Shown piece after piece: positions 1 to 34,647 of a stretch of DNA of 34,647 bases (positions are counted from its first letter, which is position 1; each line of letters starts with the position of its first letter). The position numbers were made by a program, and so were the translations under genes. This DNA is from a virus, in the IMG/VR virus record IMGVR_UViG_3300030329_004577, positions 1 to 34,647 of that record; one strand, written 5' to 3'. The notes beneath the pieces are model-generated. The model ran no database searches, was not told where the DNA came from, and saw only the letters and a list, made by a program, of their open reading frames with translations.

Positions 1-601
1 AAGAATCAGTACCGCCAATGACTTTCCTGACTTGAATGTGATTGGTCGAGACAATAATTCGGACATATAAATAATTATTATTGTCGATATATCTCAGAAC
101 CAATCCTGACTCATATGTGGAAGTTGTACCCAATGCTGATGTCGTAATTTCTGCCGAAACCTCAAGGTTCGATTGACCCATATCTATGACCGACAGGGAA
201 TAAGCACCAGAGTTTAATTCAGCATAACCATCAGAATGACATTTAAAAGCTCCCGAACCATTCGTCCATGAGAACTCAGAGTCATAAGGAATGGTATGAC
301 TCGTAAGGACTGTTCCTGTAGTGTCCACAAAATCGTCATACGGATACCACATTTCAGCTTTAACACCTTTCCCCATTTTTAACTTCCCATGAAGTGGAGA
401 TGTCGCCTTCGGGGGTGAGTATTTATTATCATTATTGTTTAATTGAAAATTGAGAACAGCACCGTTCATGTATTCGGTTGAGGTTTGCCTTGTATGTGCT
501 AGACTCATCGACCTGATGTCATCAGTTATGTTGTCATAATCACCGACAAAAAAGCCGTCACCGTCCCAATCGACCAGGGTTCTTATAAATGGCTTTGCCA
601 T
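1..601 (-). CDS. Tail tip/hub protein, N-terminal part (continues at the right end of the window)
   Basis: The start ATG overlaps the tape-measure stop (TAATG). Reading leftward gives about 200 codons beginning MAKPFIRTLVDWDGDGF that stay open to the window edge. Through the 98-bp overlap the frame continues without a shift into the segment ending at 32980, for a total of 722 residues. The N-terminal region resembles siphovirus tail-tip proteins. It is followed by a beta-rich stretch (about residues 110-290, with an LVLRYIDNNNYLYVRI core) that looks like a LamG/concanavalin-type jelly roll, a possible carbohydrate-binding domain. The position directly after the tape measure fits a distal-tail or hub role. 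The domain calls are inference. Confidence 0.8.
   Translation of the reverse strand, partial: MAKPFIRTLVDWDGDGFFVGDYDNITDDIRSMSLAHTRQTSTEYMNGAVLNFQLNNNDNKYSPPKATSPLHGKLKMGKGVKAEMWYPYDDFVDTTGTVLTSHTIPYDSEFSWTNGSGAFKCHSDGYAELNSGAYSLSVIDMGQSNLEVSAEITTSALGTTSTYESGLVLRYIDNNNYLYVRIIVSTNHIQVRKVIGGTDS
3..100. repeat. Terminal direct repeat, left copy
   Basis: These 98 bases are identical to the last 98 bases of the window. The left copy is preceded by two bases that do not continue the match exactly. A tail gene on the minus strand reads through this sequence in frame from the left end into the right end. I infer the overlap of a circular or terminally redundant assembly, not a biological repeat inside the genome. 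Confidence 0.95.
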
Positions 602-2553
602 TAAAATGCCCCCTGAGTTCTTAACGCTTCACGAACTTGATTGGTAATAAAGTCTCCAAACCTCTGGGCTGTGGATTCGTCATCTAATATGACAGTTCCA
701 CCATCCGGCATATTCACATTAACTGTGACCCCGCCGAATCCATGTGCCTTGTTAAGTGGCACAACCGCCTCTGCTCCCTGTCCTTCTCCAATCATTGCAA
801 GGGTTGGTCTGGTTACAATTCCCCCTTCAGCGAGTTCAGGTATTTTTGGAATATTTATGGAGAACCCCTTGCCCCCTAATCCTGGCATCCAATCCGGAAT
901 TTCAAATTTAATTTTGTTGAACAGTTCAATAACCGCATTAACCATCTTGATAATGCCGTTGACGATTCCTTTGAATCCTTCCTTGATCTTGTCTTCATCT
1001 CCTGTAAATATCCCAACAATTAAATCCCAAATCCCGCTCAAAGTTGTCCATAAGCCGTCAAATAAATCAGCAACAAAATCAACAACCGTTTGAACTGTAT
1101 CTTTAACTGCTTCCCATTTACCGCCAAACTTGTCCGTCATCCAGTTATCAAAGAACGTCCAAATGGCATCGAATACAGTTTTAAAGACTCCTTTGAGTGC
1201 TTCTAATGCGTTTCCAAAATGTTCTTTAGCGTCGTCCCAATCCCCTTTGAATAAAGCAATAAACCCATTAAAAACTTCTGTCCAATATGTGATAACACCG
1301 CCAACCACTTCTTTAATAGTTTCCCAGGTGGTTCCGAATTTATCGCTCATAAAAGAATCGAGTTTTTCCCATGTTGCAGTTAGGGTTGCGACGATTCTGT
1401 CCCAGTTTTTCCAGATAATAATTGCCGCCGCCACAGCCGCCACTATCCCCAGGATAATTAACCCAATTGGAGACAAAGCAAAATTCAATGCAGTTTGTGC
1501 CGCCGTCCATAACCATGTAGCCGCCGTTTGGACTGCTGTAATCCCCGCCAGAGCAGATATCCCCGCAATCATTCCAGGAAGAAGAATTACAATGGGGGCG
1601 ATTGAAGACAACACACTCGCCAGAGGTTCAACCATTAATTTGACTTTACTTTTCCAGATATCAAATGATTCTCCGGCAGTTAGGGTGTTTTCGGTCAGGC
1701 CAGTTAAGTCATCCTCTGAGTCCTCCAGAGCTGAAGCCAGGTCTTCGAAATCAACTACCCCATCCCTTATAGCCACAGACATTCTTTGAGCGCCCTCTGC
1801 ACCGAACAGGTTGGTTGCCAGGTTTAACGCCTCAGTATCGGTTACAGCATCTTTAATAGCCCGCATTTCCATTTCCAGGGCTTCTTGCATATCTGTTACA
1901 CCGGAGTTCGCCAACCTTCTCATCGAGGCATTTAAGCCAGGCATAACTCTGGACGCTGATATACCCGCCCCCTCTAACTGAGCAAGAAAAGCAACGCTAT
2001 CACTCATTTCCAGACCCAGGTTTCTTAATACAGGGGAAAATTCCTCAACCCTGCTGGTTAATCTATTAATTGGAACCCCTGTTTCCTGGGACGCTTTTGT
2101 GAACATCGCCATTGCAAGAGTTGCCTGATCTGCTTCAAGGCCGAACATTTGCATCGAGTTGGAAACGGTTGTAATTAATGGAGTAACTTCTGTTCCGGTA
2201 ACCCTGGACAGGTCGAGAAATTGTTTGGTTGTTTTTTCCAGTTCGTCACCGGATAAACCGAGTTTTGTATTAACATCTGCAATTGCAGTTGATACGGTTT
2301 GAAAATCCTGGGGAACCGATCCGGCTACATCTCTGAACTCTTCTTTTAATGCCTCAAGTTCTTTTCCGGTAGCACCTGTTCCCGCCCGAATATTATTGCT
2401 TGCTTTTGTAAATTCGTCGCCTACTTTTACCAGGGCGACCGCCATGCCCGCAACAGCAAGGGAAACCCCCGCTACAGCTCTTGTAACCTTCTTAAAATTG
2501 CCTTCTGCTTTTGTTGTATCTGCAGAAACTAATATGTTGACCAGATTAGCCAT
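601..2553 (-). CDS. Tail tape measure protein
   Basis: 650 residues, placed after the tail chaperone pair, the usual site of a tape measure. The N-terminal part has the TP901-type tape-measure look: a GTGATGKELEAL stretch, then SQETGVPINRL and LRNLGLEMSDSVAFLAQLEGAG. Hydrophobic segments lie at about 315-390, the longest being SPIGLIILGIVAAVAAAIII. After them come imperfect W/F-rich repeats of the form D-K-F-G-x-x-W-E. The protein sets tail length and is thought to help DNA passage. At roughly 0.15 nm per residue a tail near 100 nm is expected (inference). The start has AAAGGAC upstream and overlaps the stop of the preceding frame by 8 nt. Confidence 0.93.
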   Translation of the reverse strand: MANLVNILVSADTTKAEGNFKKVTRAVAGVSLAVAGMAVALVKVGDEFTKASNNIRAGTGATGKELEALKEEFRDVAGSVPQDFQTVSTAIADVNTKLGLSGDELEKTTKQFLDLSRVTGTEVTPLITTVSNSMQMFGLEADQATLAMAMFTKASQETGVPINRLTSRVEEFSPVLRNLGLEMSDSVAFLAQLEGAGISASRVMPGLNASMRRLANSGVTDMQEALEMEMRAIKDAVTDTEALNLATNLFGAEGAQRMSVAIRDGVVDFEDLASALEDSEDDLTGLTENTLTAGESFDIWKSKVKLMVEPLASVLSSIAPIVILLPGMIAGISALAGITAVQTAATWLWTAAQTALNFALSPIGLIILGIVAAVAAAIIIWKNWDRIVATLTATWEKLDSFMSDKFGTTWETIKEVVGGVITYWTEVFNGFIALFKGDWDDAKEHFGNALEALKGVFKTVFDAIWTFFDNWMTDKFGGKWEAVKDTVQTVVDFVADLFDGLWTTLSGIWDLIVGIFTGDEDKIKEGFKGIVNGIIKMVNAVIELFNKIKFEIPDWMPGLGGKGFSINIPKIPELAEGGIVTRPTLAMIGEGQGAEAVVPLNKAHGFGGVTVNVNMPDGGTVILDDESTAQRFGDFITNQVREALRTQGAF

Positions 2554-2815
2554 CTTTGTCCTTTATTCCCAGGCTAACGATATGCATTAACCTCAATAGG
2601 CCGACATCTTCCTTTACTAGCTGAGAGGGAAGAACTGAGTACCTTTGACACAGACCGTCAATTAATTCTGCGTTCTGTAATATCAACGGTTTCTCAATTA
2701 CATTTCCCTCTCTATCGGTTCCCCCGCCAACCGAAACCCATTTTTTAATGTCAGCCTCTACGCTTTTCCCGATGAACCCGCCTGTTCTGCCCATGCACCG
2801 ATTATTGCGGTGCAT
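2546..2815 (-). CDS. Tail assembly chaperone, frameshifted T frame (G-T fusion)
   Basis: This open frame overlaps the end of the upstream chaperone gene and ends just inside the tape-measure gene, the position of lambda gpT. It has no convincing start of its own. In the overlap it is the -1 frame at a GGGAAAA heptamer, and after a slip the peptide continues as GKSVEADIKKWVSV. The expected product is a G-T fusion of 188 residues (3111 to 2546 with one -1 slip). In lambda and relatives such a fusion is made at a low ratio and recruits tail tube protein to the tape measure. Family knowledge supports the role; the sequence shows the frame and heptamer directly. Confidence 0.8.
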   Translation of the reverse strand: MHRNNRCMGRTGGFIGKSVEADIKKWVSVGGGTDREGNVIEKPLILQNAELIDGLCQRYSVLPSQLVKEDVGLLRLMHIVSLGIKDKDG

Positions 2816-3111
2816 ATACTCGGTGGCAGACTCATAAAACCGTCTGCTGTTGGTGGAACGGCTTTTGCGTCTTCATCGTGTAAATTCCATTCAAGAACAA
2901 TCTCCTCGCCAAACTGTTTGAATACATCAGCCATCTCTTTTGCATTGGATGCTTCAGTCATTGTTTGAAATTGGAGAAATGTTTGAATGTCCACGTCTAA
3001 ACGAGCCCTTATTTCCGCACCCGCAAACATATGATCCTCTGGAAACGTGATAAGACAGTCCCGCCTCTCTACAATGAAAGGCGAGTGCTGTTTAACCTTC
3101 TGAGTAACCAT
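2758..3111 (-). CDS. Tail assembly chaperone G (117 aa)
   Basis: A small acidic protein encoded between the major tail proteins and the tape measure, as are lambda gpG and HK97 gp14-type chaperones. It starts at an ATG that overlaps the TAA stop of the tail protein gene (TAATG). Its last codons contain the slippery heptamer used for the longer G-T product. The peptide has no enzymatic motif. The functional call rests on position, size and the frameshift arrangement, not on a recognised domain. Confidence 0.75.
   Translation of the reverse strand: MVTQKVKQHSPFIVERRDCLITFPEDHMFAGAEIRARLDVDIQTFLQFQTMTEASNAKEMADVFKQFGEEIVLEWNLHDEDAKAVPPTADGFMSLPPSICTAIIGAWAEQAGSSGKA
2764..2770 (-). promoter_or_regulatory. 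Programmed -1 ribosomal frameshift heptamer
   Basis: On the minus strand the zero frame reads G GGA AAA, giving GGGAAAA of the X-XXY-YYZ type, two codons before the TAG stop of the G frame. Lambda uses GGGAAAG at the matching place. A -1 slip joins the 117-aa frame to the downstream open frame. Confidence 0.8.
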
Positions 3112-3527
3112 TAAACGGTTGTCCAGGTTGGAACAGTACCGCTTTGAAGATTTAAAGTAACGGAAGAAGTTAATGAACCATCATTACCCCTGGAGATGTT
3201 GTATTCCCCGACCAACATTTCGGCTGTCAATTTGGGATTAGAAGACGAATTGCCTCCAACCCTTAAATCGAAAGTTCTTGTTCCGGATTTTGTTTTAAAT
3301 ACATCGTGTGACTTATTGGAAGCGGCATCGAAAATCATGGACAATGAAACCGTCAAATCTCCAATACCAATTAACCGCTCCATAGCACTTTTGGAGATGG
3401 TAGTGGAGTCCAACATATTCTGTGAGTTTCCTATTTCGTAACTCACTATATTGTCACTAATATCTCGAGCTGACCCGCCTGAATCGTCAACCGCTATGTA
3501 ATCACCGAGTCCAGTTTGCTTCGCCAT
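3111..3527 (-). CDS. Tail tube protein paralogue (138 aa)
   Basis: A compact beta-rich protein starting MAKQTGLGDYIAVDD. It shares a clear pattern with its neighbour at 3541-4269: S-A-M-x-R-L-I-G, F-D-A-A-S-N-K-S-H, a V-G-G loop, Y-N-I-S-R and a G-S-L-T-S-S-V-T-L tail. The two are therefore paralogous tube-type proteins. This one has only the core domain. An RBS (GGGGG) lies in the short gap upstream. It could be the main tube subunit or a tube-end protein; the sequence does not decide. Confidence 0.75.
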   Translation of the reverse strand: MAKQTGLGDYIAVDDSGGSARDISDNIVSYEIGNSQNMLDSTTISKSAMERLIGIGDLTVSLSMIFDAASNKSHDVFKTKSGTRTFDLRVGGNSSSNPKLTAEMLVGEYNISRGNDGSLTSSVTLNLQSGTVPTWTTV

Positions 3528-3540
3528 AAATAACCCCCTT

Positions 3541-4269
3541 TTAGAATCTGCTAAATGCGACTGCTATAACTGCGTTTGAAAATGTGCCTGTTGTTGTAAC
3601 TTTTAAATACCTGTTGACCGTTCCTGTAGCCTCTACCCGCTCCGCAGTAGGAACATCTGAGGTTCCGGTTGCGGTGAAGGTAACAAGGTCTGCATAGGTG
3701 CCACCGCTTGAAGTGGCGTGTTGAACTTTTACTGTTACGCTTCCGGATGCCAGGGACATAATTTGCATATATCCCGCTCCCCCACTTGCGGAAGAAGCTC
3801 CACTATCAACAACCGTTCCCGATCCGGCTGAAGAATGAGTATCATCGTGAGCTGTCAACATCTCGCCGAACTCACCGCCCATTCCGTTGCCGTTAAATGT
3901 GGAACTAACAGTCATGACCGAACCCTGGGATCGACTGACGTTATAATCGGCTTCCTTTGCTGATATCCCCACACAGTCATCGCCGACACTAGCCCCAAAT
4001 GGAACGAGTACAACCTGGTCAGCTGTTGGAAGTTTCCCGCTGTTGGATGTAAACGTTGCGTGAATTTTGTTTGATGCGTTATCAAAATATCCGCTAACTC
4101 CTAGCGACCCATCTGCCCGACCTATCATTCTCGAAACAGCACTTTCATTTAATGCCGTCGTTTCCATTGTTTCTTGTGTATAACCCGCACTATCTATTGC
4201 ATTGGCATCTCCTGACAGGTCGTTGCCCATTACATAAAGCCGAGTATTTAAACCGTTCTGAATTGCCAT
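3541..4269 (-). CDS. Major tail protein with C-terminal decoration domain (242 aa)
   Basis: Residues 1-130 follow the same scheme as the 138-aa neighbour (S-A-V-S-R-M-I-G, Y-F-D-N-A-S-N-K-I-H, Y-N-V-S-R-S-Q-G-S). A Ser/Gly-rich linker at about 140-165 then leads to a second beta domain (MQIMSLASGSVTVKVQHA ... VNRYLKVTTTGTFSNAVIAV). Similar C-terminal domains are common on siphovirus tail tubes, as in the Ig-like domain of lambda gpV. The length and extra domain make it the best candidate for the major tube subunit, with the smaller paralogue as a partner. Confidence 0.8.
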   Translation of the reverse strand: MAIQNGLNTRLYVMGNDLSGDANAIDSAGYTQETMETTALNESAVSRMIGRADGSLGVSGYFDNASNKIHATFTSNSGKLPTADQVVLVPFGASVGDDCVGISAKEADYNVSRSQGSVMTVSSTFNGNGMGGEFGEMLTAHDDTHSSAGSGTVVDSGASSASGGAGYMQIMSLASGSVTVKVQHATSSGGTYADLVTFTATGTSDVPTAERVEATGTVNRYLKVTTTGTFSNAVIAVAFSRF

Positions 4270-4278
4270 CTTTATCTC

Positions 4279-4713
4279 CTAGACTGCTATTGGAACATCG
4301 CCCAAAATCAAAACCGAAAGAGGAATGTCCAATGTCCGATACGCAACTCCCCCAATATCTGCATATCCAGTTGTTGATTCACCAATTTCTATATCCGATG
4401 CGTTTCCTGCTAAATCGGAATCTCCCCTGAGTGCGGTGTCGATATTTACCATTGCGTCCCAAATATCCAGCTCCAAGGATTCCCTAACATCCGCAGAGGT
4501 TTGCATCCTGAAATACGCCCGAATAGTGAACTCGGTAACGCTGGAGCTATCAGCCAGGGTCATTTCCCTAACCGAGCGACCACTTACCCAAAAAGCCAAC
4601 ATTGGAGTTCCCTGTACACTTAACGGCTCGCCCCTTAGAACCGCAGTAAATGCCGGATCAGAAACCGTACTTAACAGAGCGTCTATTCGGTCTATTGCTC
4701 CTGATCTACTCAT
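4279..4713 (-). CDS. Putative tail terminator/completion protein (144 aa)
   Basis: It lies between the gp10-like tail component and the tube proteins, where tail terminators of the lambda gpU type are normally found. The sequence (MSRSGAIDRIDALLSTV ... EMTLADSSSVTEFTIRAYFRM ... GYADIGGVAYRTLDIPLSVLI) alternates helix and strand, consistent with that small alpha/beta fold. No motif is diagnostic. The start overlaps the upstream gene by 4 nt, so the two are translationally coupled. Confidence 0.6.
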   Translation of the reverse strand: MSRSGAIDRIDALLSTVSDPAFTAVLRGEPLSVQGTPMLAFWVSGRSVREMTLADSSSVTEFTIRAYFRMQTSADVRESLELDIWDAMVNIDTALRGDSDLAGNASDIEIGESTTGYADIGGVAYRTLDIPLSVLILGDVPIAV

Positions 4714-5108
4714 GAAAATTCCTCACGAATGGCACGTTCAAATAAATCGTCAACCGCTTTGGGTTTTTTGTTTAACCATTGGGCGGTATTCCTGAACATC
4801 CTGTAACCCTTAAATCTGGAGCGTTTATTCAAGGTTGAAACACCTTCAACCCAATATGAATAAATCAGATTTGCACCAAGTAATTTTTCACCCGCATCAA
4901 TAATTGCGTGCAGGTTTTTTGTCGGATGTAGATAGCCGAGAACGTGCTTAAACAGGTTTCCAGTTTTAAACCCATGCCCTGGCGTTAACTGGCTTCTAAC
5001 ATCTTCCATTCCCAGGCGGGCTATATCAGTCAAAGCTCGGTTTCCAGCCTTCACAAGCCTGGCAGATGGGTTGTCGAAAAAAGCACCAGAGGTTTTCATT
5101 CTTGTCAT
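4710..5108 (-). CDS. HK97 gp10-like tail component (132 aa)
   Basis: A basic, mostly helical protein starting MTRMKTSGAFFDNPSARLVK, with L-T-P-G-H-G-F-K-T-G-N-L, a pattern typical of the gp10/minor capsid head-tail joining family (the P-x-x-T-G-x-L signature). It lies directly after the connector and before the terminator gene, in the usual order. The ATG overlaps the TAG stop of the connector (TAATG-type coupling). Confidence 0.65.
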   Translation of the reverse strand: MTRMKTSGAFFDNPSARLVKAGNRALTDIARLGMEDVRSQLTPGHGFKTGNLFKHVLGYLHPTKNLHAIIDAGEKLLGANLIYSYWVEGVSTLNKRSRFKGYRMFRNTAQWLNKKPKAVDDLFERAIREEFS

Positions 5109-6025
5109 TAGAAATACACCTCTGAGACAGGTGTTGTTGACCTGTATTGATCCAATGTGGACAGGATATTTGTAGCCGTTGAATCTGCCCTGGTTACCTG
5201 TTGCTCTCCGACTCCGATTGTTAAAGTTGTTCCCATGTCTCTATCTCTGAAATAAATTTTTGCGAGGTCGAGACAGGCCTGGACAACCAGAGCAGGATAT
5301 TCATAAACGTATACAGATGCTCCCGCACTATGGCTTGCCGCCGTTGTACCGTTAACCCCTCTTTCCGTGGTGAGCGTATTAGATGAAATTCCTGTTATAT
5401 ACATTTGCTCTGAATCAACAAGAATTGTCTGAGCTGTACTTAACCCAGATGCATCATTAACGCCCCAGGATGTAACAGATGAAGAAACTGTTCCGGTTGT
5501 TGTTTTCTCTGTAGATGTGTCATTTGAGTAACCCCAGGTTCCGGCGATTGCCAGGGTTTGTTGACCCGCATGAAATCCCTTGCCAGTATCCTCATTGAGT
5601 TTCAAACTAACTTTTGGACTGGAATTATATGGTTCCAGCCAGAAATCCTGATTGTAGCCTTCAACCAATGTTTCAGACTGATCTCTGTCAGTTGATTTAT
5701 ATGAAGTGACAGAAGTGGTACTAATTAACCAATCATCAAGAACAATTATTGAAATCAGGTTTTCAACTGTCCCAATTTCATTGCTGTAGGATTGTTGAGC
5801 CATCAATTGAGGCGTGGAACGGAGTATTCCCTTTCCTATGTCGTAATAATGGGTTTCTGTTCTGGCTCCGAAACTCTGCATGCCAACATAATTGTCAATT
5901 CTTGTTGATGCCGTTTCCAAGATGCGTCTTAATACTCCGGTGTCACTTGTCCAACCGGAGCTGTAAGAAGTACCCGCCAGGTAATCCCGAAATGTGTCTA
6001 TTGAGGCATATGTGTGCCTTGCCAT
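5108..6025 (-). CDS. Head-tail connector (gp6-like) with an inserted beta domain (305 aa)
   Basis: The N-terminus (YASIDTFRDYL ... RRILETASTRIDNYVGM) and C-terminus (PALVVQACLDLAKIYFRDRD) form the helical halves expected of a phage head-tail adaptor. Typical family members are nearer 100-200 residues. Here a beta-rich segment at about 165-245 is inserted (ILVDSEQMYITGISSNTL, TERGVNGTTAASHSAG), a motif seen in many virion proteins. This accounts for the extra length. The domain assignments are from memory of the families. Confidence 0.7.
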   Translation of the reverse strand: MARHTYASIDTFRDYLAGTSYSSGWTSDTGVLRRILETASTRIDNYVGMQSFGARTETHYYDIGKGILRSTPQLMAQQSYSNEIGTVENLISIIVLDDWLISTTSVTSYKSTDRDQSETLVEGYNQDFWLEPYNSSPKVSLKLNEDTGKGFHAGQQTLAIAGTWGYSNDTSTEKTTTGTVSSSVTSWGVNDASGLSTAQTILVDSEQMYITGISSNTLTTERGVNGTTAASHSAGASVYVYEYPALVVQACLDLAKIYFRDRDMGTTLTIGVGEQQVTRADSTATNILSTLDQYRSTTPVSEVYF

Positions 6026-6198
6026 TACTTGTTCTCTTCAACCTCTAATTTTTTTGTCTTGGCAGTCTGTTTCTGCTTTTCAAAATTTGTCGGATAATCG
6101 TTTGCCAGTTTTGCGGGGATGTCGTAAGACTCCCCTTCGGTGTAGACATCTCCTGTCGCCCCGAAACTGACTGTTCTCGTACATTTCACTTTCACCAT
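6025..6198 (-). CDS. Small structural-region protein (57 aa)
   Basis: The protein starts MVKVKCTRTVSFGATGDVYT and ends in a Lys/Glu-rich tail (KQTAKTKKLEVEENK). An AGGGGG ribosome site precedes the ATG, and the stop overlaps the connector ATG (TAATG). Its location right after the capsid gene and its small beta N-terminus suggest a head-completion or decoration protein. I do not recognise a family. Confidence 0.65.
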   Translation of the reverse strand: MVKVKCTRTVSFGATGDVYTEGESYDIPAKLANDYPTNFEKQKQTAKTKKLEVEENK

Positions 6199-6214
6199 TG
6201 TTTTCCCCCTGGGG

Positions 6215-6264
6215 GGGCTAGGCGGGGGAATATGAAGTCCGGAAGGAGTAAACCCACCTAGCCC
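6215..6264 (-). terminator. Long hairpin downstream of the capsid gene
   Basis: Arms at 6215-6226 and 6253-6264 pair over 11 of 12 positions (GGGCTAGGCGGG against CCCACCTAGCCC) around a 26-nt loop, just after the capsid stop. There is no T-run, so it is not a classic intrinsic terminator. It may be an RNA-processing or stability element that keeps capsid mRNA in excess, or a weak terminator. Confidence 0.4.
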
Positions 6265-6276
6265 GAAATTTCGCTA

Positions 6277-7593
6277 TTAACTAGCGGCACACTTTAGAAT
6301 CTTGAAAGAATCTGTAAGTGCTATTTGTCCATCTCCTCTGCGAGTGGCAAAGAATCCGACCTGATCGTTGCCCATGTAGAGCGAATCATTTCTGCGGATC
6401 GTCATGCCAATTCTGTCGAAAATGTAGTAGTTCCTGAAATCTCCAAGAACTCCAATTTCATTGTTCGCAGATAGTGCAGTCGCAAGACCGTTGTTACTTG
6501 TGTCATCTGCATTAACTACAGCCTTTCCAAGCAAGTTTGTGTCTGGACTAGCTGTTAAGCTGTCAATGCCTGTAACTCCTGCCGCCGTTGACTGTATGGA
6601 ATTAACAACTTTGGTAATCAATGAAGGCATAACCCATGTGGCGTTCTGCCTGAATTGAGAATTAAGTGTGTAGAAAATTCCAAGCAAATCAGCAGTTGTC
6701 AAAGCACCTGTTGCCGCCATTACATAGTCAGCAACGCTAGAGCCTAAAATACCGTCATACTGAGCGGAATCATTACCGTTCAATATTCCTGCATCTTCAA
6801 ATCTTCCTGCGGCCTCGGTGAATAACTGGCTAAGTAGGGCGGGCAAGTTGACTGCCGAGTCATCAAGCAATTCCCTGGTTACCTTGACCAAACCGCCAGA
6901 CTTCTCTATTGAGAAAGCCACTTGACCGACCGTTGGGGTCTGGTCGCTAAATGCCGCCTCTTCAGCTATTGCCGCCCAGGATGCACTCGCCAGGGTTGGA
7001 ACGTATCCATCCTTGCTTGCAACCCTTATAACGGTACTGAGTGGCCTTAATTGTGACCCTGGTACTCCTGGGTCATGTATAACCTGATTTATAAACTCTT
7101 CAGGCACGAAATATCCACCTTCTGCATCTGTATCTTCCTGCATGGCTTTTACTTCGTCTGGAGTTGCGGTCTTCCAGAAAACATCTTCAGATGGGCTTTG
7201 CATCCACTTGACGAATGTATCAGTCTGGACTCTAGCCTCTTCTTTTAGATTGTCTCCCATCTGCTCCTGAACCCACATTGGTTGAGCGTGGGCGGGTAGA
7301 CCTTTCACCCAGGTTGCTGGCTTGTAATTAGCCTTCGTTTTGGCTGTTGTGTCATTTGGGTCATATTTTGCAACATCTGTGGACGCAACCGGAATCTCAT
7401 TAACAGGTCGATTTAATTCTCCGGTTAATGCCTTGAGTTTCGATTGTGCCGCTTCCAGTTCGTCAGCTTTCGCTATCTTTTCGGAAAAATCTGCCATCAG
7501 TTTATTTCCCTGGTCAACTTCACCTTTTTCAAGGGCTTCTTTTGCCAGGCTTAATAATCCGTTGGCACTCTCCCGCAATTCTTTTATCTCCAT
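6277..7593 (-). CDS. HK97-type major capsid protein (438 aa)
   Basis: Residues 1-60 are a charged coiled coil (MEIKELRESANGLLSLAKEA ...) like the HK97 delta/scaffold domain that is removed by the prohead protease. The body has the HK97 fold signatures: GGYFVPEEFINQVI, LRPLSTVIRVASKDGYVPTL, F-S-I-E-K-S-G-G-L-V-K-V-T-R-E-L-L-D-D, G-R-F-E-D-A-G-I-L-N-G-N, and ends with DRIGMTIRRNDSLYMGNDQV. An AGGAG site precedes the ATG. It follows portal and protease in the standard order. The main shell subunit. Confidence 0.95.
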   Translation of the reverse strand: MEIKELRESANGLLSLAKEALEKGEVDQGNKLMADFSEKIAKADELEAAQSKLKALTGELNRPVNEIPVASTDVAKYDPNDTTAKTKANYKPATWVKGLPAHAQPMWVQEQMGDNLKEEARVQTDTFVKWMQSPSEDVFWKTATPDEVKAMQEDTDAEGGYFVPEEFINQVIHDPGVPGSQLRPLSTVIRVASKDGYVPTLASASWAAIAEEAAFSDQTPTVGQVAFSIEKSGGLVKVTRELLDDSAVNLPALLSQLFTEAAGRFEDAGILNGNDSAQYDGILGSSVADYVMAATGALTTADLLGIFYTLNSQFRQNATWVMPSLITKVVNSIQSTAAGVTGIDSLTASPDTNLLGKAVVNADDTSNNGLATALSANNEIGVLGDFRNYYIFDRIGMTIRRNDSLYMGNDQVGFFATRRGDGQIALTDSFKILKCAAS

Positions 7594-7602
7594 CTCACGC
7601 TC

Positions 7603-7632
7603 CTAATATCTGCGTTTCTTTTTTTTGCCCAT
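7603..7632 (-). CDS. Nine-codon basic mini-frame between protease and capsid
   Basis: The frame encodes MGKKKKRRY. Its ATG overlaps the protease stop (TGATG), and its own stop TAG forms part of the capsid ribosome site (TAGGAG). It is in the same frame as the capsid gene, separated from it by this one stop. It could serve as a coupling leader, but chance is also possible at this size. Confidence 0.3.
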   Translation of the reverse strand: MGKKKKRRY

Positions 7633-8276
7633 CACTTGATAATTCCTCCCTGCTGAGATTCCAATTCCAGTAATCTCAACCTTGCTTTTGCCAGTTCCAA
7701 TTCCGTGTCTGGGGCAGTTTCAACAACCGTGCCAGAGGCGGGGGTTTCTGGTTTTTCACCTGTATATACTTCCAATAATGTCTTCGGTTCCTCTTCAGAT
7801 TTCGCTGAAATTGTCTGGGTTTCCGGTGATGCTCCTCTTAAAACAGAGGAGATTTCTACCAGGTCTAAATTCTTGATAATCCGAACAGTCCGATCTCCGT
7901 CAGTTTTGAATTCAACTGAGTCTTCCGGTATGTTGAAACCAACACTCCACTCATCCACAAAACCGCCCTTCACATTAGAAAATGCGTCACGTCCTAGTTC
8001 TGTGTCTAAATTGAATTTGATGGTTGCTAATAACTTGTAATAATCGCCCAGGGCTTTGACCACTTCTGCGTCTTCAAGTTTTCCAACAACCTTGCTTTGA
8101 TCGTGTCCCTGGAGAACCGCAATTGTTTTACTTCCATTGATAGATTCATTGAAAGCATCTTTGGAAATAATGTCGTTGTCAGCGTCTGGAACTTCCATAG
8201 AATTAACAAACGCCTGAACAACCCCTTCATCCTGGTCGAGAACTTTTAATTCAGATGGTGCGGTTTTAAATTCCAT
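7632..8276 (-). CDS. HK97-family prohead protease (214 aa)
   Basis: The sequence fits the U35-type prohead protease: EGVVQAFVNSMEVPDADNDI, A-V-L-Q-G-H-D near residue 55 with the likely catalytic His, F-V-D-E-W-S-V-G-F-N-I and E-I-S-S-V-L-R-G-A-S-P near residue 130 with the likely catalytic Ser. The C-terminal 60 residues are acidic and helical. I place the start at the ATG at 8276, three bases after the portal stop and with AAGAGG upstream. A longer frame to 8327 would run inside the portal gene. It matures the capsid and cuts off the delta domain. Confidence 0.9.
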   Translation of the reverse strand: MEFKTAPSELKVLDQDEGVVQAFVNSMEVPDADNDIISKDAFNESINGSKTIAVLQGHDQSKVVGKLEDAEVVKALGDYYKLLATIKFNLDTELGRDAFSNVKGGFVDEWSVGFNIPEDSVEFKTDGDRTVRIIKNLDLVEISSVLRGASPETQTISAKSEEEPKTLLEVYTGEKPETPASGTVVETAPDTELELAKARLRLLELESQQGGIIK

Positions 8277-8278
8277 GA

Positions 8279-10342
8279 TTACGCCTCTTGCATTTCTGGT
8301 TTGTAATTTCTGTCCATTGGAGTCCATGAGAGGGTTCCGTTTGGATGGTCGGAGATATTTATTGCGTCTTCAGCGTGATAAATCTGGTTATGCCTTTCAA
8401 TACAGGTGCGACCATATGGATCACCAGGGTCAACATATGTGTCCCCTTCATCTCCGTCTGGGTCGGTAGCCCTTAACCAGTCGAAACCCTGTTGTCTGAA
8501 AAAACCAACAGAGGTCATGTTTTGCGACCTCATAATTTCTGTGCGGGCGATTAATCTTGCCCTGACTTTGGTTTCACCTAATTTGGTTCTCAGTCCAACA
8601 AAATTGTCAGCAGGAACGCCCCTGGCTAACATCTCTACTGAGTAACCTCGGTTTATAGCCGTCTCAACGGCGTTTTGTACGACTTTTCTGGTGGTTCTGT
8701 GGATTATGGTTGCCCTGGGGTTTGCCTGGGTAACAACTGACTGAACTGCGGATGCCTGTTCTGACCATTCCAGTTCCCCCGCAACACCTGATGCGTTTAT
8801 GTGACCGAATGTTCTGCGGGTAACATTAATGAAGGCGTTATGTAATATATTGGAGAGTTCCCCTAATTCCGCATCTGGTACGAGCTGTGACCATTCAAAG
8901 GGAAAGTCCTTTGTCTCGAGTTCGATATCCCTCTCCATGTACCGCCCCAGGTAGCCGTCGACCTTGTTTTTTATTCTGGTCAGATATTGGTTGAGTCTTT
9001 TATCTAAATCCTCAACTAAAACTTCTCTATCCTGTAAAAGAACCTGTCTCAATTTGACTGCCCTGGGTGCAACTGGATCGAGTCGTTTTAATTCACCAAT
9101 TGCTCCACCCTGTTCAATCGCCATCGGCATATTATTTTCTAAGGCATTACCCTCAATAATGTTGATAGGGATTCGTCTGACCTCACCCTCTGTAATAGAG
9201 TCCTGCCCAACCATTTCCCTTGCTTCATTAAGAGTGATAATGCCGGAAGTAAATAATGTCGTTGCCCTGGTTGTTACCGAATCTTTATCTTCCAGAAAAG
9301 CCCTCATTTGGGAGAAATCAACCATGATTTGACCGTCATTGGGAAAGTCGGAATAAAAACAATAATTAAAGAACCGGACAAACCGTTCTATTAATGGTTC
9401 TAATGTTTCGGAATGGAAAGACAGCCTGGCCTCTTTATAGTTGCTGAATGTGGAACGTTGCAATCCCACATTAGCCCCTACCAGGATTGCGGGAACACCT
9501 AACACCGCACATATTCTGGACTCAGTTAAATTGTGCAGTTCTGTTAGTGCCATATCAGACGGAGCTGAGGCCATCTGTTGAAATTCGGCATCATCATCAA
9601 TGACTGCCACCTGGTGCATATTTTGCGAACCCCCAAATGTGGAACGCCACCTTGAGCGGATTCTTGTTGCTTCTTCCTGGGACGTTAATCTCCGTTTGAT
9701 TTTTAACAAGCCGGAAGGAACACCCGCATTTGAAAAATACGTTTTGGCAAAATCAGTCATCAACATATCGAGATTAATATTCTTTGCCAGAACGTGGAGC
9801 GGGCTTAATCCATAAACGTCACCGGATGGATTAGGAAGTGCCATGTGAGCAACATCTTCATAAGGTAATTCATATTCCTTGCCGTCTATCTCATATGCAT
9901 AGGAATTGCGACCTGTTTCGTTGGGTTTGATCGAAACCCTATCCGGTCTGAGTAACCATAACGCCCCGACCTGGTTGCCCCTGTTTCTTTCCTTATATAC
10001 ATAAACATTTCCGGCGACTTGAAGATAAGTGACAGCTCTTTCGATCCATGTATACCAGTCATGTTCGGGGTTGGGATTTTTGACCAGTTTAGCCAGAGGA
10101 GAATTATCAATTTCAGTAATTCCGGAGTCATCTTTACGACCAACAAACCACCTCGCACCGGAAACTCCTGTCGACAGCTCCCGAATACAAGCGTGAACTA
10201 TCTCTGACCTACCGTAGCCCTGGGAAGCAAAGTTTTCATAATTATCTGTCGGATAAACGACATTCGTTAAATCCGACACGACAGGGACGGTTGATGAAAT
10301 ATCTGTTTCTATTTGTTTGGTAAACAGGTTCCAAAATGCCAA
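8279..10342 (-). CDS. Portal protein fused to a MuF-like minor head domain (687 aa)
   Basis: Residues 1-400 are an HK97-type portal (NPNPEHDWYTWIERAVTYLQ, GNVYVYKERNRGNQVGALWL, G-L-S-P-L-H, VPAILVGANVG). Residues about 420-687 are a MuF/SPP1 gp7-like minor head domain, with ARTEIMRSQNMTSVGFFRQQ, the turn G-F-D-W-L-R-A-T-D, a single C-I-E-R-H and the end H-P-N-G-T-L-S-W-T-P. These are often two neighbouring genes, but here they are one polypeptide. The portal ring is the DNA entry gate, and MuF proteins are injected or connect the head. It starts at an ATG in a 260-bp spacer after the rightward cassette. Confidence 0.9.
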   Translation of the reverse strand: MAFWNLFTKQIETDISSTVPVVSDLTNVVYPTDNYENFASQGYGRSEIVHACIRELSTGVSGARWFVGRKDDSGITEIDNSPLAKLVKNPNPEHDWYTWIERAVTYLQVAGNVYVYKERNRGNQVGALWLLRPDRVSIKPNETGRNSYAYEIDGKEYELPYEDVAHMALPNPSGDVYGLSPLHVLAKNINLDMLMTDFAKTYFSNAGVPSGLLKIKRRLTSQEEATRIRSRWRSTFGGSQNMHQVAVIDDDAEFQQMASAPSDMALTELHNLTESRICAVLGVPAILVGANVGLQRSTFSNYKEARLSFHSETLEPLIERFVRFFNYCFYSDFPNDGQIMVDFSQMRAFLEDKDSVTTRATTLFTSGIITLNEAREMVGQDSITEGEVRRIPINIIEGNALENNMPMAIEQGGAIGELKRLDPVAPRAVKLRQVLLQDREVLVEDLDKRLNQYLTRIKNKVDGYLGRYMERDIELETKDFPFEWSQLVPDAELGELSNILHNAFINVTRRTFGHINASGVAGELEWSEQASAVQSVVTQANPRATIIHRTTRKVVQNAVETAINRGYSVEMLARGVPADNFVGLRTKLGETKVRARLIARTEIMRSQNMTSVGFFRQQGFDWLRATDPDGDEGDTYVDPGDPYGRTCIERHNQIYHAEDAINISDHPNGTLSWTPMDRNYKPEMQEA

Positions 10343-10540
10343 GCAAACCCCAATGGCTTGAGGGTACTTGCCTTGACCACCATCAGGATTGAAGTGAGAT
10401 CAGTACAAAGGAAGAAACAACAATGTACCGACCCCACAGATGTCACCGTTGAAAATATCGCCCAAATCTCAACTTAACATGCTCATTATCTCATTGTTAC
10501 AAATACCTTGTCCAATTTTTAAAATTGCGTGACTAAACCC
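10343..10540. other. Spacer between portal gene and rightward cassette
   Basis: No convincing gene. The portal gene needs a promoter or read-through from terL, since the intervening genes point the other way. I see no clear minus-strand -35/-10 pair here. A half-operator TTGTTACAA lies at about 10493. Confidence 0.4.
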
Positions 10541-10569
10541 TTGTCTATTGTGTAACATAGTGTTACAAT
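10541..10569 (+). promoter_or_regulatory. Promoter of the rightward cassette (P1)
   Basis: TTGTCT at 10541-10546 and TACAAT at 10564-10569 are separated by exactly 17 bp, with a start expected near 10576 and an AAGGAG site at 10591. The same 28-base layout recurs at 25178-25206, with two differing bases in the spacer. Confidence 0.8.
10552..10566. promoter_or_regulatory. Operator dyad GTAACA-TAG-TGTTAC in P1
   Basis: A perfect 6-bp inverted repeat with a 3-bp spacer, covering the spacer and first three bases of the -10 of P1. An identical 15-mer occurs at 25189-25203 and a one-mismatch variant at 25135-25149. I infer a repressor operator. Confidence 0.75.
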
Positions 10570-10602
10570 ACATACATAGAAACAAACAGGAAGGAGAACA
10601 AA

Positions 10603-10788
10603 ATGACAAACGAAATAAGAACAATAGAAGCCCACGAATCCGAAGATGGAAAGGTTCACCATTTCGGGCGATGTACTTCAATAGTGTGTTACCAAGTATT
10701 TGACACCAATGACATTACAGAAGTGGTGAGAAATCAATGGGGTCAATTCATCTGCATCCCATGCAAAACAGACGGACGAAACGGCTAG
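10603..10788 (+). CDS. Small Cys-containing protein, first gene of the cassette (61 aa)
   Basis: MTNEIRTIEAHESEDGKVHH ... with four Cys (GRCTSIVCYQV and FICIPCKTD). C-x4-C and C-x2-C pairs about 30 residues apart could bind one zinc. AAGGAG precedes the ATG by 7 nt. It is unlike any family I can name. Its promoter (10541-10569) and operator are shared with the early genes at 25.2 kb, so it is probably expressed early rather than with the flanking late genes. Confidence 0.75.
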   Translation: MTNEIRTIEAHESEDGKVHHFGRCTSIVCYQVFDTNDITEVVRNQWGQFICIPCKTDGRNG

Positions 10789-10818
10789 ATTAAAATACCA
10801 GGTATCCAGGAGAACAAA

Positions 10819-11046
10819 ATGAAAGCACCGGATAAAATACAAAATAAAATAGATAACATGATCGAGTTGATACAGGAGATATCTTCTGAGCTTGAGTACA
10901 TATCATATGATTATGACGATCTCGATTCAAACGAACAAAAACAGATTCCAACAGTCTTAAAAAACATTGAGTCGCACTTGAGAAAAACCGCTCCACTTTT
11001 TACCCATTTAACAGGAAACAACAAACCAGATTGGGGAAGTAAATAA
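10819..11046 (+). CDS. Small acidic helical protein (75 aa)
   Basis: The protein starts MKAPDKIQNKIDNMIELIQE and is predicted helical over most of its length, with an acidic stretch Y-D-Y-D-D-L-D-S-N-E near the middle. CAGGAG lies 9 nt before the ATG. It is the second gene of the cassette, 30 bp after the first. No family recognised. Small acidic, DNA-mimic-like proteins are common among phage anti-host genes, but this is only a size-and-charge impression. Confidence 0.75.
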   Translation: MKAPDKIQNKIDNMIELIQEISSELEYISYDYDDLDSNEQKQIPTVLKNIESHLRKTAPLFTHLTGNNKPDWGSK

Positions 11047-11086
11047 AGCGATTAATCAACAAAGTTAACCAGGAGAACTAAATAAC

Positions 11087-11317
11087 ATGAAAAAAAACCC
11101 TGTGATAATAGTTAATAGCGAAACTGTTACCAATGTGTCCATAGATCATGCCGATTTTATCGGGGATGGGGTTGTTTTGGAGATAGATTTTCTACTGTAT
11201 GGGAAATTAGTCGGCAATATAGAATTGGAACATCCCAATATTGATGCCATTCGGGAATTAGCCTCGATGATTAATCAGGTGGCAGACAAGTGGGAAAAAA
11301 CGCATTCACCATTTTAG
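11087..11317 (+). CDS. Small unknown protein, last gene of the cassette (76 aa)
   Basis: It starts MKKNPVIIVNSETVTNVSID, a beta-rich first half (VVLEIDFLLYGKLVGNIELE) followed by one helix (IDAIRELASMINQVADKWEK). An AGGAG ribosome site lies 13 nt before the ATG, a rather long spacing. The gene ends 15 bp before the end of the convergent HTH gene, with no clear terminator in the gap. No family recognised. Confidence 0.75.
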   Translation: MKKNPVIIVNSETVTNVSIDHADFIGDGVVLEIDFLLYGKLVGNIELEHPNIDAIRELASMINQVADKWEKTHSPF

Positions 11318-11331
11318 GGGCTTTAACTGTC

Positions 11332-11592
11332 TTACTTTTTAGATTTTCGCCTGATAGGGCTTTCCGGAAATCGTTCATTATATTGGTCTATAAGTTGCTT
11401 TATTCTTTGACTACTTAATCCGACACAATCTCCTATTTCTTTCAATGTAATTCCAGGATTCTTAATACATAAGTCATTAATAAGCTGATATCTCCTTTCA
11501 AATTTTTGGATAGTTTCGTCGTCATATTTTCCATATGGTTGATGAATGTAATATGACTGTAATCGCTTTTTAAACAAATTCGAAAATTTCAT
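11332..11592 (-). CDS. HTH DNA-binding protein after terL (86 aa)
   Basis: The stretch YQLINDLCIKNPGITLKEIG followed by C-V-G-L-S-S-Q-R-I-K-Q-L-I-D is a helix-turn-helix of the sigma-70 region 4 type. The N-terminus (MKFSNLFKKRLQSYYIHQPY) and C-terminus (R-R-K-S-K-K) are basic. The ATG directly follows the stop of the Com-like gene. It may regulate late transcription; the target is unknown. Confidence 0.7.
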   Translation of the reverse strand: MKFSNLFKKRLQSYYIHQPYGKYDDETIQKFERRYQLINDLCIKNPGITLKEIGDCVGLSSQRIKQLIDQYNERFPESPIRRKSKK

Positions 11593-11712
11593 TTAATCAA
11601 CGGTATTTTTCGCCCTACACCTGGGACATATAATTACAGTCCCCTGCCCCGCCTTCTCAGCAAGTAACTTCTTGCATTGCTTGCACCGTAAATCTTTCAC
11701 TACTTGTACCAT
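11593..11712 (-). CDS. Com-like zinc ribbon protein (39 aa)
   Basis: The 39-residue peptide MVQVVKDLRCKQCKKLLAEK continues with CPRCR. Two C-x2-C knuckles (C10, C13, C29, C32) and the L-R-C-K-x-C-x-K-L-L opening match the phage Mu Com family, a zinc finger that activates translation of the mom DNA-modification gene by binding its mRNA. The ATG overlaps the terL stop (TAATG) and the stop abuts the HTH gene, so the three are coupled. The Com role is family knowledge; the mRNA target here is unknown. Confidence 0.75.
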   Translation of the reverse strand: MVQVVKDLRCKQCKKLLAEKAGQGTVIICPRCRAKNTVD

Positions 11713-12899
11713 TACCAAACTCCATAACCTGGCACATTATTAGACCCATAAACTCCCAGGGCTAGAGCCATAACACAGTCGTCATGCAATCCCTGGGGAG
11801 CCGAATATCTAACTCCGGTTCTTGTGTATTCATATCCGAAAGCGTCCAATTCGTTCACAATGTCCCCCTCTGGGTATTCAATATTCTTTGACTGTATTGC
11901 AACAGACAGTCCTTCCATTAACCGTTGTTTACTAGAAGGGCTAAAATGGTAGCCCTGGACGTTAGATAGCGACCTCTGTAGACGTTCCACAATAGGGTCA
12001 CCAACACCTGTTGAGTCAATAATTGCCGGAGTATTTCCAATTGCTTTTATAATCCTGCCCAGGGTTTCTTCCCAGGGTAATTGAAATCTTTCAAATCTGC
12101 AGACCCTGTTATTTGCGTCCAATCCAATCGCCACCGTCCAGTCGACCGATTTAGCCAGGTCAATTCCAAAAACTACCGGAGCCTCTGAGGATAGAGTTCC
12201 AATACATTCTTTAATTGCTGACTGTCCGAATGGATTACCGCCGTCATCAGAAGGTTCGGCTAAATACAACTCCTTGAATACATTGTCCGGCAATTGTGCT
12301 TGAGCTTGTTCTATCTCCTCTATATCCAAAACTCCGGCATCAACTGCGTCATAGGCGGTTAGTTTTGCATAATGCCAATTTTCTACACCACTCTCTGCCA
12401 TTCGTGCCAGTTTGTAAGCCCAATTCCTGCGACCCTTAACGTTTCCAATAATCCTGATGGCGCCCCTGGTTGCAGTTAGCGTTGAACGTATAGCATGCCA
12501 GGATTCTTCCCTTGCCCTGGTTGCCTCATCTATGACAGCTCCATAAACGTCCTCACCGTACAGGTTGTCCGGTTTCTCTGCGGTCTTAAATGCCACCGTC
12601 GCACCGTTGACCAGGGTAACAGTTAACTCCGATTCATTAGAGGTGTACACACTAACGTCAAGGCCTCTTTTTAATCTGCGAAATGCGATTTTTGCTTGAG
12701 GGTATACCGGAGCAATCCACCAATATGCCTGACCATCCTGACCCCTCATTGCCTGTTCCAGAATCCACGCTAAACATGCAACAGTTTTCCCACACTTTGT
12801 TGAACCTTCGATTACTGAATATCTATGTTGGGAAAATATTGCTTCCTTCTGTTTTTGGTACAGATTCGGGGGCTTGTATATAATCGTCTGCGTTGTCAT
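11712..12899 (-). CDS. terL: Terminase large subunit (395 aa)
   Basis: The ATPase half has Walker A E-G-S-T-K-C-G-K-T near residues 31-39 and Walker B A-V-I-D-E-A near 121-126. The nuclease half has acidic residues in F-G-I-D-L-A-K-S-V-D, I-I-D-S-T-G-V-G-D and H-D-D-C-V-M-A-L-A, the RNase H-like set. This motor cuts and packages DNA into the prohead. I choose the ATG at 12899, which has GAGG six bases upstream; an in-frame TTG at 12911 lacks this spacing. It overlaps terS by about 77 nt. Confidence 0.93.
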   Translation of the reverse strand: MTTQTIIYKPPNLYQKQKEAIFSQHRYSVIEGSTKCGKTVACLAWILEQAMRGQDGQAYWWIAPVYPQAKIAFRRLKRGLDVSVYTSNESELTVTLVNGATVAFKTAEKPDNLYGEDVYGAVIDEATRAREESWHAIRSTLTATRGAIRIIGNVKGRRNWAYKLARMAESGVENWHYAKLTAYDAVDAGVLDIEEIEQAQAQLPDNVFKELYLAEPSDDGGNPFGQSAIKECIGTLSSEAPVVFGIDLAKSVDWTVAIGLDANNRVCRFERFQLPWEETLGRIIKAIGNTPAIIDSTGVGDPIVERLQRSLSNVQGYHFSPSSKQRLMEGLSVAIQSKNIEYPEGDIVNELDAFGYEYTRTGVRYSAPQGLHDDCVMALALGVYGSNNVPGYGVW

Positions 12900-13311
12900 T
12901 CGATGCCTCAATTTTGAATGTAATTGGGGTTTGACTAACCTGGAGACTGTTTTGTTGGATTGCCATATTAATCAGAGGCTTATCAGGTATTACTCCGTTA
13001 ACCTGGTTGATTCTATCCATAATCTTTAGCACCCTGTCAATGGCGGCGGGATCGCCTTGCATTGCGGAATCCCATTGTCTTAATAACAGGGCGTTATATC
13101 TTTCCATTTGAATGGTTCTGACCTCATCAGCATTACCGATGCTTTCCCTGGCTAAATCTCCAACAACCTTGCGAATATCCTTACTGACAAGACCATGCGA
13201 GATATTTTCTGTTTCCGCAATCTGCCTGTCTGTTGCTCCCGCAACTTTCATCTGCAATATTCGATAACGCCTCAATTGGGCGTTCACTTTTTTACCGTTA
13301 GGACTAGGCAT
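12823..13311 (-). CDS. terS: Terminase small subunit (about 162 aa)
   Basis: The N-terminal region [22 protein letters not shown] is a helix-turn-helix as in small terminases that recognise the packaging site. A long helix ([20 protein letters not shown]) for oligomerisation follows, and the C-terminal tail is unstructured. It is directly upstream of and overlapping terL. The ATG at 13311 is preferred over TTG at 13314. It overlaps the end of the PRTase-FolE gene by 8 nt, which places packaging and DNA-modification genes in one transcript. Confidence 0.82.
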
Positions 13312-14149
13312 CAATTAAACCCATAAATTCGGCTCTTGCTTCCGGTTTATCTCTTAAAACACCGCTCATGTAACTGGTTACAATGTCGGAGTTTTGTTTA
13401 CCTACACCTCTAGACATCATGCAATGATGCTTTCCTTTTAATACCACTCCAACCCCTAAAACCCCACCTGTTTCAATTGCCTCTCCTATCTGACGAGTTA
13501 TCCTTTCCTGAATCTGCAACCGCCTGGCATAACAGTCAACAATTCTGGCTATTTTGGAGATTCCTAGAACCTGACCATTGGGGATATATCCAACGTATGC
13601 TTTCCCATAGAATGGCAACATATGGTGTTCACACATGGAATAGAACTCTATATCTCGTGCTATCACCATTTCGTCAGTATCGTCTTTGAACCATTTCAAC
13701 AGCTCCTGGGGGTCTTGGTTATATCCGGCATAAAGTTCAGACCAGGATTTAACAACCCGCTCCGGTGTTTCCACTAATCCATTAGAACCAACATCCTCAC
13801 CAATATATTCAATGATCCTGGTTACTGATTCCGCAATGTCAGCTTCCCCGCTTTCCTCCCAGGGAAACACAACCCACTCATTCTCGAAATCTCTGATTTT
13901 GTTATATAAACACAAAATTGGAACCCCATATTTGCTCCACTCATCAACTGTTCTTCCGCTGTCCACAATATCGTCAATTATTAAATCGGCTTCTTCAGGT
14001 GATTTTGCAACGGTGGCGGTTGTCATTAAGGTAATAAGCCCCTCAACCACTTTGCCACCTCTGGGAATCCCATAAATAGCCTTTCCTTCACAACGATCCA
14101 GGAAATATTCGATTCTGTTTTCTACATCTTGCCAGGTTAAATAAAGCAC
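13304..14149 (-). CDS. folE: Phosphoribosyltransferase-GTP cyclohydrolase I fusion (281 aa)
   Basis: Residues 1-100 form a type-I phosphoribosyltransferase domain, with Y-G-I-P-R-G-G near 26-32 and the PRPP loop [11 protein letters not shown] at 57-67. Residues 105-281 are a full GTP cyclohydrolase I: zinc ligands C173 and H176 in M-C-E-H-H-M-L-P-F and C243 in [12 protein letters not shown] to dihydroneopterin triphosphate is the first step of preQ0 synthesis. The start is GTG, overlapping the queE stop (TAGTG), with GGAG 7 nt upstream. FolE alone is typically near 180-220 residues, so the added domain is notable. Confidence 0.92.
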
Positions 14150-14820
14150 TACTCAACTCCAATTACTTTGTGCGTCTGTACTGATAATCTCCAATCCTGG
14201 GCTTTGGGTAAGGAATAAAGTTTGGACAGAGTTAATTCCATGTTTTGTTTGCTAATGTCCGCATCTTCAGCTTCTATAGGTTGTAGCCATCGGCTCTTCG
14301 TTCTCACGTTTAAATAGCCCTCTGGCCTTATTAGCGGGTTCGGATGGGGATATAACAATTTAAGACTGTCACACCATCTCTGCTTTGTTTGTTGGTCGGG
14401 TAATTTTGGTGACATGGTTAAATGGTCAATATTGGATAAGGTTCCCTCTGGAAACAGTCTCGTCCCATTGGTTTCAACACCTATCTTGAACCCCTGTTGT
14501 TTTATAGCCAGGGCAAGAGGTTTATCTAACTGCAATGCGGGTTCACCGCCTGATATCCAGACCCAACCAACGCCAGGCATTGCAAGCTCTTTTACCTGTT
14601 CCATAATGTCATTTTTAGACATCATTTTTTTACTCAGGAAATCAGTATCACAGAACGGACACTTCGAATCTGCCCTCGTTTCCGGTCTACCGTCCCACAT
14701 ATTGCAACCGGAGAACCTTATAAAGACACAAGGTATTCCCGCCATTGCTCCCTCACCCTGTACAGTTGTGCCGAATATCTTATGGATTCCGTACTGTCGC
14801 CGAGCTTTTTTCGGTTTCAT
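14149..14820 (-). CDS. queE: 7-carboxy-7-deazaguanine synthase QueE (223 aa)
   Basis: A radical SAM protein with the QueE-specific wide cluster motif: C39, C54 and C57 in [13 protein letters not shown] and [13 protein letters not shown] lies at 20-24 and the S-G-G-E-P SAM motif near 90. It turns carboxytetrahydropterin into 7-carboxy-7-deazaguanine (CDG), the third step to preQ0. It overlaps queD by about 41 nt and is coupled to the FolE fusion downstream. Length is normal for the family. Confidence 0.93.
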
Positions 14821-15199
14821 ATAACGTTAACCTCTCAATTGTTAGGTGTTCCGGTAAATCCTGCAAAATATCAAAGTGAATATCCATTGCTAACCTTTCG
14901 GCAGTCGGTTCATAGTAGGCATGAGATACAACCGAAATAATGCTTCGATTTTCACCGTTAAACCTGGGGTCATCTGCATTTACATGAAATGAATGGTCAT
15001 AATGTTCTTCGATTATCGGTTTAACCACTTCATCAAGATCACCGAAATCAGTTACCATTCCTGTCGTTTTATCTACCTCTCCACTCACCTCAACTTCCAT
15101 CCTGTAATTATGTCCATGCGGGTTATAACATTTGCCTTTATGCCGATATAAGGCATGCCCCATCTCCCAGGCGTATTCCCTGGTTATTGATACTTTCAT
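14780..15199 (-). CDS. queD: 6-carboxytetrahydropterin synthase QueD (139 aa)
   Basis: A T-fold protein with zinc histidines H15, H28 and H30 and active-site C24 (M-G-H-A-L, K-C-Y-N-P-H-G-H-N-Y), then M-V-T-D-F-G-D-L, D-H-S-F and P-T-A-E-R-L-A. It makes carboxytetrahydropterin from dihydroneopterin triphosphate. I start it at the ATG at 15199, with GAGGT seven bases upstream; the in-frame GTG at 15208 has a worse site. The ATGA overlap with the upstream DUF6884-like gene shows coupling. Confidence 0.92.
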   Translation of the reverse strand: MKVSITREYAWEMGHALYRHKGKCYNPHGHNYRMEVEVSGEVDKTTGMVTDFGDLDEVVKPIIEEHYDHSFHVNADDPRFNGENRSIISVVSHAYYEPTAERLAMDIHFDILQDLPEHLTIERLTLYETEKSSATVRNP

Positions 15200-15633
15200 T
15201 GCGTCCACCTCTTTAAAAATCCCTTCTGTCTGTTATTTCTGCCAGTTGTATATTCCTGCAACGGTGCTTTAATATCTGAAATTAATTGTTTTAATAACCG
15301 GAGATAATCTCGTCCCCCTATAAAAACAACAGGCGGGTTTCTCAAGATTTTCAATTCCTTTATCTGCTTTTCTACTGTTGCAATATCCACAGCCCCCTCA
15401 ATTCGATTTTGACTCCACCAATTTGTGACTCCCTTAACTTTTACTTCATACGGTTCTAATTCGGTGTCCAAAGTAACGATTCCATACTTAGCAGATATGA
15501 TGTAAATGTCCTTTCGTTTTGCCCACTTACTGGCACACCGTAAACATGACCGAAAATAACTCCCTGTATAAAGTTTCCATGCAGGGCTTTTTTCTTTTCT
15601 TTTTGTATGTCCGCAGGAAATAATTACGATCAT
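15196..15633 (-). CDS. DUF6884-like protein in the deazaguanine operon (145 aa)
   Basis: The pattern I-S-C-G-H-T-K-R, P-A-W-K-L-Y-T-G-S-Y-F, I-I-S-A-K-Y-G-I-V and L-E-P-Y-E-V matches, from memory, the DUF6884 family found with 7-deazaguanine DNA-modification genes in phages. Four Cys (C7, C30, C33 and no clear partner cluster) do not form an obvious zinc knuckle. It lies between queC and queD with zero-gap and ATGA junctions, so it acts in the same pathway, possibly in further change of the inserted base. Its reaction is unknown to me. Confidence 0.7.
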   Translation of the reverse strand: MIVIISCGHTKRKEKSPAWKLYTGSYFRSCLRCASKWAKRKDIYIISAKYGIVTLDTELEPYEVKVKGVTNWWSQNRIEGAVDIATVEKQIKELKILRNPPVVFIGGRDYLRLLKQLISDIKAPLQEYTTGRNNRQKGFLKRWTQ

Positions 15634-16323
15634 TTAAACTTTTATAAACTCCACATATTGAGTCGGGTCTTCCATACCTATTAATTCAAATGCCTCTTTT
15701 CGTTCCACGCACGTTCCACAAGTACCGCAATGAAACTCATCTCCCTTGTAACAGCTCCAGGTCTGGGAATAATCAATCCCCAACTGCCGTCCTAACTCCG
15801 CAATATCGGCTTTGCTTTTATCGATAAACGGTGTCCAGAGTCTGAGGTTGGGATGACCATGACCTTCAACGGCACATCTCTGCATGAAATCAAATCTGTC
15901 CACAAATTCCGGTCTGCAGTCTGGATATATGGCATGATCTCCGGCATGCATGGCCGCACCTACTTTGGGAACGTTTAAAGAAACCGCCTGGGCATATGCG
16001 ACTGTTAACATGATGGCGTTCCGGTTTGGTACTACCGTCACCGCCATTGTTTCTTCCTCATAATGACCGTCCGGCACTTCAATAGAATCATCGGTTAGAG
16101 CTGACCCACCTAAAACCGAATTAATTCCGGATATGTCAATTACTTTGTGCGGAGCGTCTATATTTTTTGCAAGTAACTGGGCATATTCGATTTCCTTCTT
16201 ATGTCTTTGCCCATAATCGAAAGTTATTAAATAGGGTTTCCCATGATGCTCTTTTACCAGGTGAGCCAGGGTAGCCGAATCCATTCCCCCACTAACAACA
16301 AGAACATGCGAATAATCAGTCAT
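15634..16323 (-). CDS. queC: 7-cyano-7-deazaguanine synthase QueC (229 aa)
   Basis: PP-loop ATPase with S-G-G-M-D-S at 11-16 and the Cys4 zinc site near the C-terminus (W-S-C-Y, then C-G-T-C-G-T-C-V-E-R-K). It converts CDG plus ammonia to preQ0 using ATP. Length is that of stand-alone QueC; there is no glutamine amidotransferase extension (as in Gat-QueC of archaeosine-making phages), and I see no QueF. The ATG overlaps the stop of the DpdA-like gene (ATGA) with GGAGG at the ideal distance. Confidence 0.95.
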   Translation of the reverse strand: MTDYSHVLVVSGGMDSATLAHLVKEHHGKPYLITFDYGQRHKKEIEYAQLLAKNIDAPHKVIDISGINSVLGGSALTDDSIEVPDGHYEEETMAVTVVPNRNAIMLTVAYAQAVSLNVPKVGAAMHAGDHAIYPDCRPEFVDRFDFMQRCAVEGHGHPNLRLWTPFIDKSKADIAELGRQLGIDYSQTWSCYKGDEFHCGTCGTCVERKEAFELIGMEDPTQYVEFIKV

Positions 16324-17141
16324 ACAAAAACCTCCGAATCTTTTTTATAAGCCATTAAGCACATTTCCAACGCCTGGCGGGTTGTTAGTGCGAGAAACAA
16401 TTTGGTTTTGAATTGTGTTTCTACATCCATTGCATAGCGAGTCCAACTCTGGCATCCCAGGGTTCGTGAGATAGACCAACCGCCACGCCAGTTCTTTTCT
16501 ATCTGCAACTCCCTGGGATTAAATCCATAGGATCGAATTATTTTCCACATTTGAGAGGATGGTGCAGTTTCTATTGCCTCTTTTTTACTGTATGACTTAA
16601 ATACACCCTTTCCCATATACACCGATATCTGCCCATATCTCCCGCCGGATTCCCAGGACGAGGCATCACACGAGAAGGGTTTGTAATGTCCCACCATTGA
16701 TGAATGAGTTAATCCCAACCAATGCAGAGGACGGTTTTTATTTTTACTGATAACGTGCTTTAAATAGCCCTTGCTGTTCTTTGTACCTACCAGCCCACCA
16801 ATGCCAACAATGTCACTCGTTTCATAGTAATAATCCAGGTCATCCAAATCCGAACCCCTGGTGAATATAGGTATTGGTTTGAATCCTCTATTCAACATAA
16901 TTTCATAATTCTTTTTTGTTCCCTGGGAATCTCCGATTTTGTCCAGTACAAAATACCGCCAGGGCTTAACAGGCAAAGATTCCAGAAAATCCATATATTC
17001 CTCAACCGAAGTTTCTTTCCCCGATTTCCAGTCAGTAAAAGCACCGGAGTCGATTAACAGGCGTATATCTCTCTCATGTTGAGATATAAACGAAACCATA
17101 TCTCGAGTCATATACGGATAAGCAATTAAGAGATTAAGCAA
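16320..17141 (-). CDS. dpdA: DpdA-like DNA guanine transglycosylase (273 aa)
   Basis: A TIM-barrel protein related to tRNA-guanine transglycosylase. I-D-S-G-A-F at 30-35 (D31) matches the TGT D-S-G-G-F motif, G-I-G-G-L-V-G at 113-119 the substrate-binding loop, and D159 in F-S-C-D-A-S-S-W fits the nucleophile position. No zinc-binding C-x-C-x2-C-H of tRNA TGTs is present, as in phage DpdA enzymes that act on DNA. It would exchange guanine in DNA for preQ0. The start is TTG at 17141; the first strand L-L-I-A-Y-P would be lost from the next ATG, at 17111. It overlaps the ParB-like gene by 8 nt. Confidence 0.85.
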   Translation of the reverse strand: MLNLLIAYPYMTRDMVSFISQHERDIRLLIDSGAFTDWKSGKETSVEEYMDFLESLPVKPWRYFVLDKIGDSQGTKKNYEIMLNRGFKPIPIFTRGSDLDDLDYYYETSDIVGIGGLVGTKNSKGYLKHVISKNKNRPLHWLGLTHSSMVGHYKPFSCDASSWESGGRYGQISVYMGKGVFKSYSKKEAIETAPSSQMWKIIRSYGFNPRELQIEKNWRGGWSISRTLGCQSWTRYAMDVETQFKTKLFLALTTRQALEMCLMAYKKDSEVFV

Positions 17142-17730
17142 TTTCTATATCCGGCATATCAATAAATATTTCGTCCAACATGTCCACTATTTCGGATTTT
17201 CTGTCGGCGGGACACTCGACAATTATTTTGCTTGTTATTCCCTGGTCTGTTTCGTTTATAGAATTAACGGCATCAAATTGCGGTTCCCAATCTCCCAGGG
17301 GTTCAAAGCCTGGCGTAATACCGTTGCGAATGTTTTCTAATAATTGGCTCACCCTTGAGTCATCTGATTCGATGTTATCTAACAGGTTAACGAGTATCGA
17401 CTGGTCAGAACCCGCCATGACAGAGATAGGGTCGAGGGTTGTAAGAATTAAATCTGCTTCTTCCTCAGTAACATCCAACACCAGAACCGGAACAATTGCA
17501 TCCGGTGTTGTCTCAGCCCTTAAATGTCCGTCAATTAAAACAAGCCCCTCGTCTGTTTCGTATGCAATAAGTGCATCTGCATATCCTATCTCCTCAAGTA
17601 ACCCCGCCATTGCGGTCTGCTGGGATGGTGGATGAGTACGCCAGTTTTTGGGGTTTGGAATCAGGTCTGAAACCGATACCCGCCGAAAATCTTTAATTCG
17701 GTCTTTGACAATACCATGATCCATTGTCAT
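17134..17730 (-). CDS. ParB-like nuclease/CTPase-fold protein (198 aa)
   Basis: Residues 15-105 are a ParB N-terminal domain: V-S-V-S-D-L-I-P-N-P-K-N-W, then G-L-V-L-I-D-G-H-L-R-A near 65, the ParB box with H-L-R replacing H-R-R. There is no ParB HTH or dimerisation domain. A GGGGG site precedes the ATG, making this the first gene of the modification operon. ParB-like proteins sit next to DpdA in several phages and in bacterial dpd clusters; I infer a DNA-targeting partner of DpdA rather than a partition protein. Confidence 0.8.
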   Translation of the reverse strand: MTMDHGIVKDRIKDFRRVSVSDLIPNPKNWRTHPPSQQTAMAGLLEEIGYADALIAYETDEGLVLIDGHLRAETTPDAIVPVLVLDVTEEEADLILTTLDPISVMAGSDQSILVNLLDNIESDDSRVSQLLENIRNGITPGFEPLGDWEPQFDAVNSINETDQGITSKIIVECPADRKSEIVDMLDEIFIDMPDIEIA

Positions 17731-17758
17731 TGCTTACCCCCATATGCTTACACGCTAC

Positions 17759-17778
17759 TTGTACAAATTTGGTACAAA
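17759..17778 (+). promoter_or_regulatory. Integrase arm-type site, left copy
   Basis: TTGTACAAATTTGGTACAAA, identical to 17987-18006 and in the same orientation. The unit is itself nearly two-fold (TTGTACAA and TTGGTACAA). It lies 105 bp left of the attP core. I infer a binding site for the integrase N-terminal domain or Xis. Confidence 0.6.
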
Positions 17779-17883
17779 GTTTTTTTGTTGAAAATATGGG
17801 CGTTTTTATAAATATAGAAGATTTGTGACTATAAACTAAATTCTTTCATGGTTTTTTTATTTATATGTAAGAGTACCTGATAA

Positions 17884-17928
17884 TTCGTAAAGTGCAGGTC
17901 GTCAGTTCAATCCTGACCGTTGGCTCCA
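17884..17928 (+). other. attP: attP core: 3' part of tRNA-Thr(CGU)
   Basis: 45 bases read as the 3' portion of a tRNA: loop TTCGTAA (anticodon CGT), 3' stem AGTGC, variable AGGTC, T-arm GTCAG-TTCAATC-CTGAC, acceptor strand CGTTGGC, discriminator T and CCA. The 5' half is not present: the bases before TTCGTAA do not pair with AGTGC. This is the standard shape of a phage attP that restores a tRNA gene upon integration. Confidence 0.85.
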
Positions 17929-17986
17929 TCTTTTAGGAACGAAATCGCCTTATTTTGATAAGATTTCCAATTTATTAAATTAAATT

Positions 17987-18006
17987 TTGTACAAATTTGG
18001 TACAAA
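17987..18006 (+). promoter_or_regulatory. Integrase arm-type site, right copy
   Basis: Second exact copy of the 20-bp repeat, 58 bp right of the attP core and just after the integrase stop. The two copies are 228 bp apart and flank the core. Confidence 0.6.
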
Positions 18007-18023
18007 TCTCTTCTCATCTTATA

Positions 18024-19271
18024 TCAGTTCTCAATTTTCTTGTCCAATTGAGATTGGTATTTTTCAACAGCTTCCCGCACCATTGTTTCGAATTTCTCAA
18101 CCGCTTTTTCGTCCTGTTGCGGTATCCGGTGCATGTATCCCATGCTCGTCTTGATATCCCCATGCCCGAGCCTGGCCTGGACGATTTTCGGGTTTCCTGT
18201 TTGTGCCATGATATGAGTGGCGTGTGTATGCCTTAAATCATGCGGTCTGAATAAACCTTCTAACTTACTGCCTTTCAAACGTCTACGCCATTCATCTCCC
18301 CAGGAATCAGGATTGATAAACCCACCGGAGTGAATCATGTTGCAATCATTGCAATGGGAGTTTGTGTATGCAATGTCCCTGGTGAATAACAGGTCGTCTA
18401 ATTGAAATGGTGATAATCCCAATTCCTGACGTTCTTTATTTCTTTGATCTAAATAAGCCCTTATCATCAGAGCTGTATTAACTCCAATAGATTGAGTTCT
18501 TAATCCTTGTCCTTTATTTTTATTCTTTTTGACGTTCTGATGATAATAAACGCCGTCTACATAAGTTAATTTCTTAATTATTGTTACTGTTAAAAGATCA
18601 AGGTTTATGTCTCTGATTCTTAATCCCAGAATCTCACTTCGCCTGGCACCGATATTTAAAGCAAAGAAATATGAATGAAACCATTTATTGCCTTGCAGTA
18701 AATCCAACATCAATGCAATTTCTGATTCTGACAGATATCTTTCCGTCTGGTCTGGTGCTTCCGGTTTTTCTACTCCGTCCATCGGATTGTATTTCAACGG
18801 AATTGTTTTTCGGCCTTTCGCCCAGTTAAACATCGCCCTCGTTACATCATAAGTTTTTATTGCTGATGCTGTTGTATGTTTTGATTTCTTTCCGTCAAAA
18901 CGATTAGCAAGGGTTCTTTCCAACATGTTTTCAATATGATTTTCATTTACTTTTAAGATATCCAGATTCCCCAAAACCGGAAGAACGTGATCTTTTAATG
19001 TCTGCCTGTAGACTCTGACGGTTGTGGGCTGTTTTTTTGAGAATGTTTTTTTGTCCCACTCTTTTGCCAGGTCTAGAACGGTCATCTTTTTACCCAGGAA
19101 AATTTCACCGTCTTCCATTTGAGCCTGTATACGCCGCCACCTCTTTAATGCCTGGGCTTTTGTTTCACCTATTGCTCCGCCGAATTTTTTTCTTTTATAT
19201 TTACCGCTAACAGGGTCTTTATATGAATGAAGTGTGTACCATTTACTGCCTCTTTTCTGTATTGATGCCAT
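18024..19271 (-). CDS. int: Tyrosine-recombinase integrase (415 aa)
   Basis: The AP2-like arm-binding domain at 1-60 (GSKWYTLHSYKDPVSGKYKR) is followed by a SAM-like core-binding domain at 62-165 and the catalytic domain. R210 (G-A-R-R-S-E), H344 and R347 (H-D-L-R-H), H370 (L-G-H-G) and nucleophile Y379 (M-G-Y-M) complete the active site. An insert with C307 and C310 (C-N-D-C) could bind zinc. The start follows the repressor stop by one base, with AAGGAGAT upstream, so the two genes share a transcript. The gene ends next to attP. Confidence 0.96.
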   Translation of the reverse strand: MASIQKRGSKWYTLHSYKDPVSGKYKRKKFGGAIGETKAQALKRWRRIQAQMEDGEIFLGKKMTVLDLAKEWDKKTFSKKQPTTVRVYRQTLKDHVLPVLGNLDILKVNENHIENMLERTLANRFDGKKSKHTTASAIKTYDVTRAMFNWAKGRKTIPLKYNPMDGVEKPEAPDQTERYLSESEIALMLDLLQGNKWFHSYFFALNIGARRSEILGLRIRDINLDLLTVTIIKKLTYVDGVYYHQNVKKNKNKGQGLRTQSIGVNTALMIRAYLDQRNKERQELGLSPFQLDDLLFTRDIAYTNSHCNDCNMIHSGGFINPDSWGDEWRRRLKGSKLEGLFRPHDLRHTHATHIMAQTGNPKIVQARLGHGDIKTSMGYMHRIPQQDEKAVEKFETMVREAVEKYQSQLDKKIEN

Positions 19272-20171
19272 TTATATCTCCTTTCCTAATAACGAACCGT
19301 AATATTGATTATTATCTGGAGTCAGCATGTAACCCTGATCATTAAGATACTTTTGCACCGTTGAATATAGAACCTGATGATCTCTGTGCGAGTATGTGTA
19401 TTTTGAAGGATCGCTGTCCATTCGTAAATAAACCCTTTGACCGTATGGCAAAGGAACAATAACTAAAAGAGCAACAACAGGAGGGCTCTCAAGTCCTCTC
19501 TTTGCGATTTCATCTGCATAATTAAATACGCCACCACTTGGAAATTCTTTTACCAGATACCTAGCCAGTAAAGATTCTGTGCTTCCAAGAACTTCAATAT
19601 CACCCTCACCTGAACCCTCAACACCCTTTGCGTACACCTCGATTTCAACGTCGGCATACCCCTTATAGGCATTGAGTGGTTTGTCCCTTCTGATAGACAG
19701 TCGGAAACTTGGGATATGAGGTAATCGTGTCACTATCTCGTCATGCAACGCCCTTAAACCGAAAGCCCAACCGCTATCTGGAAACATATCGGTCAGCTTA
19801 TCCATTGGCGGCCTTGCCGATTTAATCAATAAATCACCACCAGATACAAAGCTCACGCAGTATTCAATGTGCTTCTTCATTAACTCCAGAAGGTCATCCC
19901 CCATACGATTAGAAGCAGTTTTAATGAGCTCAATCGCCTCTTCGGCAATCGGGTTCATATATGGTTTTGGTTCATTTAAGCCCAAATATTCAGCCATGCG
20001 GATTTCGTTGTGCTTGTTTGGCCTCGTCGATTGCCCGGCAAGTAACCGCTGGACAAAGTTTTGTGCAACGTTGGCATCCTCTGCGATTTTTCGGTTGGAT
20101 AAACCTTCTTCGACTTTTTTCTTCAGAAGGGCATTTTGCATGATTTCTGTGGAAATTCCTGAATTATCCAT
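19272..20171 (-). CDS. CI-like HTH regulator (about 299 aa)
   Basis: The N-terminal helix-turn-helix is an XRE type (GLSNRKIAEDANVAQNFVQR). The 200-residue C-terminal part is not a LexA-like protease: I see no Ala-Gly cleavage site with a Ser/Lys pair. It has a beta-rich core (F-R-L-S-I-R-R-D-K, Y-A-D-V-E-I-E-V-Y-A). I use the ATG at 20171, which has GGAG nine bases upstream; the ATG at 20180 sits on the same GGAG. Being upstream of and coupled to int, it is the best candidate for the lysogeny repressor, but this is inference. Confidence 0.75.
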   Translation of the reverse strand: MDNSGISTEIMQNALLKKKVEEGLSNRKIAEDANVAQNFVQRLLAGQSTRPNKHNEIRMAEYLGLNEPKPYMNPIAEEAIELIKTASNRMGDDLLELMKKHIEYCVSFVSGGDLLIKSARPPMDKLTDMFPDSGWAFGLRALHDEIVTRLPHIPSFRLSIRRDKPLNAYKGYADVEIEVYAKGVEGSGEGDIEVLGSTESLLARYLVKEFPSGGVFNYADEIAKRGLESPPVVALLVIVPLPYGQRVYLRMDSDPSKYTYSHRDHQVLYSTVQKYLNDQGYMLTPDNNQYYGSLLGKEI

Positions 20172-20213
20172 AATATCCATCTCCGTTTGTGACTGATGAT
20201 CTAACTATTTTCC

Positions 20214-20242
20214 TTGAAATTTCTTTTTTTTCTTAATAATAT
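20214..20242 (+). promoter_or_regulatory. Candidate rightward promoter before the 66-aa gene
   Basis: TTGAAA at 20214-20219 and TAATAT at 20237-20242, 17 bp apart, with a T-rich spacer. It points to the 66-codon frame at 20291 and also faces, head-on, the regulator gene at 20397-20795. Confidence 0.45.
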
Positions 20243-20290
20243 CGGTAACCCGCTTGATTAAATGGAATCTTTTAAATTTAGGATAATTTA

Positions 20291-20491
20291 ATGACACAGA
20301 ATATAAAAACGGTAGACAAACAATTAAATGAATTGGGTCGCCGGATTATCTGTAATATCGTTAACGATGCCATCCGGAAGAATTCCCCTGACCCTGTTAA
20401 TCCTGCTGTTGAGTTCTTGCCTGTCCATCTTCGGCTAATGAGTGAAGTATCGTCATTAACAGCTGAACATTGTCAGGATGAATTTGTTTAA
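20291..20491 (+). CDS. Small unknown protein opposing the second HTH gene (66 aa)
   Basis: The protein starts MTQNIKTVDKQLNELGRRII and contains no known motif. AGGA lies eight bases before the ATG and a plausible promoter lies upstream. Its last 95 bases overlap the 3' end of the convergent HTH gene at 20397-20795. A real convergent overlap or an antisense transcript are both possible; confidence is low. Confidence 0.4.
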   Translation: MTQNIKTVDKQLNELGRRIICNIVNDAIRKNSPDPVNPAVEFLPVHLRLMSEVSSLTAEHCQDEFV

Positions 20492-20795
20492 TTAGTAAAA
20501 CCGCCTCTTCAACCAGGGGATCAGGATTTTGCACAATCAGGTCTTCATCATCTATGTACCCCGCCAGGCGAAATAATCTTGCCCTGGGTACGTTCATCGC
20601 ACTTGCTAATGCCCGAATGGTTTTTTGCCTGGGTTCGCTCCCATTTCTCATTTGAGTAAATAGAGCGTTCGGCAGTCCGGCTTTTTCAAACAGTTTAGAA
20701 CCTGTTTTGATATCGCTGTTGGGGCGTTCTTTTCTATGTGTCTCAATCCAGTCTTCAATAAACGCAAAAATAGGCGTACGTGAATCTTGAGTCAT
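20397..20795 (-). CDS. XRE-type HTH regulator (132 aa)
   Basis: Residues 20-70 form a Cro/CI-type HTH (LFEKAGLPNALFTQMRNGSE, then QKTIRALASAMNVPRARLFR), followed by a C-terminal helix pair (LVEEAVLLIKQIHPDNVQLL). The ATG at 20795 has AAGGAAGG four bases upstream; the in-frame ATG at 20825 has no site. It is divergent from the early operon at 20984 and so could control the promoter at 20857-20885. Confidence 0.75.
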   Translation of the reverse strand: MTQDSRTPIFAFIEDWIETHRKERPNSDIKTGSKLFEKAGLPNALFTQMRNGSEPRQKTIRALASAMNVPRARLFRLAGYIDDEDLIVQNPDPLVEEAVLLIKQIHPDNVQLLMTILHSLAEDGQARTQQQD

Positions 20796-20856
20796 AAATC
20801 CTTCCTTTTTCAATTCCGCAGTCATCTTAACTTATTGAAACGAGTTTGACTACACC

Positions 20857-20885
20857 TTGTGATTGCCTAAGAATGACAATATAAT
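20857..20885 (+). promoter_or_regulatory. Early rightward promoter with overlapping dyad
   Basis: TTGTGA at 20857-20862, 17 bp, then a consensus TATAAT at 20880-20885. A perfect inverted repeat ACAAT-ATA-ATTGT at 20876-20888 covers the -10, a likely operator. It drives the replication operon starting at 20984, about 90 bp downstream in an AT-rich leader. Confidence 0.75.
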
Positions 20886-20983
20886 TGTTTTACTGTTATA
20901 AGTTGCTTATTATTATTTATTTATAAATATGTAAGTGAAACAGGGTTTTTATAGCCATCTTAGAACAACAAAAGGAGGACATT

Positions 20984-21334
20984 ATGGTTACTGAAACGAA
21001 GGTTGTGTACGACCAAAAAGAAATGAACAGGTTGGCACATTACTTCACGAAAGAGATGTATGACCTGGAGCGTAATACAACTCAAATGACCCGCCTGTAT
21101 GCCTTGAAGGAACTTGCACAAGACGTTCTGGGAGTTTCGCTCCCTCATGTACACGCCTTGCGGGAGAAGGGTTTAATCAAAACAACTCGCTCAAACGGCA
21201 CTAACGGCAAATATCTCGTGTCATATAAACAGCTTGTTGAATACAAGGTATTTCTTGCCTTAACTGCTGAAGGTATACCGGAAGAAGACGCTCTAACACA
21301 CGCCCACAACGCCTCAATAGGAAAGGAGATTTAA
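20984..21334 (+). CDS. MerR/Xis-like DNA-binding protein (116 aa)
   Basis: The central part, L-Y-A-L-K-E-L-A-Q-D-V-L-G-V-S-L-P-H-V-H and then L-R-E-K-G-L-I-K, is a winged HTH of the excisionase/MerR type with the basic wing K-T-T-R-S-N-G. It continues into a C-terminal helix (YKQLVEYKVFLALTAEGIPE). An AAAGGAGG site precedes the ATG. It is the first gene of the early operon; a regulator or directionality role is likely but unproven. Confidence 0.72.
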   Translation: MVTETKVVYDQKEMNRLAHYFTKEMYDLERNTTQMTRLYALKELAQDVLGVSLPHVHALREKGLIKTTRSNGTNGKYLVSYKQLVEYKVFLALTAEGIPEEDALTHAHNASIGKEI

Positions 21335-21336
21335 TT

Positions 21337-22077
21337 ATGGGAACTGCTATCGTTGATGCCCAAATCGAAAGAATTACCGCAATTTCAACTCATTATATGG
21401 GGGATGCCTGGGAATGTCAGATTCCCGCCAAAGGAATATGCACCTCACCCGCTTTTCCATTCACTTTTAAAATCCGCCGCACAGATGGAATTGAATGTCC
21501 TGTAAAAGTAGGGACAACCAAACTCCTTCTGGAACTAGGGTCTAAAAAGAAGGATTCAAAACGTGACGACCTGTTTGGTTACTGGATAAATGTCATTGAT
21601 TACAACGTTCAAGGCTCTGTGACCGCAACAGATTTCGACAGGGCATCATCTCTGTTAATGGATCAAATACCCGCACCGGAACCAGTACCTCAACCCGCAC
21701 CGCAACAAACCTCTCAAGATGTCTATTCACCTGAACTGGACGAGTGGCAACACATAGAAAACAACGACCCGAATGGGGTTGTAGAGGTTAACCAACCTGA
21801 CGGCATGGGGATAGACATGAAATTAAATATTCCCGAATCAGTTGATGAATATATAAATGGTTTTGATGTATTTCCCGACCCTAGAGGATTTGCAGACTTC
21901 GATATTAACAAGCAAAAAATTTATGTAATGCAAACCGCCATTGATAAGGCAAAAGACTACATTGTCCACCTGGAAGGAATGGACATAAGCATTACCTGGG
22001 ATGACGACACCAGACAACAAGAGCTTGCCAGGTGGACTGAAATTTTTGCGAAATTAATCTGGGGTCAGCACAAATAA
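21337..22077 (+). CDS. Unknown early protein with Pro/Gln linker (246 aa)
   Basis: The first 105 residues are beta-rich (WECQIPAKGICTSPAFPFTF, VGTTKLLLELGSKKKD) and could be an OB-like fold. A linker of P-A-P-E-P-V-P-Q-P-A-P repeats lies at 110-125, and residues 130-246 are acidic with a helical end (DDTRQQELARWTEIFAKLIW). It starts two bases after the preceding gene and overlaps the initiator gene at TAATG. The position next to the initiator suggests a replication or single-strand-binding role; I do not recognise the family. Confidence 0.6.
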   Translation: MGTAIVDAQIERITAISTHYMGDAWECQIPAKGICTSPAFPFTFKIRRTDGIECPVKVGTTKLLLELGSKKKDSKRDDLFGYWINVIDYNVQGSVTATDFDRASSLLMDQIPAPEPVPQPAPQQTSQDVYSPELDEWQHIENNDPNGVVEVNQPDGMGIDMKLNIPESVDEYINGFDVFPDPRGFADFDINKQKIYVMQTAIDKAKDYIVHLEGMDISITWDDDTRQQELARWTEIFAKLIWGQHK

Positions 22078-22928
22078 TGTCTGGCTCTTATTTAGATAAA
22101 GCCGTTTCAATGTTTATCAACAACGATATTCCTCTGGACGAAAAATGTGTCTTGATGTTTATGTGTGCCAAAACAACTGACGGCAACCTCTCTATCTCCA
22201 ACAGGGAATTATTAGGTCTAACTCGTTTTACACCAGAGCGATTAAAAAAGACCATTAATTCCCTGGTGCAACGTGGTTGGCTCGTATTGCTCAGAAGAGG
22301 CGGGGGTCAAATTGTGACTCAATATGAAATTACATTAGAGGGGGGTCTAAATCCAGAGGGGGTCAAATCTAGGGGGGGTGAAAAACAGGGGGGGTCAAAT
22401 CCAGAGGGGGGTCGAAATATACCCCCTCTGAAATCAAACACTATAGTAACAAACAACCCACCTATAGAACCCTCAACTTCCCCTTCTTATATAAATATAG
22501 ATATTAATAAAGATATTAATAATACAGGGGAACCGAAACACAAATATTCTTCTGTTATTGAGATTCTCAGGGAAATAAAAGATTACAACCTTAACCCTGG
22601 AAAAGAACACAACCTGATGAACAGGTTACTCAAAATGAATGTATCGGTAGAACGTGCCGAAAGATGTGCCTCTGAAATTTATACCAACCTATTTTCCCAC
22701 CACTCTAAAGACGGTTCCATTCAATGGTGTTACCGCCAATCTGTAAGCGGTAATAAGAAGGGTTATCACCAGAATTTAGACGGTTGTTATTGGAACTGGT
22801 TGTTGAGGGATATCAAACAAAACAGAAACACCAGAAGAAATAAAACAAATGTCACATCGCCTACTCAATCAACCTGGTCAGATATTGCCAGTAAAAGGAA
22901 CGCAATAACCAATGCTGAAGACGCTTGA
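22077..22928 (+). CDS. Replication initiator, winged-helix (O-like, 283 aa)
   Basis: Residues 1-85 form a winged helix (LSISNRELLGLTRFTPERLK, then T-I-N-S-L-V-Q-R-G-W-L-V-L-L-R-R) typical of phage initiators of the lambda O/DnaD class. The middle (95-160) is a low-complexity linker encoded by the iteron region and AT-rich repeat described separately. The C-terminal part (160-283) has a conserved-looking domain (IEILREIKDYNLNPGKEHNL ... WCYRQSV ... GCYWNWLLRDIK). Followed with a 17-nt overlap by the DnaC-like loader, as O by P in lambda. It would bind the iterons in its own gene and recruit the loader. Confidence 0.8.
   Translation: MSGSYLDKAVSMFINNDIPLDEKCVLMFMCAKTTDGNLSISNRELLGLTRFTPERLKKTINSLVQRGWLVLLRRGGGQIVTQYEITLEGGLNPEGVKSRGGEKQGGSNPEGGRNIPPLKSNTIVTNNPPIEPSTSPSYINIDINKDINNTGEPKHKYSSVIEILREIKDYNLNPGKEHNLMNRLLKMNVSVERAERCASEIYTNLFSHHSKDGSIQWCYRQSVSGNKKGYHQNLDGCYWNWLLRDIKQNRNTRRNKTNVTSPTQSTWSDIASKRNAITNAEDA
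22338..22421 (+). repeat. ori: Five G-rich iterons in the initiator gene (putative origin)
   Basis: Five tandem units of 16-18 bases, each a run of 5-7 G with TCAAATCCA-like remainder: 22338-22355, 22356-22371, 22372-22387, 22388-22403 and 22404-22421. The last runs into an inverted CCCCCTCT so that AGAGGGGG and CCCCCTCT can pair. In protein they read as G-G-x-N-P-E-G repeats, so selection may be on DNA. Lambda ori also lies as iterons inside the initiator gene. Confidence 0.75.
22487..22524 (+). repeat. AT-rich unwinding element with a 12-bp tandem repeat
   Basis: About 38 bases almost without G or C contain AGATATTAATAA twice in direct tandem (22499-22510 and 22511-22522). It lies 66 bp after the iterons, in the same order as in lambda ori (iterons, then AT-rich strand-opening region). 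Confidence 0.65.
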
Positions 22929-23730
22929 AGATATAAAAGAGCGAACATTAAAAACCACTTCTTTTCCTAGCTCCATTGCTCAATGTGGATTAAACAAAAA
23001 AACCGGATTAATTGACTATAACAAGGGATGCGGTCTTTTTGATGGGAAAGACGAATTGCTTCATTCAATAATGGAGATGAGCCGACCTCATGTCCCTGTA
23101 GAAATGGCAATTTGTAGTTGTGCCAGTTCTAGAGAGGAATTAGCCAGGCAACGTCACCAACAACGACTCGCAGATGCAAGGCTACCGCACCATACCTCAG
23201 TCCACAGAACGTTCGATAATTTTAAACCAATGGAAGGCACAGAAACCGCTCTTAAAGCCGCTCTTGATTTCACCCAGGGTATTGGTTCAAACATTTTGGT
23301 TCTTGCGGGCGGTGTTGGTTGTGGAAAAAGCCACCTGTTAGAAGCAATAGGACGAGAGCTGTTGAACCAGGGCAAAACTGTACGTTATCGCCTGGTAGCC
23401 GATTATGTGGACGATTTAAGGCAAGCAGAATCTACCAATACGAAATTCGACCTGATGGATCGGATTTATATAACTAACACAATGATTCTGGACGACCTGG
23501 GAGTTGAGCGGGTTAACGAATACGCCCTTGAGGAAATCACCAAATTAATCGAACACCGATTAATGGAAAGTGACCGGAACTGTCGGCTCGTAATCGCCAC
23601 GAATCTGAATTATCAGGATATGACCAGACAGTTCGACCAACGTATTGCGGACAGGTTGTGGGCTACATCCCTGGACGAAGTTACAACCATTCCAATGACC
23701 GCAACATCTTACAGACAGCCCATCGGATAA
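22912..23730 (+). CDS. DnaC-type helicase loader, AAA+ (272 aa)
   Basis: Walker A A-G-G-V-G-C-G-K-S-H lies at 132-141 and Walker B M-I-L-D-D-L-G at 191-197. Sensor-like V-I-A-T-N-L lies near 226-231 and an arginine-rich end follows. The N-terminal 100 residues include Cys 25, 40, 68 and 70, possibly a zinc element. DnaC/DnaI-like proteins load the host DnaB helicase at the phage origin. The gene starts inside the end of the initiator gene. No phage polymerase is present, so replication would depend on the host. Confidence 0.9.
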   Translation: MLKTLEDIKERTLKTTSFPSSIAQCGLNKKTGLIDYNKGCGLFDGKDELLHSIMEMSRPHVPVEMAICSCASSREELARQRHQQRLADARLPHHTSVHRTFDNFKPMEGTETALKAALDFTQGIGSNILVLAGGVGCGKSHLLEAIGRELLNQGKTVRYRLVADYVDDLRQAESTNTKFDLMDRIYITNTMILDDLGVERVNEYALEEITKLIEHRLMESDRNCRLVIATNLNYQDMTRQFDQRIADRLWATSLDEVTTIPMTATSYRQPIG

Positions 23731-23739
23731 AGGAGAAAA

Positions 23740-23877
23740 ATGCCTAACACAGAACAACCCAACGAATTTGACCCTTGTGATTATTCGGTTAACGCCACCC
23801 ATACAGACTGCCATGAGCAAGAAGTTGAAGAAGGAGAAGAACGAACCTGTTTATATCAAGATCCACACGTTTATTAG
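23740..23877 (+). CDS. Small acidic protein (45 aa)
   Basis: MPNTEQPNEFDPCDYSVNAT ... ending C-L-Y-Q-D-P-H-V-Y. AAAGGAGA precedes the ATG and the stop is followed at once by the AGGAG of the next gene. Three Cys and many Glu/Asp; no family recognised. Confidence 0.65.
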   Translation: MPNTEQPNEFDPCDYSVNATHTDCHEQEVEEGEERTCLYQDPHVY

Positions 23878-23886
23878 GAGTAACAA

Positions 23887-24330
23887 ATGACAACAGAGAC
23901 ACCTTATAAGGACGCTCTTTTAGATTCCACCAGAAGAACAGTACCAAAACATGAAACCGGATTATGTGACAACTTCAAAGCAGTATCTAAAAGATATACA
24001 TGCGTGAGCAATGTCGACCTGTTTTATCAGAAGGAATCAATAATAAAAACCAAATTAAGCAAAGCGTTAAACGTTTCAAAAAGAAAAATTAAAGTAATCC
24101 GACAACCGGAAAGGGAGAGCGGGTTTTACCTCAAAGGGCAATATAAACCTGTTATTAAGTACCTGGATGCCATTAAACGGTATTTAACCTCGGAAGACTA
24201 CAAATCCCTCAACCCCATTACTGACCTGGCTGTATTTACCGCTAAAGACAAAAAACAGCGTCGCCTCTGTGTCAACTGTTGGGATCATAAAGATATTAAT
24301 TCCAAGATAAAAGAGGACAAAGTTGCCTGA
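23887..24330 (+). CDS. Unknown basic protein (147 aa)
   Basis: A Lys-rich protein (K-L-S-K-A-L-N-V-S-K-R-K-I-K-V-I-R) with a C-terminal Cys pair (L-C-V-N-C-W-D-H). No domain recognised; the charge suggests nucleic-acid binding. TAGGAG lies 5 nt upstream. It is between the helicase loader and a nuclease, inside the replication operon. Stop TGA is followed directly by the GTG start of the nuclease. Confidence 0.6.
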   Translation: MTTETPYKDALLDSTRRTVPKHETGLCDNFKAVSKRYTCVSNVDLFYQKESIIKTKLSKALNVSKRKIKVIRQPERESGFYLKGQYKPVIKYLDAIKRYLTSEDYKSLNPITDLAVFTAKDKKQRRLCVNCWDHKDINSKIKEDKVA

Positions 24331-24699
24331 GTGATTGATGCGAATGAATTTATAACTGCATACCTTGAAAAAGAATGGTTAAACCAATCTGAAAAACAGT
24401 TTCAGGAATGGTTGGTAAGAGAGGCGAAATCAAGAGATTGGGAGCTTATCTATCACACCTGGAACAGCAAGAACTCAGCAAAGGGGTTTCCAGACCTGGT
24501 TATGTTGAAAGGTAACCGTCAAATATACGCCGAATTAAAAAGTCATAAAAACCGAAAAGGACTATCAGATGATCAAAAGATATGGATTAACCATCTGAGG
24601 GCGATCACATGTCAATGCGGATGCGGTAACAAGTCGAATGAGGTGTATGTCTGGTATCCAAAACACAAGGATCAAATATTGGAAGTTTTAAATGGCTAA
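24331..24699 (+). CDS. VRR-NUC nuclease (122 aa)
   Basis: A compact PD-(D/E)xK nuclease: E-K-Q-F-Q-E-W-L-V-R-E-A-K near residue 20, G-F-P-D-L-V-M near 52-58 and Y-A-E-L-K-S near 66-71 give the D...E-x-K pair. Small VRR-NUC proteins act on branched DNA or in recombination. Start GTG follows the previous TGA without a gap. A C-Q-C-G-C-G cluster near residue 93 is extra. Confidence 0.85.
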   Translation: MIDANEFITAYLEKEWLNQSEKQFQEWLVREAKSRDWELIYHTWNSKNSAKGFPDLVMLKGNRQIYAELKSHKNRKGLSDDQKIWINHLRAITCQCGCGNKSNEVYVWYPKHKDQILEVLNG

Positions 24700-24940
24700 A
24701 TACAAATATACTCCAGATAATTGCCCAGGCCATCATTATATTCTTGATGCACCGGACGGCCTAGAACGCAAACCTACAGCAAGCGGAGCCTGTAAACATT
24801 GCGGGGACTTCGTTGAGGGGTTACCGAACCGATTTATTCCCAGAACGAAGAGGCGAGTCATTAAACAAGTTAATGGACGTTCTTACGAGGCAGAAATTGC
24901 GGACATAACCTACTCAAACAACGCAACGCCGTTTTTCTAA
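24692..24940 (+). CDS. Small protein with zinc-like Cys/His pair (82 aa)
   Basis: The protein starts MAKYKYTPDNCPGHHYILDA and carries C11, H14, H15 and C33, C36 (A-C-K-H-C-G), plausible ligands for one zinc. Its basic tail is P-R-T-K-R-R-V-I-K. It overlaps the nuclease by 8 nt and ends convergently, sharing 4 nt with the Cro-like gene. Confidence 0.6.
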   Translation: MAKYKYTPDNCPGHHYILDAPDGLERKPTASGACKHCGDFVEGLPNRFIPRTKRRVIKQVNGRSYEAEIADITYSNNATPFF

Positions 24941-25125
24941 TTGCCGACTTTAACTCTTTGAATAAGTACATCCAAATAATGGTCAACAGGGTTAAACATG
25001 GAAGGAATATATGTTCCTTCTTTCCACCTGTAAATGGTCATCCTGGTAACTCCTAATTCTTTTCCCAGGGCTTCCGGCAACCATCCATTTTCTAATAAAA
25101 ATTTTATCTTCTCAGCTATTGTCAT
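24937..25125 (-). CDS. Cro-like HTH regulator with leaderless start (62 aa)
   Basis: Almost the whole protein is one HTH: MTIAEKIKFLLENGWLPEAL, then G-K-E-L-G-V-T-R-M-T-I-Y-R-W-K-E-G. No Shine-Dalgarno precedes the ATG. The predicted -10 (TACACT, 25132-25137) ends six bases before it, so transcription would begin at the A of ATG, as for lambda cI from PRM. It is a single reversed gene within the rightward operon. An operator variant overlaps its promoter, and perfect copies lie at the next rightward promoter and at 10.55 kb, so it is the prime candidate for the protein binding them. Confidence 0.75.
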   Translation of the reverse strand: MTIAEKIKFLLENGWLPEALGKELGVTRMTIYRWKEGTYIPSMFNPVDHYLDVLIQRVKVGN

Positions 25126-25131
25126 ATTAAG

Positions 25132-25160
25132 AGTGTAACACGATGTTAAGCAATTTGAAA
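25132..25160 (-). promoter_or_regulatory. Leftward promoter of the Cro-like gene
   Basis: On the minus strand TTTCAA (25160-25155), 17 bp, then TACACT (25137-25132). The expected start coincides with the ATG of the 62-aa gene. The operator variant 25135-25149 covers the -10 in the same place as in the two rightward promoters. Confidence 0.6.
25135..25149. promoter_or_regulatory. Operator variant GTAACA-CGA-TGTTAA
   Basis: One mismatch in the dyad against the perfect copies at 25189-25203 and 10552-10566. The 54-bp centre-to-centre distance from the perfect site is about five helical turns, which would allow cooperative binding. Confidence 0.6.
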
Positions 25161-25177
25161 ACTCAGGAACAAAGTCG

Positions 25178-25206
25178 TTGTCTATTTCGTAACATAGTGT
25201 TACAAT
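25178..25206 (+). promoter_or_regulatory. Second early rightward promoter (P2)
   Basis: TTGTCT at 25178-25183, 17 bp, then TACAAT at 25201-25206, almost identical to P1. It drives the chain of small genes and the methyltransferase (25250-27481). Confidence 0.8.
25189..25203. promoter_or_regulatory. Operator dyad GTAACA-TAG-TGTTAC in P2
   Basis: Perfect 6-bp inverted repeat overlapping the -10, identical to 10552-10566. Confidence 0.75.
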
Positions 25207-25249
25207 AATCCTGTATTAGAACAAATGACCTAATTAACAGGAGGACAAA

Positions 25250-25426
25250 ATGACAACAGTAACTAAGTTCCAGACCCGCTTCGGGGAAACCGCCTGGGCG
25301 GTTACCTGGGGGCCAGGGTTGACCCAGACGGTTATCTGCTCCTCTGAGGAAGAGGCCGCAGAGGTCGCAAAGACCCACAGGGCAGAGGCTCGATTCGTCG
25401 AGCCTCTGGTGGAGTTGGTTGCCTAA
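25250..25426 (+). CDS. Small unknown protein (58 aa)
   Basis: The protein starts MTTVTKFQTRFGETAWAVTW, beta-rich, then an acidic helix C-S-S-E-E-E-A-A-E-V-A. CAGGAGG precedes the ATG. The stop overlaps the next ATG (TAATG). Codon use is visibly richer in G and C than in the neighbours (CCTGGGCGG, GGGGGCCAGG), perhaps from another source. Confidence 0.65.
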   Translation: MTTVTKFQTRFGETAWAVTWGPGLTQTVICSSEEEAAEVAKTHRAEARFVEPLVELVA

Positions 25427-25584
25427 TGTTTATCACCTTAAACGAATTTAAAGAGCAATATTTCGAACAATTAGCTGAAGAGCATGGTGAGAAACGAGCT
25501 TTAATCGAAACCGAAAAACTTACTCAGGATGACTGGATTGATTTAGCAGACCAGGGAGATATGACCAATGAAGAAATTAATTAA
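25426..25584 (+). CDS. Small acidic protein (52 aa)
   Basis: MFITLNEFKEQYFEQLAEEH ... ending G-D-M-T-N-E-E-I-N. Helical, Glu-rich, starting at the TAATG junction. No family recognised. Confidence 0.6.
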   Translation: MFITLNEFKEQYFEQLAEEHGEKRALIETEKLTQDDWIDLADQGDMTNEEIN

Positions 25585-25654
25585 ACGCATACGGCGACTG
25601 CGTATCGTGTTCGGATTTGACGGCAAACTCAAAATCATTTACAGGAGCAAATAA
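25568..25654 (+). CDS. Very short basic peptide (28 aa)
   Basis: MKKLIKRIRRLRIVFGFDGK plus eight residues. GGGAG lies nine bases upstream and it overlaps both neighbours (17 nt, and TAATG at the end). The strong positive charge (K-R-I-R-R-L-R) after an acidic gene is notable. Its reality rests on spacing and overlap only. Confidence 0.4.
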   Translation: MKKLIKRIRRLRIVFGFDGKLKIIYRSK

Positions 25655-25935
25655 TGTCTTATAACGGTTGGAAAAACAGAGAAACATGGCTGGTCAACGT
25701 ATGGCTAGGAAACGATAAATTCGCCGATGAACATTCAAGAGATGTTGCTAATCAAAAGATTGAATTATATGAACGAGCCGACACCCTAAAAGAGTTCGTT
25801 TATTTGATGTGCATGGGCGAGGAACGAGAGATTGATGGACAGACTTCTGGCCTGGCTGTCGACCTTCTAAACGACGCAATCGAAACGGTTGATTTCAGAG
25901 AATTAATCCAGAGTTACGAGGAAGAAAATGAATAA
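25654..25935 (+). CDS. Conserved-type small phage protein (DUF7249-like, 93 aa)
   Basis: The opening Y-N-G-W-K-N-R-E-T-W-L-V-N-V-W-L-G-N-D is a pattern I remember from small phage and plasmid proteins (DUF7249-type). The rest is helical, with D-L-L-N-D-A-I near the end. The function is unknown. It overlaps the short peptide gene at TAATG and the next gene by 8 nt. Confidence 0.65.
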   Translation: MSYNGWKNRETWLVNVWLGNDKFADEHSRDVANQKIELYERADTLKEFVYLMCMGEEREIDGQTSGLAVDLLNDAIETVDFRELIQSYEEENE

Positions 25936-26416
25936 TTGTATCTACTGCAAAAACCCAATTTCCAAAAATTTAATAGCCTGTCGGGAGTGTATCCAACAAA
26001 ATGGAAATCCATGTTGGAAATGTGGCATAACGGTTGGAGTCTGGCAATCTACTCATGATCCTAGTGTGTCTGAGGGAGCTTACATATGCAATTTCTGTAC
26101 TAGCAAAATTGCCCAGGAACAAAAAGAAGCTGAGTTCCAAAAATTCCAAACCGATTGGCGGGAGCGGAAAGATTTAAAGAAAACATATACTGATGAGGAA
26201 CTGGACAAAGCCGTTGAATATGACCTTTATGATCTCTTCAATGACTTTGTATCTCCCAACATTTACAAAGCATTAGAAGACCCAGATATGCAGAAAAGAT
26301 TCACCGAGGTACGAAACACTATTGTCGATTTAATCGGTGAATATCGGCAAGAAATTAAATATCAAGAATATTTAGATATGCCCAATTTGTGCATATTCGA
26401 TCCAAGCCTGGATTAA
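25928..26416 (+). CDS. Protein with N-terminal zinc fingers (162 aa)
   Basis: Four C-x2-C pairs occur in the first 56 residues (C-I-Y-C, C-R-E-C, C-W-K-C, C-N-F-C), a treble-clef-like double zinc site. Residues 60-162 are acidic and helical (DELDKAVEYDLYDLFNDFVS). No family recognised; a DNA- or RNA-binding adaptor is possible. Confidence 0.65.
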   Translation: MNNCIYCKNPISKNLIACRECIQQNGNPCWKCGITVGVWQSTHDPSVSEGAYICNFCTSKIAQEQKEAEFQKFQTDWRERKDLKKTYTDEELDKAVEYDLYDLFNDFVSPNIYKALEDPDMQKRFTEVRNTIVDLIGEYRQEIKYQEYLDMPNLCIFDPSLD

Positions 26417-26425
26417 AAGGAAGAT

Positions 26426-27250
26426 ATGAAAAATGTTGTTATACATCCCGCCCTCGATACTTTATCCCTATATAGCGGAATCGGAGGACTTGAACTCGGT
26501 CTTGCACAAGCTCTCCGAATTAACGTCCGTGCTTACATTGAGAGGGAGTTTTCGTGCGTCCGGATACTGGCACAACGATCTGAAGAAAACCGGCTCGATA
26601 AGGGTCTTATATACAGCGATGTCGAATCCTTCCCTGTTGAAAGATACAGAGACAAAATTTCTGTCATCATTGGGGGATTCCCATGCCAACCCTGGTCTCA
26701 GGCAAACCACACAAAAAACAAAGGCGAAACCGACAGCAGAAATGGTTGGCCTCAAGTCATCAGATTCATTCGCACAATTCGACCCGATCTCGTATTCCTG
26801 GAAAACGTTCCAAATATCCTTAATCACGAATACTTTGGAACAATACTCGGAGACTTATCCCAGGCAGGGTTCAATGCAGAATGGGGTTGTTTCCAGGGTT
26901 TGGACGTTGGAATCCCACAACACAGAGAACGGCTCTTTATACTGGGCTACGCCAACGACAAGAGACTGGAAGGATGGGGTAAGTTCAGATTCGGTTCCGG
27001 AGAACGCTCTACTGGGCAGACAAGCCCCGAACTGGGTGATCAGAAATCTGTCCCGCCTACCAGAGACAACATCGAAGGATGGACACAAGTGTGGACAGAA
27101 ATGCCTGATCTTAAACCCGCTATTTGCAAACTGGCTACAGGGGTTCCCGATAGGATGGGGCAATTACAGATGTTCGGAAACGCAGTAATCCCCGCAGTCG
27201 CAACATTCGCCTTTAATCAGTTAGCCGACCGGATAATGGACAAAAAATAA
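26426..27250 (+). CDS. C5-cytosine DNA methyltransferase (274 aa)
   Basis: All key motifs are present in order: I (L-Y-S-G-I-G-G-L-E at 15-23), IV (G-G-F-P-C-Q-P-W with catalytic C87), VI (E-N-V at 126-128), VIII (Q-H-R-E-R-L-F at 165-171) and X (F-G-N-A-V-I-P-A-V-A near 248). The target-recognition region between VIII and IX is short (about 70 residues). It methylates cytosine in a sequence I cannot predict; no nuclease partner is adjacent, so it is an orphan, likely for protection. AAGGAAG lies before the ATG. Confidence 0.93.
   Translation: MKNVVIHPALDTLSLYSGIGGLELGLAQALRINVRAYIEREFSCVRILAQRSEENRLDKGLIYSDVESFPVERYRDKISVIIGGFPCQPWSQANHTKNKGETDSRNGWPQVIRFIRTIRPDLVFLENVPNILNHEYFGTILGDLSQAGFNAEWGCFQGLDVGIPQHRERLFILGYANDKRLEGWGKFRFGSGERSTGQTSPELGDQKSVPPTRDNIEGWTQVWTEMPDLKPAICKLATGVPDRMGQLQMFGNAVIPAVATFAFNQLADRIMDKK
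26433..27188 (+). CDS. Long overlapping frame inside the methyltransferase (251 codons, +1 frame)
   Basis: Open for 251 codons in another frame over almost the whole methyltransferase. The latter half reads like a known phage/metagenome protein family: Q-F-D-P-I-S-Y-S-W-K-T, S-E-T-Y-P-R-Q-G-S-M-Q-N-G, W-A-T-P-T-T-R-D-W-K-D-G and L-N-P-L-F-A-N-W-L-Q-G-F-P-I-G-W. The GGAAG site of the main gene is nine bases before this ATG, so either could start there; M104 at 26742 is another possible start. It may be a true overprinted gene or a frame shadow kept open by motif codons. I do not know its function. Confidence 0.45.
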   Translation: MLLYIPPSILYPYIAESEDLNSVLHKLSELTSVLTLRGSFRASGYWHNDLKKTGSIRVLYTAMSNPSLLKDTETKFLSSLGDSHANPGLRQTTQKTKAKPTAEMVGLKSSDSFAQFDPISYSWKTFQISLITNTLEQYSETYPRQGSMQNGVVSRVWTLESHNTENGSLYWATPTTRDWKDGVSSDSVPENALLGRQAPNWVIRNLSRLPETTSKDGHKCGQKCLILNPLFANWLQGFPIGWGNYRCSETQ

Positions 27251-27259
27251 GGAGATAAC

Positions 27260-27481
27260 ATGAATGAACCGGAATACATAACTGCACCAGAAGCACTTAG
27301 ATATTTAGAAGAACGAAAGATGATTTCGAAAAATACATTTTATAAATGTATTAAGAACGGTGAAATTCCTCATATAAAACTTGGACGGAAAATTTTCATC
27401 AGAAAAGATTTTCTAAAACAAATAGCAGACCTCACCGCTTTAAAAATCCAGGCTGAAAACCAAAAAAAACCCAGATATTAA
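27260..27481 (+). CDS. xis: Excisionase-like HTH protein (73 aa)
   Basis: A single winged HTH of the Xis/HTH_17 type: Y-I-T-A-P-E-A-L-R-Y-L-E-E-R, N-T-F-Y-K-C-I-K-N-G-E-I-P-H-I-K-L-G-R-K-I-F-I-R in pieces, then a Lys-rich tail. AAGGAGAT lies before the ATG. It is the last gene of the early operon and shares 4 nt with the end of the convergent membrane-protein gene. It may direct excision or act as a regulator. Confidence 0.7.
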   Translation: MNEPEYITAPEALRYLEERKMISKNTFYKCIKNGEIPHIKLGRKIFIRKDFLKQIADLTALKIQAENQKKPRY

Positions 27482-27660
27482 GAACCGTTTGAATCGCTGG
27501 TAATTACGTCCTTTGACAAAGCGATAATTCCCGCACCCGCTACACCCGCAATCTCTGGATATTGTTGGTAAATAGCAACCAGAGCGATAATCCCCAGGAT
27601 GATAATTGCGGTCAAAACCTGGGGTCTTATATGTATTAATTCCCACCATTTTTTCGGCAT
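27478..27660 (-). CDS. Small membrane protein, last gene of the late block (60 aa)
   Basis: MPKKWWELIHIRPQ leads into one hydrophobic segment (VLTAIIILGIIALVAIY) and a second weaker one (IAGVAGAGIIALS). I start at the ATG at 27660, which has GGAG seven bases upstream and follows the thermonuclease stop by one base; the open frame upstream to 27723 lies inside that gene. A holin or membrane accessory is possible. Confidence 0.6.
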   Translation of the reverse strand: MPKKWWELIHIRPQVLTAIIILGIIALVAIYQQYPEIAGVAGAGIIALSKDVITSDSNGS

Positions 27661-27661
27661 C

Positions 27662-28165
27662 TTATAACTCCATATATCCTGATGATGTCCACCTGTACCA
27701 AATACCGGAACACTCAGGATCATTCTTTTTTAATTTCTTACCGTCACAGTAACCTCTATGCCTGGCTAAATCACACTCCCCTTCCTCTTTAACCCAGGAA
27801 CCGAGTTCATCTTTACTTCCCCCAAAATAAGGGCGGGCATGTCCATTTGCTATAAGAAGTTCGTTTACATTTTGTCCGGTCGAGCCTATGGTTAAAGTTC
27901 CCAGAATACGGCCGAATTTACCTTTCCCTTCTTTGGTTGTTTTTAGGATTACGTCGCCTTTGTTTTCTGCCAGTATTTGCTTCAGAAACTGTTTGCTTGC
28001 CAGCCCCAGGGCTTTTTCTTTCAGGTTGGATGTCCGGCTTTCCGGCGTGTCTATCCCCATTAGCCGAATCGTGTCTTTTTGATAGTGGTCGAACCCCATG
28101 TCCAAGTCGACTTTTATAGTGTCGCCATCGACTACCCTGGTCACTTTTATTTTGTACTCGTACAT
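27662..28165 (-). CDS. Staphylococcal-nuclease-like thermonuclease (167 aa)
   Basis: V-V-D-G-D-T-I-K-V at 11-19, I-R-L-M-G-I-D-T-P-E-S near 33-43 with R34, D39 and E42, G-R-I-L-G-T-L near 90 with the second arginine and A-R-P-Y-F-G-G are the SNase signature. No signal peptide is seen, so it works inside the cell unless exported otherwise. GAGGTG precedes the ATG at seven bases. It may degrade host DNA during late growth, or act in lysis or exclusion; the role is inferred. Confidence 0.9.
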   Translation of the reverse strand: MYEYKIKVTRVVDGDTIKVDLDMGFDHYQKDTIRLMGIDTPESRTSNLKEKALGLASKQFLKQILAENKGDVILKTTKEGKGKFGRILGTLTIGSTGQNVNELLIANGHARPYFGGSKDELGSWVKEEGECDLARHRGYCDGKKLKKNDPECSGIWYRWTSSGYMEL

Positions 28166-28349
28166 TCTGTCTCACCTCATTAATTAAGTCCCATGCCACT
28201 CGAGTTAATGTGTTTCGTTCCTTGCCTGTTAATTTACGATCCTGGCTCGCTATCTCACATTCTTTTACCAGGCGTTCCAGAGTTGGGGCTACGGTGGGAT
28301 ATTTATTTAATATCCGAAAACATTTAATTGAACTATTTATTTTTCCCAT
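27918..28349 (-). CDS. Unknown protein whose end overlaps the thermonuclease gene (143 aa)
   Basis: From the ATG at 28349 (AGGA nine bases upstream) the frame reads MGKINSSIKCFRILNKYPTV and remains open for 143 codons. The last 248 bases overlap the thermonuclease gene in another frame. The first 60 residues look like a normal helical protein (TLERLVKECEIASQDRKLTG); the overlapping 80 are Arg/Lys-rich, like a frame shadow. Either the overlap is real or the gene is truncated or frameshifted near 28166. Confidence 0.45.
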   Translation of the reverse strand: MGKINSSIKCFRILNKYPTVAPTLERLVKECEIASQDRKLTGKERNTLTRVAWDLINEVRQNVRVQNKSDQGSRWRHYKSRLGHGVRPLSKRHDSANGDRHAGKPDIQPERKSPGAGKQTVSEANTGRKQRRRNPKNNQRRER

Positions 28350-28462
28350 GGAATTGAGTCCTCTTCCTGTTTCCAGTATCTCCAATGTCTGTAACGCAAA
28401 AAAGCCTCTAATCCCACGACAAGAACCGTCCCAATTCCAACCGCAGTAATTAATTTCTTCAT
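28337..28462 (-). CDS. Single-span small membrane protein (41 aa)
   Basis: MKKLITAVGIGTVLVVGLEA continues with F-L-R-Y-R-H-W-R-Y-W-K-Q-E-E-D. One N-terminal membrane segment is followed by an amphipathic charged tail. The ATG overlaps the stop of the preceding gene (ATGA) and the 3' end overlaps the next gene by 13 nt. In a late block it may belong to the lysis set. Confidence 0.6.
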   Translation of the reverse strand: MKKLITAVGIGTVLVVGLEAFLRYRHWRYWKQEEDSIPWEK

Positions 28463-29391
28463 TTCATCACGCTAACAGGCTTTTCAATATTTCCTGTAAT
28501 TGTTGGAATCCCGCCAACTTTTACGGTGTCCGCAATTGTGAAACTCGCAGAATCTATTCCGGTTCCATCTCCCACAATAAATTTGTCTGTGCCTGTTCCT
28601 TTGAAAGTGACTGTTCCGCAATTTAAACCGGACATATTAATTCCGGCATCTCCTGTTAAATTAACCCGCTCAAATCTGATAAGACCAACTGTTGAGGTAG
28701 CGTTGGAACTGATTACAATTCTGTCGACAGTACCGGAGCTGACATCGGGAATATTTAAAGCTCCACGATTAGAACCGAATATGTAATTGATTGGATCACT
28801 TGAGAGAGTGGGAGATACCGAACTTCCGTCGGTTGTTGTTGTCTGCATATTAAGTGCATAAGCTGTAGAGGTGGACATTGTTAAATCTGGGGCTTTTATA
28901 TCAATCAGTTCAAGGGTTTCGCATTGAATAACACCCGCAGAAGCCGCTATTTCAATCGCATCGGATAAACCTGATGCTCCAATGTCCATATCCTTAAAAA
29001 CAATCGATTCTATCCTCGCACCGCCAATATTTAATTTCAGGGTCTGCGTTGCTACCGCTTCACTTGAATCTTCATGTGCCTTCCCTTCACCCAGGGCTTT
29101 CATAGACATCCTTTGAGATTCTCCGGCATCGTATGTTGCGGGAGCAGGATAAACAGGAGCCGCCGTTAAATCTTTAACCGAAAACATAATTGCTATTGCA
29201 ATCGTTACTGCTGAAGTTAAACACCCCAGGACAATAATCTTTCCGACACTTCCTCCAATATTGAATCCAGTTACAGCCGGAAGCCGGAAGCTCATATCCA
29301 ATGGAAGAGAAACTCCAATTCCAATCATGGGTATTCTTATGGTTGGGAAATAGACTCTGCGTTGTTTAATTATCAATTTAAATTTTCGCAT
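28459..29391 (-). CDS. Membrane-anchored beta-rich protein (310 aa)
   Basis: A basic N-terminus and one membrane segment at about 50-72 (IIVLGCLTSAVTIAIAIMFS) are followed by 240 residues of short beta strands with repeated G/T/D turns (IGGARIESIVFKDMDIG, ISSNATSTVGLIRFERVNLT, VTFKGTGTDKFIVGDGTG). It resembles a solenoid or jelly-roll exposed outside the membrane. No enzyme motif. It could be a surface or superinfection-exclusion protein or a virion protein; I cannot tell. Confidence 0.6.
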   Translation of the reverse strand: MRKFKLIIKQRRVYFPTIRIPMIGIGVSLPLDMSFRLPAVTGFNIGGSVGKIIVLGCLTSAVTIAIAIMFSVKDLTAAPVYPAPATYDAGESQRMSMKALGEGKAHEDSSEAVATQTLKLNIGGARIESIVFKDMDIGASGLSDAIEIAASAGVIQCETLELIDIKAPDLTMSTSTAYALNMQTTTTDGSSVSPTLSSDPINYIFGSNRGALNIPDVSSGTVDRIVISSNATSTVGLIRFERVNLTGDAGINMSGLNCGTVTFKGTGTDKFIVGDGTGIDSASFTIADTVKVGGIPTITGNIEKPVSVMK

Positions 29392-29654
29392 TACTCATCC
29401 TTTCGGTCTTCAAACAATTTTCCAAGCCCTGCAGAAACTGGTATGGTCAAAACAGCCAGGGCAGTTAATAAACCTTCAATTGAATCTAATGTTTCCTTCG
29501 ATGATGTTGCCGACCAGATTATTCTTGTTGCGAGAACGAGCCAGGTAATAACAACCGGAGTGAAAATAATTAGTCTCAACAGCTCCGAACCGCTCAAGGT
29601 GACTTTATTCTTATCTCCGTTGCCGTTACCTGGTTTCTTTTCCTCCTCAGTCAC
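29391..29654 (-). CDS. Holin-like two-span membrane protein (87 aa)
   Basis: A charged cytosolic start M-T-E-E-E-K-K-P-G-N-G-N-G leads to two hydrophobic segments (LLRLIIFTPVVITWLVLATR and GLLTALAVLTIPVSAGLG) and an acidic tail (F-E-D-R-K-D-E). Topology and location after the tail fibre fit a class II holin. No endolysin is next to it. The ATG is 11 bases after the upstream stop. Confidence 0.6.
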   Translation of the reverse strand: MTEEEKKPGNGNGDKNKVTLSGSELLRLIIFTPVVITWLVLATRIIWSATSSKETLDSIEGLLTALAVLTIPVSAGLGKLFEDRKDE

Positions 29655-29665
29655 CGCTTACTCAC

Positions 29666-29908
29666 TCAACTCACAGATTCCGCTATTATTTCGGCATCAT
29701 GAACTACGCCGTTGCTGTTTCTTAATTTATCCAGTTCAGCTCCTTGCTTTGTAATGACAACCTGATACCGAATATTGTCGAATCGAGTAGCAATCAATGG
29801 GTCGCTTTGAAGCAAGGCATTAATACATTGGTTCAAATCTTCCTGCGTCAATTGCTCAAGAGATTCCTTGACGAAATTTCTCTGTTCTTGTGGTTGCTCT
29901 TGTGTCAT
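29666..29908 (-). CDS. Small helical late protein (80 aa)
   Basis: MTQEQPQEQRNFVKESLEQL ... IAESVS. Rich in Gln and Glu, mainly helical (QLTQEDLNQCINALLQSDPL). No family recognised. The ATG overlaps the upstream TAA (TAATG-type junction), and the position after the fibre suggests a tail or lysis accessory. Confidence 0.55.
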   Translation of the reverse strand: MTQEQPQEQRNFVKESLEQLTQEDLNQCINALLQSDPLIATRFDNIRYQVVITKQGAELDKLRNSNGVVHDAEIIAESVS

Positions 29909-30165
29909 TATTCAGCCGCCGTAAAGGTTGGAGTTGATGGTTTAGCCGCTTCAGTTATCTGTTTTTCAGCCGCATGGATAATTCCATTAGCCGCCGAGTT
30001 CGCAATATGTACCGAATACGTTGCGTCAGTGAAATCCACATCCCCTGCCACCTTTTGCTTATTCATCCAAGCAAGAGCATTAACCCTTGTCGCTGAAGGA
30101 ATTGTTGCGGTCTTTGCCGCTCCTCCTTCTACTTGAACCACGATTGTTATATCTCCTGTTGCCAT
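29908..30165 (-). CDS. Small beta-rich late protein (85 aa)
   Basis: The sequence MATGDITIVVQVEGGAAKTA, then SVHIANSAANGIIHAAEKQI, is small and beta/helix mixed, unlike any family I know. It lies six bases after the S74 fibre stop and may be a fibre chaperone or attachment subunit. Confidence 0.55.
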   Translation of the reverse strand: MATGDITIVVQVEGGAAKTATIPSATRVNALAWMNKQKVAGDVDFTDATYSVHIANSAANGIIHAAEKQITEAAKPSTPTFTAAE

Positions 30166-30171
30166 AGCTTT

Positions 30172-32976
30172 TTAGCCTCCTAATTTTTTTAATCTTTCAT
30201 CAATTTCTTTAATCGCTTGAGTAAGTAATGGGGTCAATCTTCCGTAATCAATTGACTGCGGTTGAACGTCCCCATTTTCGTCAACGGCATCTTTTATTCC
30301 AATAACAGCTTCTGGCAAAACCTCTGCTAATTCATGGGCAAAGAAACCGAACTTTTCCCTGTCAGGAATGTTTTTAAAGTTGTATTTGTATGGCTTCATC
30401 TGGTGGATTCGGTCTATTGCATCAGTAATCTCAGCCTCATTTTCTTTGAGCCTATAATCTGATGTCGTGGAGTATGTTGTGGAACTACCGTCGTGAGTTA
30501 TCTTTCCTCGTTCTGCCGAATCCGCAAATCGAATTAGACTCCTTGTCCCGCTTGCACCCTTGTTAAAGACTTCCATTGTCGGGGTCGTACTTGTTGAATG
30601 GTCTATGCCGACATAAATCGTGGATGAATTGACTAATATTCGTCTGGCTGACCCTGTTATATTGCTACCGACATGGATGCCATAGGTGTCATCTGTATCG
30701 TCTATTCCAATTGCGTAATCAACCGCATTACCGTTAAATGTAATAACTTGGTCTTCAGCACCACCGTCACCAATCCATAAACCTTCGCTCCCTGTCTGGG
30801 CGACTTGTGCGCCATTGTGATAGAGATAAACTCCACCGTATGCACAGATAATATGATTCTGGTTGCTACCATTAGCGTAAGCCTGAAAATACAAACCGCC
30901 GTCTTCTGTAGAATCAGTAACATCAATTGAGGTGGCATACATCGTTGCGTAAACGATATCTTCATCAGCAGTATTTTTTCCAATCCATCGTTGGATGCCC
31001 AGAAAATCACTATCTGCCGGACTGCCACCCACTTTCCACCAATCGAAATATGCTGAAGTGTTATCTGCATTAAAGTTCTTCAATGCGAAAGTAGGTGATG
31101 ATGAGCCAGATGATTCAACTATTACGTTTCCGTCAAAGGTCGTATTTCCTGTACTGCTTATTCGCATGGCAGTATTACTGCCAAGGCTTGTGCCTGTTCC
31201 AATGACTAACCTGTTTGCGGAATCATCAAGACCAATGTGGAAATCAACTTCGTGTCCGTCATAAATTATTGTAGCGTTATCGTCTGTGTTGGCCTCACCA
31301 AGATAGAGAGGAGCATCGGGCAACCTCATGCTTGCGTCTGTCCAATCGAATTTAATCACGTTTTTCCATCCACTACCGTCATAGGCAATAAGCCAGAAAT
31401 CTTCGTTAGTATTTCTTTTGCTCCATTCCCAATATATATGAGTGGCATCGAGTGTATCGTTACGCAACACATACCCACCATAAGAGTCATCAGCAACGTA
31501 ATTGTAGAAGTAATTGCCTGTTCCATATACATTTCCGGAGGCGTTGATATCACCTGTTACGGTTAAAGTAGAAGACGTTAATGTGGCATAAGTAGTTCCT
31601 GCAAGGTCAAAATTAAGTTGCGTGGTTCCGTCTATGGTTATCGGATATGCCGAATGAATTAAAAGCCCAACCGAGGCTCTGGTATCGTAGTCCATTAGAA
31701 TTTCAGAATATCGAGTGTCGGCAGTATTAAACGTCCAAGCAATTCCTGTAGCGTTTGTGCTAGTGGTTCCACCTTTTAGGTATACCCACTTACCGTTACC
31801 GTCTACTGTAATGTCGTCCTTAACCCTTAATGTTCCGTCTAGTTGGGTTGCCCCAGAATCTACCCATAAGGAAAAATTGTTTGTAGCCTCAGATGGGGCA
31901 TCGGCAATATAAAGGGTTGTAGCGTTGGTAATACTGCTACCACTTCCAACCGTTATGGTCGGTTCTGTCAGTTTCATAGTAGAAACTGTAGTAATAGTTT
32001 CAGATACTGCCTGAGTAGTTATAGAACCGTAAGCCACATCAACCTGAGTTAAGTAGGTTGTATCGCCTGACGCTCCAGTTACAATCGGGCGTATATCGAT
32101 ACCTGATGCCGCCGAACTAGCTCCACTACTCGTAAAAGTAGGATTAAATAATGCGGCATGAGTAGATAAGCCAGTTTTATAAAACTGAAATATACTCGTG
32201 CTACTGCTAAGAGTGGCATCCCATCCAATATTAAGACAGTCACCAGAATCGTCTAACCCTATGTGATAATCAACTGCATGGCCGTCAAAACGCAACATTG
32301 CGTCATATTCTTGACTAAGTCCAATTCTGAATATTGGAGTTGCTCCCCCAGACATACTGAATCTTCCAAGACCCTGGGTTCCGAAATACATCATATTAAT
32401 GTCGTGGTCATAAGACACAAAACCTGAGAGACTTGTATTTGCGGCATCGTGAAAGCTGACGGCTCCTACATCTGAACTTCCAGAATAGATAGTTATACCA
32501 GTATCCCCAGAACCGCCACCGACAATTAAATCGTCATAAGCAGTATTAAAACCTGTGGCAGTTGTTCCAACATTAACAGCCGTTGCGAATGTGGCAAGAT
32601 TTCCTGCCAGCTTTAGAGTTTCAACCGCATTATCTGCGGTGAAGAAACTCATCAATTGCGAGTTGGCTGTTGCGTGATGGTTGTATTCGATTCTTCCTCT
32701 GGCGGTTCCACCAGACTCAAAAATAATCTCGCTGTCCTGACCTTCGTCTGTATCGGAATTAAGAATTAAATATGCGTCATTTGCTGTAGATATAACTTCA
32801 ATCTGAGAAGCCCCAGACTGAGAGATTGTCAAATCAGCAGTCAGCGTCCCAAGATTTTTACTGTCTGTTCCTGTATGAGAATGCCCTGATGACGTATTTA
32901 ATACATCGGCTCGCAGATTGTTATACTGTGCCGCCGTTGCCAGATCGCCTGATGATACATCTGCTGAATTAGCCAT
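30172..32976 (-). CDS. Tail fibre with C-terminal S74 chaperone domain (934 aa)
   Basis: The N-terminus (MANSADVSSGDLATAAQYNN) is a short attachment region and the body is a run of beta units with recurring Y-D-G-H-E-V-D-F-H-I-G-L-D-D-S and G-N-A-V-D-Y-A-I-G-I-D-D. The last 100 residues are a peptidase S74/intramolecular chaperone: S-D-Y-R-L-K-E-N with the Ser/Lys pair near 837, then the helix LLTQAIKEIDERLKKL. It trimerises the fibre and cuts itself off. Receptor binding is the likely role. Confidence 0.92.
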   Translation of the reverse strand: MANSADVSSGDLATAAQYNNLRADVLNTSSGHSHTGTDSKNLGTLTADLTISQSGASQIEVISTANDAYLILNSDTDEGQDSEIIFESGGTARGRIEYNHHATANSQLMSFFTADNAVETLKLAGNLATFATAVNVGTTATGFNTAYDDLIVGGGSGDTGITIYSGSSDVGAVSFHDAANTSLSGFVSYDHDINMMYFGTQGLGRFSMSGGATPIFRIGLSQEYDAMLRFDGHAVDYHIGLDDSGDCLNIGWDATLSSSTSIFQFYKTGLSTHAALFNPTFTSSGASSAASGIDIRPIVTGASGDTTYLTQVDVAYGSITTQAVSETITTVSTMKLTEPTITVGSGSSITNATTLYIADAPSEATNNFSLWVDSGATQLDGTLRVKDDITVDGNGKWVYLKGGTTSTNATGIAWTFNTADTRYSEILMDYDTRASVGLLIHSAYPITIDGTTQLNFDLAGTTYATLTSSTLTVTGDINASGNVYGTGNYFYNYVADDSYGGYVLRNDTLDATHIYWEWSKRNTNEDFWLIAYDGSGWKNVIKFDWTDASMRLPDAPLYLGEANTDDNATIIYDGHEVDFHIGLDDSANRLVIGTGTSLGSNTAMRISSTGNTTFDGNVIVESSGSSSPTFALKNFNADNTSAYFDWWKVGGSPADSDFLGIQRWIGKNTADEDIVYATMYATSIDVTDSTEDGGLYFQAYANGSNQNHIICAYGGVYLYHNGAQVAQTGSEGLWIGDGGAEDQVITFNGNAVDYAIGIDDTDDTYGIHVGSNITGSARRILVNSSTIYVGIDHSTSTTPTMEVFNKGASGTRSLIRFADSAERGKITHDGSSTTYSTTSDYRLKENEAEITDAIDRIHQMKPYKYNFKNIPDREKFGFFAHELAEVLPEAVIGIKDAVDENGDVQPQSIDYGRLTPLLTQAIKEIDERLKKLGG

Positions 32977-32979
32977 AAT

Positions 32980-34647
32980 TTAACTCCATCCGAAACTGCC
33001 CCAGTAGACTTCGTTCCAATTTCCTGTTGTTTGATTTAATCCCGCTCTAGTCAGGTGAACTGTTTCTTCGACTACTGTGTTTCCGTTATAAAATTTGTAC
33101 TGATAACCGTCGATATATGAATGTCCGGTAAACCCCATGTCTGTTTCTATAACATTGACCATATCGCTCAGTCTTCTATGAACCATCTGCATCAATGTCG
33201 CCTTATCGTTATTTATTAAATCGCACCGCATTCTTAGAATCGGTTCTTTTAATTTGGTCAACATATGCTCTGCACAGGTTTGAGCATCCCCTGCTGTAGT
33301 AAAAAATGTATGTTCCCTGGACTTTTTTCTTTCACCATAAAGAGTTACTGAATCCGAATCTGCCACACGCCTCATGCCTCTGGAAGAGTTGTTTCCCTGA
33401 ACGTGGACATTGGTTTTCATCACGGTGATATACCCATTGGATGCAGAGTCATTTCTGATAGTCCAAGACGTAAATCGGCCACCGTATTTCCTCGCATTTC
33501 CTTCGGTTTTTGTGAAAGCCAGTAATGACCCCGAACCATCTGACGCTGTATTAATTTGAACTCTATCGCTTGAGGTGGGGCTAGTGACTGAACCTGTATC
33601 TCCTGCGATTCCATGAAACAGAGTGTCTGTTGTATCCCCTGTCACGGAAGATTTGGCAACAAATTCCTGAGTCTCCCCTGCGGATATAGCAATAGGTTCG
33701 TTCAGTTCCCATCCTGTAGTTCCTGCGGTAAGGCTTGAAGTTAAATTTGTCTTTGACTCCCTTGTTATAAACCCAATCTCGATTTCGTTGTAGACTCCAT
33801 CAATTCCCTCGTTATAAGAATATTGTCTGTATCCTGCATTTGTGCCGTCATAGGAATCCTTAAAAGTTCCGACAACTCTTTTATGGACTCCAGTATTTCT
33901 GTGAGTTCTCTCTTCAAAACGTAGGAACCCCCGACCGTCCACATATAAGAAACCGTCTTCTGTATCCTGCACTCTGTAAAGCGTTTCGAGAACCGTTTCA
34001 CCGTCAAGGGATTCGGCGTTCAAATATGGACTCATGCCAAGTGGGTAAGTAATCAAATAGTTATTGATAGAACTATAAATCACGTCTCCCGAATCCTGCC
34101 CCACAGGGGAAAGCATATGCCCTGCAAGGCTAGAGGTTCTTGCTTCTGACGATACATTTAACTGACCATACCCATGAGTTAATTTATAATCCTCAAACAG
34201 GTCGTATGCTTTCATATAGCAATACTGCATACCCTTTTGAGGTCGTGGTGTTATTTCTTTTAATGTTCCCTTGAACAATGGGCGAAATCCACCGAACTCA
34301 TGAAATTTTGCATCTGTGGCTCCCTGCTGAGTATAGAATCCATGCTTGGTCGCATTATCCAAAGCAGAAGCACCATCTAATTTAAAACCATGGTATGTTC
34401 CATCATTACCAGTTGAATTTGGGTAAACTTTTGCGTCATCTATGTAAAGCCGAATGGTGTCCCCATGAATCTCCGCACCGAGTTTTTTCTTAGTCCCTGA
34501 CCCCCATGTATACGAAACCTGTGAATCCGCTGTGCCTGTTCCACATAAGGAATCAGTACCGCCAATGACTTTCCTGACTTGAATGTGATTGGTCGAGACA
34601 ATAATTCGGACATATAAATAATTATTATTGTCGATATATCTCAGAAC
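32980..34647 (-). CDS. Tail tip/hub protein, C-terminal part (continues at the left end)
   Basis: The frame reads from 32980 back to the right edge and, through the 98-bp overlap, to its start at 601 (722 residues in all). Within this part lie the end of the jelly-roll-like region (GAEIHGDTIRLYIDDAKVYP), then segments such as YPLGMSPYLNAESLDGETVL, DGFLYVDGRGFLRFEERTHR and the C-terminal HLTRAGLNQTTGNWNEVYWG. It precedes the S74 fibre and follows the tape measure, so it connects tube and fibre. Confidence 0.8.
   Translation of the reverse strand, partial: VLRYIDNNNYLYVRIIVSTNHIQVRKVIGGTDSLCGTGTADSQVSYTWGSGTKKKLGAEIHGDTIRLYIDDAKVYPNSTGNDGTYHGFKLDGASALDNATKHGFYTQQGATDAKFHEFGGFRPLFKGTLKEITPRPQKGMQYCYMKAYDLFEDYKLTHGYGQLNVSSEARTSSLAGHMLSPVGQDSGDVIYSSINNYLITYPLGMSPYLNAESLDGETVLETLYRVQDTEDGFLYVDGRGFLRFEERTHRNTGVHKRVVGTFKDSYDGTNAGYRQYSYNEGIDGVYNEIEIGFITRESKTNLTSSLTAGTTGWELNEPIAISAGETQEFVAKSSVTGDTTDTLFHGIAGDTGSVTSPTSSDRVQINTASDGSGSLLAFTKTEGNARKYGGRFTSWTIRNDSASNGYITVMKTNVHVQGNNSSRGMRRVADSDSVTLYGERKKSREHTFFTTAGDAQTCAEHMLTKLKEPILRMRCDLINNDKATLMQMVHRRLSDMVNVIETDMGFTGHSYIDGYQYKFYNGNTVVEETVHLTRAGLNQTTGNWNEVYWGSFGWS
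34550..34647. repeat. Terminal direct repeat, right copy
   Basis: Identical to 3-100. Together the copies close the genome at 34,549 bp. Confidence 0.95.

Follow-up and report, generated by a model that had tools for sequence, protein, structure and literature searches.

Promoter/stem-loop (PeSL) shuffling cassettes of T4-type phages were reportedly described by Arbiol in 2010 and by Comeau in 2014. In the extracts of the literature on which we draw here, such PeSL cassettes are mentioned (PMC4503421), and phage morons are described as extra genes that lie between otherwise adjacent genes, carry their own promoter, have an atypical base composition and are absent from relatives (PMC4378225). 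According to similar extracts, acr-aca operons carry inverted repeats over their promoter elements together with a small HTH autorepressor (PMC8434428), and the stoperators of Cluster A mycobacteriophages comprise 20–30 oriented sites, mostly not at promoters (PMC6550527). Judged by the excerpted text, the closest described parallel in layout to the locus reported here is Tab of the Pseudomonas phage JBD26, a small minus-strand moron gene that lies next to the terminase in the late block and has a promoter of its own; unlike the present locus, it sits between terS and terL, is transcribed from the prophage and has no shared operator in the description given there (PMC10884400). No account of an operator-linked cassette in the terL-portal interval turned up in our literature search, which is not proof that none exists.

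The locus lies in the genome of a temperate-type phage, a 34,647-bp IMG/VR virus contig that was analysed over its whole length (the window). The 98-bp stretches at 3–100 and 34550–34647 are identical, indicating that the genome is probably complete and circular-mapping. Late genes run leftward, with portal and terL both on the minus strand, and between these two genes three rightward ORFs of 61, 75 and 76 aa (A, B and C, within 10603–11317; Table 1) run against the late block, as the initial annotation had described. Each is preceded by a similar SD/start block of the AGGAGAACAAAATGACAA family, another copy of which is found at 25239. The GC content of the cassette is 37.1%, compared to 45.8% for terL and 44.7% for portal, and an equally low value was seen in 1.8% of 777-bp windows. 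Codon statistics did not clearly separate A–C from shadow ORFs and are thus uninformative, so that the coding status of the three genes rests on their SDs, the tandem layout, an in-frame homologue of A and the analogy with two relatives, L009 and L010, described below. The terminator listing held no terminator-like site on the plus strand between 11317 and 12342, and the fold z after C was 0.71; the cassette transcript may therefore run antisense into D, E and terL. No RNA element or tRNA was found in the window.

Table 1. Positions of the cassette, its neighbours and the control elements in the window
Feature	Position	Strand	Basis or remark
Portal protein	8279–10342	–	Pfam Phage_portal, E 1.3e-66
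Conserved 29-nt element just upstream of portal	10354–10382	–	right-hand boundary of the variable island
Copy of 54-nt direct repeat	10517–10570	+	78% identical to 25154–25207
Cassette promoter, TTGTCT-17-TACAAT, TG before –10	10541–10569	+	consensus match, repeat of 25178
Operator O3, palindrome GTAACATAGTGTTAC overlapping the –10 region	10552–10566		palindrome scan
Gene A, 61 aa	10603–10788	+	Cys/His pattern, zinc-ribbon-like (by eye)
Gene B, 75 aa, probably helical	10819–11046	+	Pfam LPD11 sub-threshold, 19.2 bits vs cut-off 27
Gene C, 76 aa	11087–11317	+	model of low confidence (pLDDT 60) with three strands and a helix
Gene D, 86 aa, HTH-like	11332–11592	–	late strand, 30% GC
Gene E, Mu Com-like zinc ribbon	11593–11718	–	PF10122, 23.3 bits vs cut-off 22.9
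Terminase large subunit, terL	11712–12911	–	PHROG terL, E 5.8e-38
Tyrosine integrase	18024–19271		
CI-like repressor candidate, separate control region	20397–20825	–	phrog_3949, E 2.8e-8
R, small HTH regulator, 62 aa	24937–25125	–	profile searches
Operator O1, 2 mismatches, just upstream of R start	25135–25149		palindrome scan
Promoter of the e1 operon, TTGTCT-17-TACAAT, source or sister of the cassette promoter	25178–25206	+	consensus match, exact repeat
Operator O2, palindrome GTAACATAGTGTTAC overlapping –10	25189–25203		palindrome scan
R-flanked operon	25250–27250	+	small ORFs e1 and e2, DUF7249 protein, 162-aa ORF, m5C methyltransferase

Searches with the cassette proteins returned little. 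Family profiles and PADLOC gave no match that assigns a function to A–C (PADLOC produced weak matches for B only), and the profile search detected no HTH in any of the three. Phage-record searches with the 4-kb region, with A and with B were empty, and the same search with C gave two weak Enterococcus phage matches only (E 0.2 and 1). PDB sequence searches with C and R yielded nothing under E 0.07, and neither for A (pLDDT 52) nor for C was the AlphaFold model reliable enough for a fold search. No relatives of B or C were found.

The proposal that the cassette promoter is a near-copy of the promoter at 25178 with the same operator was confirmed, as the two promoter-operators are identical at 28/30 positions and their operators at 15/15. 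The sequence TTGTCTATTnnGTAACATAGTGTTACAATA, common to both promoters, occurs exactly twice in the window and in none of 100 dinucleotide shuffles, the strongest copy statistics in the whole comparison. With up to three mismatches allowed, the palindrome was found in three places only: 10552, 25189 and, in degenerate form, 25135. Since the only further operator-like site adjoins R, genes A–C most likely belong to the regulon of R, and the cassette is most likely tied to the R module and not visibly to the CI-like module. We propose R as the predicted repressor of all three operators. A leftward R promoter placed by visual inspection would have its –10 overlapped by O1 and the R start only a few bases downstream, a layout resembling that of the leaderless lambda cI. 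Exact operator searches in viral contigs gave 0 matches, and searches for R relatives gave three short matches, in whose records the operator pattern was no better than in others. A stoperator network was ruled out by the number of sites. As in the excerpted description of Cluster A (PMC6550527), the putative repressor sites spread beyond the immunity region, but the three sites in the window are palindromic and all lie at promoters.

The initial annotation had taken 25178 for the early promoter of this phage. It is not the only early-type control region, as a second one lies at 20826–20983, where the CI-like gene and the replication operon meet, and the palindrome scan with up to 3 mismatches did not find the GTAACA-N3-TGTTAC operator in that region. 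The 25178 promoter belongs to the R module and the CI-like module is separate; that the cassette is expressed early is therefore something we infer. The window further encodes an O-like replication protein and an IstB/DnaC-like protein; four 16-nt-spaced G-rich repeats inside the O-like gene (22339–22418) are probable origin iterons.

We compared the terL-portal junction across relatives. The terL searches yielded 54 loci and the portal searches 8, and 20 records, window included and near-copies kept (L006/L007/L008/L023 and L058/L063), carried both genes on one contig. The junction was nearly empty in 5/20 records (L005, L013, L014, L026 and L065; gap of 128–262 bp) and held other genes in 15/20 (513–3513 bp); with the replacement seen between L009 and L010, the presence, absence and swapping envisaged in the initial annotation were all encountered. 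A–C were absent from every other junction examined. When 24 cassette proteins from the window, L003, L006, L009, L010, L012 and L062 were compared, matches were limited to a weak pair inside L062 and the L006-type/L012 pair, in which the 114-aa antisense gene of the L006-type records corresponds to a 72% relative that runs in the sense direction at the junction of L012. This near-total lack of matches indicates that junction genes change freely. Antisense ORFs of 50 aa or longer with a preceding SD numbered 23 in the 20,569 bp of junction from the 20 records (1.12/kb) compared to 14 in 55,681 bp of flanking terL/portal sequence (0.25/kb). Given this background rate, chance may account for the small single ones (the contig of L057, L058 and L060). 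We regard as firm the antisense genes of the window, L009, L010 and L062, and also those of L003, whose portal is not on the contig. Sense-strand genes fill the slot in L011, L012 and L059, showing that antisense orientation is not required. With other genes or none at this position in relatives, the junction has the appearance of an exchange slot for accessory genes.

A structural or late function for A–C was rejected on account of their absence from the examined junctions of relatives. That they are not conserved structural genes agrees with the initial annotation, as no relatives of B and C were found and the one relative found for A lies off the junction. Of the neighbours of the cassette, D has relatives at the same junction in L058, L063 and the contig of L057, E is conserved next to terL in many relatives, and the 29-nt element upstream of portal is retained in several. 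Com of Mu activates mom translation, and the Com-like character of E together with the conserved element near portal suggests that E might act on the portal leader.

The junctions of L009 and L010 align in three places only, with no alignment in between: an 85-nt portal-side segment (84.7%), a 127-nt segment of the promoter region (86.6%) that stops about 3 nt short of the start codon, and a 164-nt terL-side segment (96.3%) that begins at the last stop codon. Between the conserved flanks lies one 184-aa gene in L009, and unrelated genes of 149 and 96 aa in L010. Strong terminators with a stem-loop and U run were predicted at 9335–9312 in L009 and 4158–4133 in L010 (fold z of –3.2 and –3.0). 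As aligned, the predicted promoter and terminator are constant in this pair, and the genes between them are fully replaced.

Promoter copies were also seen in relatives. The junction promoter element of L009 recurs at 17043 (22/25; next best elsewhere 16/25) and at 18647; the 18647 copy directly precedes the first gene (17688–18620) that points away from the late side. The sequence AGGTATAAACA has 4 copies in L009, each of them on the strand of the cassette, against an expectation of 0.06 (0 of 100 shuffles), and the early-side promoter copies of L009 carry an operator different from that of the window. The operators thus differ by lineage, with GTAACA-N3-TGTTAC in the window, AGGTATAAACA in L009 and others in L003 and L062. 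L003 has three 91-nt promoter copies (67–77%), each preceding antisense genes, and its cassette ends in a terminator. In L062, allowing up to 2 mismatches, the promoter is present three times, twice in antisense and once in sense orientation, always within the island of that phage and never at an early operon. The motifs for the L009 and L062 copies were chosen after inspection. In a generic 24-mer control, which is weak, random segments did as well in 1/60 cases for the window, 0/60 for L009, 9/60 for L003, 1/60 and 3/60 for L062, 40/60 for L007 and 52/60 for L010, so that L007 and L010 (the latter a contig of just 9.3 kb) showed no promoter copy above background in this test. L003 also contains GGGGGGC-TTTC-GCCCCCC hairpins repeated between its antisense genes (3973–3990 and ~4283–4300), of which the one at 3973 is terminator-like in the late direction.

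The sole relative of gene A that we found is at 5001–5180 of L057 (74–76% aa and 87% nt identity); the terL proteins of the two phages are 70% identical. Over 59 shared codons with in-frame gaps there are 4 synonymous and 14 nonsynonymous codon differences, similarity fades at the ORF ends, and by eye the zinc-ligand positions C-x4-C/H ... C-x2-C are kept. In the contig of L057, the A relative is the first gene of a rightward operon that diverges from the late block; the terL-portal junction there lacks A and is occupied by a D-like sense gene. Gene A thus appears to shift between the junction slot and an operon of early type. Its place in the L057 operon supports, but does not prove, the label "early" for the cassette. 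Just after the A relative, L057 has a type I hammerhead ribozyme match (5202–5253; 29.9 bits, below the gathering score of 34), and a second hammerhead-like core was seen by eye upstream of it (~4930–4985).

Compared with described systems, the cassette resembles a moron in its insertion between genes that are adjacent in relatives, in its own predicted promoter, which matches the consensus and shares an exact repeat with that at 25178, and in its atypical composition. It differs in having three genes and no detected terminator, and in a promoter that copies another promoter of the same phage, operator included. Some morons are also expressed from the repressed prophage. A repeated, predicted early-type promoter bordering interchangeable small genes (2 copies in the window; also in L009, L003 and L062) is reminiscent of PeSL cassettes, and the stem-loop coupling is present in L003, L009 and L010 but was not found after the window cassette. 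The window phage is, however, an integrase-bearing phage with a 34.6-kb genome and not T4-type, the operator within the promoter differs between lineages, and the site between terL and portal is fixed. As in acr-aca operons, an inverted repeat (O3) overlaps the cassette –10 and R is a candidate small HTH autorepressor; unlike in those operons, R is 14.6 kb away, no HTH was detected within the cassette operon itself (the HTH-like gene D runs on the opposite strand), and no Acr was identified among the cassette genes.

We consider it likely that A–C form a mobile, moron-like unit placed antisense in a hypervariable terL-portal slot and brought into the R regulon by a duplicated promoter-operator. 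This reading is supported by promoter and operator identity, the empty or differently filled slots, the L009/L010 swap and the second genomic position of A. Upon phage entry, with no R yet present, the e1 operon and the cassette would fire together from their near-identical promoters; R, expressed from its own O1-overlapped promoter, would then bind O1, O2 and O3 and shut off all three. Acr-aca circuits give a short expression pulse, and by analogy we favour such a burst followed by shut-off for the R regulon. Recombination would take place at the promoter: a constant promoter (with a terminator in relatives) around changing genes would provide a homology handle for cargo exchange, and cargo exchanged there would at once come under the phage's own control. 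An anti-host function is conceivable, and an anti-defence role of A–C is a reasonable guess from their location and turnover.

The main rival, which we think unlikely, is that the cassette is a prophage-expressed moron acting in lysogenic conversion or superinfection exclusion. R would then be a lytic-phase, Cro- or Aca-like regulator, and in the lysogen the cassette and the e1 operon would be active, with the replication operon silenced by the CI-like protein. The integrase and a separate CI-like gene, with a control region that lacks the operator, are consistent with this. R is, however, transcribed away from the e1 promoter and both promoters carry operators, an arrangement that is just as common for a lysogeny repressor. 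What would separate the R-pulse and prophage-moron readings is the presence or absence of R in a lysogen. The Tab moron, as described in the extract, offers the prophage-moron reading a precedent of a minus-strand gene near the terminase that is prophage-transcribed from its own promoter (PMC10884400).

Two other explanations appear weaker still. The cassette may be a near-neutral remnant of a past recombination that brought an early piece (promoter and gene A) into the junction, the promoter being a fossil. The 14 nonsynonymous and 4 synonymous differences between A and its L057 relative, which give no sign of strong constraint, the lack of relatives found for B and C and the uninformative codon scores fit such a history; but no damage is seen in the promoter, operator, SDs or reading frames, the gaps in A are in-frame, and the slots of several relatives hold other promoter-led genes, and we regard a passive remnant as improbable. 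That the antisense transcript itself is functional, tuning terL and portal expression early, we consider very improbable: the antisense geometry and the lack of a detected terminator after C would suit it, whereas strong terminators end the L009, L010 and L003 cassettes, and the slot of some relatives holds sense genes or nothing. Relative to these alternatives, we return to the moron-like unit under R control. Its extension to relatives would make the terL-portal junction an exchange port in which a repressor-operator promoter, with lineage-specific operators, serves as a portable recombination handle that enlists cargo, a temperate counterpart of the T4 PeSL cassettes with counter-defence cargo; this generalization is tentative, and we would not rely on it. 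The terL-portal slot together with a copy of the phage's own operator-bearing promoter provides a guide, by position and by regulation, to rapidly changing accessory genes of uncultivated phages that are invisible to sequence similarity. The question of how temperate phages gain genes without breaking their control circuits also becomes testable, with promoter-operator copies as possible homology arms and cargo swapped exactly from promoter to terminator, as in L009/L010.

Several further observations concern the genomes compared here. In L074–L088, terL relatives of 53–64% identity occur in genomes of many phyla, and the other window genes are distant (about 23–35%) or were not found, so terL itself seems to travel; with at most 64% identity across many phyla, the terL relatives indicated no host. 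In the window, clustered FolE, QueE, QueD, QueC and queuine tRNA-ribosyltransferase-like genes (13304–17141) likely reflect 7-deazaguanine DNA modification. The major capsid gene of L058 contains a group I intron (5165–5398; 96.6 bits), and the capsid reading is split near the same residue (~160) in L006, L013, L026 and L064.

Follow-up and report, generated by a model that had tools for sequence, protein, structure and literature searches.

Among the early genes of the phage genome analysed here, a 62-aa helix-turn-helix (HTH) gene, hereafter HTH62, is read in the reverse direction, and an operator-like dyad at its promoter recurs at two other promoters, one of them belonging to a distant cassette amid the virion genes. 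This arrangement raises the question of whether HTH62 runs a regulatory circuit of its own and how far that circuit reaches. Judged from its sequence, HTH62 is likely a small Cro/CI-type repressor of its own promoter, of the divergent early operon, and of the distant cassette.

The window, meaning the whole stretch of DNA analysed, is virus record IMGVR_UViG_3300030329_004577 (34,647 bases). Bases 3-100 are identical to bases 34550-34647, and this terminal repeat makes a complete genome probable. The record is a temperate tailed phage with its virion genes on the minus strand and the following landmarks.

8279-10342: portal gene, on one side of the distant cassette
10603-11317, plus strand: distant cassette of three small genes (61, 75, and 76 aa), reversed relative to the late genes
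11712-12911: TerL gene, on the other side of the cassette
18024-19271: integrase gene
19272-20180: int-linked 302-aa HTH_3 protein, predicted to bind DNA
20397-20825, minus strand: int-linked CI-like repressor gene, 142 aa (phrog_3949, E 2.8e-8), product predicted to bind DNA
20984-24940, plus strand: upstream early operon
24937-25125, minus strand: HTH62, proposed Cro/CI-type repressor, with a predicted leaderless mRNA from 25125
25250-27481, plus strand: early operon proposed to be controlled, divergent from HTH62

The best isolate phage matches listed for TerL included none above 31% identity, TerS and TerL searches of genome contigs found no close prophage, and a DnaC-like neighbour used as bait brought in no relatives. 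A 7-deazaguanine gene cassette at 13304-17141 (GTP cyclohydrolase I, QueE-like radical SAM, QueD-like, QueC, and possible DpdA-like genes), retained in contig L066 and partly in L008, suggests that the phage DNA is modified. Beside the integrase gene, an exact 19-bp dyad repeat, TTGTACAAATTTGGTACAA, stands at 17759-17777 and 17987-18005; its copies bracket a stretch resembling a tRNA 3' end (TTCAATCCTGACCGTTGGCTCCA), and the whole probably represents attP together with the arm sites of the integrase. The DnaD-like initiator gene contains tandem repeats both in the window (22339-22418, 16-bp G-rich units) and in the related genome G005 (L062:7734-7856, 33-bp units with CCTACCAAAATTGGTAG); these may be iterons of a replication origin that lies inside the gene.

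The HTH62 gene and its predicted leaderless start

Profile comparison matched HTH62 to the phrog_8 transcriptional regulator (E 8.3e-6), and two Pfam families, HTH_23 (E 2.7e-5) and HTH_3 (E 1.2e-4, 22.5 bits against a curated cut-off of 23), were hit just under their curated cut-offs. The protein has the HTH_3/XRE-type HTH domain of phage repressors, and a symmetric operator-like site, recognized by its letters, stands at its own promoter (25135-25149). A Cro in the lambda sense is encoded in the primary immunity region and uses the same operators as CI. HTH62 is separated from the int-linked repressor region by about 4.1 kb, and no copy of its dyad within two mismatches was found in the CI-like promoter region (20826-20983), so the gene is filed as Cro/CI-type and not as Cro. 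The label Cro-like in the first-pass annotation is apt for a small Cro/CI-type HTH protein (phrog_8, HTH_23); a Cro-like role in lysis or lysogeny would be a conjecture. A single-sequence structure model of HTH62 was poor (pLDDT 66), and a structure search with this model returned no useful match.

The start of the gene was compared with that of a homolog in G005, whose TerL is 77% identical to that of the window.

25132-25137, minus strand: HTH62 -10, TACACT, extended (TGT in front), in the same register as the plus-strand sites described below
L062 11408-11614, same orientation as HTH62: syntenic homolog in G005

HTH62 has no Shine-Dalgarno (SD) sequence, and its -10 ends 6 nt before the ATG, the layout of a leaderless repressor gene and the sole such case among 45 checked starts. 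The G005 homolog, 35% identical over 43 residues (29% in another alignment), lies between homologs of the 82-aa and 58-aa genes, as HTH62 does, and begins with TACAAT-N6-ATG, again without an SD. Based on this geometry, its uniqueness, and its recurrence in G005, the HTH62 mRNA probably starts at the ATG, in line with the first-pass prediction. Lambda cI is a leaderless phage repressor gene, and in phage PY54 both the cI and the cro mRNAs start at the AUG according to 5' RACE (PMC4488713).

The promoter itself is less clear-cut. It was not listed by the promoter scan, the sequence at the 17-bp distance (TTTCAA, 25155-25160) is a poor -35 with 3/6 matches, and transcription would depend on the extended -10. 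This favours a variant of the explanation, compatible with its remaining parts, in which HTH62 is a repressor whose mRNA carries a leader from an upstream promoter and the -10 near the ATG is fortuitous. Such a variant is unlikely, given that HTH62 lacks an SD and that the -10-N6-ATG geometry, unique among the checked starts, is kept in a homolog of 29-35% identity.

Operator-like dyads at three promoters

The dyads and the two plus-strand promoters are located as follows.

25189-25203, plus strand: perfect operator-like dyad, GTAACATAGTGTTAC, at the early operon promoter
10552-10566, plus strand: perfect operator-like dyad, GTAACATAGTGTTAC, at the distant cassette promoter, identical to 25189-25203
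25135-25149, minus strand: operator-like dyad with one mismatch, GTAACACGATGTTAA, at the HTH62 promoter
25178-25206, plus strand: early operon promoter, TTGTCT-17-TACAAT, with an extended -10, from the promoter scan
10541-10569, plus strand: distant cassette promoter, TTGTCT-17-TACAAT, from the promoter scan, a near-copy of 25178-25206

The two perfect and one imperfect copies of GTAACA-N3-TGTTAC described in the first-pass annotation were confirmed in position and letters, the perfect ones sharing the centre TAG. The spacing between the two sites at the HTH62 locus is 54 bp, and the third site lies about 14.6 kb away amid virion genes. Overlap with the -10 in one register, claimed earlier, was seen at 3/3 sites; at the plus-strand promoters, both listed by the scan with TG ahead of the -10, the final TAC of the dyad is the first half of the -10. 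A 17-bp spacer had likewise been assigned to all three promoters, which is firm for the plus-strand pair and doubtful for HTH62 with its 3/6 element. Both plus-strand promoters contain the -35 to -10 block TTGTCTATT-N2-GTAACATAGTGTTACAATA within a 54-bp repeat of 78% identity, and their 18-bp RBS stretches are 94% alike, so that they look like copies of one module.

Chance would rarely produce such a set. Two perfect copies were found against 0.005 expected, three copies with at most one mismatch against 0.145 expected, and only 0.3% of 600 order-3 Markov genomes contained an exact repeat of any dyad of 15 bp or more. A scan with two mismatches allowed was not significant (three found, 1.33 expected; 20/100 shuffles).

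It could be argued that no regulation is involved and that the dyad simply comes with an extended -10 (TGTTACAAT) and with the copying of a promoter, the second perfect site being a duplicated promoter. TGTTAC does belong to the extended -10, the two plus-strand promoters do look like copies, and GTAACA-N3-TGTTATAAT is present in many phage promoters, some of which precede genes that we take to be cyanophage psbA. The third site, however, is part of a minus-strand promoter unrelated to the other two and still keeps 11/12 dyad letters, and a homolog in a different phage, G048, repeats the plan with other letters; this reading is thus considered very unlikely. The promoter design TTG-N8-GTAACA-N3-TGTTAyAAT was found in 40 other viral contigs, mostly without such an HTH gene adjoining, so promoter and dyad alone prove nothing. 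These contigs were rejected as examples of the same circuit, since many represent promoters of psbA, as we read it, and of other genes. A near-palindrome over the -10 that resembles the GTAACA-N3-TGTTAC dyad, TTGACAT-N4-GTAACATTTTGTTATAAT, was also observed in L081, L086, L088, L095, and L104, in promoters before a 360-aa protein that is presumably photosystem protein PsbA.

The search of related phages for the same dyad, suggested in the first-pass annotation, came back empty: 34 records related by TerL contained no copy with at most one mismatch, and an exact search of viral contigs with the 18-mer (dyad plus AAT) gave no match. G005 lacks the GTAACA dyad, and the promoter of its 58-aa gene has a perfect 8-4-8 dyad directly after the -10 (found in 0.7% of random 100-bp pieces), which is taken as a candidate operator. 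In L070 and L072, a RusA-like gene replaces the HTH gene beside the 58-aa gene; L080 shares this layout, with the 61-aa gene in the position of the 58-aa gene, and no comparable dyad was found at that place in any of the three. A dyad in G005 versus none in the three RusA-like relatives fits a link between HTH gene and putative operator, the cases being few.

A parallel comes from G048, a contig of an unrelated phage, whose HTH protein is 50% identical to HTH62 over 34 residues (recognition region TRMTVYNW versus TRMTIYRW in HTH62). A divergent operon, which we read as a recombination operon (RecT-like, YqaJ-like), adjoins this gene, and the dyad GTATA-N5-TATAC recurs on the contig.

G048 1250-1264: perfect GTATA-N5-TATAC at the HTH promoter
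G048 1305-1319: GTATA-N5-TATAC with one mismatch at the divergent promoter, 55 bp away
G048 12252-12266: perfect GTATA-N5-TATAC in the gap between a leftward and a rightward gene, 11 kb away

The two perfect copies compare with 0.015 expected, and none of 400 simulated genomes had two. In its predicted sites, G048 is an independent repeat of the three-site (two-plus-one) plan with other letters. For a third HTH relative, in L006, a perfect dyad lies between the -35 and the -10, and the divergent neighbour of this gene is presumably a second HTH gene. The half-site starts with GTA in all three cases (window, G048, and L006), a small number. HTH matches in Streptococcus and faecal phages were uninformative on operators, because the gene, where annotated, mostly lies behind same-strand genes.

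These comparisons also bear on whether the dyads serve another regulator, namely the 142-aa CI-like protein, the 302-aa HTH_3 protein, or a host factor, with HTH62 merely being controlled. Both int-linked proteins are predicted to bind DNA, and action of a phage repressor at numerous distant positions has precedents, an example being the mycobacteriophage stoperator repressors (PMC9283540). Against this stands the CI-like promoter region, which lacks the GTAACA dyad even with two mismatches allowed and has a different one, ACAATATAATTGT at 20876. Moreover, HTH62 has two of the three sites beside it, as is usual for an autoregulator, and the homologous HTH gene of G048 likewise adjoins its dyads. 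Control by another regulator is therefore regarded as quite unlikely, and HTH62 remains the preferred candidate for reading the dyads.

The cassette between terminase and portal genes

Outside the window, a single relative of the 61-aa gene of the distant cassette was found, with 74% identity, in G047 (L080), where it leads the early operon; the promoter of this homolog resembles the 58-aa gene promoter in L070. Because the homolog heads an early operon, the cassette gives the impression of an early module moved in from elsewhere, which would have brought along the promoter, operator, RBS, and first gene of an early operon and would keep early timing inside late DNA. Two hammerhead ribozyme-like RNAs (L080:4905-4975 and 5202-5253) were observed on either side of the 61-aa homolog in G047. 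The downstream one, of type I, matched Rfam RF00163 with 29.9 bits (E 2.9e-5), under the gathering score (34). Immediately ahead of the RBS of the homolog, a type III-like core was recognized by eye and by a core-motif search, and its predicted minimum-energy fold contained no hammerhead.

Among relatives, the terminase-portal slot ranges from about 130 bp to 1.9 kb, and the slots of G007 and G008 hold reversed genes too. An exact 11-mer, AGGTATAAACA, is common to the G007 slot promoter and two early promoters: its four copies on the minus strand of G007 (L063/L064; 17043, 18647, 24479, and 24569) comprise two at early promoters and two at the reversed slot gene. This repeat is only moderately unusual, as some such 11-mer appeared in 20% of simulations. 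The slot promoters of G007 and G008 contain the element within a perfect TGTTTA-N6-TAAACA dyad. No element common to early promoters and slot cassette was found in G005 or L072. Tentatively, reversed early modules may have landed in the slot repeatedly within this phage group, wired to the regulator of the early region by copied operators, in which the letters change between phages (GTAACA-N3-TGTTAC here, TGTTTA-N6-TAAACA in G007) and the wiring persists; we rate this idea as possible and somewhat doubtful.

The proposed circuit and known phage switches

For the proposed circuit, HTH62, presumably as a dimer, would bind the 15-bp GTAACA-N3-TGTTAC site over the spacer and -10 of the three promoters and thereby exclude RNA polymerase. 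The two perfect sites, presumably strong, would control the early operon at 25250-27481 and the cassette at 10603-11317, and the imperfect, presumably weaker own site would confer autorepression at a higher HTH62 level, after the other two are filled. Binding, dimerization, repression, and the order of site filling are all predicted from the arrangement of gene and sites. The early operon encodes a 58-aa conserved protein (73-78% identical in five other contigs), a 52-aa protein, DUF7249, a 162-aa protein, a C5-cytosine methylase, and a 73-aa HTH_17 (excisionase-like) protein. No terminator-like site was found on the plus strand between 24940 and 25250, so upstream early transcription could cross HTH62 antisense into the next operon. 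Such read-through from the early operon at 20984-24940 would switch HTH62 off on entry to the lytic programme, which is a possible mode of shut-off.

The HTH62 and int-linked circuits look separate because no copy of the dyad within two mismatches lies in the CI-like promoter region, in agreement with the independent second circuit first postulated. Its extension to the distant cassette, also postulated, is the best-supported reading, with a perfect predicted operator in the copied promoter at 10541-10569. In essence, the circuit would be an ordinary Cro/CI-type one with an autoregulated, divergent regulator; its unusual trait would be that it extends to a displaced early module far away.

The PY54 cI/cro switch resembles it in having small repressor genes and a palindromic operator (16 bp in PY54). 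PY54 Cro, in contrast, binds a single genomic site (OR3), compared with three sites here, one of them 14.6 kb away (PMC4488713), and HTH62, unlike its PY54 counterparts, lies apart from the int-linked repressor. N15 immA is similarly a second regulatory locus apart from the primary immunity region, but it is an antirepressor operon (antA, icd, and antB), and the likeness concerns layout (PMC4488713). Cluster O mycobacteriophages (the Corndog group; PMC4351075) are similar in that their divergent promoters are predicted to be leaderless, a reversed gene within the structural operon has its own promoter, and a dyad with a 3-bp centre (TGTTCGG-N3-CCGAACA) is repeated. That dyad occurs 34 times, with fourteen copies in intergenic positions, and no regulator is named for it in the sections considered here, whereas each of the three copies in the window lies at a promoter and the set is linked to an HTH gene. 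The mycobacteriophage stoperator repressors also have sites spread across the genome; these are asymmetric, bound by a monomer, and stop elongation (PMC9283540). A stoperator system was rejected for the window, which has three sites only, symmetric and all at promoters. Small divergent Cro/C1-type HTH genes are likewise present as homologs in Vibrio phage 219E41.1, Yersinia phage P400, and phage C72C1, although their recognition helices and dyads differ from those of HTH62.

These results suggest a compact three-promoter circuit in which a 62-aa protein, made from an mRNA predicted to be leaderless, would act at three 15-bp sites that probably differ in strength, two being stronger than the third. 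If this is true, a module amid the late genes keeps its early control via an operator carried along with it, and the circuit would offer a functional handle on small genes without known role in an uncultivated phage group.

Follow-up and report, generated by a model that had tools for sequence, protein, structure and literature searches.

The stretch of DNA analysed here (the window) comprises 34,647 nucleotides of the virus record IMGVR_UViG_3300030329_004577 and has the look of a temperate tailed phage, with genes for a tape measure protein (601-2553), a major head protein (6277-7593), a portal (8279-10342), an integrase (18024-19271), and a DnaC-like loader (22912-23730). Two open reading frames are superimposed at the locus described in this work. 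The first, alpha, encodes 274 amino acids, while the second, beta, occupies the +1 frame relative to alpha and, when coordinates are compared, lies wholly inside it (Table 1). Both were present as the first-pass annotation of this DNA had claimed, and every peptide quoted there was found in the translated frames. Its base-for-base register was reproduced by printing the frames in parallel: main-frame GFNAEW stands on GSMQNG, HRERLF on TENGSLYW, and GVPDRMG on GFPIGWG.

The Shine-Dalgarno-like sequence AAAAGGAAG is located closely 5' of ATG 26426 and ATG 26433, in keeping with the earlier proposal of one ribosome site for both, and by their position these ATGs are candidate starts. The true start of beta is uncertain, as it may be ATG 26433 or lie further inside, for example at ATG 26619, and the beta start codon varies across relatives. 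Tandem ATGs close together also occur in the relatives L045, L091, L093, L103, and L121 (+4), L156 (+7), and L112 (+10).

Table 1. Features of the locus with two superimposed reading frames (positions in the window).
Feature	Position	Strand	Basis
AAAAGGAAG, Shine-Dalgarno-like, 5' of both ATGs	26415..26423	+	Sequence
Alpha: probable large subunit of a C5-cytosine DNA methyltransferase, motifs I-VIII and X, without motif IX	26426..27250	+	274 aa; PF00145, phrog_363, AF2, HhaI fold
Beta: overprinted ORF in the +1 frame relative to alpha	26433..27188	+	251 codons counted from the first ATG; phrog_1008, shuffles, stop depletion
Alpha motif IV, GGFPCQPWS, with the catalytic Cys	26672..26698	+	P86, C87, Q88, and S91 invariant in the A3 alignment
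Alpha motif VIII, QHRERLF	26918..26938	+	R167 and R169 invariant in the A3 alignment
Beta putative target-recognition module (WATPTTRDWKDG...ENALLGRQ...), of the type of the commonest module, WPTPTTRDWKDGSRCDNVPENALLGRAAW	26943..27110	+	Module clusters; codon-position rates of relatives.322/.134/.122
Beta block assigned to motif IX, LNPLFANWLQGFPIGW	27111..27158	+	Second-frame identity 0.54 vs 0.20 expected, z 91; AF2 pLDDT 92; likeness to actinophages, L176, and DRM2
Alpha motif X, FGNAVIP, where the conserved beta frame ends	27170..27193	+	G251 and N252 nearly invariant in A3; model helix 256-272

Alpha matches PF00145 (1.4e-37) and phrog_363 (5.5e-49). Its AF2 model reaches a pLDDT of about 90 or higher across most of residues 10-180, falls below 50 at residues 184-230, and aligns with the HhaI fold over 211 residues (Z 22.2). 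Alpha is thus predicted to be a confidently folded catalytic domain in which residues 184-230, the expected place of the small domain, are disordered, although poor alignment in that region could be part of the cause. The invariant PCQ..S, E.V, and R.R, together with GN, the two family matches, and the HhaI fold, are those of a large subunit. Motif IX is missing from alpha; translated in the alpha frame, the motif IX block gives DLKPAICKLATGVPDRMG. The canonical single-chain layout, with motif IX between motifs VIII and X in one frame, is not found here, as this block belongs to the +1 frame.

No usable match to the whole of beta was found in Pfam, NCBIfam, or PDB sequences. The likeness to a widespread phage family, noticed from the sequence alone, was confirmed by matches of the second frame to phrog_1008 (E 1e-18) and phrog_27243 (E 1.3e-6). 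When modelled alone with AF2, beta gave a poor model (pLDDT 58), the confident parts of which are the helix of the motif IX block (pLDDT 92) and a short N-terminal stretch.

Selection on the second frame

Synonymous shuffles of the window gene, in which the alpha protein and codon usage were kept fixed, never reproduced the open +1 run of 252 codons (0 of 5000; mean longest run 83, maximum 213), and 8.8 stops were expected in this span. Across 110 dereplicated, diverse loci, +1 stops were compared with synonymous shuffles within each gene; methyltransferase residues 76-240 contained 11 such stops versus about 290 expected, with the +2 frame undepleted. Loci picked by the methyltransferase alone had 149 +1 stops versus 332 expected, and 839 +2 stops versus 826. 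Bacterial loci, which were picked by beta similarity, had 3 +1 stops versus 80 expected, whereas canonical methyltransferases from the same bacterial genomes (11 ORFs representing nine distinct genes, from five of these genomes) showed no effect (158 versus 160). Second-frame residue identity exceeded the shuffled expectation most at residues 226-240, where it was 0.54 versus 0.20, with the main frame at 0.44.

Strong purifying selection acts on the second frame, and selection has kept both frames conserved and open. Two readings had been offered in the first-pass annotation, and the stop depletion and the residue conservation beyond synonymous shuffles support the first of them, an overprinted gene conserved across phages. 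Relatives in which the second frame is lost and the alpha-type methyltransferase intact, set beforehand as the refuting observation, were not found among the loci examined. According to the other reading, the second frame is untranslated and its likeness to a phage family only echoes conserved methyltransferase codons, a view suggested by the position of some quoted motifs over conserved alpha motifs. We regard it as extremely improbable, since alpha-preserving synonymous shuffles yield neither the openness nor the residue identity, conservation of the top second-frame block surpasses that of the alpha frame overlying it (0.54 vs 0.44), TRD substitutions track the second frame, and canonical methyltransferases lack the +1 effect. 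While such a shadow is discarded as the cause of conservation by the shuffles and the canonical control, the part of that reading concerned with annotation stood: many database entries are indeed the second frame labelled 'DNA methyltransferase'. Most likely, these entries are real proteins, the partner frame of which is often missing.

Substitutions were examined in frame-blind blastn nucleotide pairs of 65-95% identity, with differences counted per main-frame codon position. The rates at positions 1/2/3 were.181/.143/.487 in the part 5' of motif IV. The recognition region had.322/.134/.122 and the motif IX zone.188/.114/.188; for the neighbouring helicase gene of Guernseyvirinae, which has no overlap, the values were.056/.026/.314. 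Because changes in the recognition region peak at main-frame position 1, which is the wobble position of the +1 frame, this region evolves as +1-frame coding sequence. From motif VIII to motif X, coding is primarily in the +1 frame, a claim which rests on the frame-blind pairs, as the module clusters were picked by beta similarity and are hence biased to beta conservation. The motif IX zone is under constraint in both frames.

Distribution and annotation of the paired frames

At the nucleotide level, a search with the locus DNA gave no match in phages. In tblastn searches, the second frame of the window retrieved 15 phage records and the family consensus 278; scans of IMG/VR added many more loci, and a bacterial genome scan with the consensus query yielded at least 73. 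A register census was performed with profile HMMs for each of the two frames. Among the phage matches listed, every second-frame match (265/265) overlapped a methyltransferase ORF, with the same relative register in 262; the other three were partial matches within the methyltransferase frame itself. The register was likewise the same in 75 of the 76 bacterial second-frame matches listed, and the single exception is likely an assembly frameshift. A free-standing second-frame gene did not occur among the matches listed (265 phage and 76 bacterial), with at most 80 loci taken per scan. Locus L344, considered as an alpha-beta fusion, was rejected, as it looks like a frameshifted version of L345. 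In a separate arrangement, L031 (2646-4648; also L032) carries methyltransferase genes in tandem, the first with a beta-frame match and the second with a +1 frame that is open along its length too.

The overprinted frame of most relatives matches phrog_1008, phrog_31772, phrog_27243, and phrog_26627, the last two without a function label, and PHROGs labels both frames 'DNA methyltransferase' (phrog_363 for alpha; phrog_1008 and phrog_31772 for beta). In the records of NTEC3 (L256, 2261-2923) and ST20 (L260, 1976-2629), only beta is annotated and the overlapping catalytic alpha ORF is omitted, while only alpha is annotated in those of Bas71 and Bas72. Both CDSs are listed in the records of K1G, K1ind3, and Arcticfreeze, and annotators working independently had called the two frames in K1G, K1ind3, and Paenibacillus phages. 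The name 'Mte8-like' in K1 phage records is, we assume, probably the UniProt name for the EcoHK31I methyltransferase. As pipelines usually keep one frame, half of the proposed enzyme is absent or mislabelled in many records.

Motif IX and the putative recognition modules

The most conserved beta block, LNPxFVEWLMGFPxGWT, occurs in the main frame immediately 5' of motif X in actinophage methyltransferases (571 records; L241, L049). In L176, the beta ORF itself has the TRD, LNPPWVEWLMGFPIGWTDL, and GNAVVPQ, in that order, and in a search of PDB sequences with a profile built from the in-frame block, plant DRM2 was matched at its motif IX-X segment (E 0.0054). Because actinophages and L176 carry the block in one frame with motif X, and because it matches the IX-X segment of DRM2, we identify LNPLFANWLQGFPIGW, by sequence likeness, as C5-methyltransferase motif IX. 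Beta is most likely the target recognition and motif IX subunit of an M.EcoHK31I-type enzyme, in which the WPTPTTRDWK modules would contact DNA. The window beta has a single PTPTTRDWK module, and not the several tandem recognition modules of a multispecific enzyme.

In a set of 47 dereplicated actinophage-type loci, motif IX has returned to the alpha frame. Here, the +1 constraint is gone at residues 76-135 (70 stops vs 72 expected) and kept at residues 136-180 (0 vs 30). Their +1 frame has GTG, ATG, or TTG about 40-50 codons 5' of the SETWPxSGM block, followed by module arrays, a pattern that supports independent initiation of the second frame. Array modules such as LLPTPTARDWK..., LLPTPRATDGTKGGPNQRGSSGDLMLPSAV, and KTPTAQLAVNGGSQHPDKRKAGGHGPTLADEVEH are common to different phages, which suggests that recognition modules in the second frame are exchangeable. 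In L176 (1907-2969) and L268 (967-2740), alpha stops within the recognition region, and a single frame, that of the beta ORF, contains the TRD, motif IX, and motif X, forming an AquI-like split.

It is an evenly balanced proposition that, in a very widespread class of C5 methyltransferases from phages and prophages, recognition resides in exchangeable modules of the overprinted frame, often in tandem, and that what looks like the recognition region of the annotated enzyme is for the most part a passive frame. If so, specificity would change by module swaps in a hidden frame. Specificity predictions that start from the annotated gene are based on the wrong sequence if recognition lies in the second frame.

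A two-subunit reading and its known relatives

We consider it very probable that the two subunits of one C5-cytosine DNA methyltransferase are encoded at this locus by superimposed genes. Most likely, alpha and beta would both be translated from one message, in the window perhaps starting at the close ATGs behind AAAAGGAAG, with an internal beta start also possible. Alpha would give the large catalytic domain, with AdoMet binding, the PCQ catalytic loop, ENV, motif VIII, and motif X, and beta would give the small domain absent from alpha, with the target-recognition module and motif IX. The two proteins would join as a heterodimer, representing the large and small domains of one C5 methyltransferase, and the assembled enzyme would methylate the phage genome, probably against host restriction.

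The same parts would come in canonical order if ribosomes left the alpha frame for the +1 frame behind motif VIII and returned ahead of motif X, making one chain of motifs I-VIII, recognition, IX, and X, and the lack of a uniform beta start among relatives would suit such programmed frameshifting. We find it unlikely, as each chain needs two shifts and the joint constraint extends far 5' of motif VIII (residues 76-165), where a single shift does not need it. Moreover, the GTG/ATG/TTG codons of actinophages lie at the onset of +1 constraint, and in L176, alpha ends inside the TRD and beta is an independent ORF. Less probable still is that the +1 frame encodes a separate protein with another job, e.g., anti-restriction or regulation, with a chance overlap and a motif IX-like helix. 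While the lack of a Pfam, NCBIfam, or PDB sequence match for whole beta would fit such a protein, beta has exactly what alpha is missing, sister enzymes have the same block in one frame with motif X, and beta was never seen without alpha among the phage and bacterial matches listed.

The two-subunit reading has precedents. In M.EcoHK31I (alpha/beta, YGGCCR), the beta gene is, we presume, nested in the alpha gene in another frame. The large subunit of this enzyme contains motifs I-VIII and X and the small subunit motif IX, while the predicted TRD was placed in the large subunit (PMC3404938). When compared by description, the window shares the distribution of motifs, with I-VIII and X on the large ORF and IX on the second; however, its recognition modules map to beta, a difference that counts against our reading, and no restriction gene was identified beside the window locus. 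M.AquI is also a two-polypeptide C5 methyltransferase whose small subunit provides the recognition part and motif IX, but its motif X is on that subunit too (PMC3404938), whereas that of the window (GNAVIP) is in the alpha frame; the M.AquI arrangement of motif X is seen in L176.

Passages of PMC5601072 describe C5 methyltransferase products that totally overlap in different frames in Streptococcus thermophilus 5093-group phages, S. pneumoniae phage MM1, and Tn5252. By this description, the total overlap resembles that of the window, but the reports, as relayed in these passages, do not place motif IX or the TRD in the second frame. The overlapping architecture is therefore already known, because of the M.EcoHK31I split, these reported overlaps, and the phage records listing both CDSs (K1G, K1ind3, and Arcticfreeze), and the window is an added member. 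Within an incomplete coverage of the literature, which leaves novelty unproven, we found no work on the breadth of this arrangement or on recognition modules in the overprinted frame. These aspects, together with the one-frame annotations, have apparently been less noticed so far. Outside small viruses, two conserved proteins seldom overlap completely, and the overlap described here occurs in hundreds of dsDNA phages as well as in bacterial chromosomes.

Multispecific phage C5 methyltransferases of the SPR/phi3T type carry tandem recognition modules. Many relatives of the window locus, especially in actinophages, have tandem modules as well; the window differs from this type in having one module, and the arrays of its relatives are in the overprinted frame. 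In the recognition regions of L261-L340, the +1 frame contains near-identical LLPTP... module arrays, the order of which differs between the actinophages sharing them.
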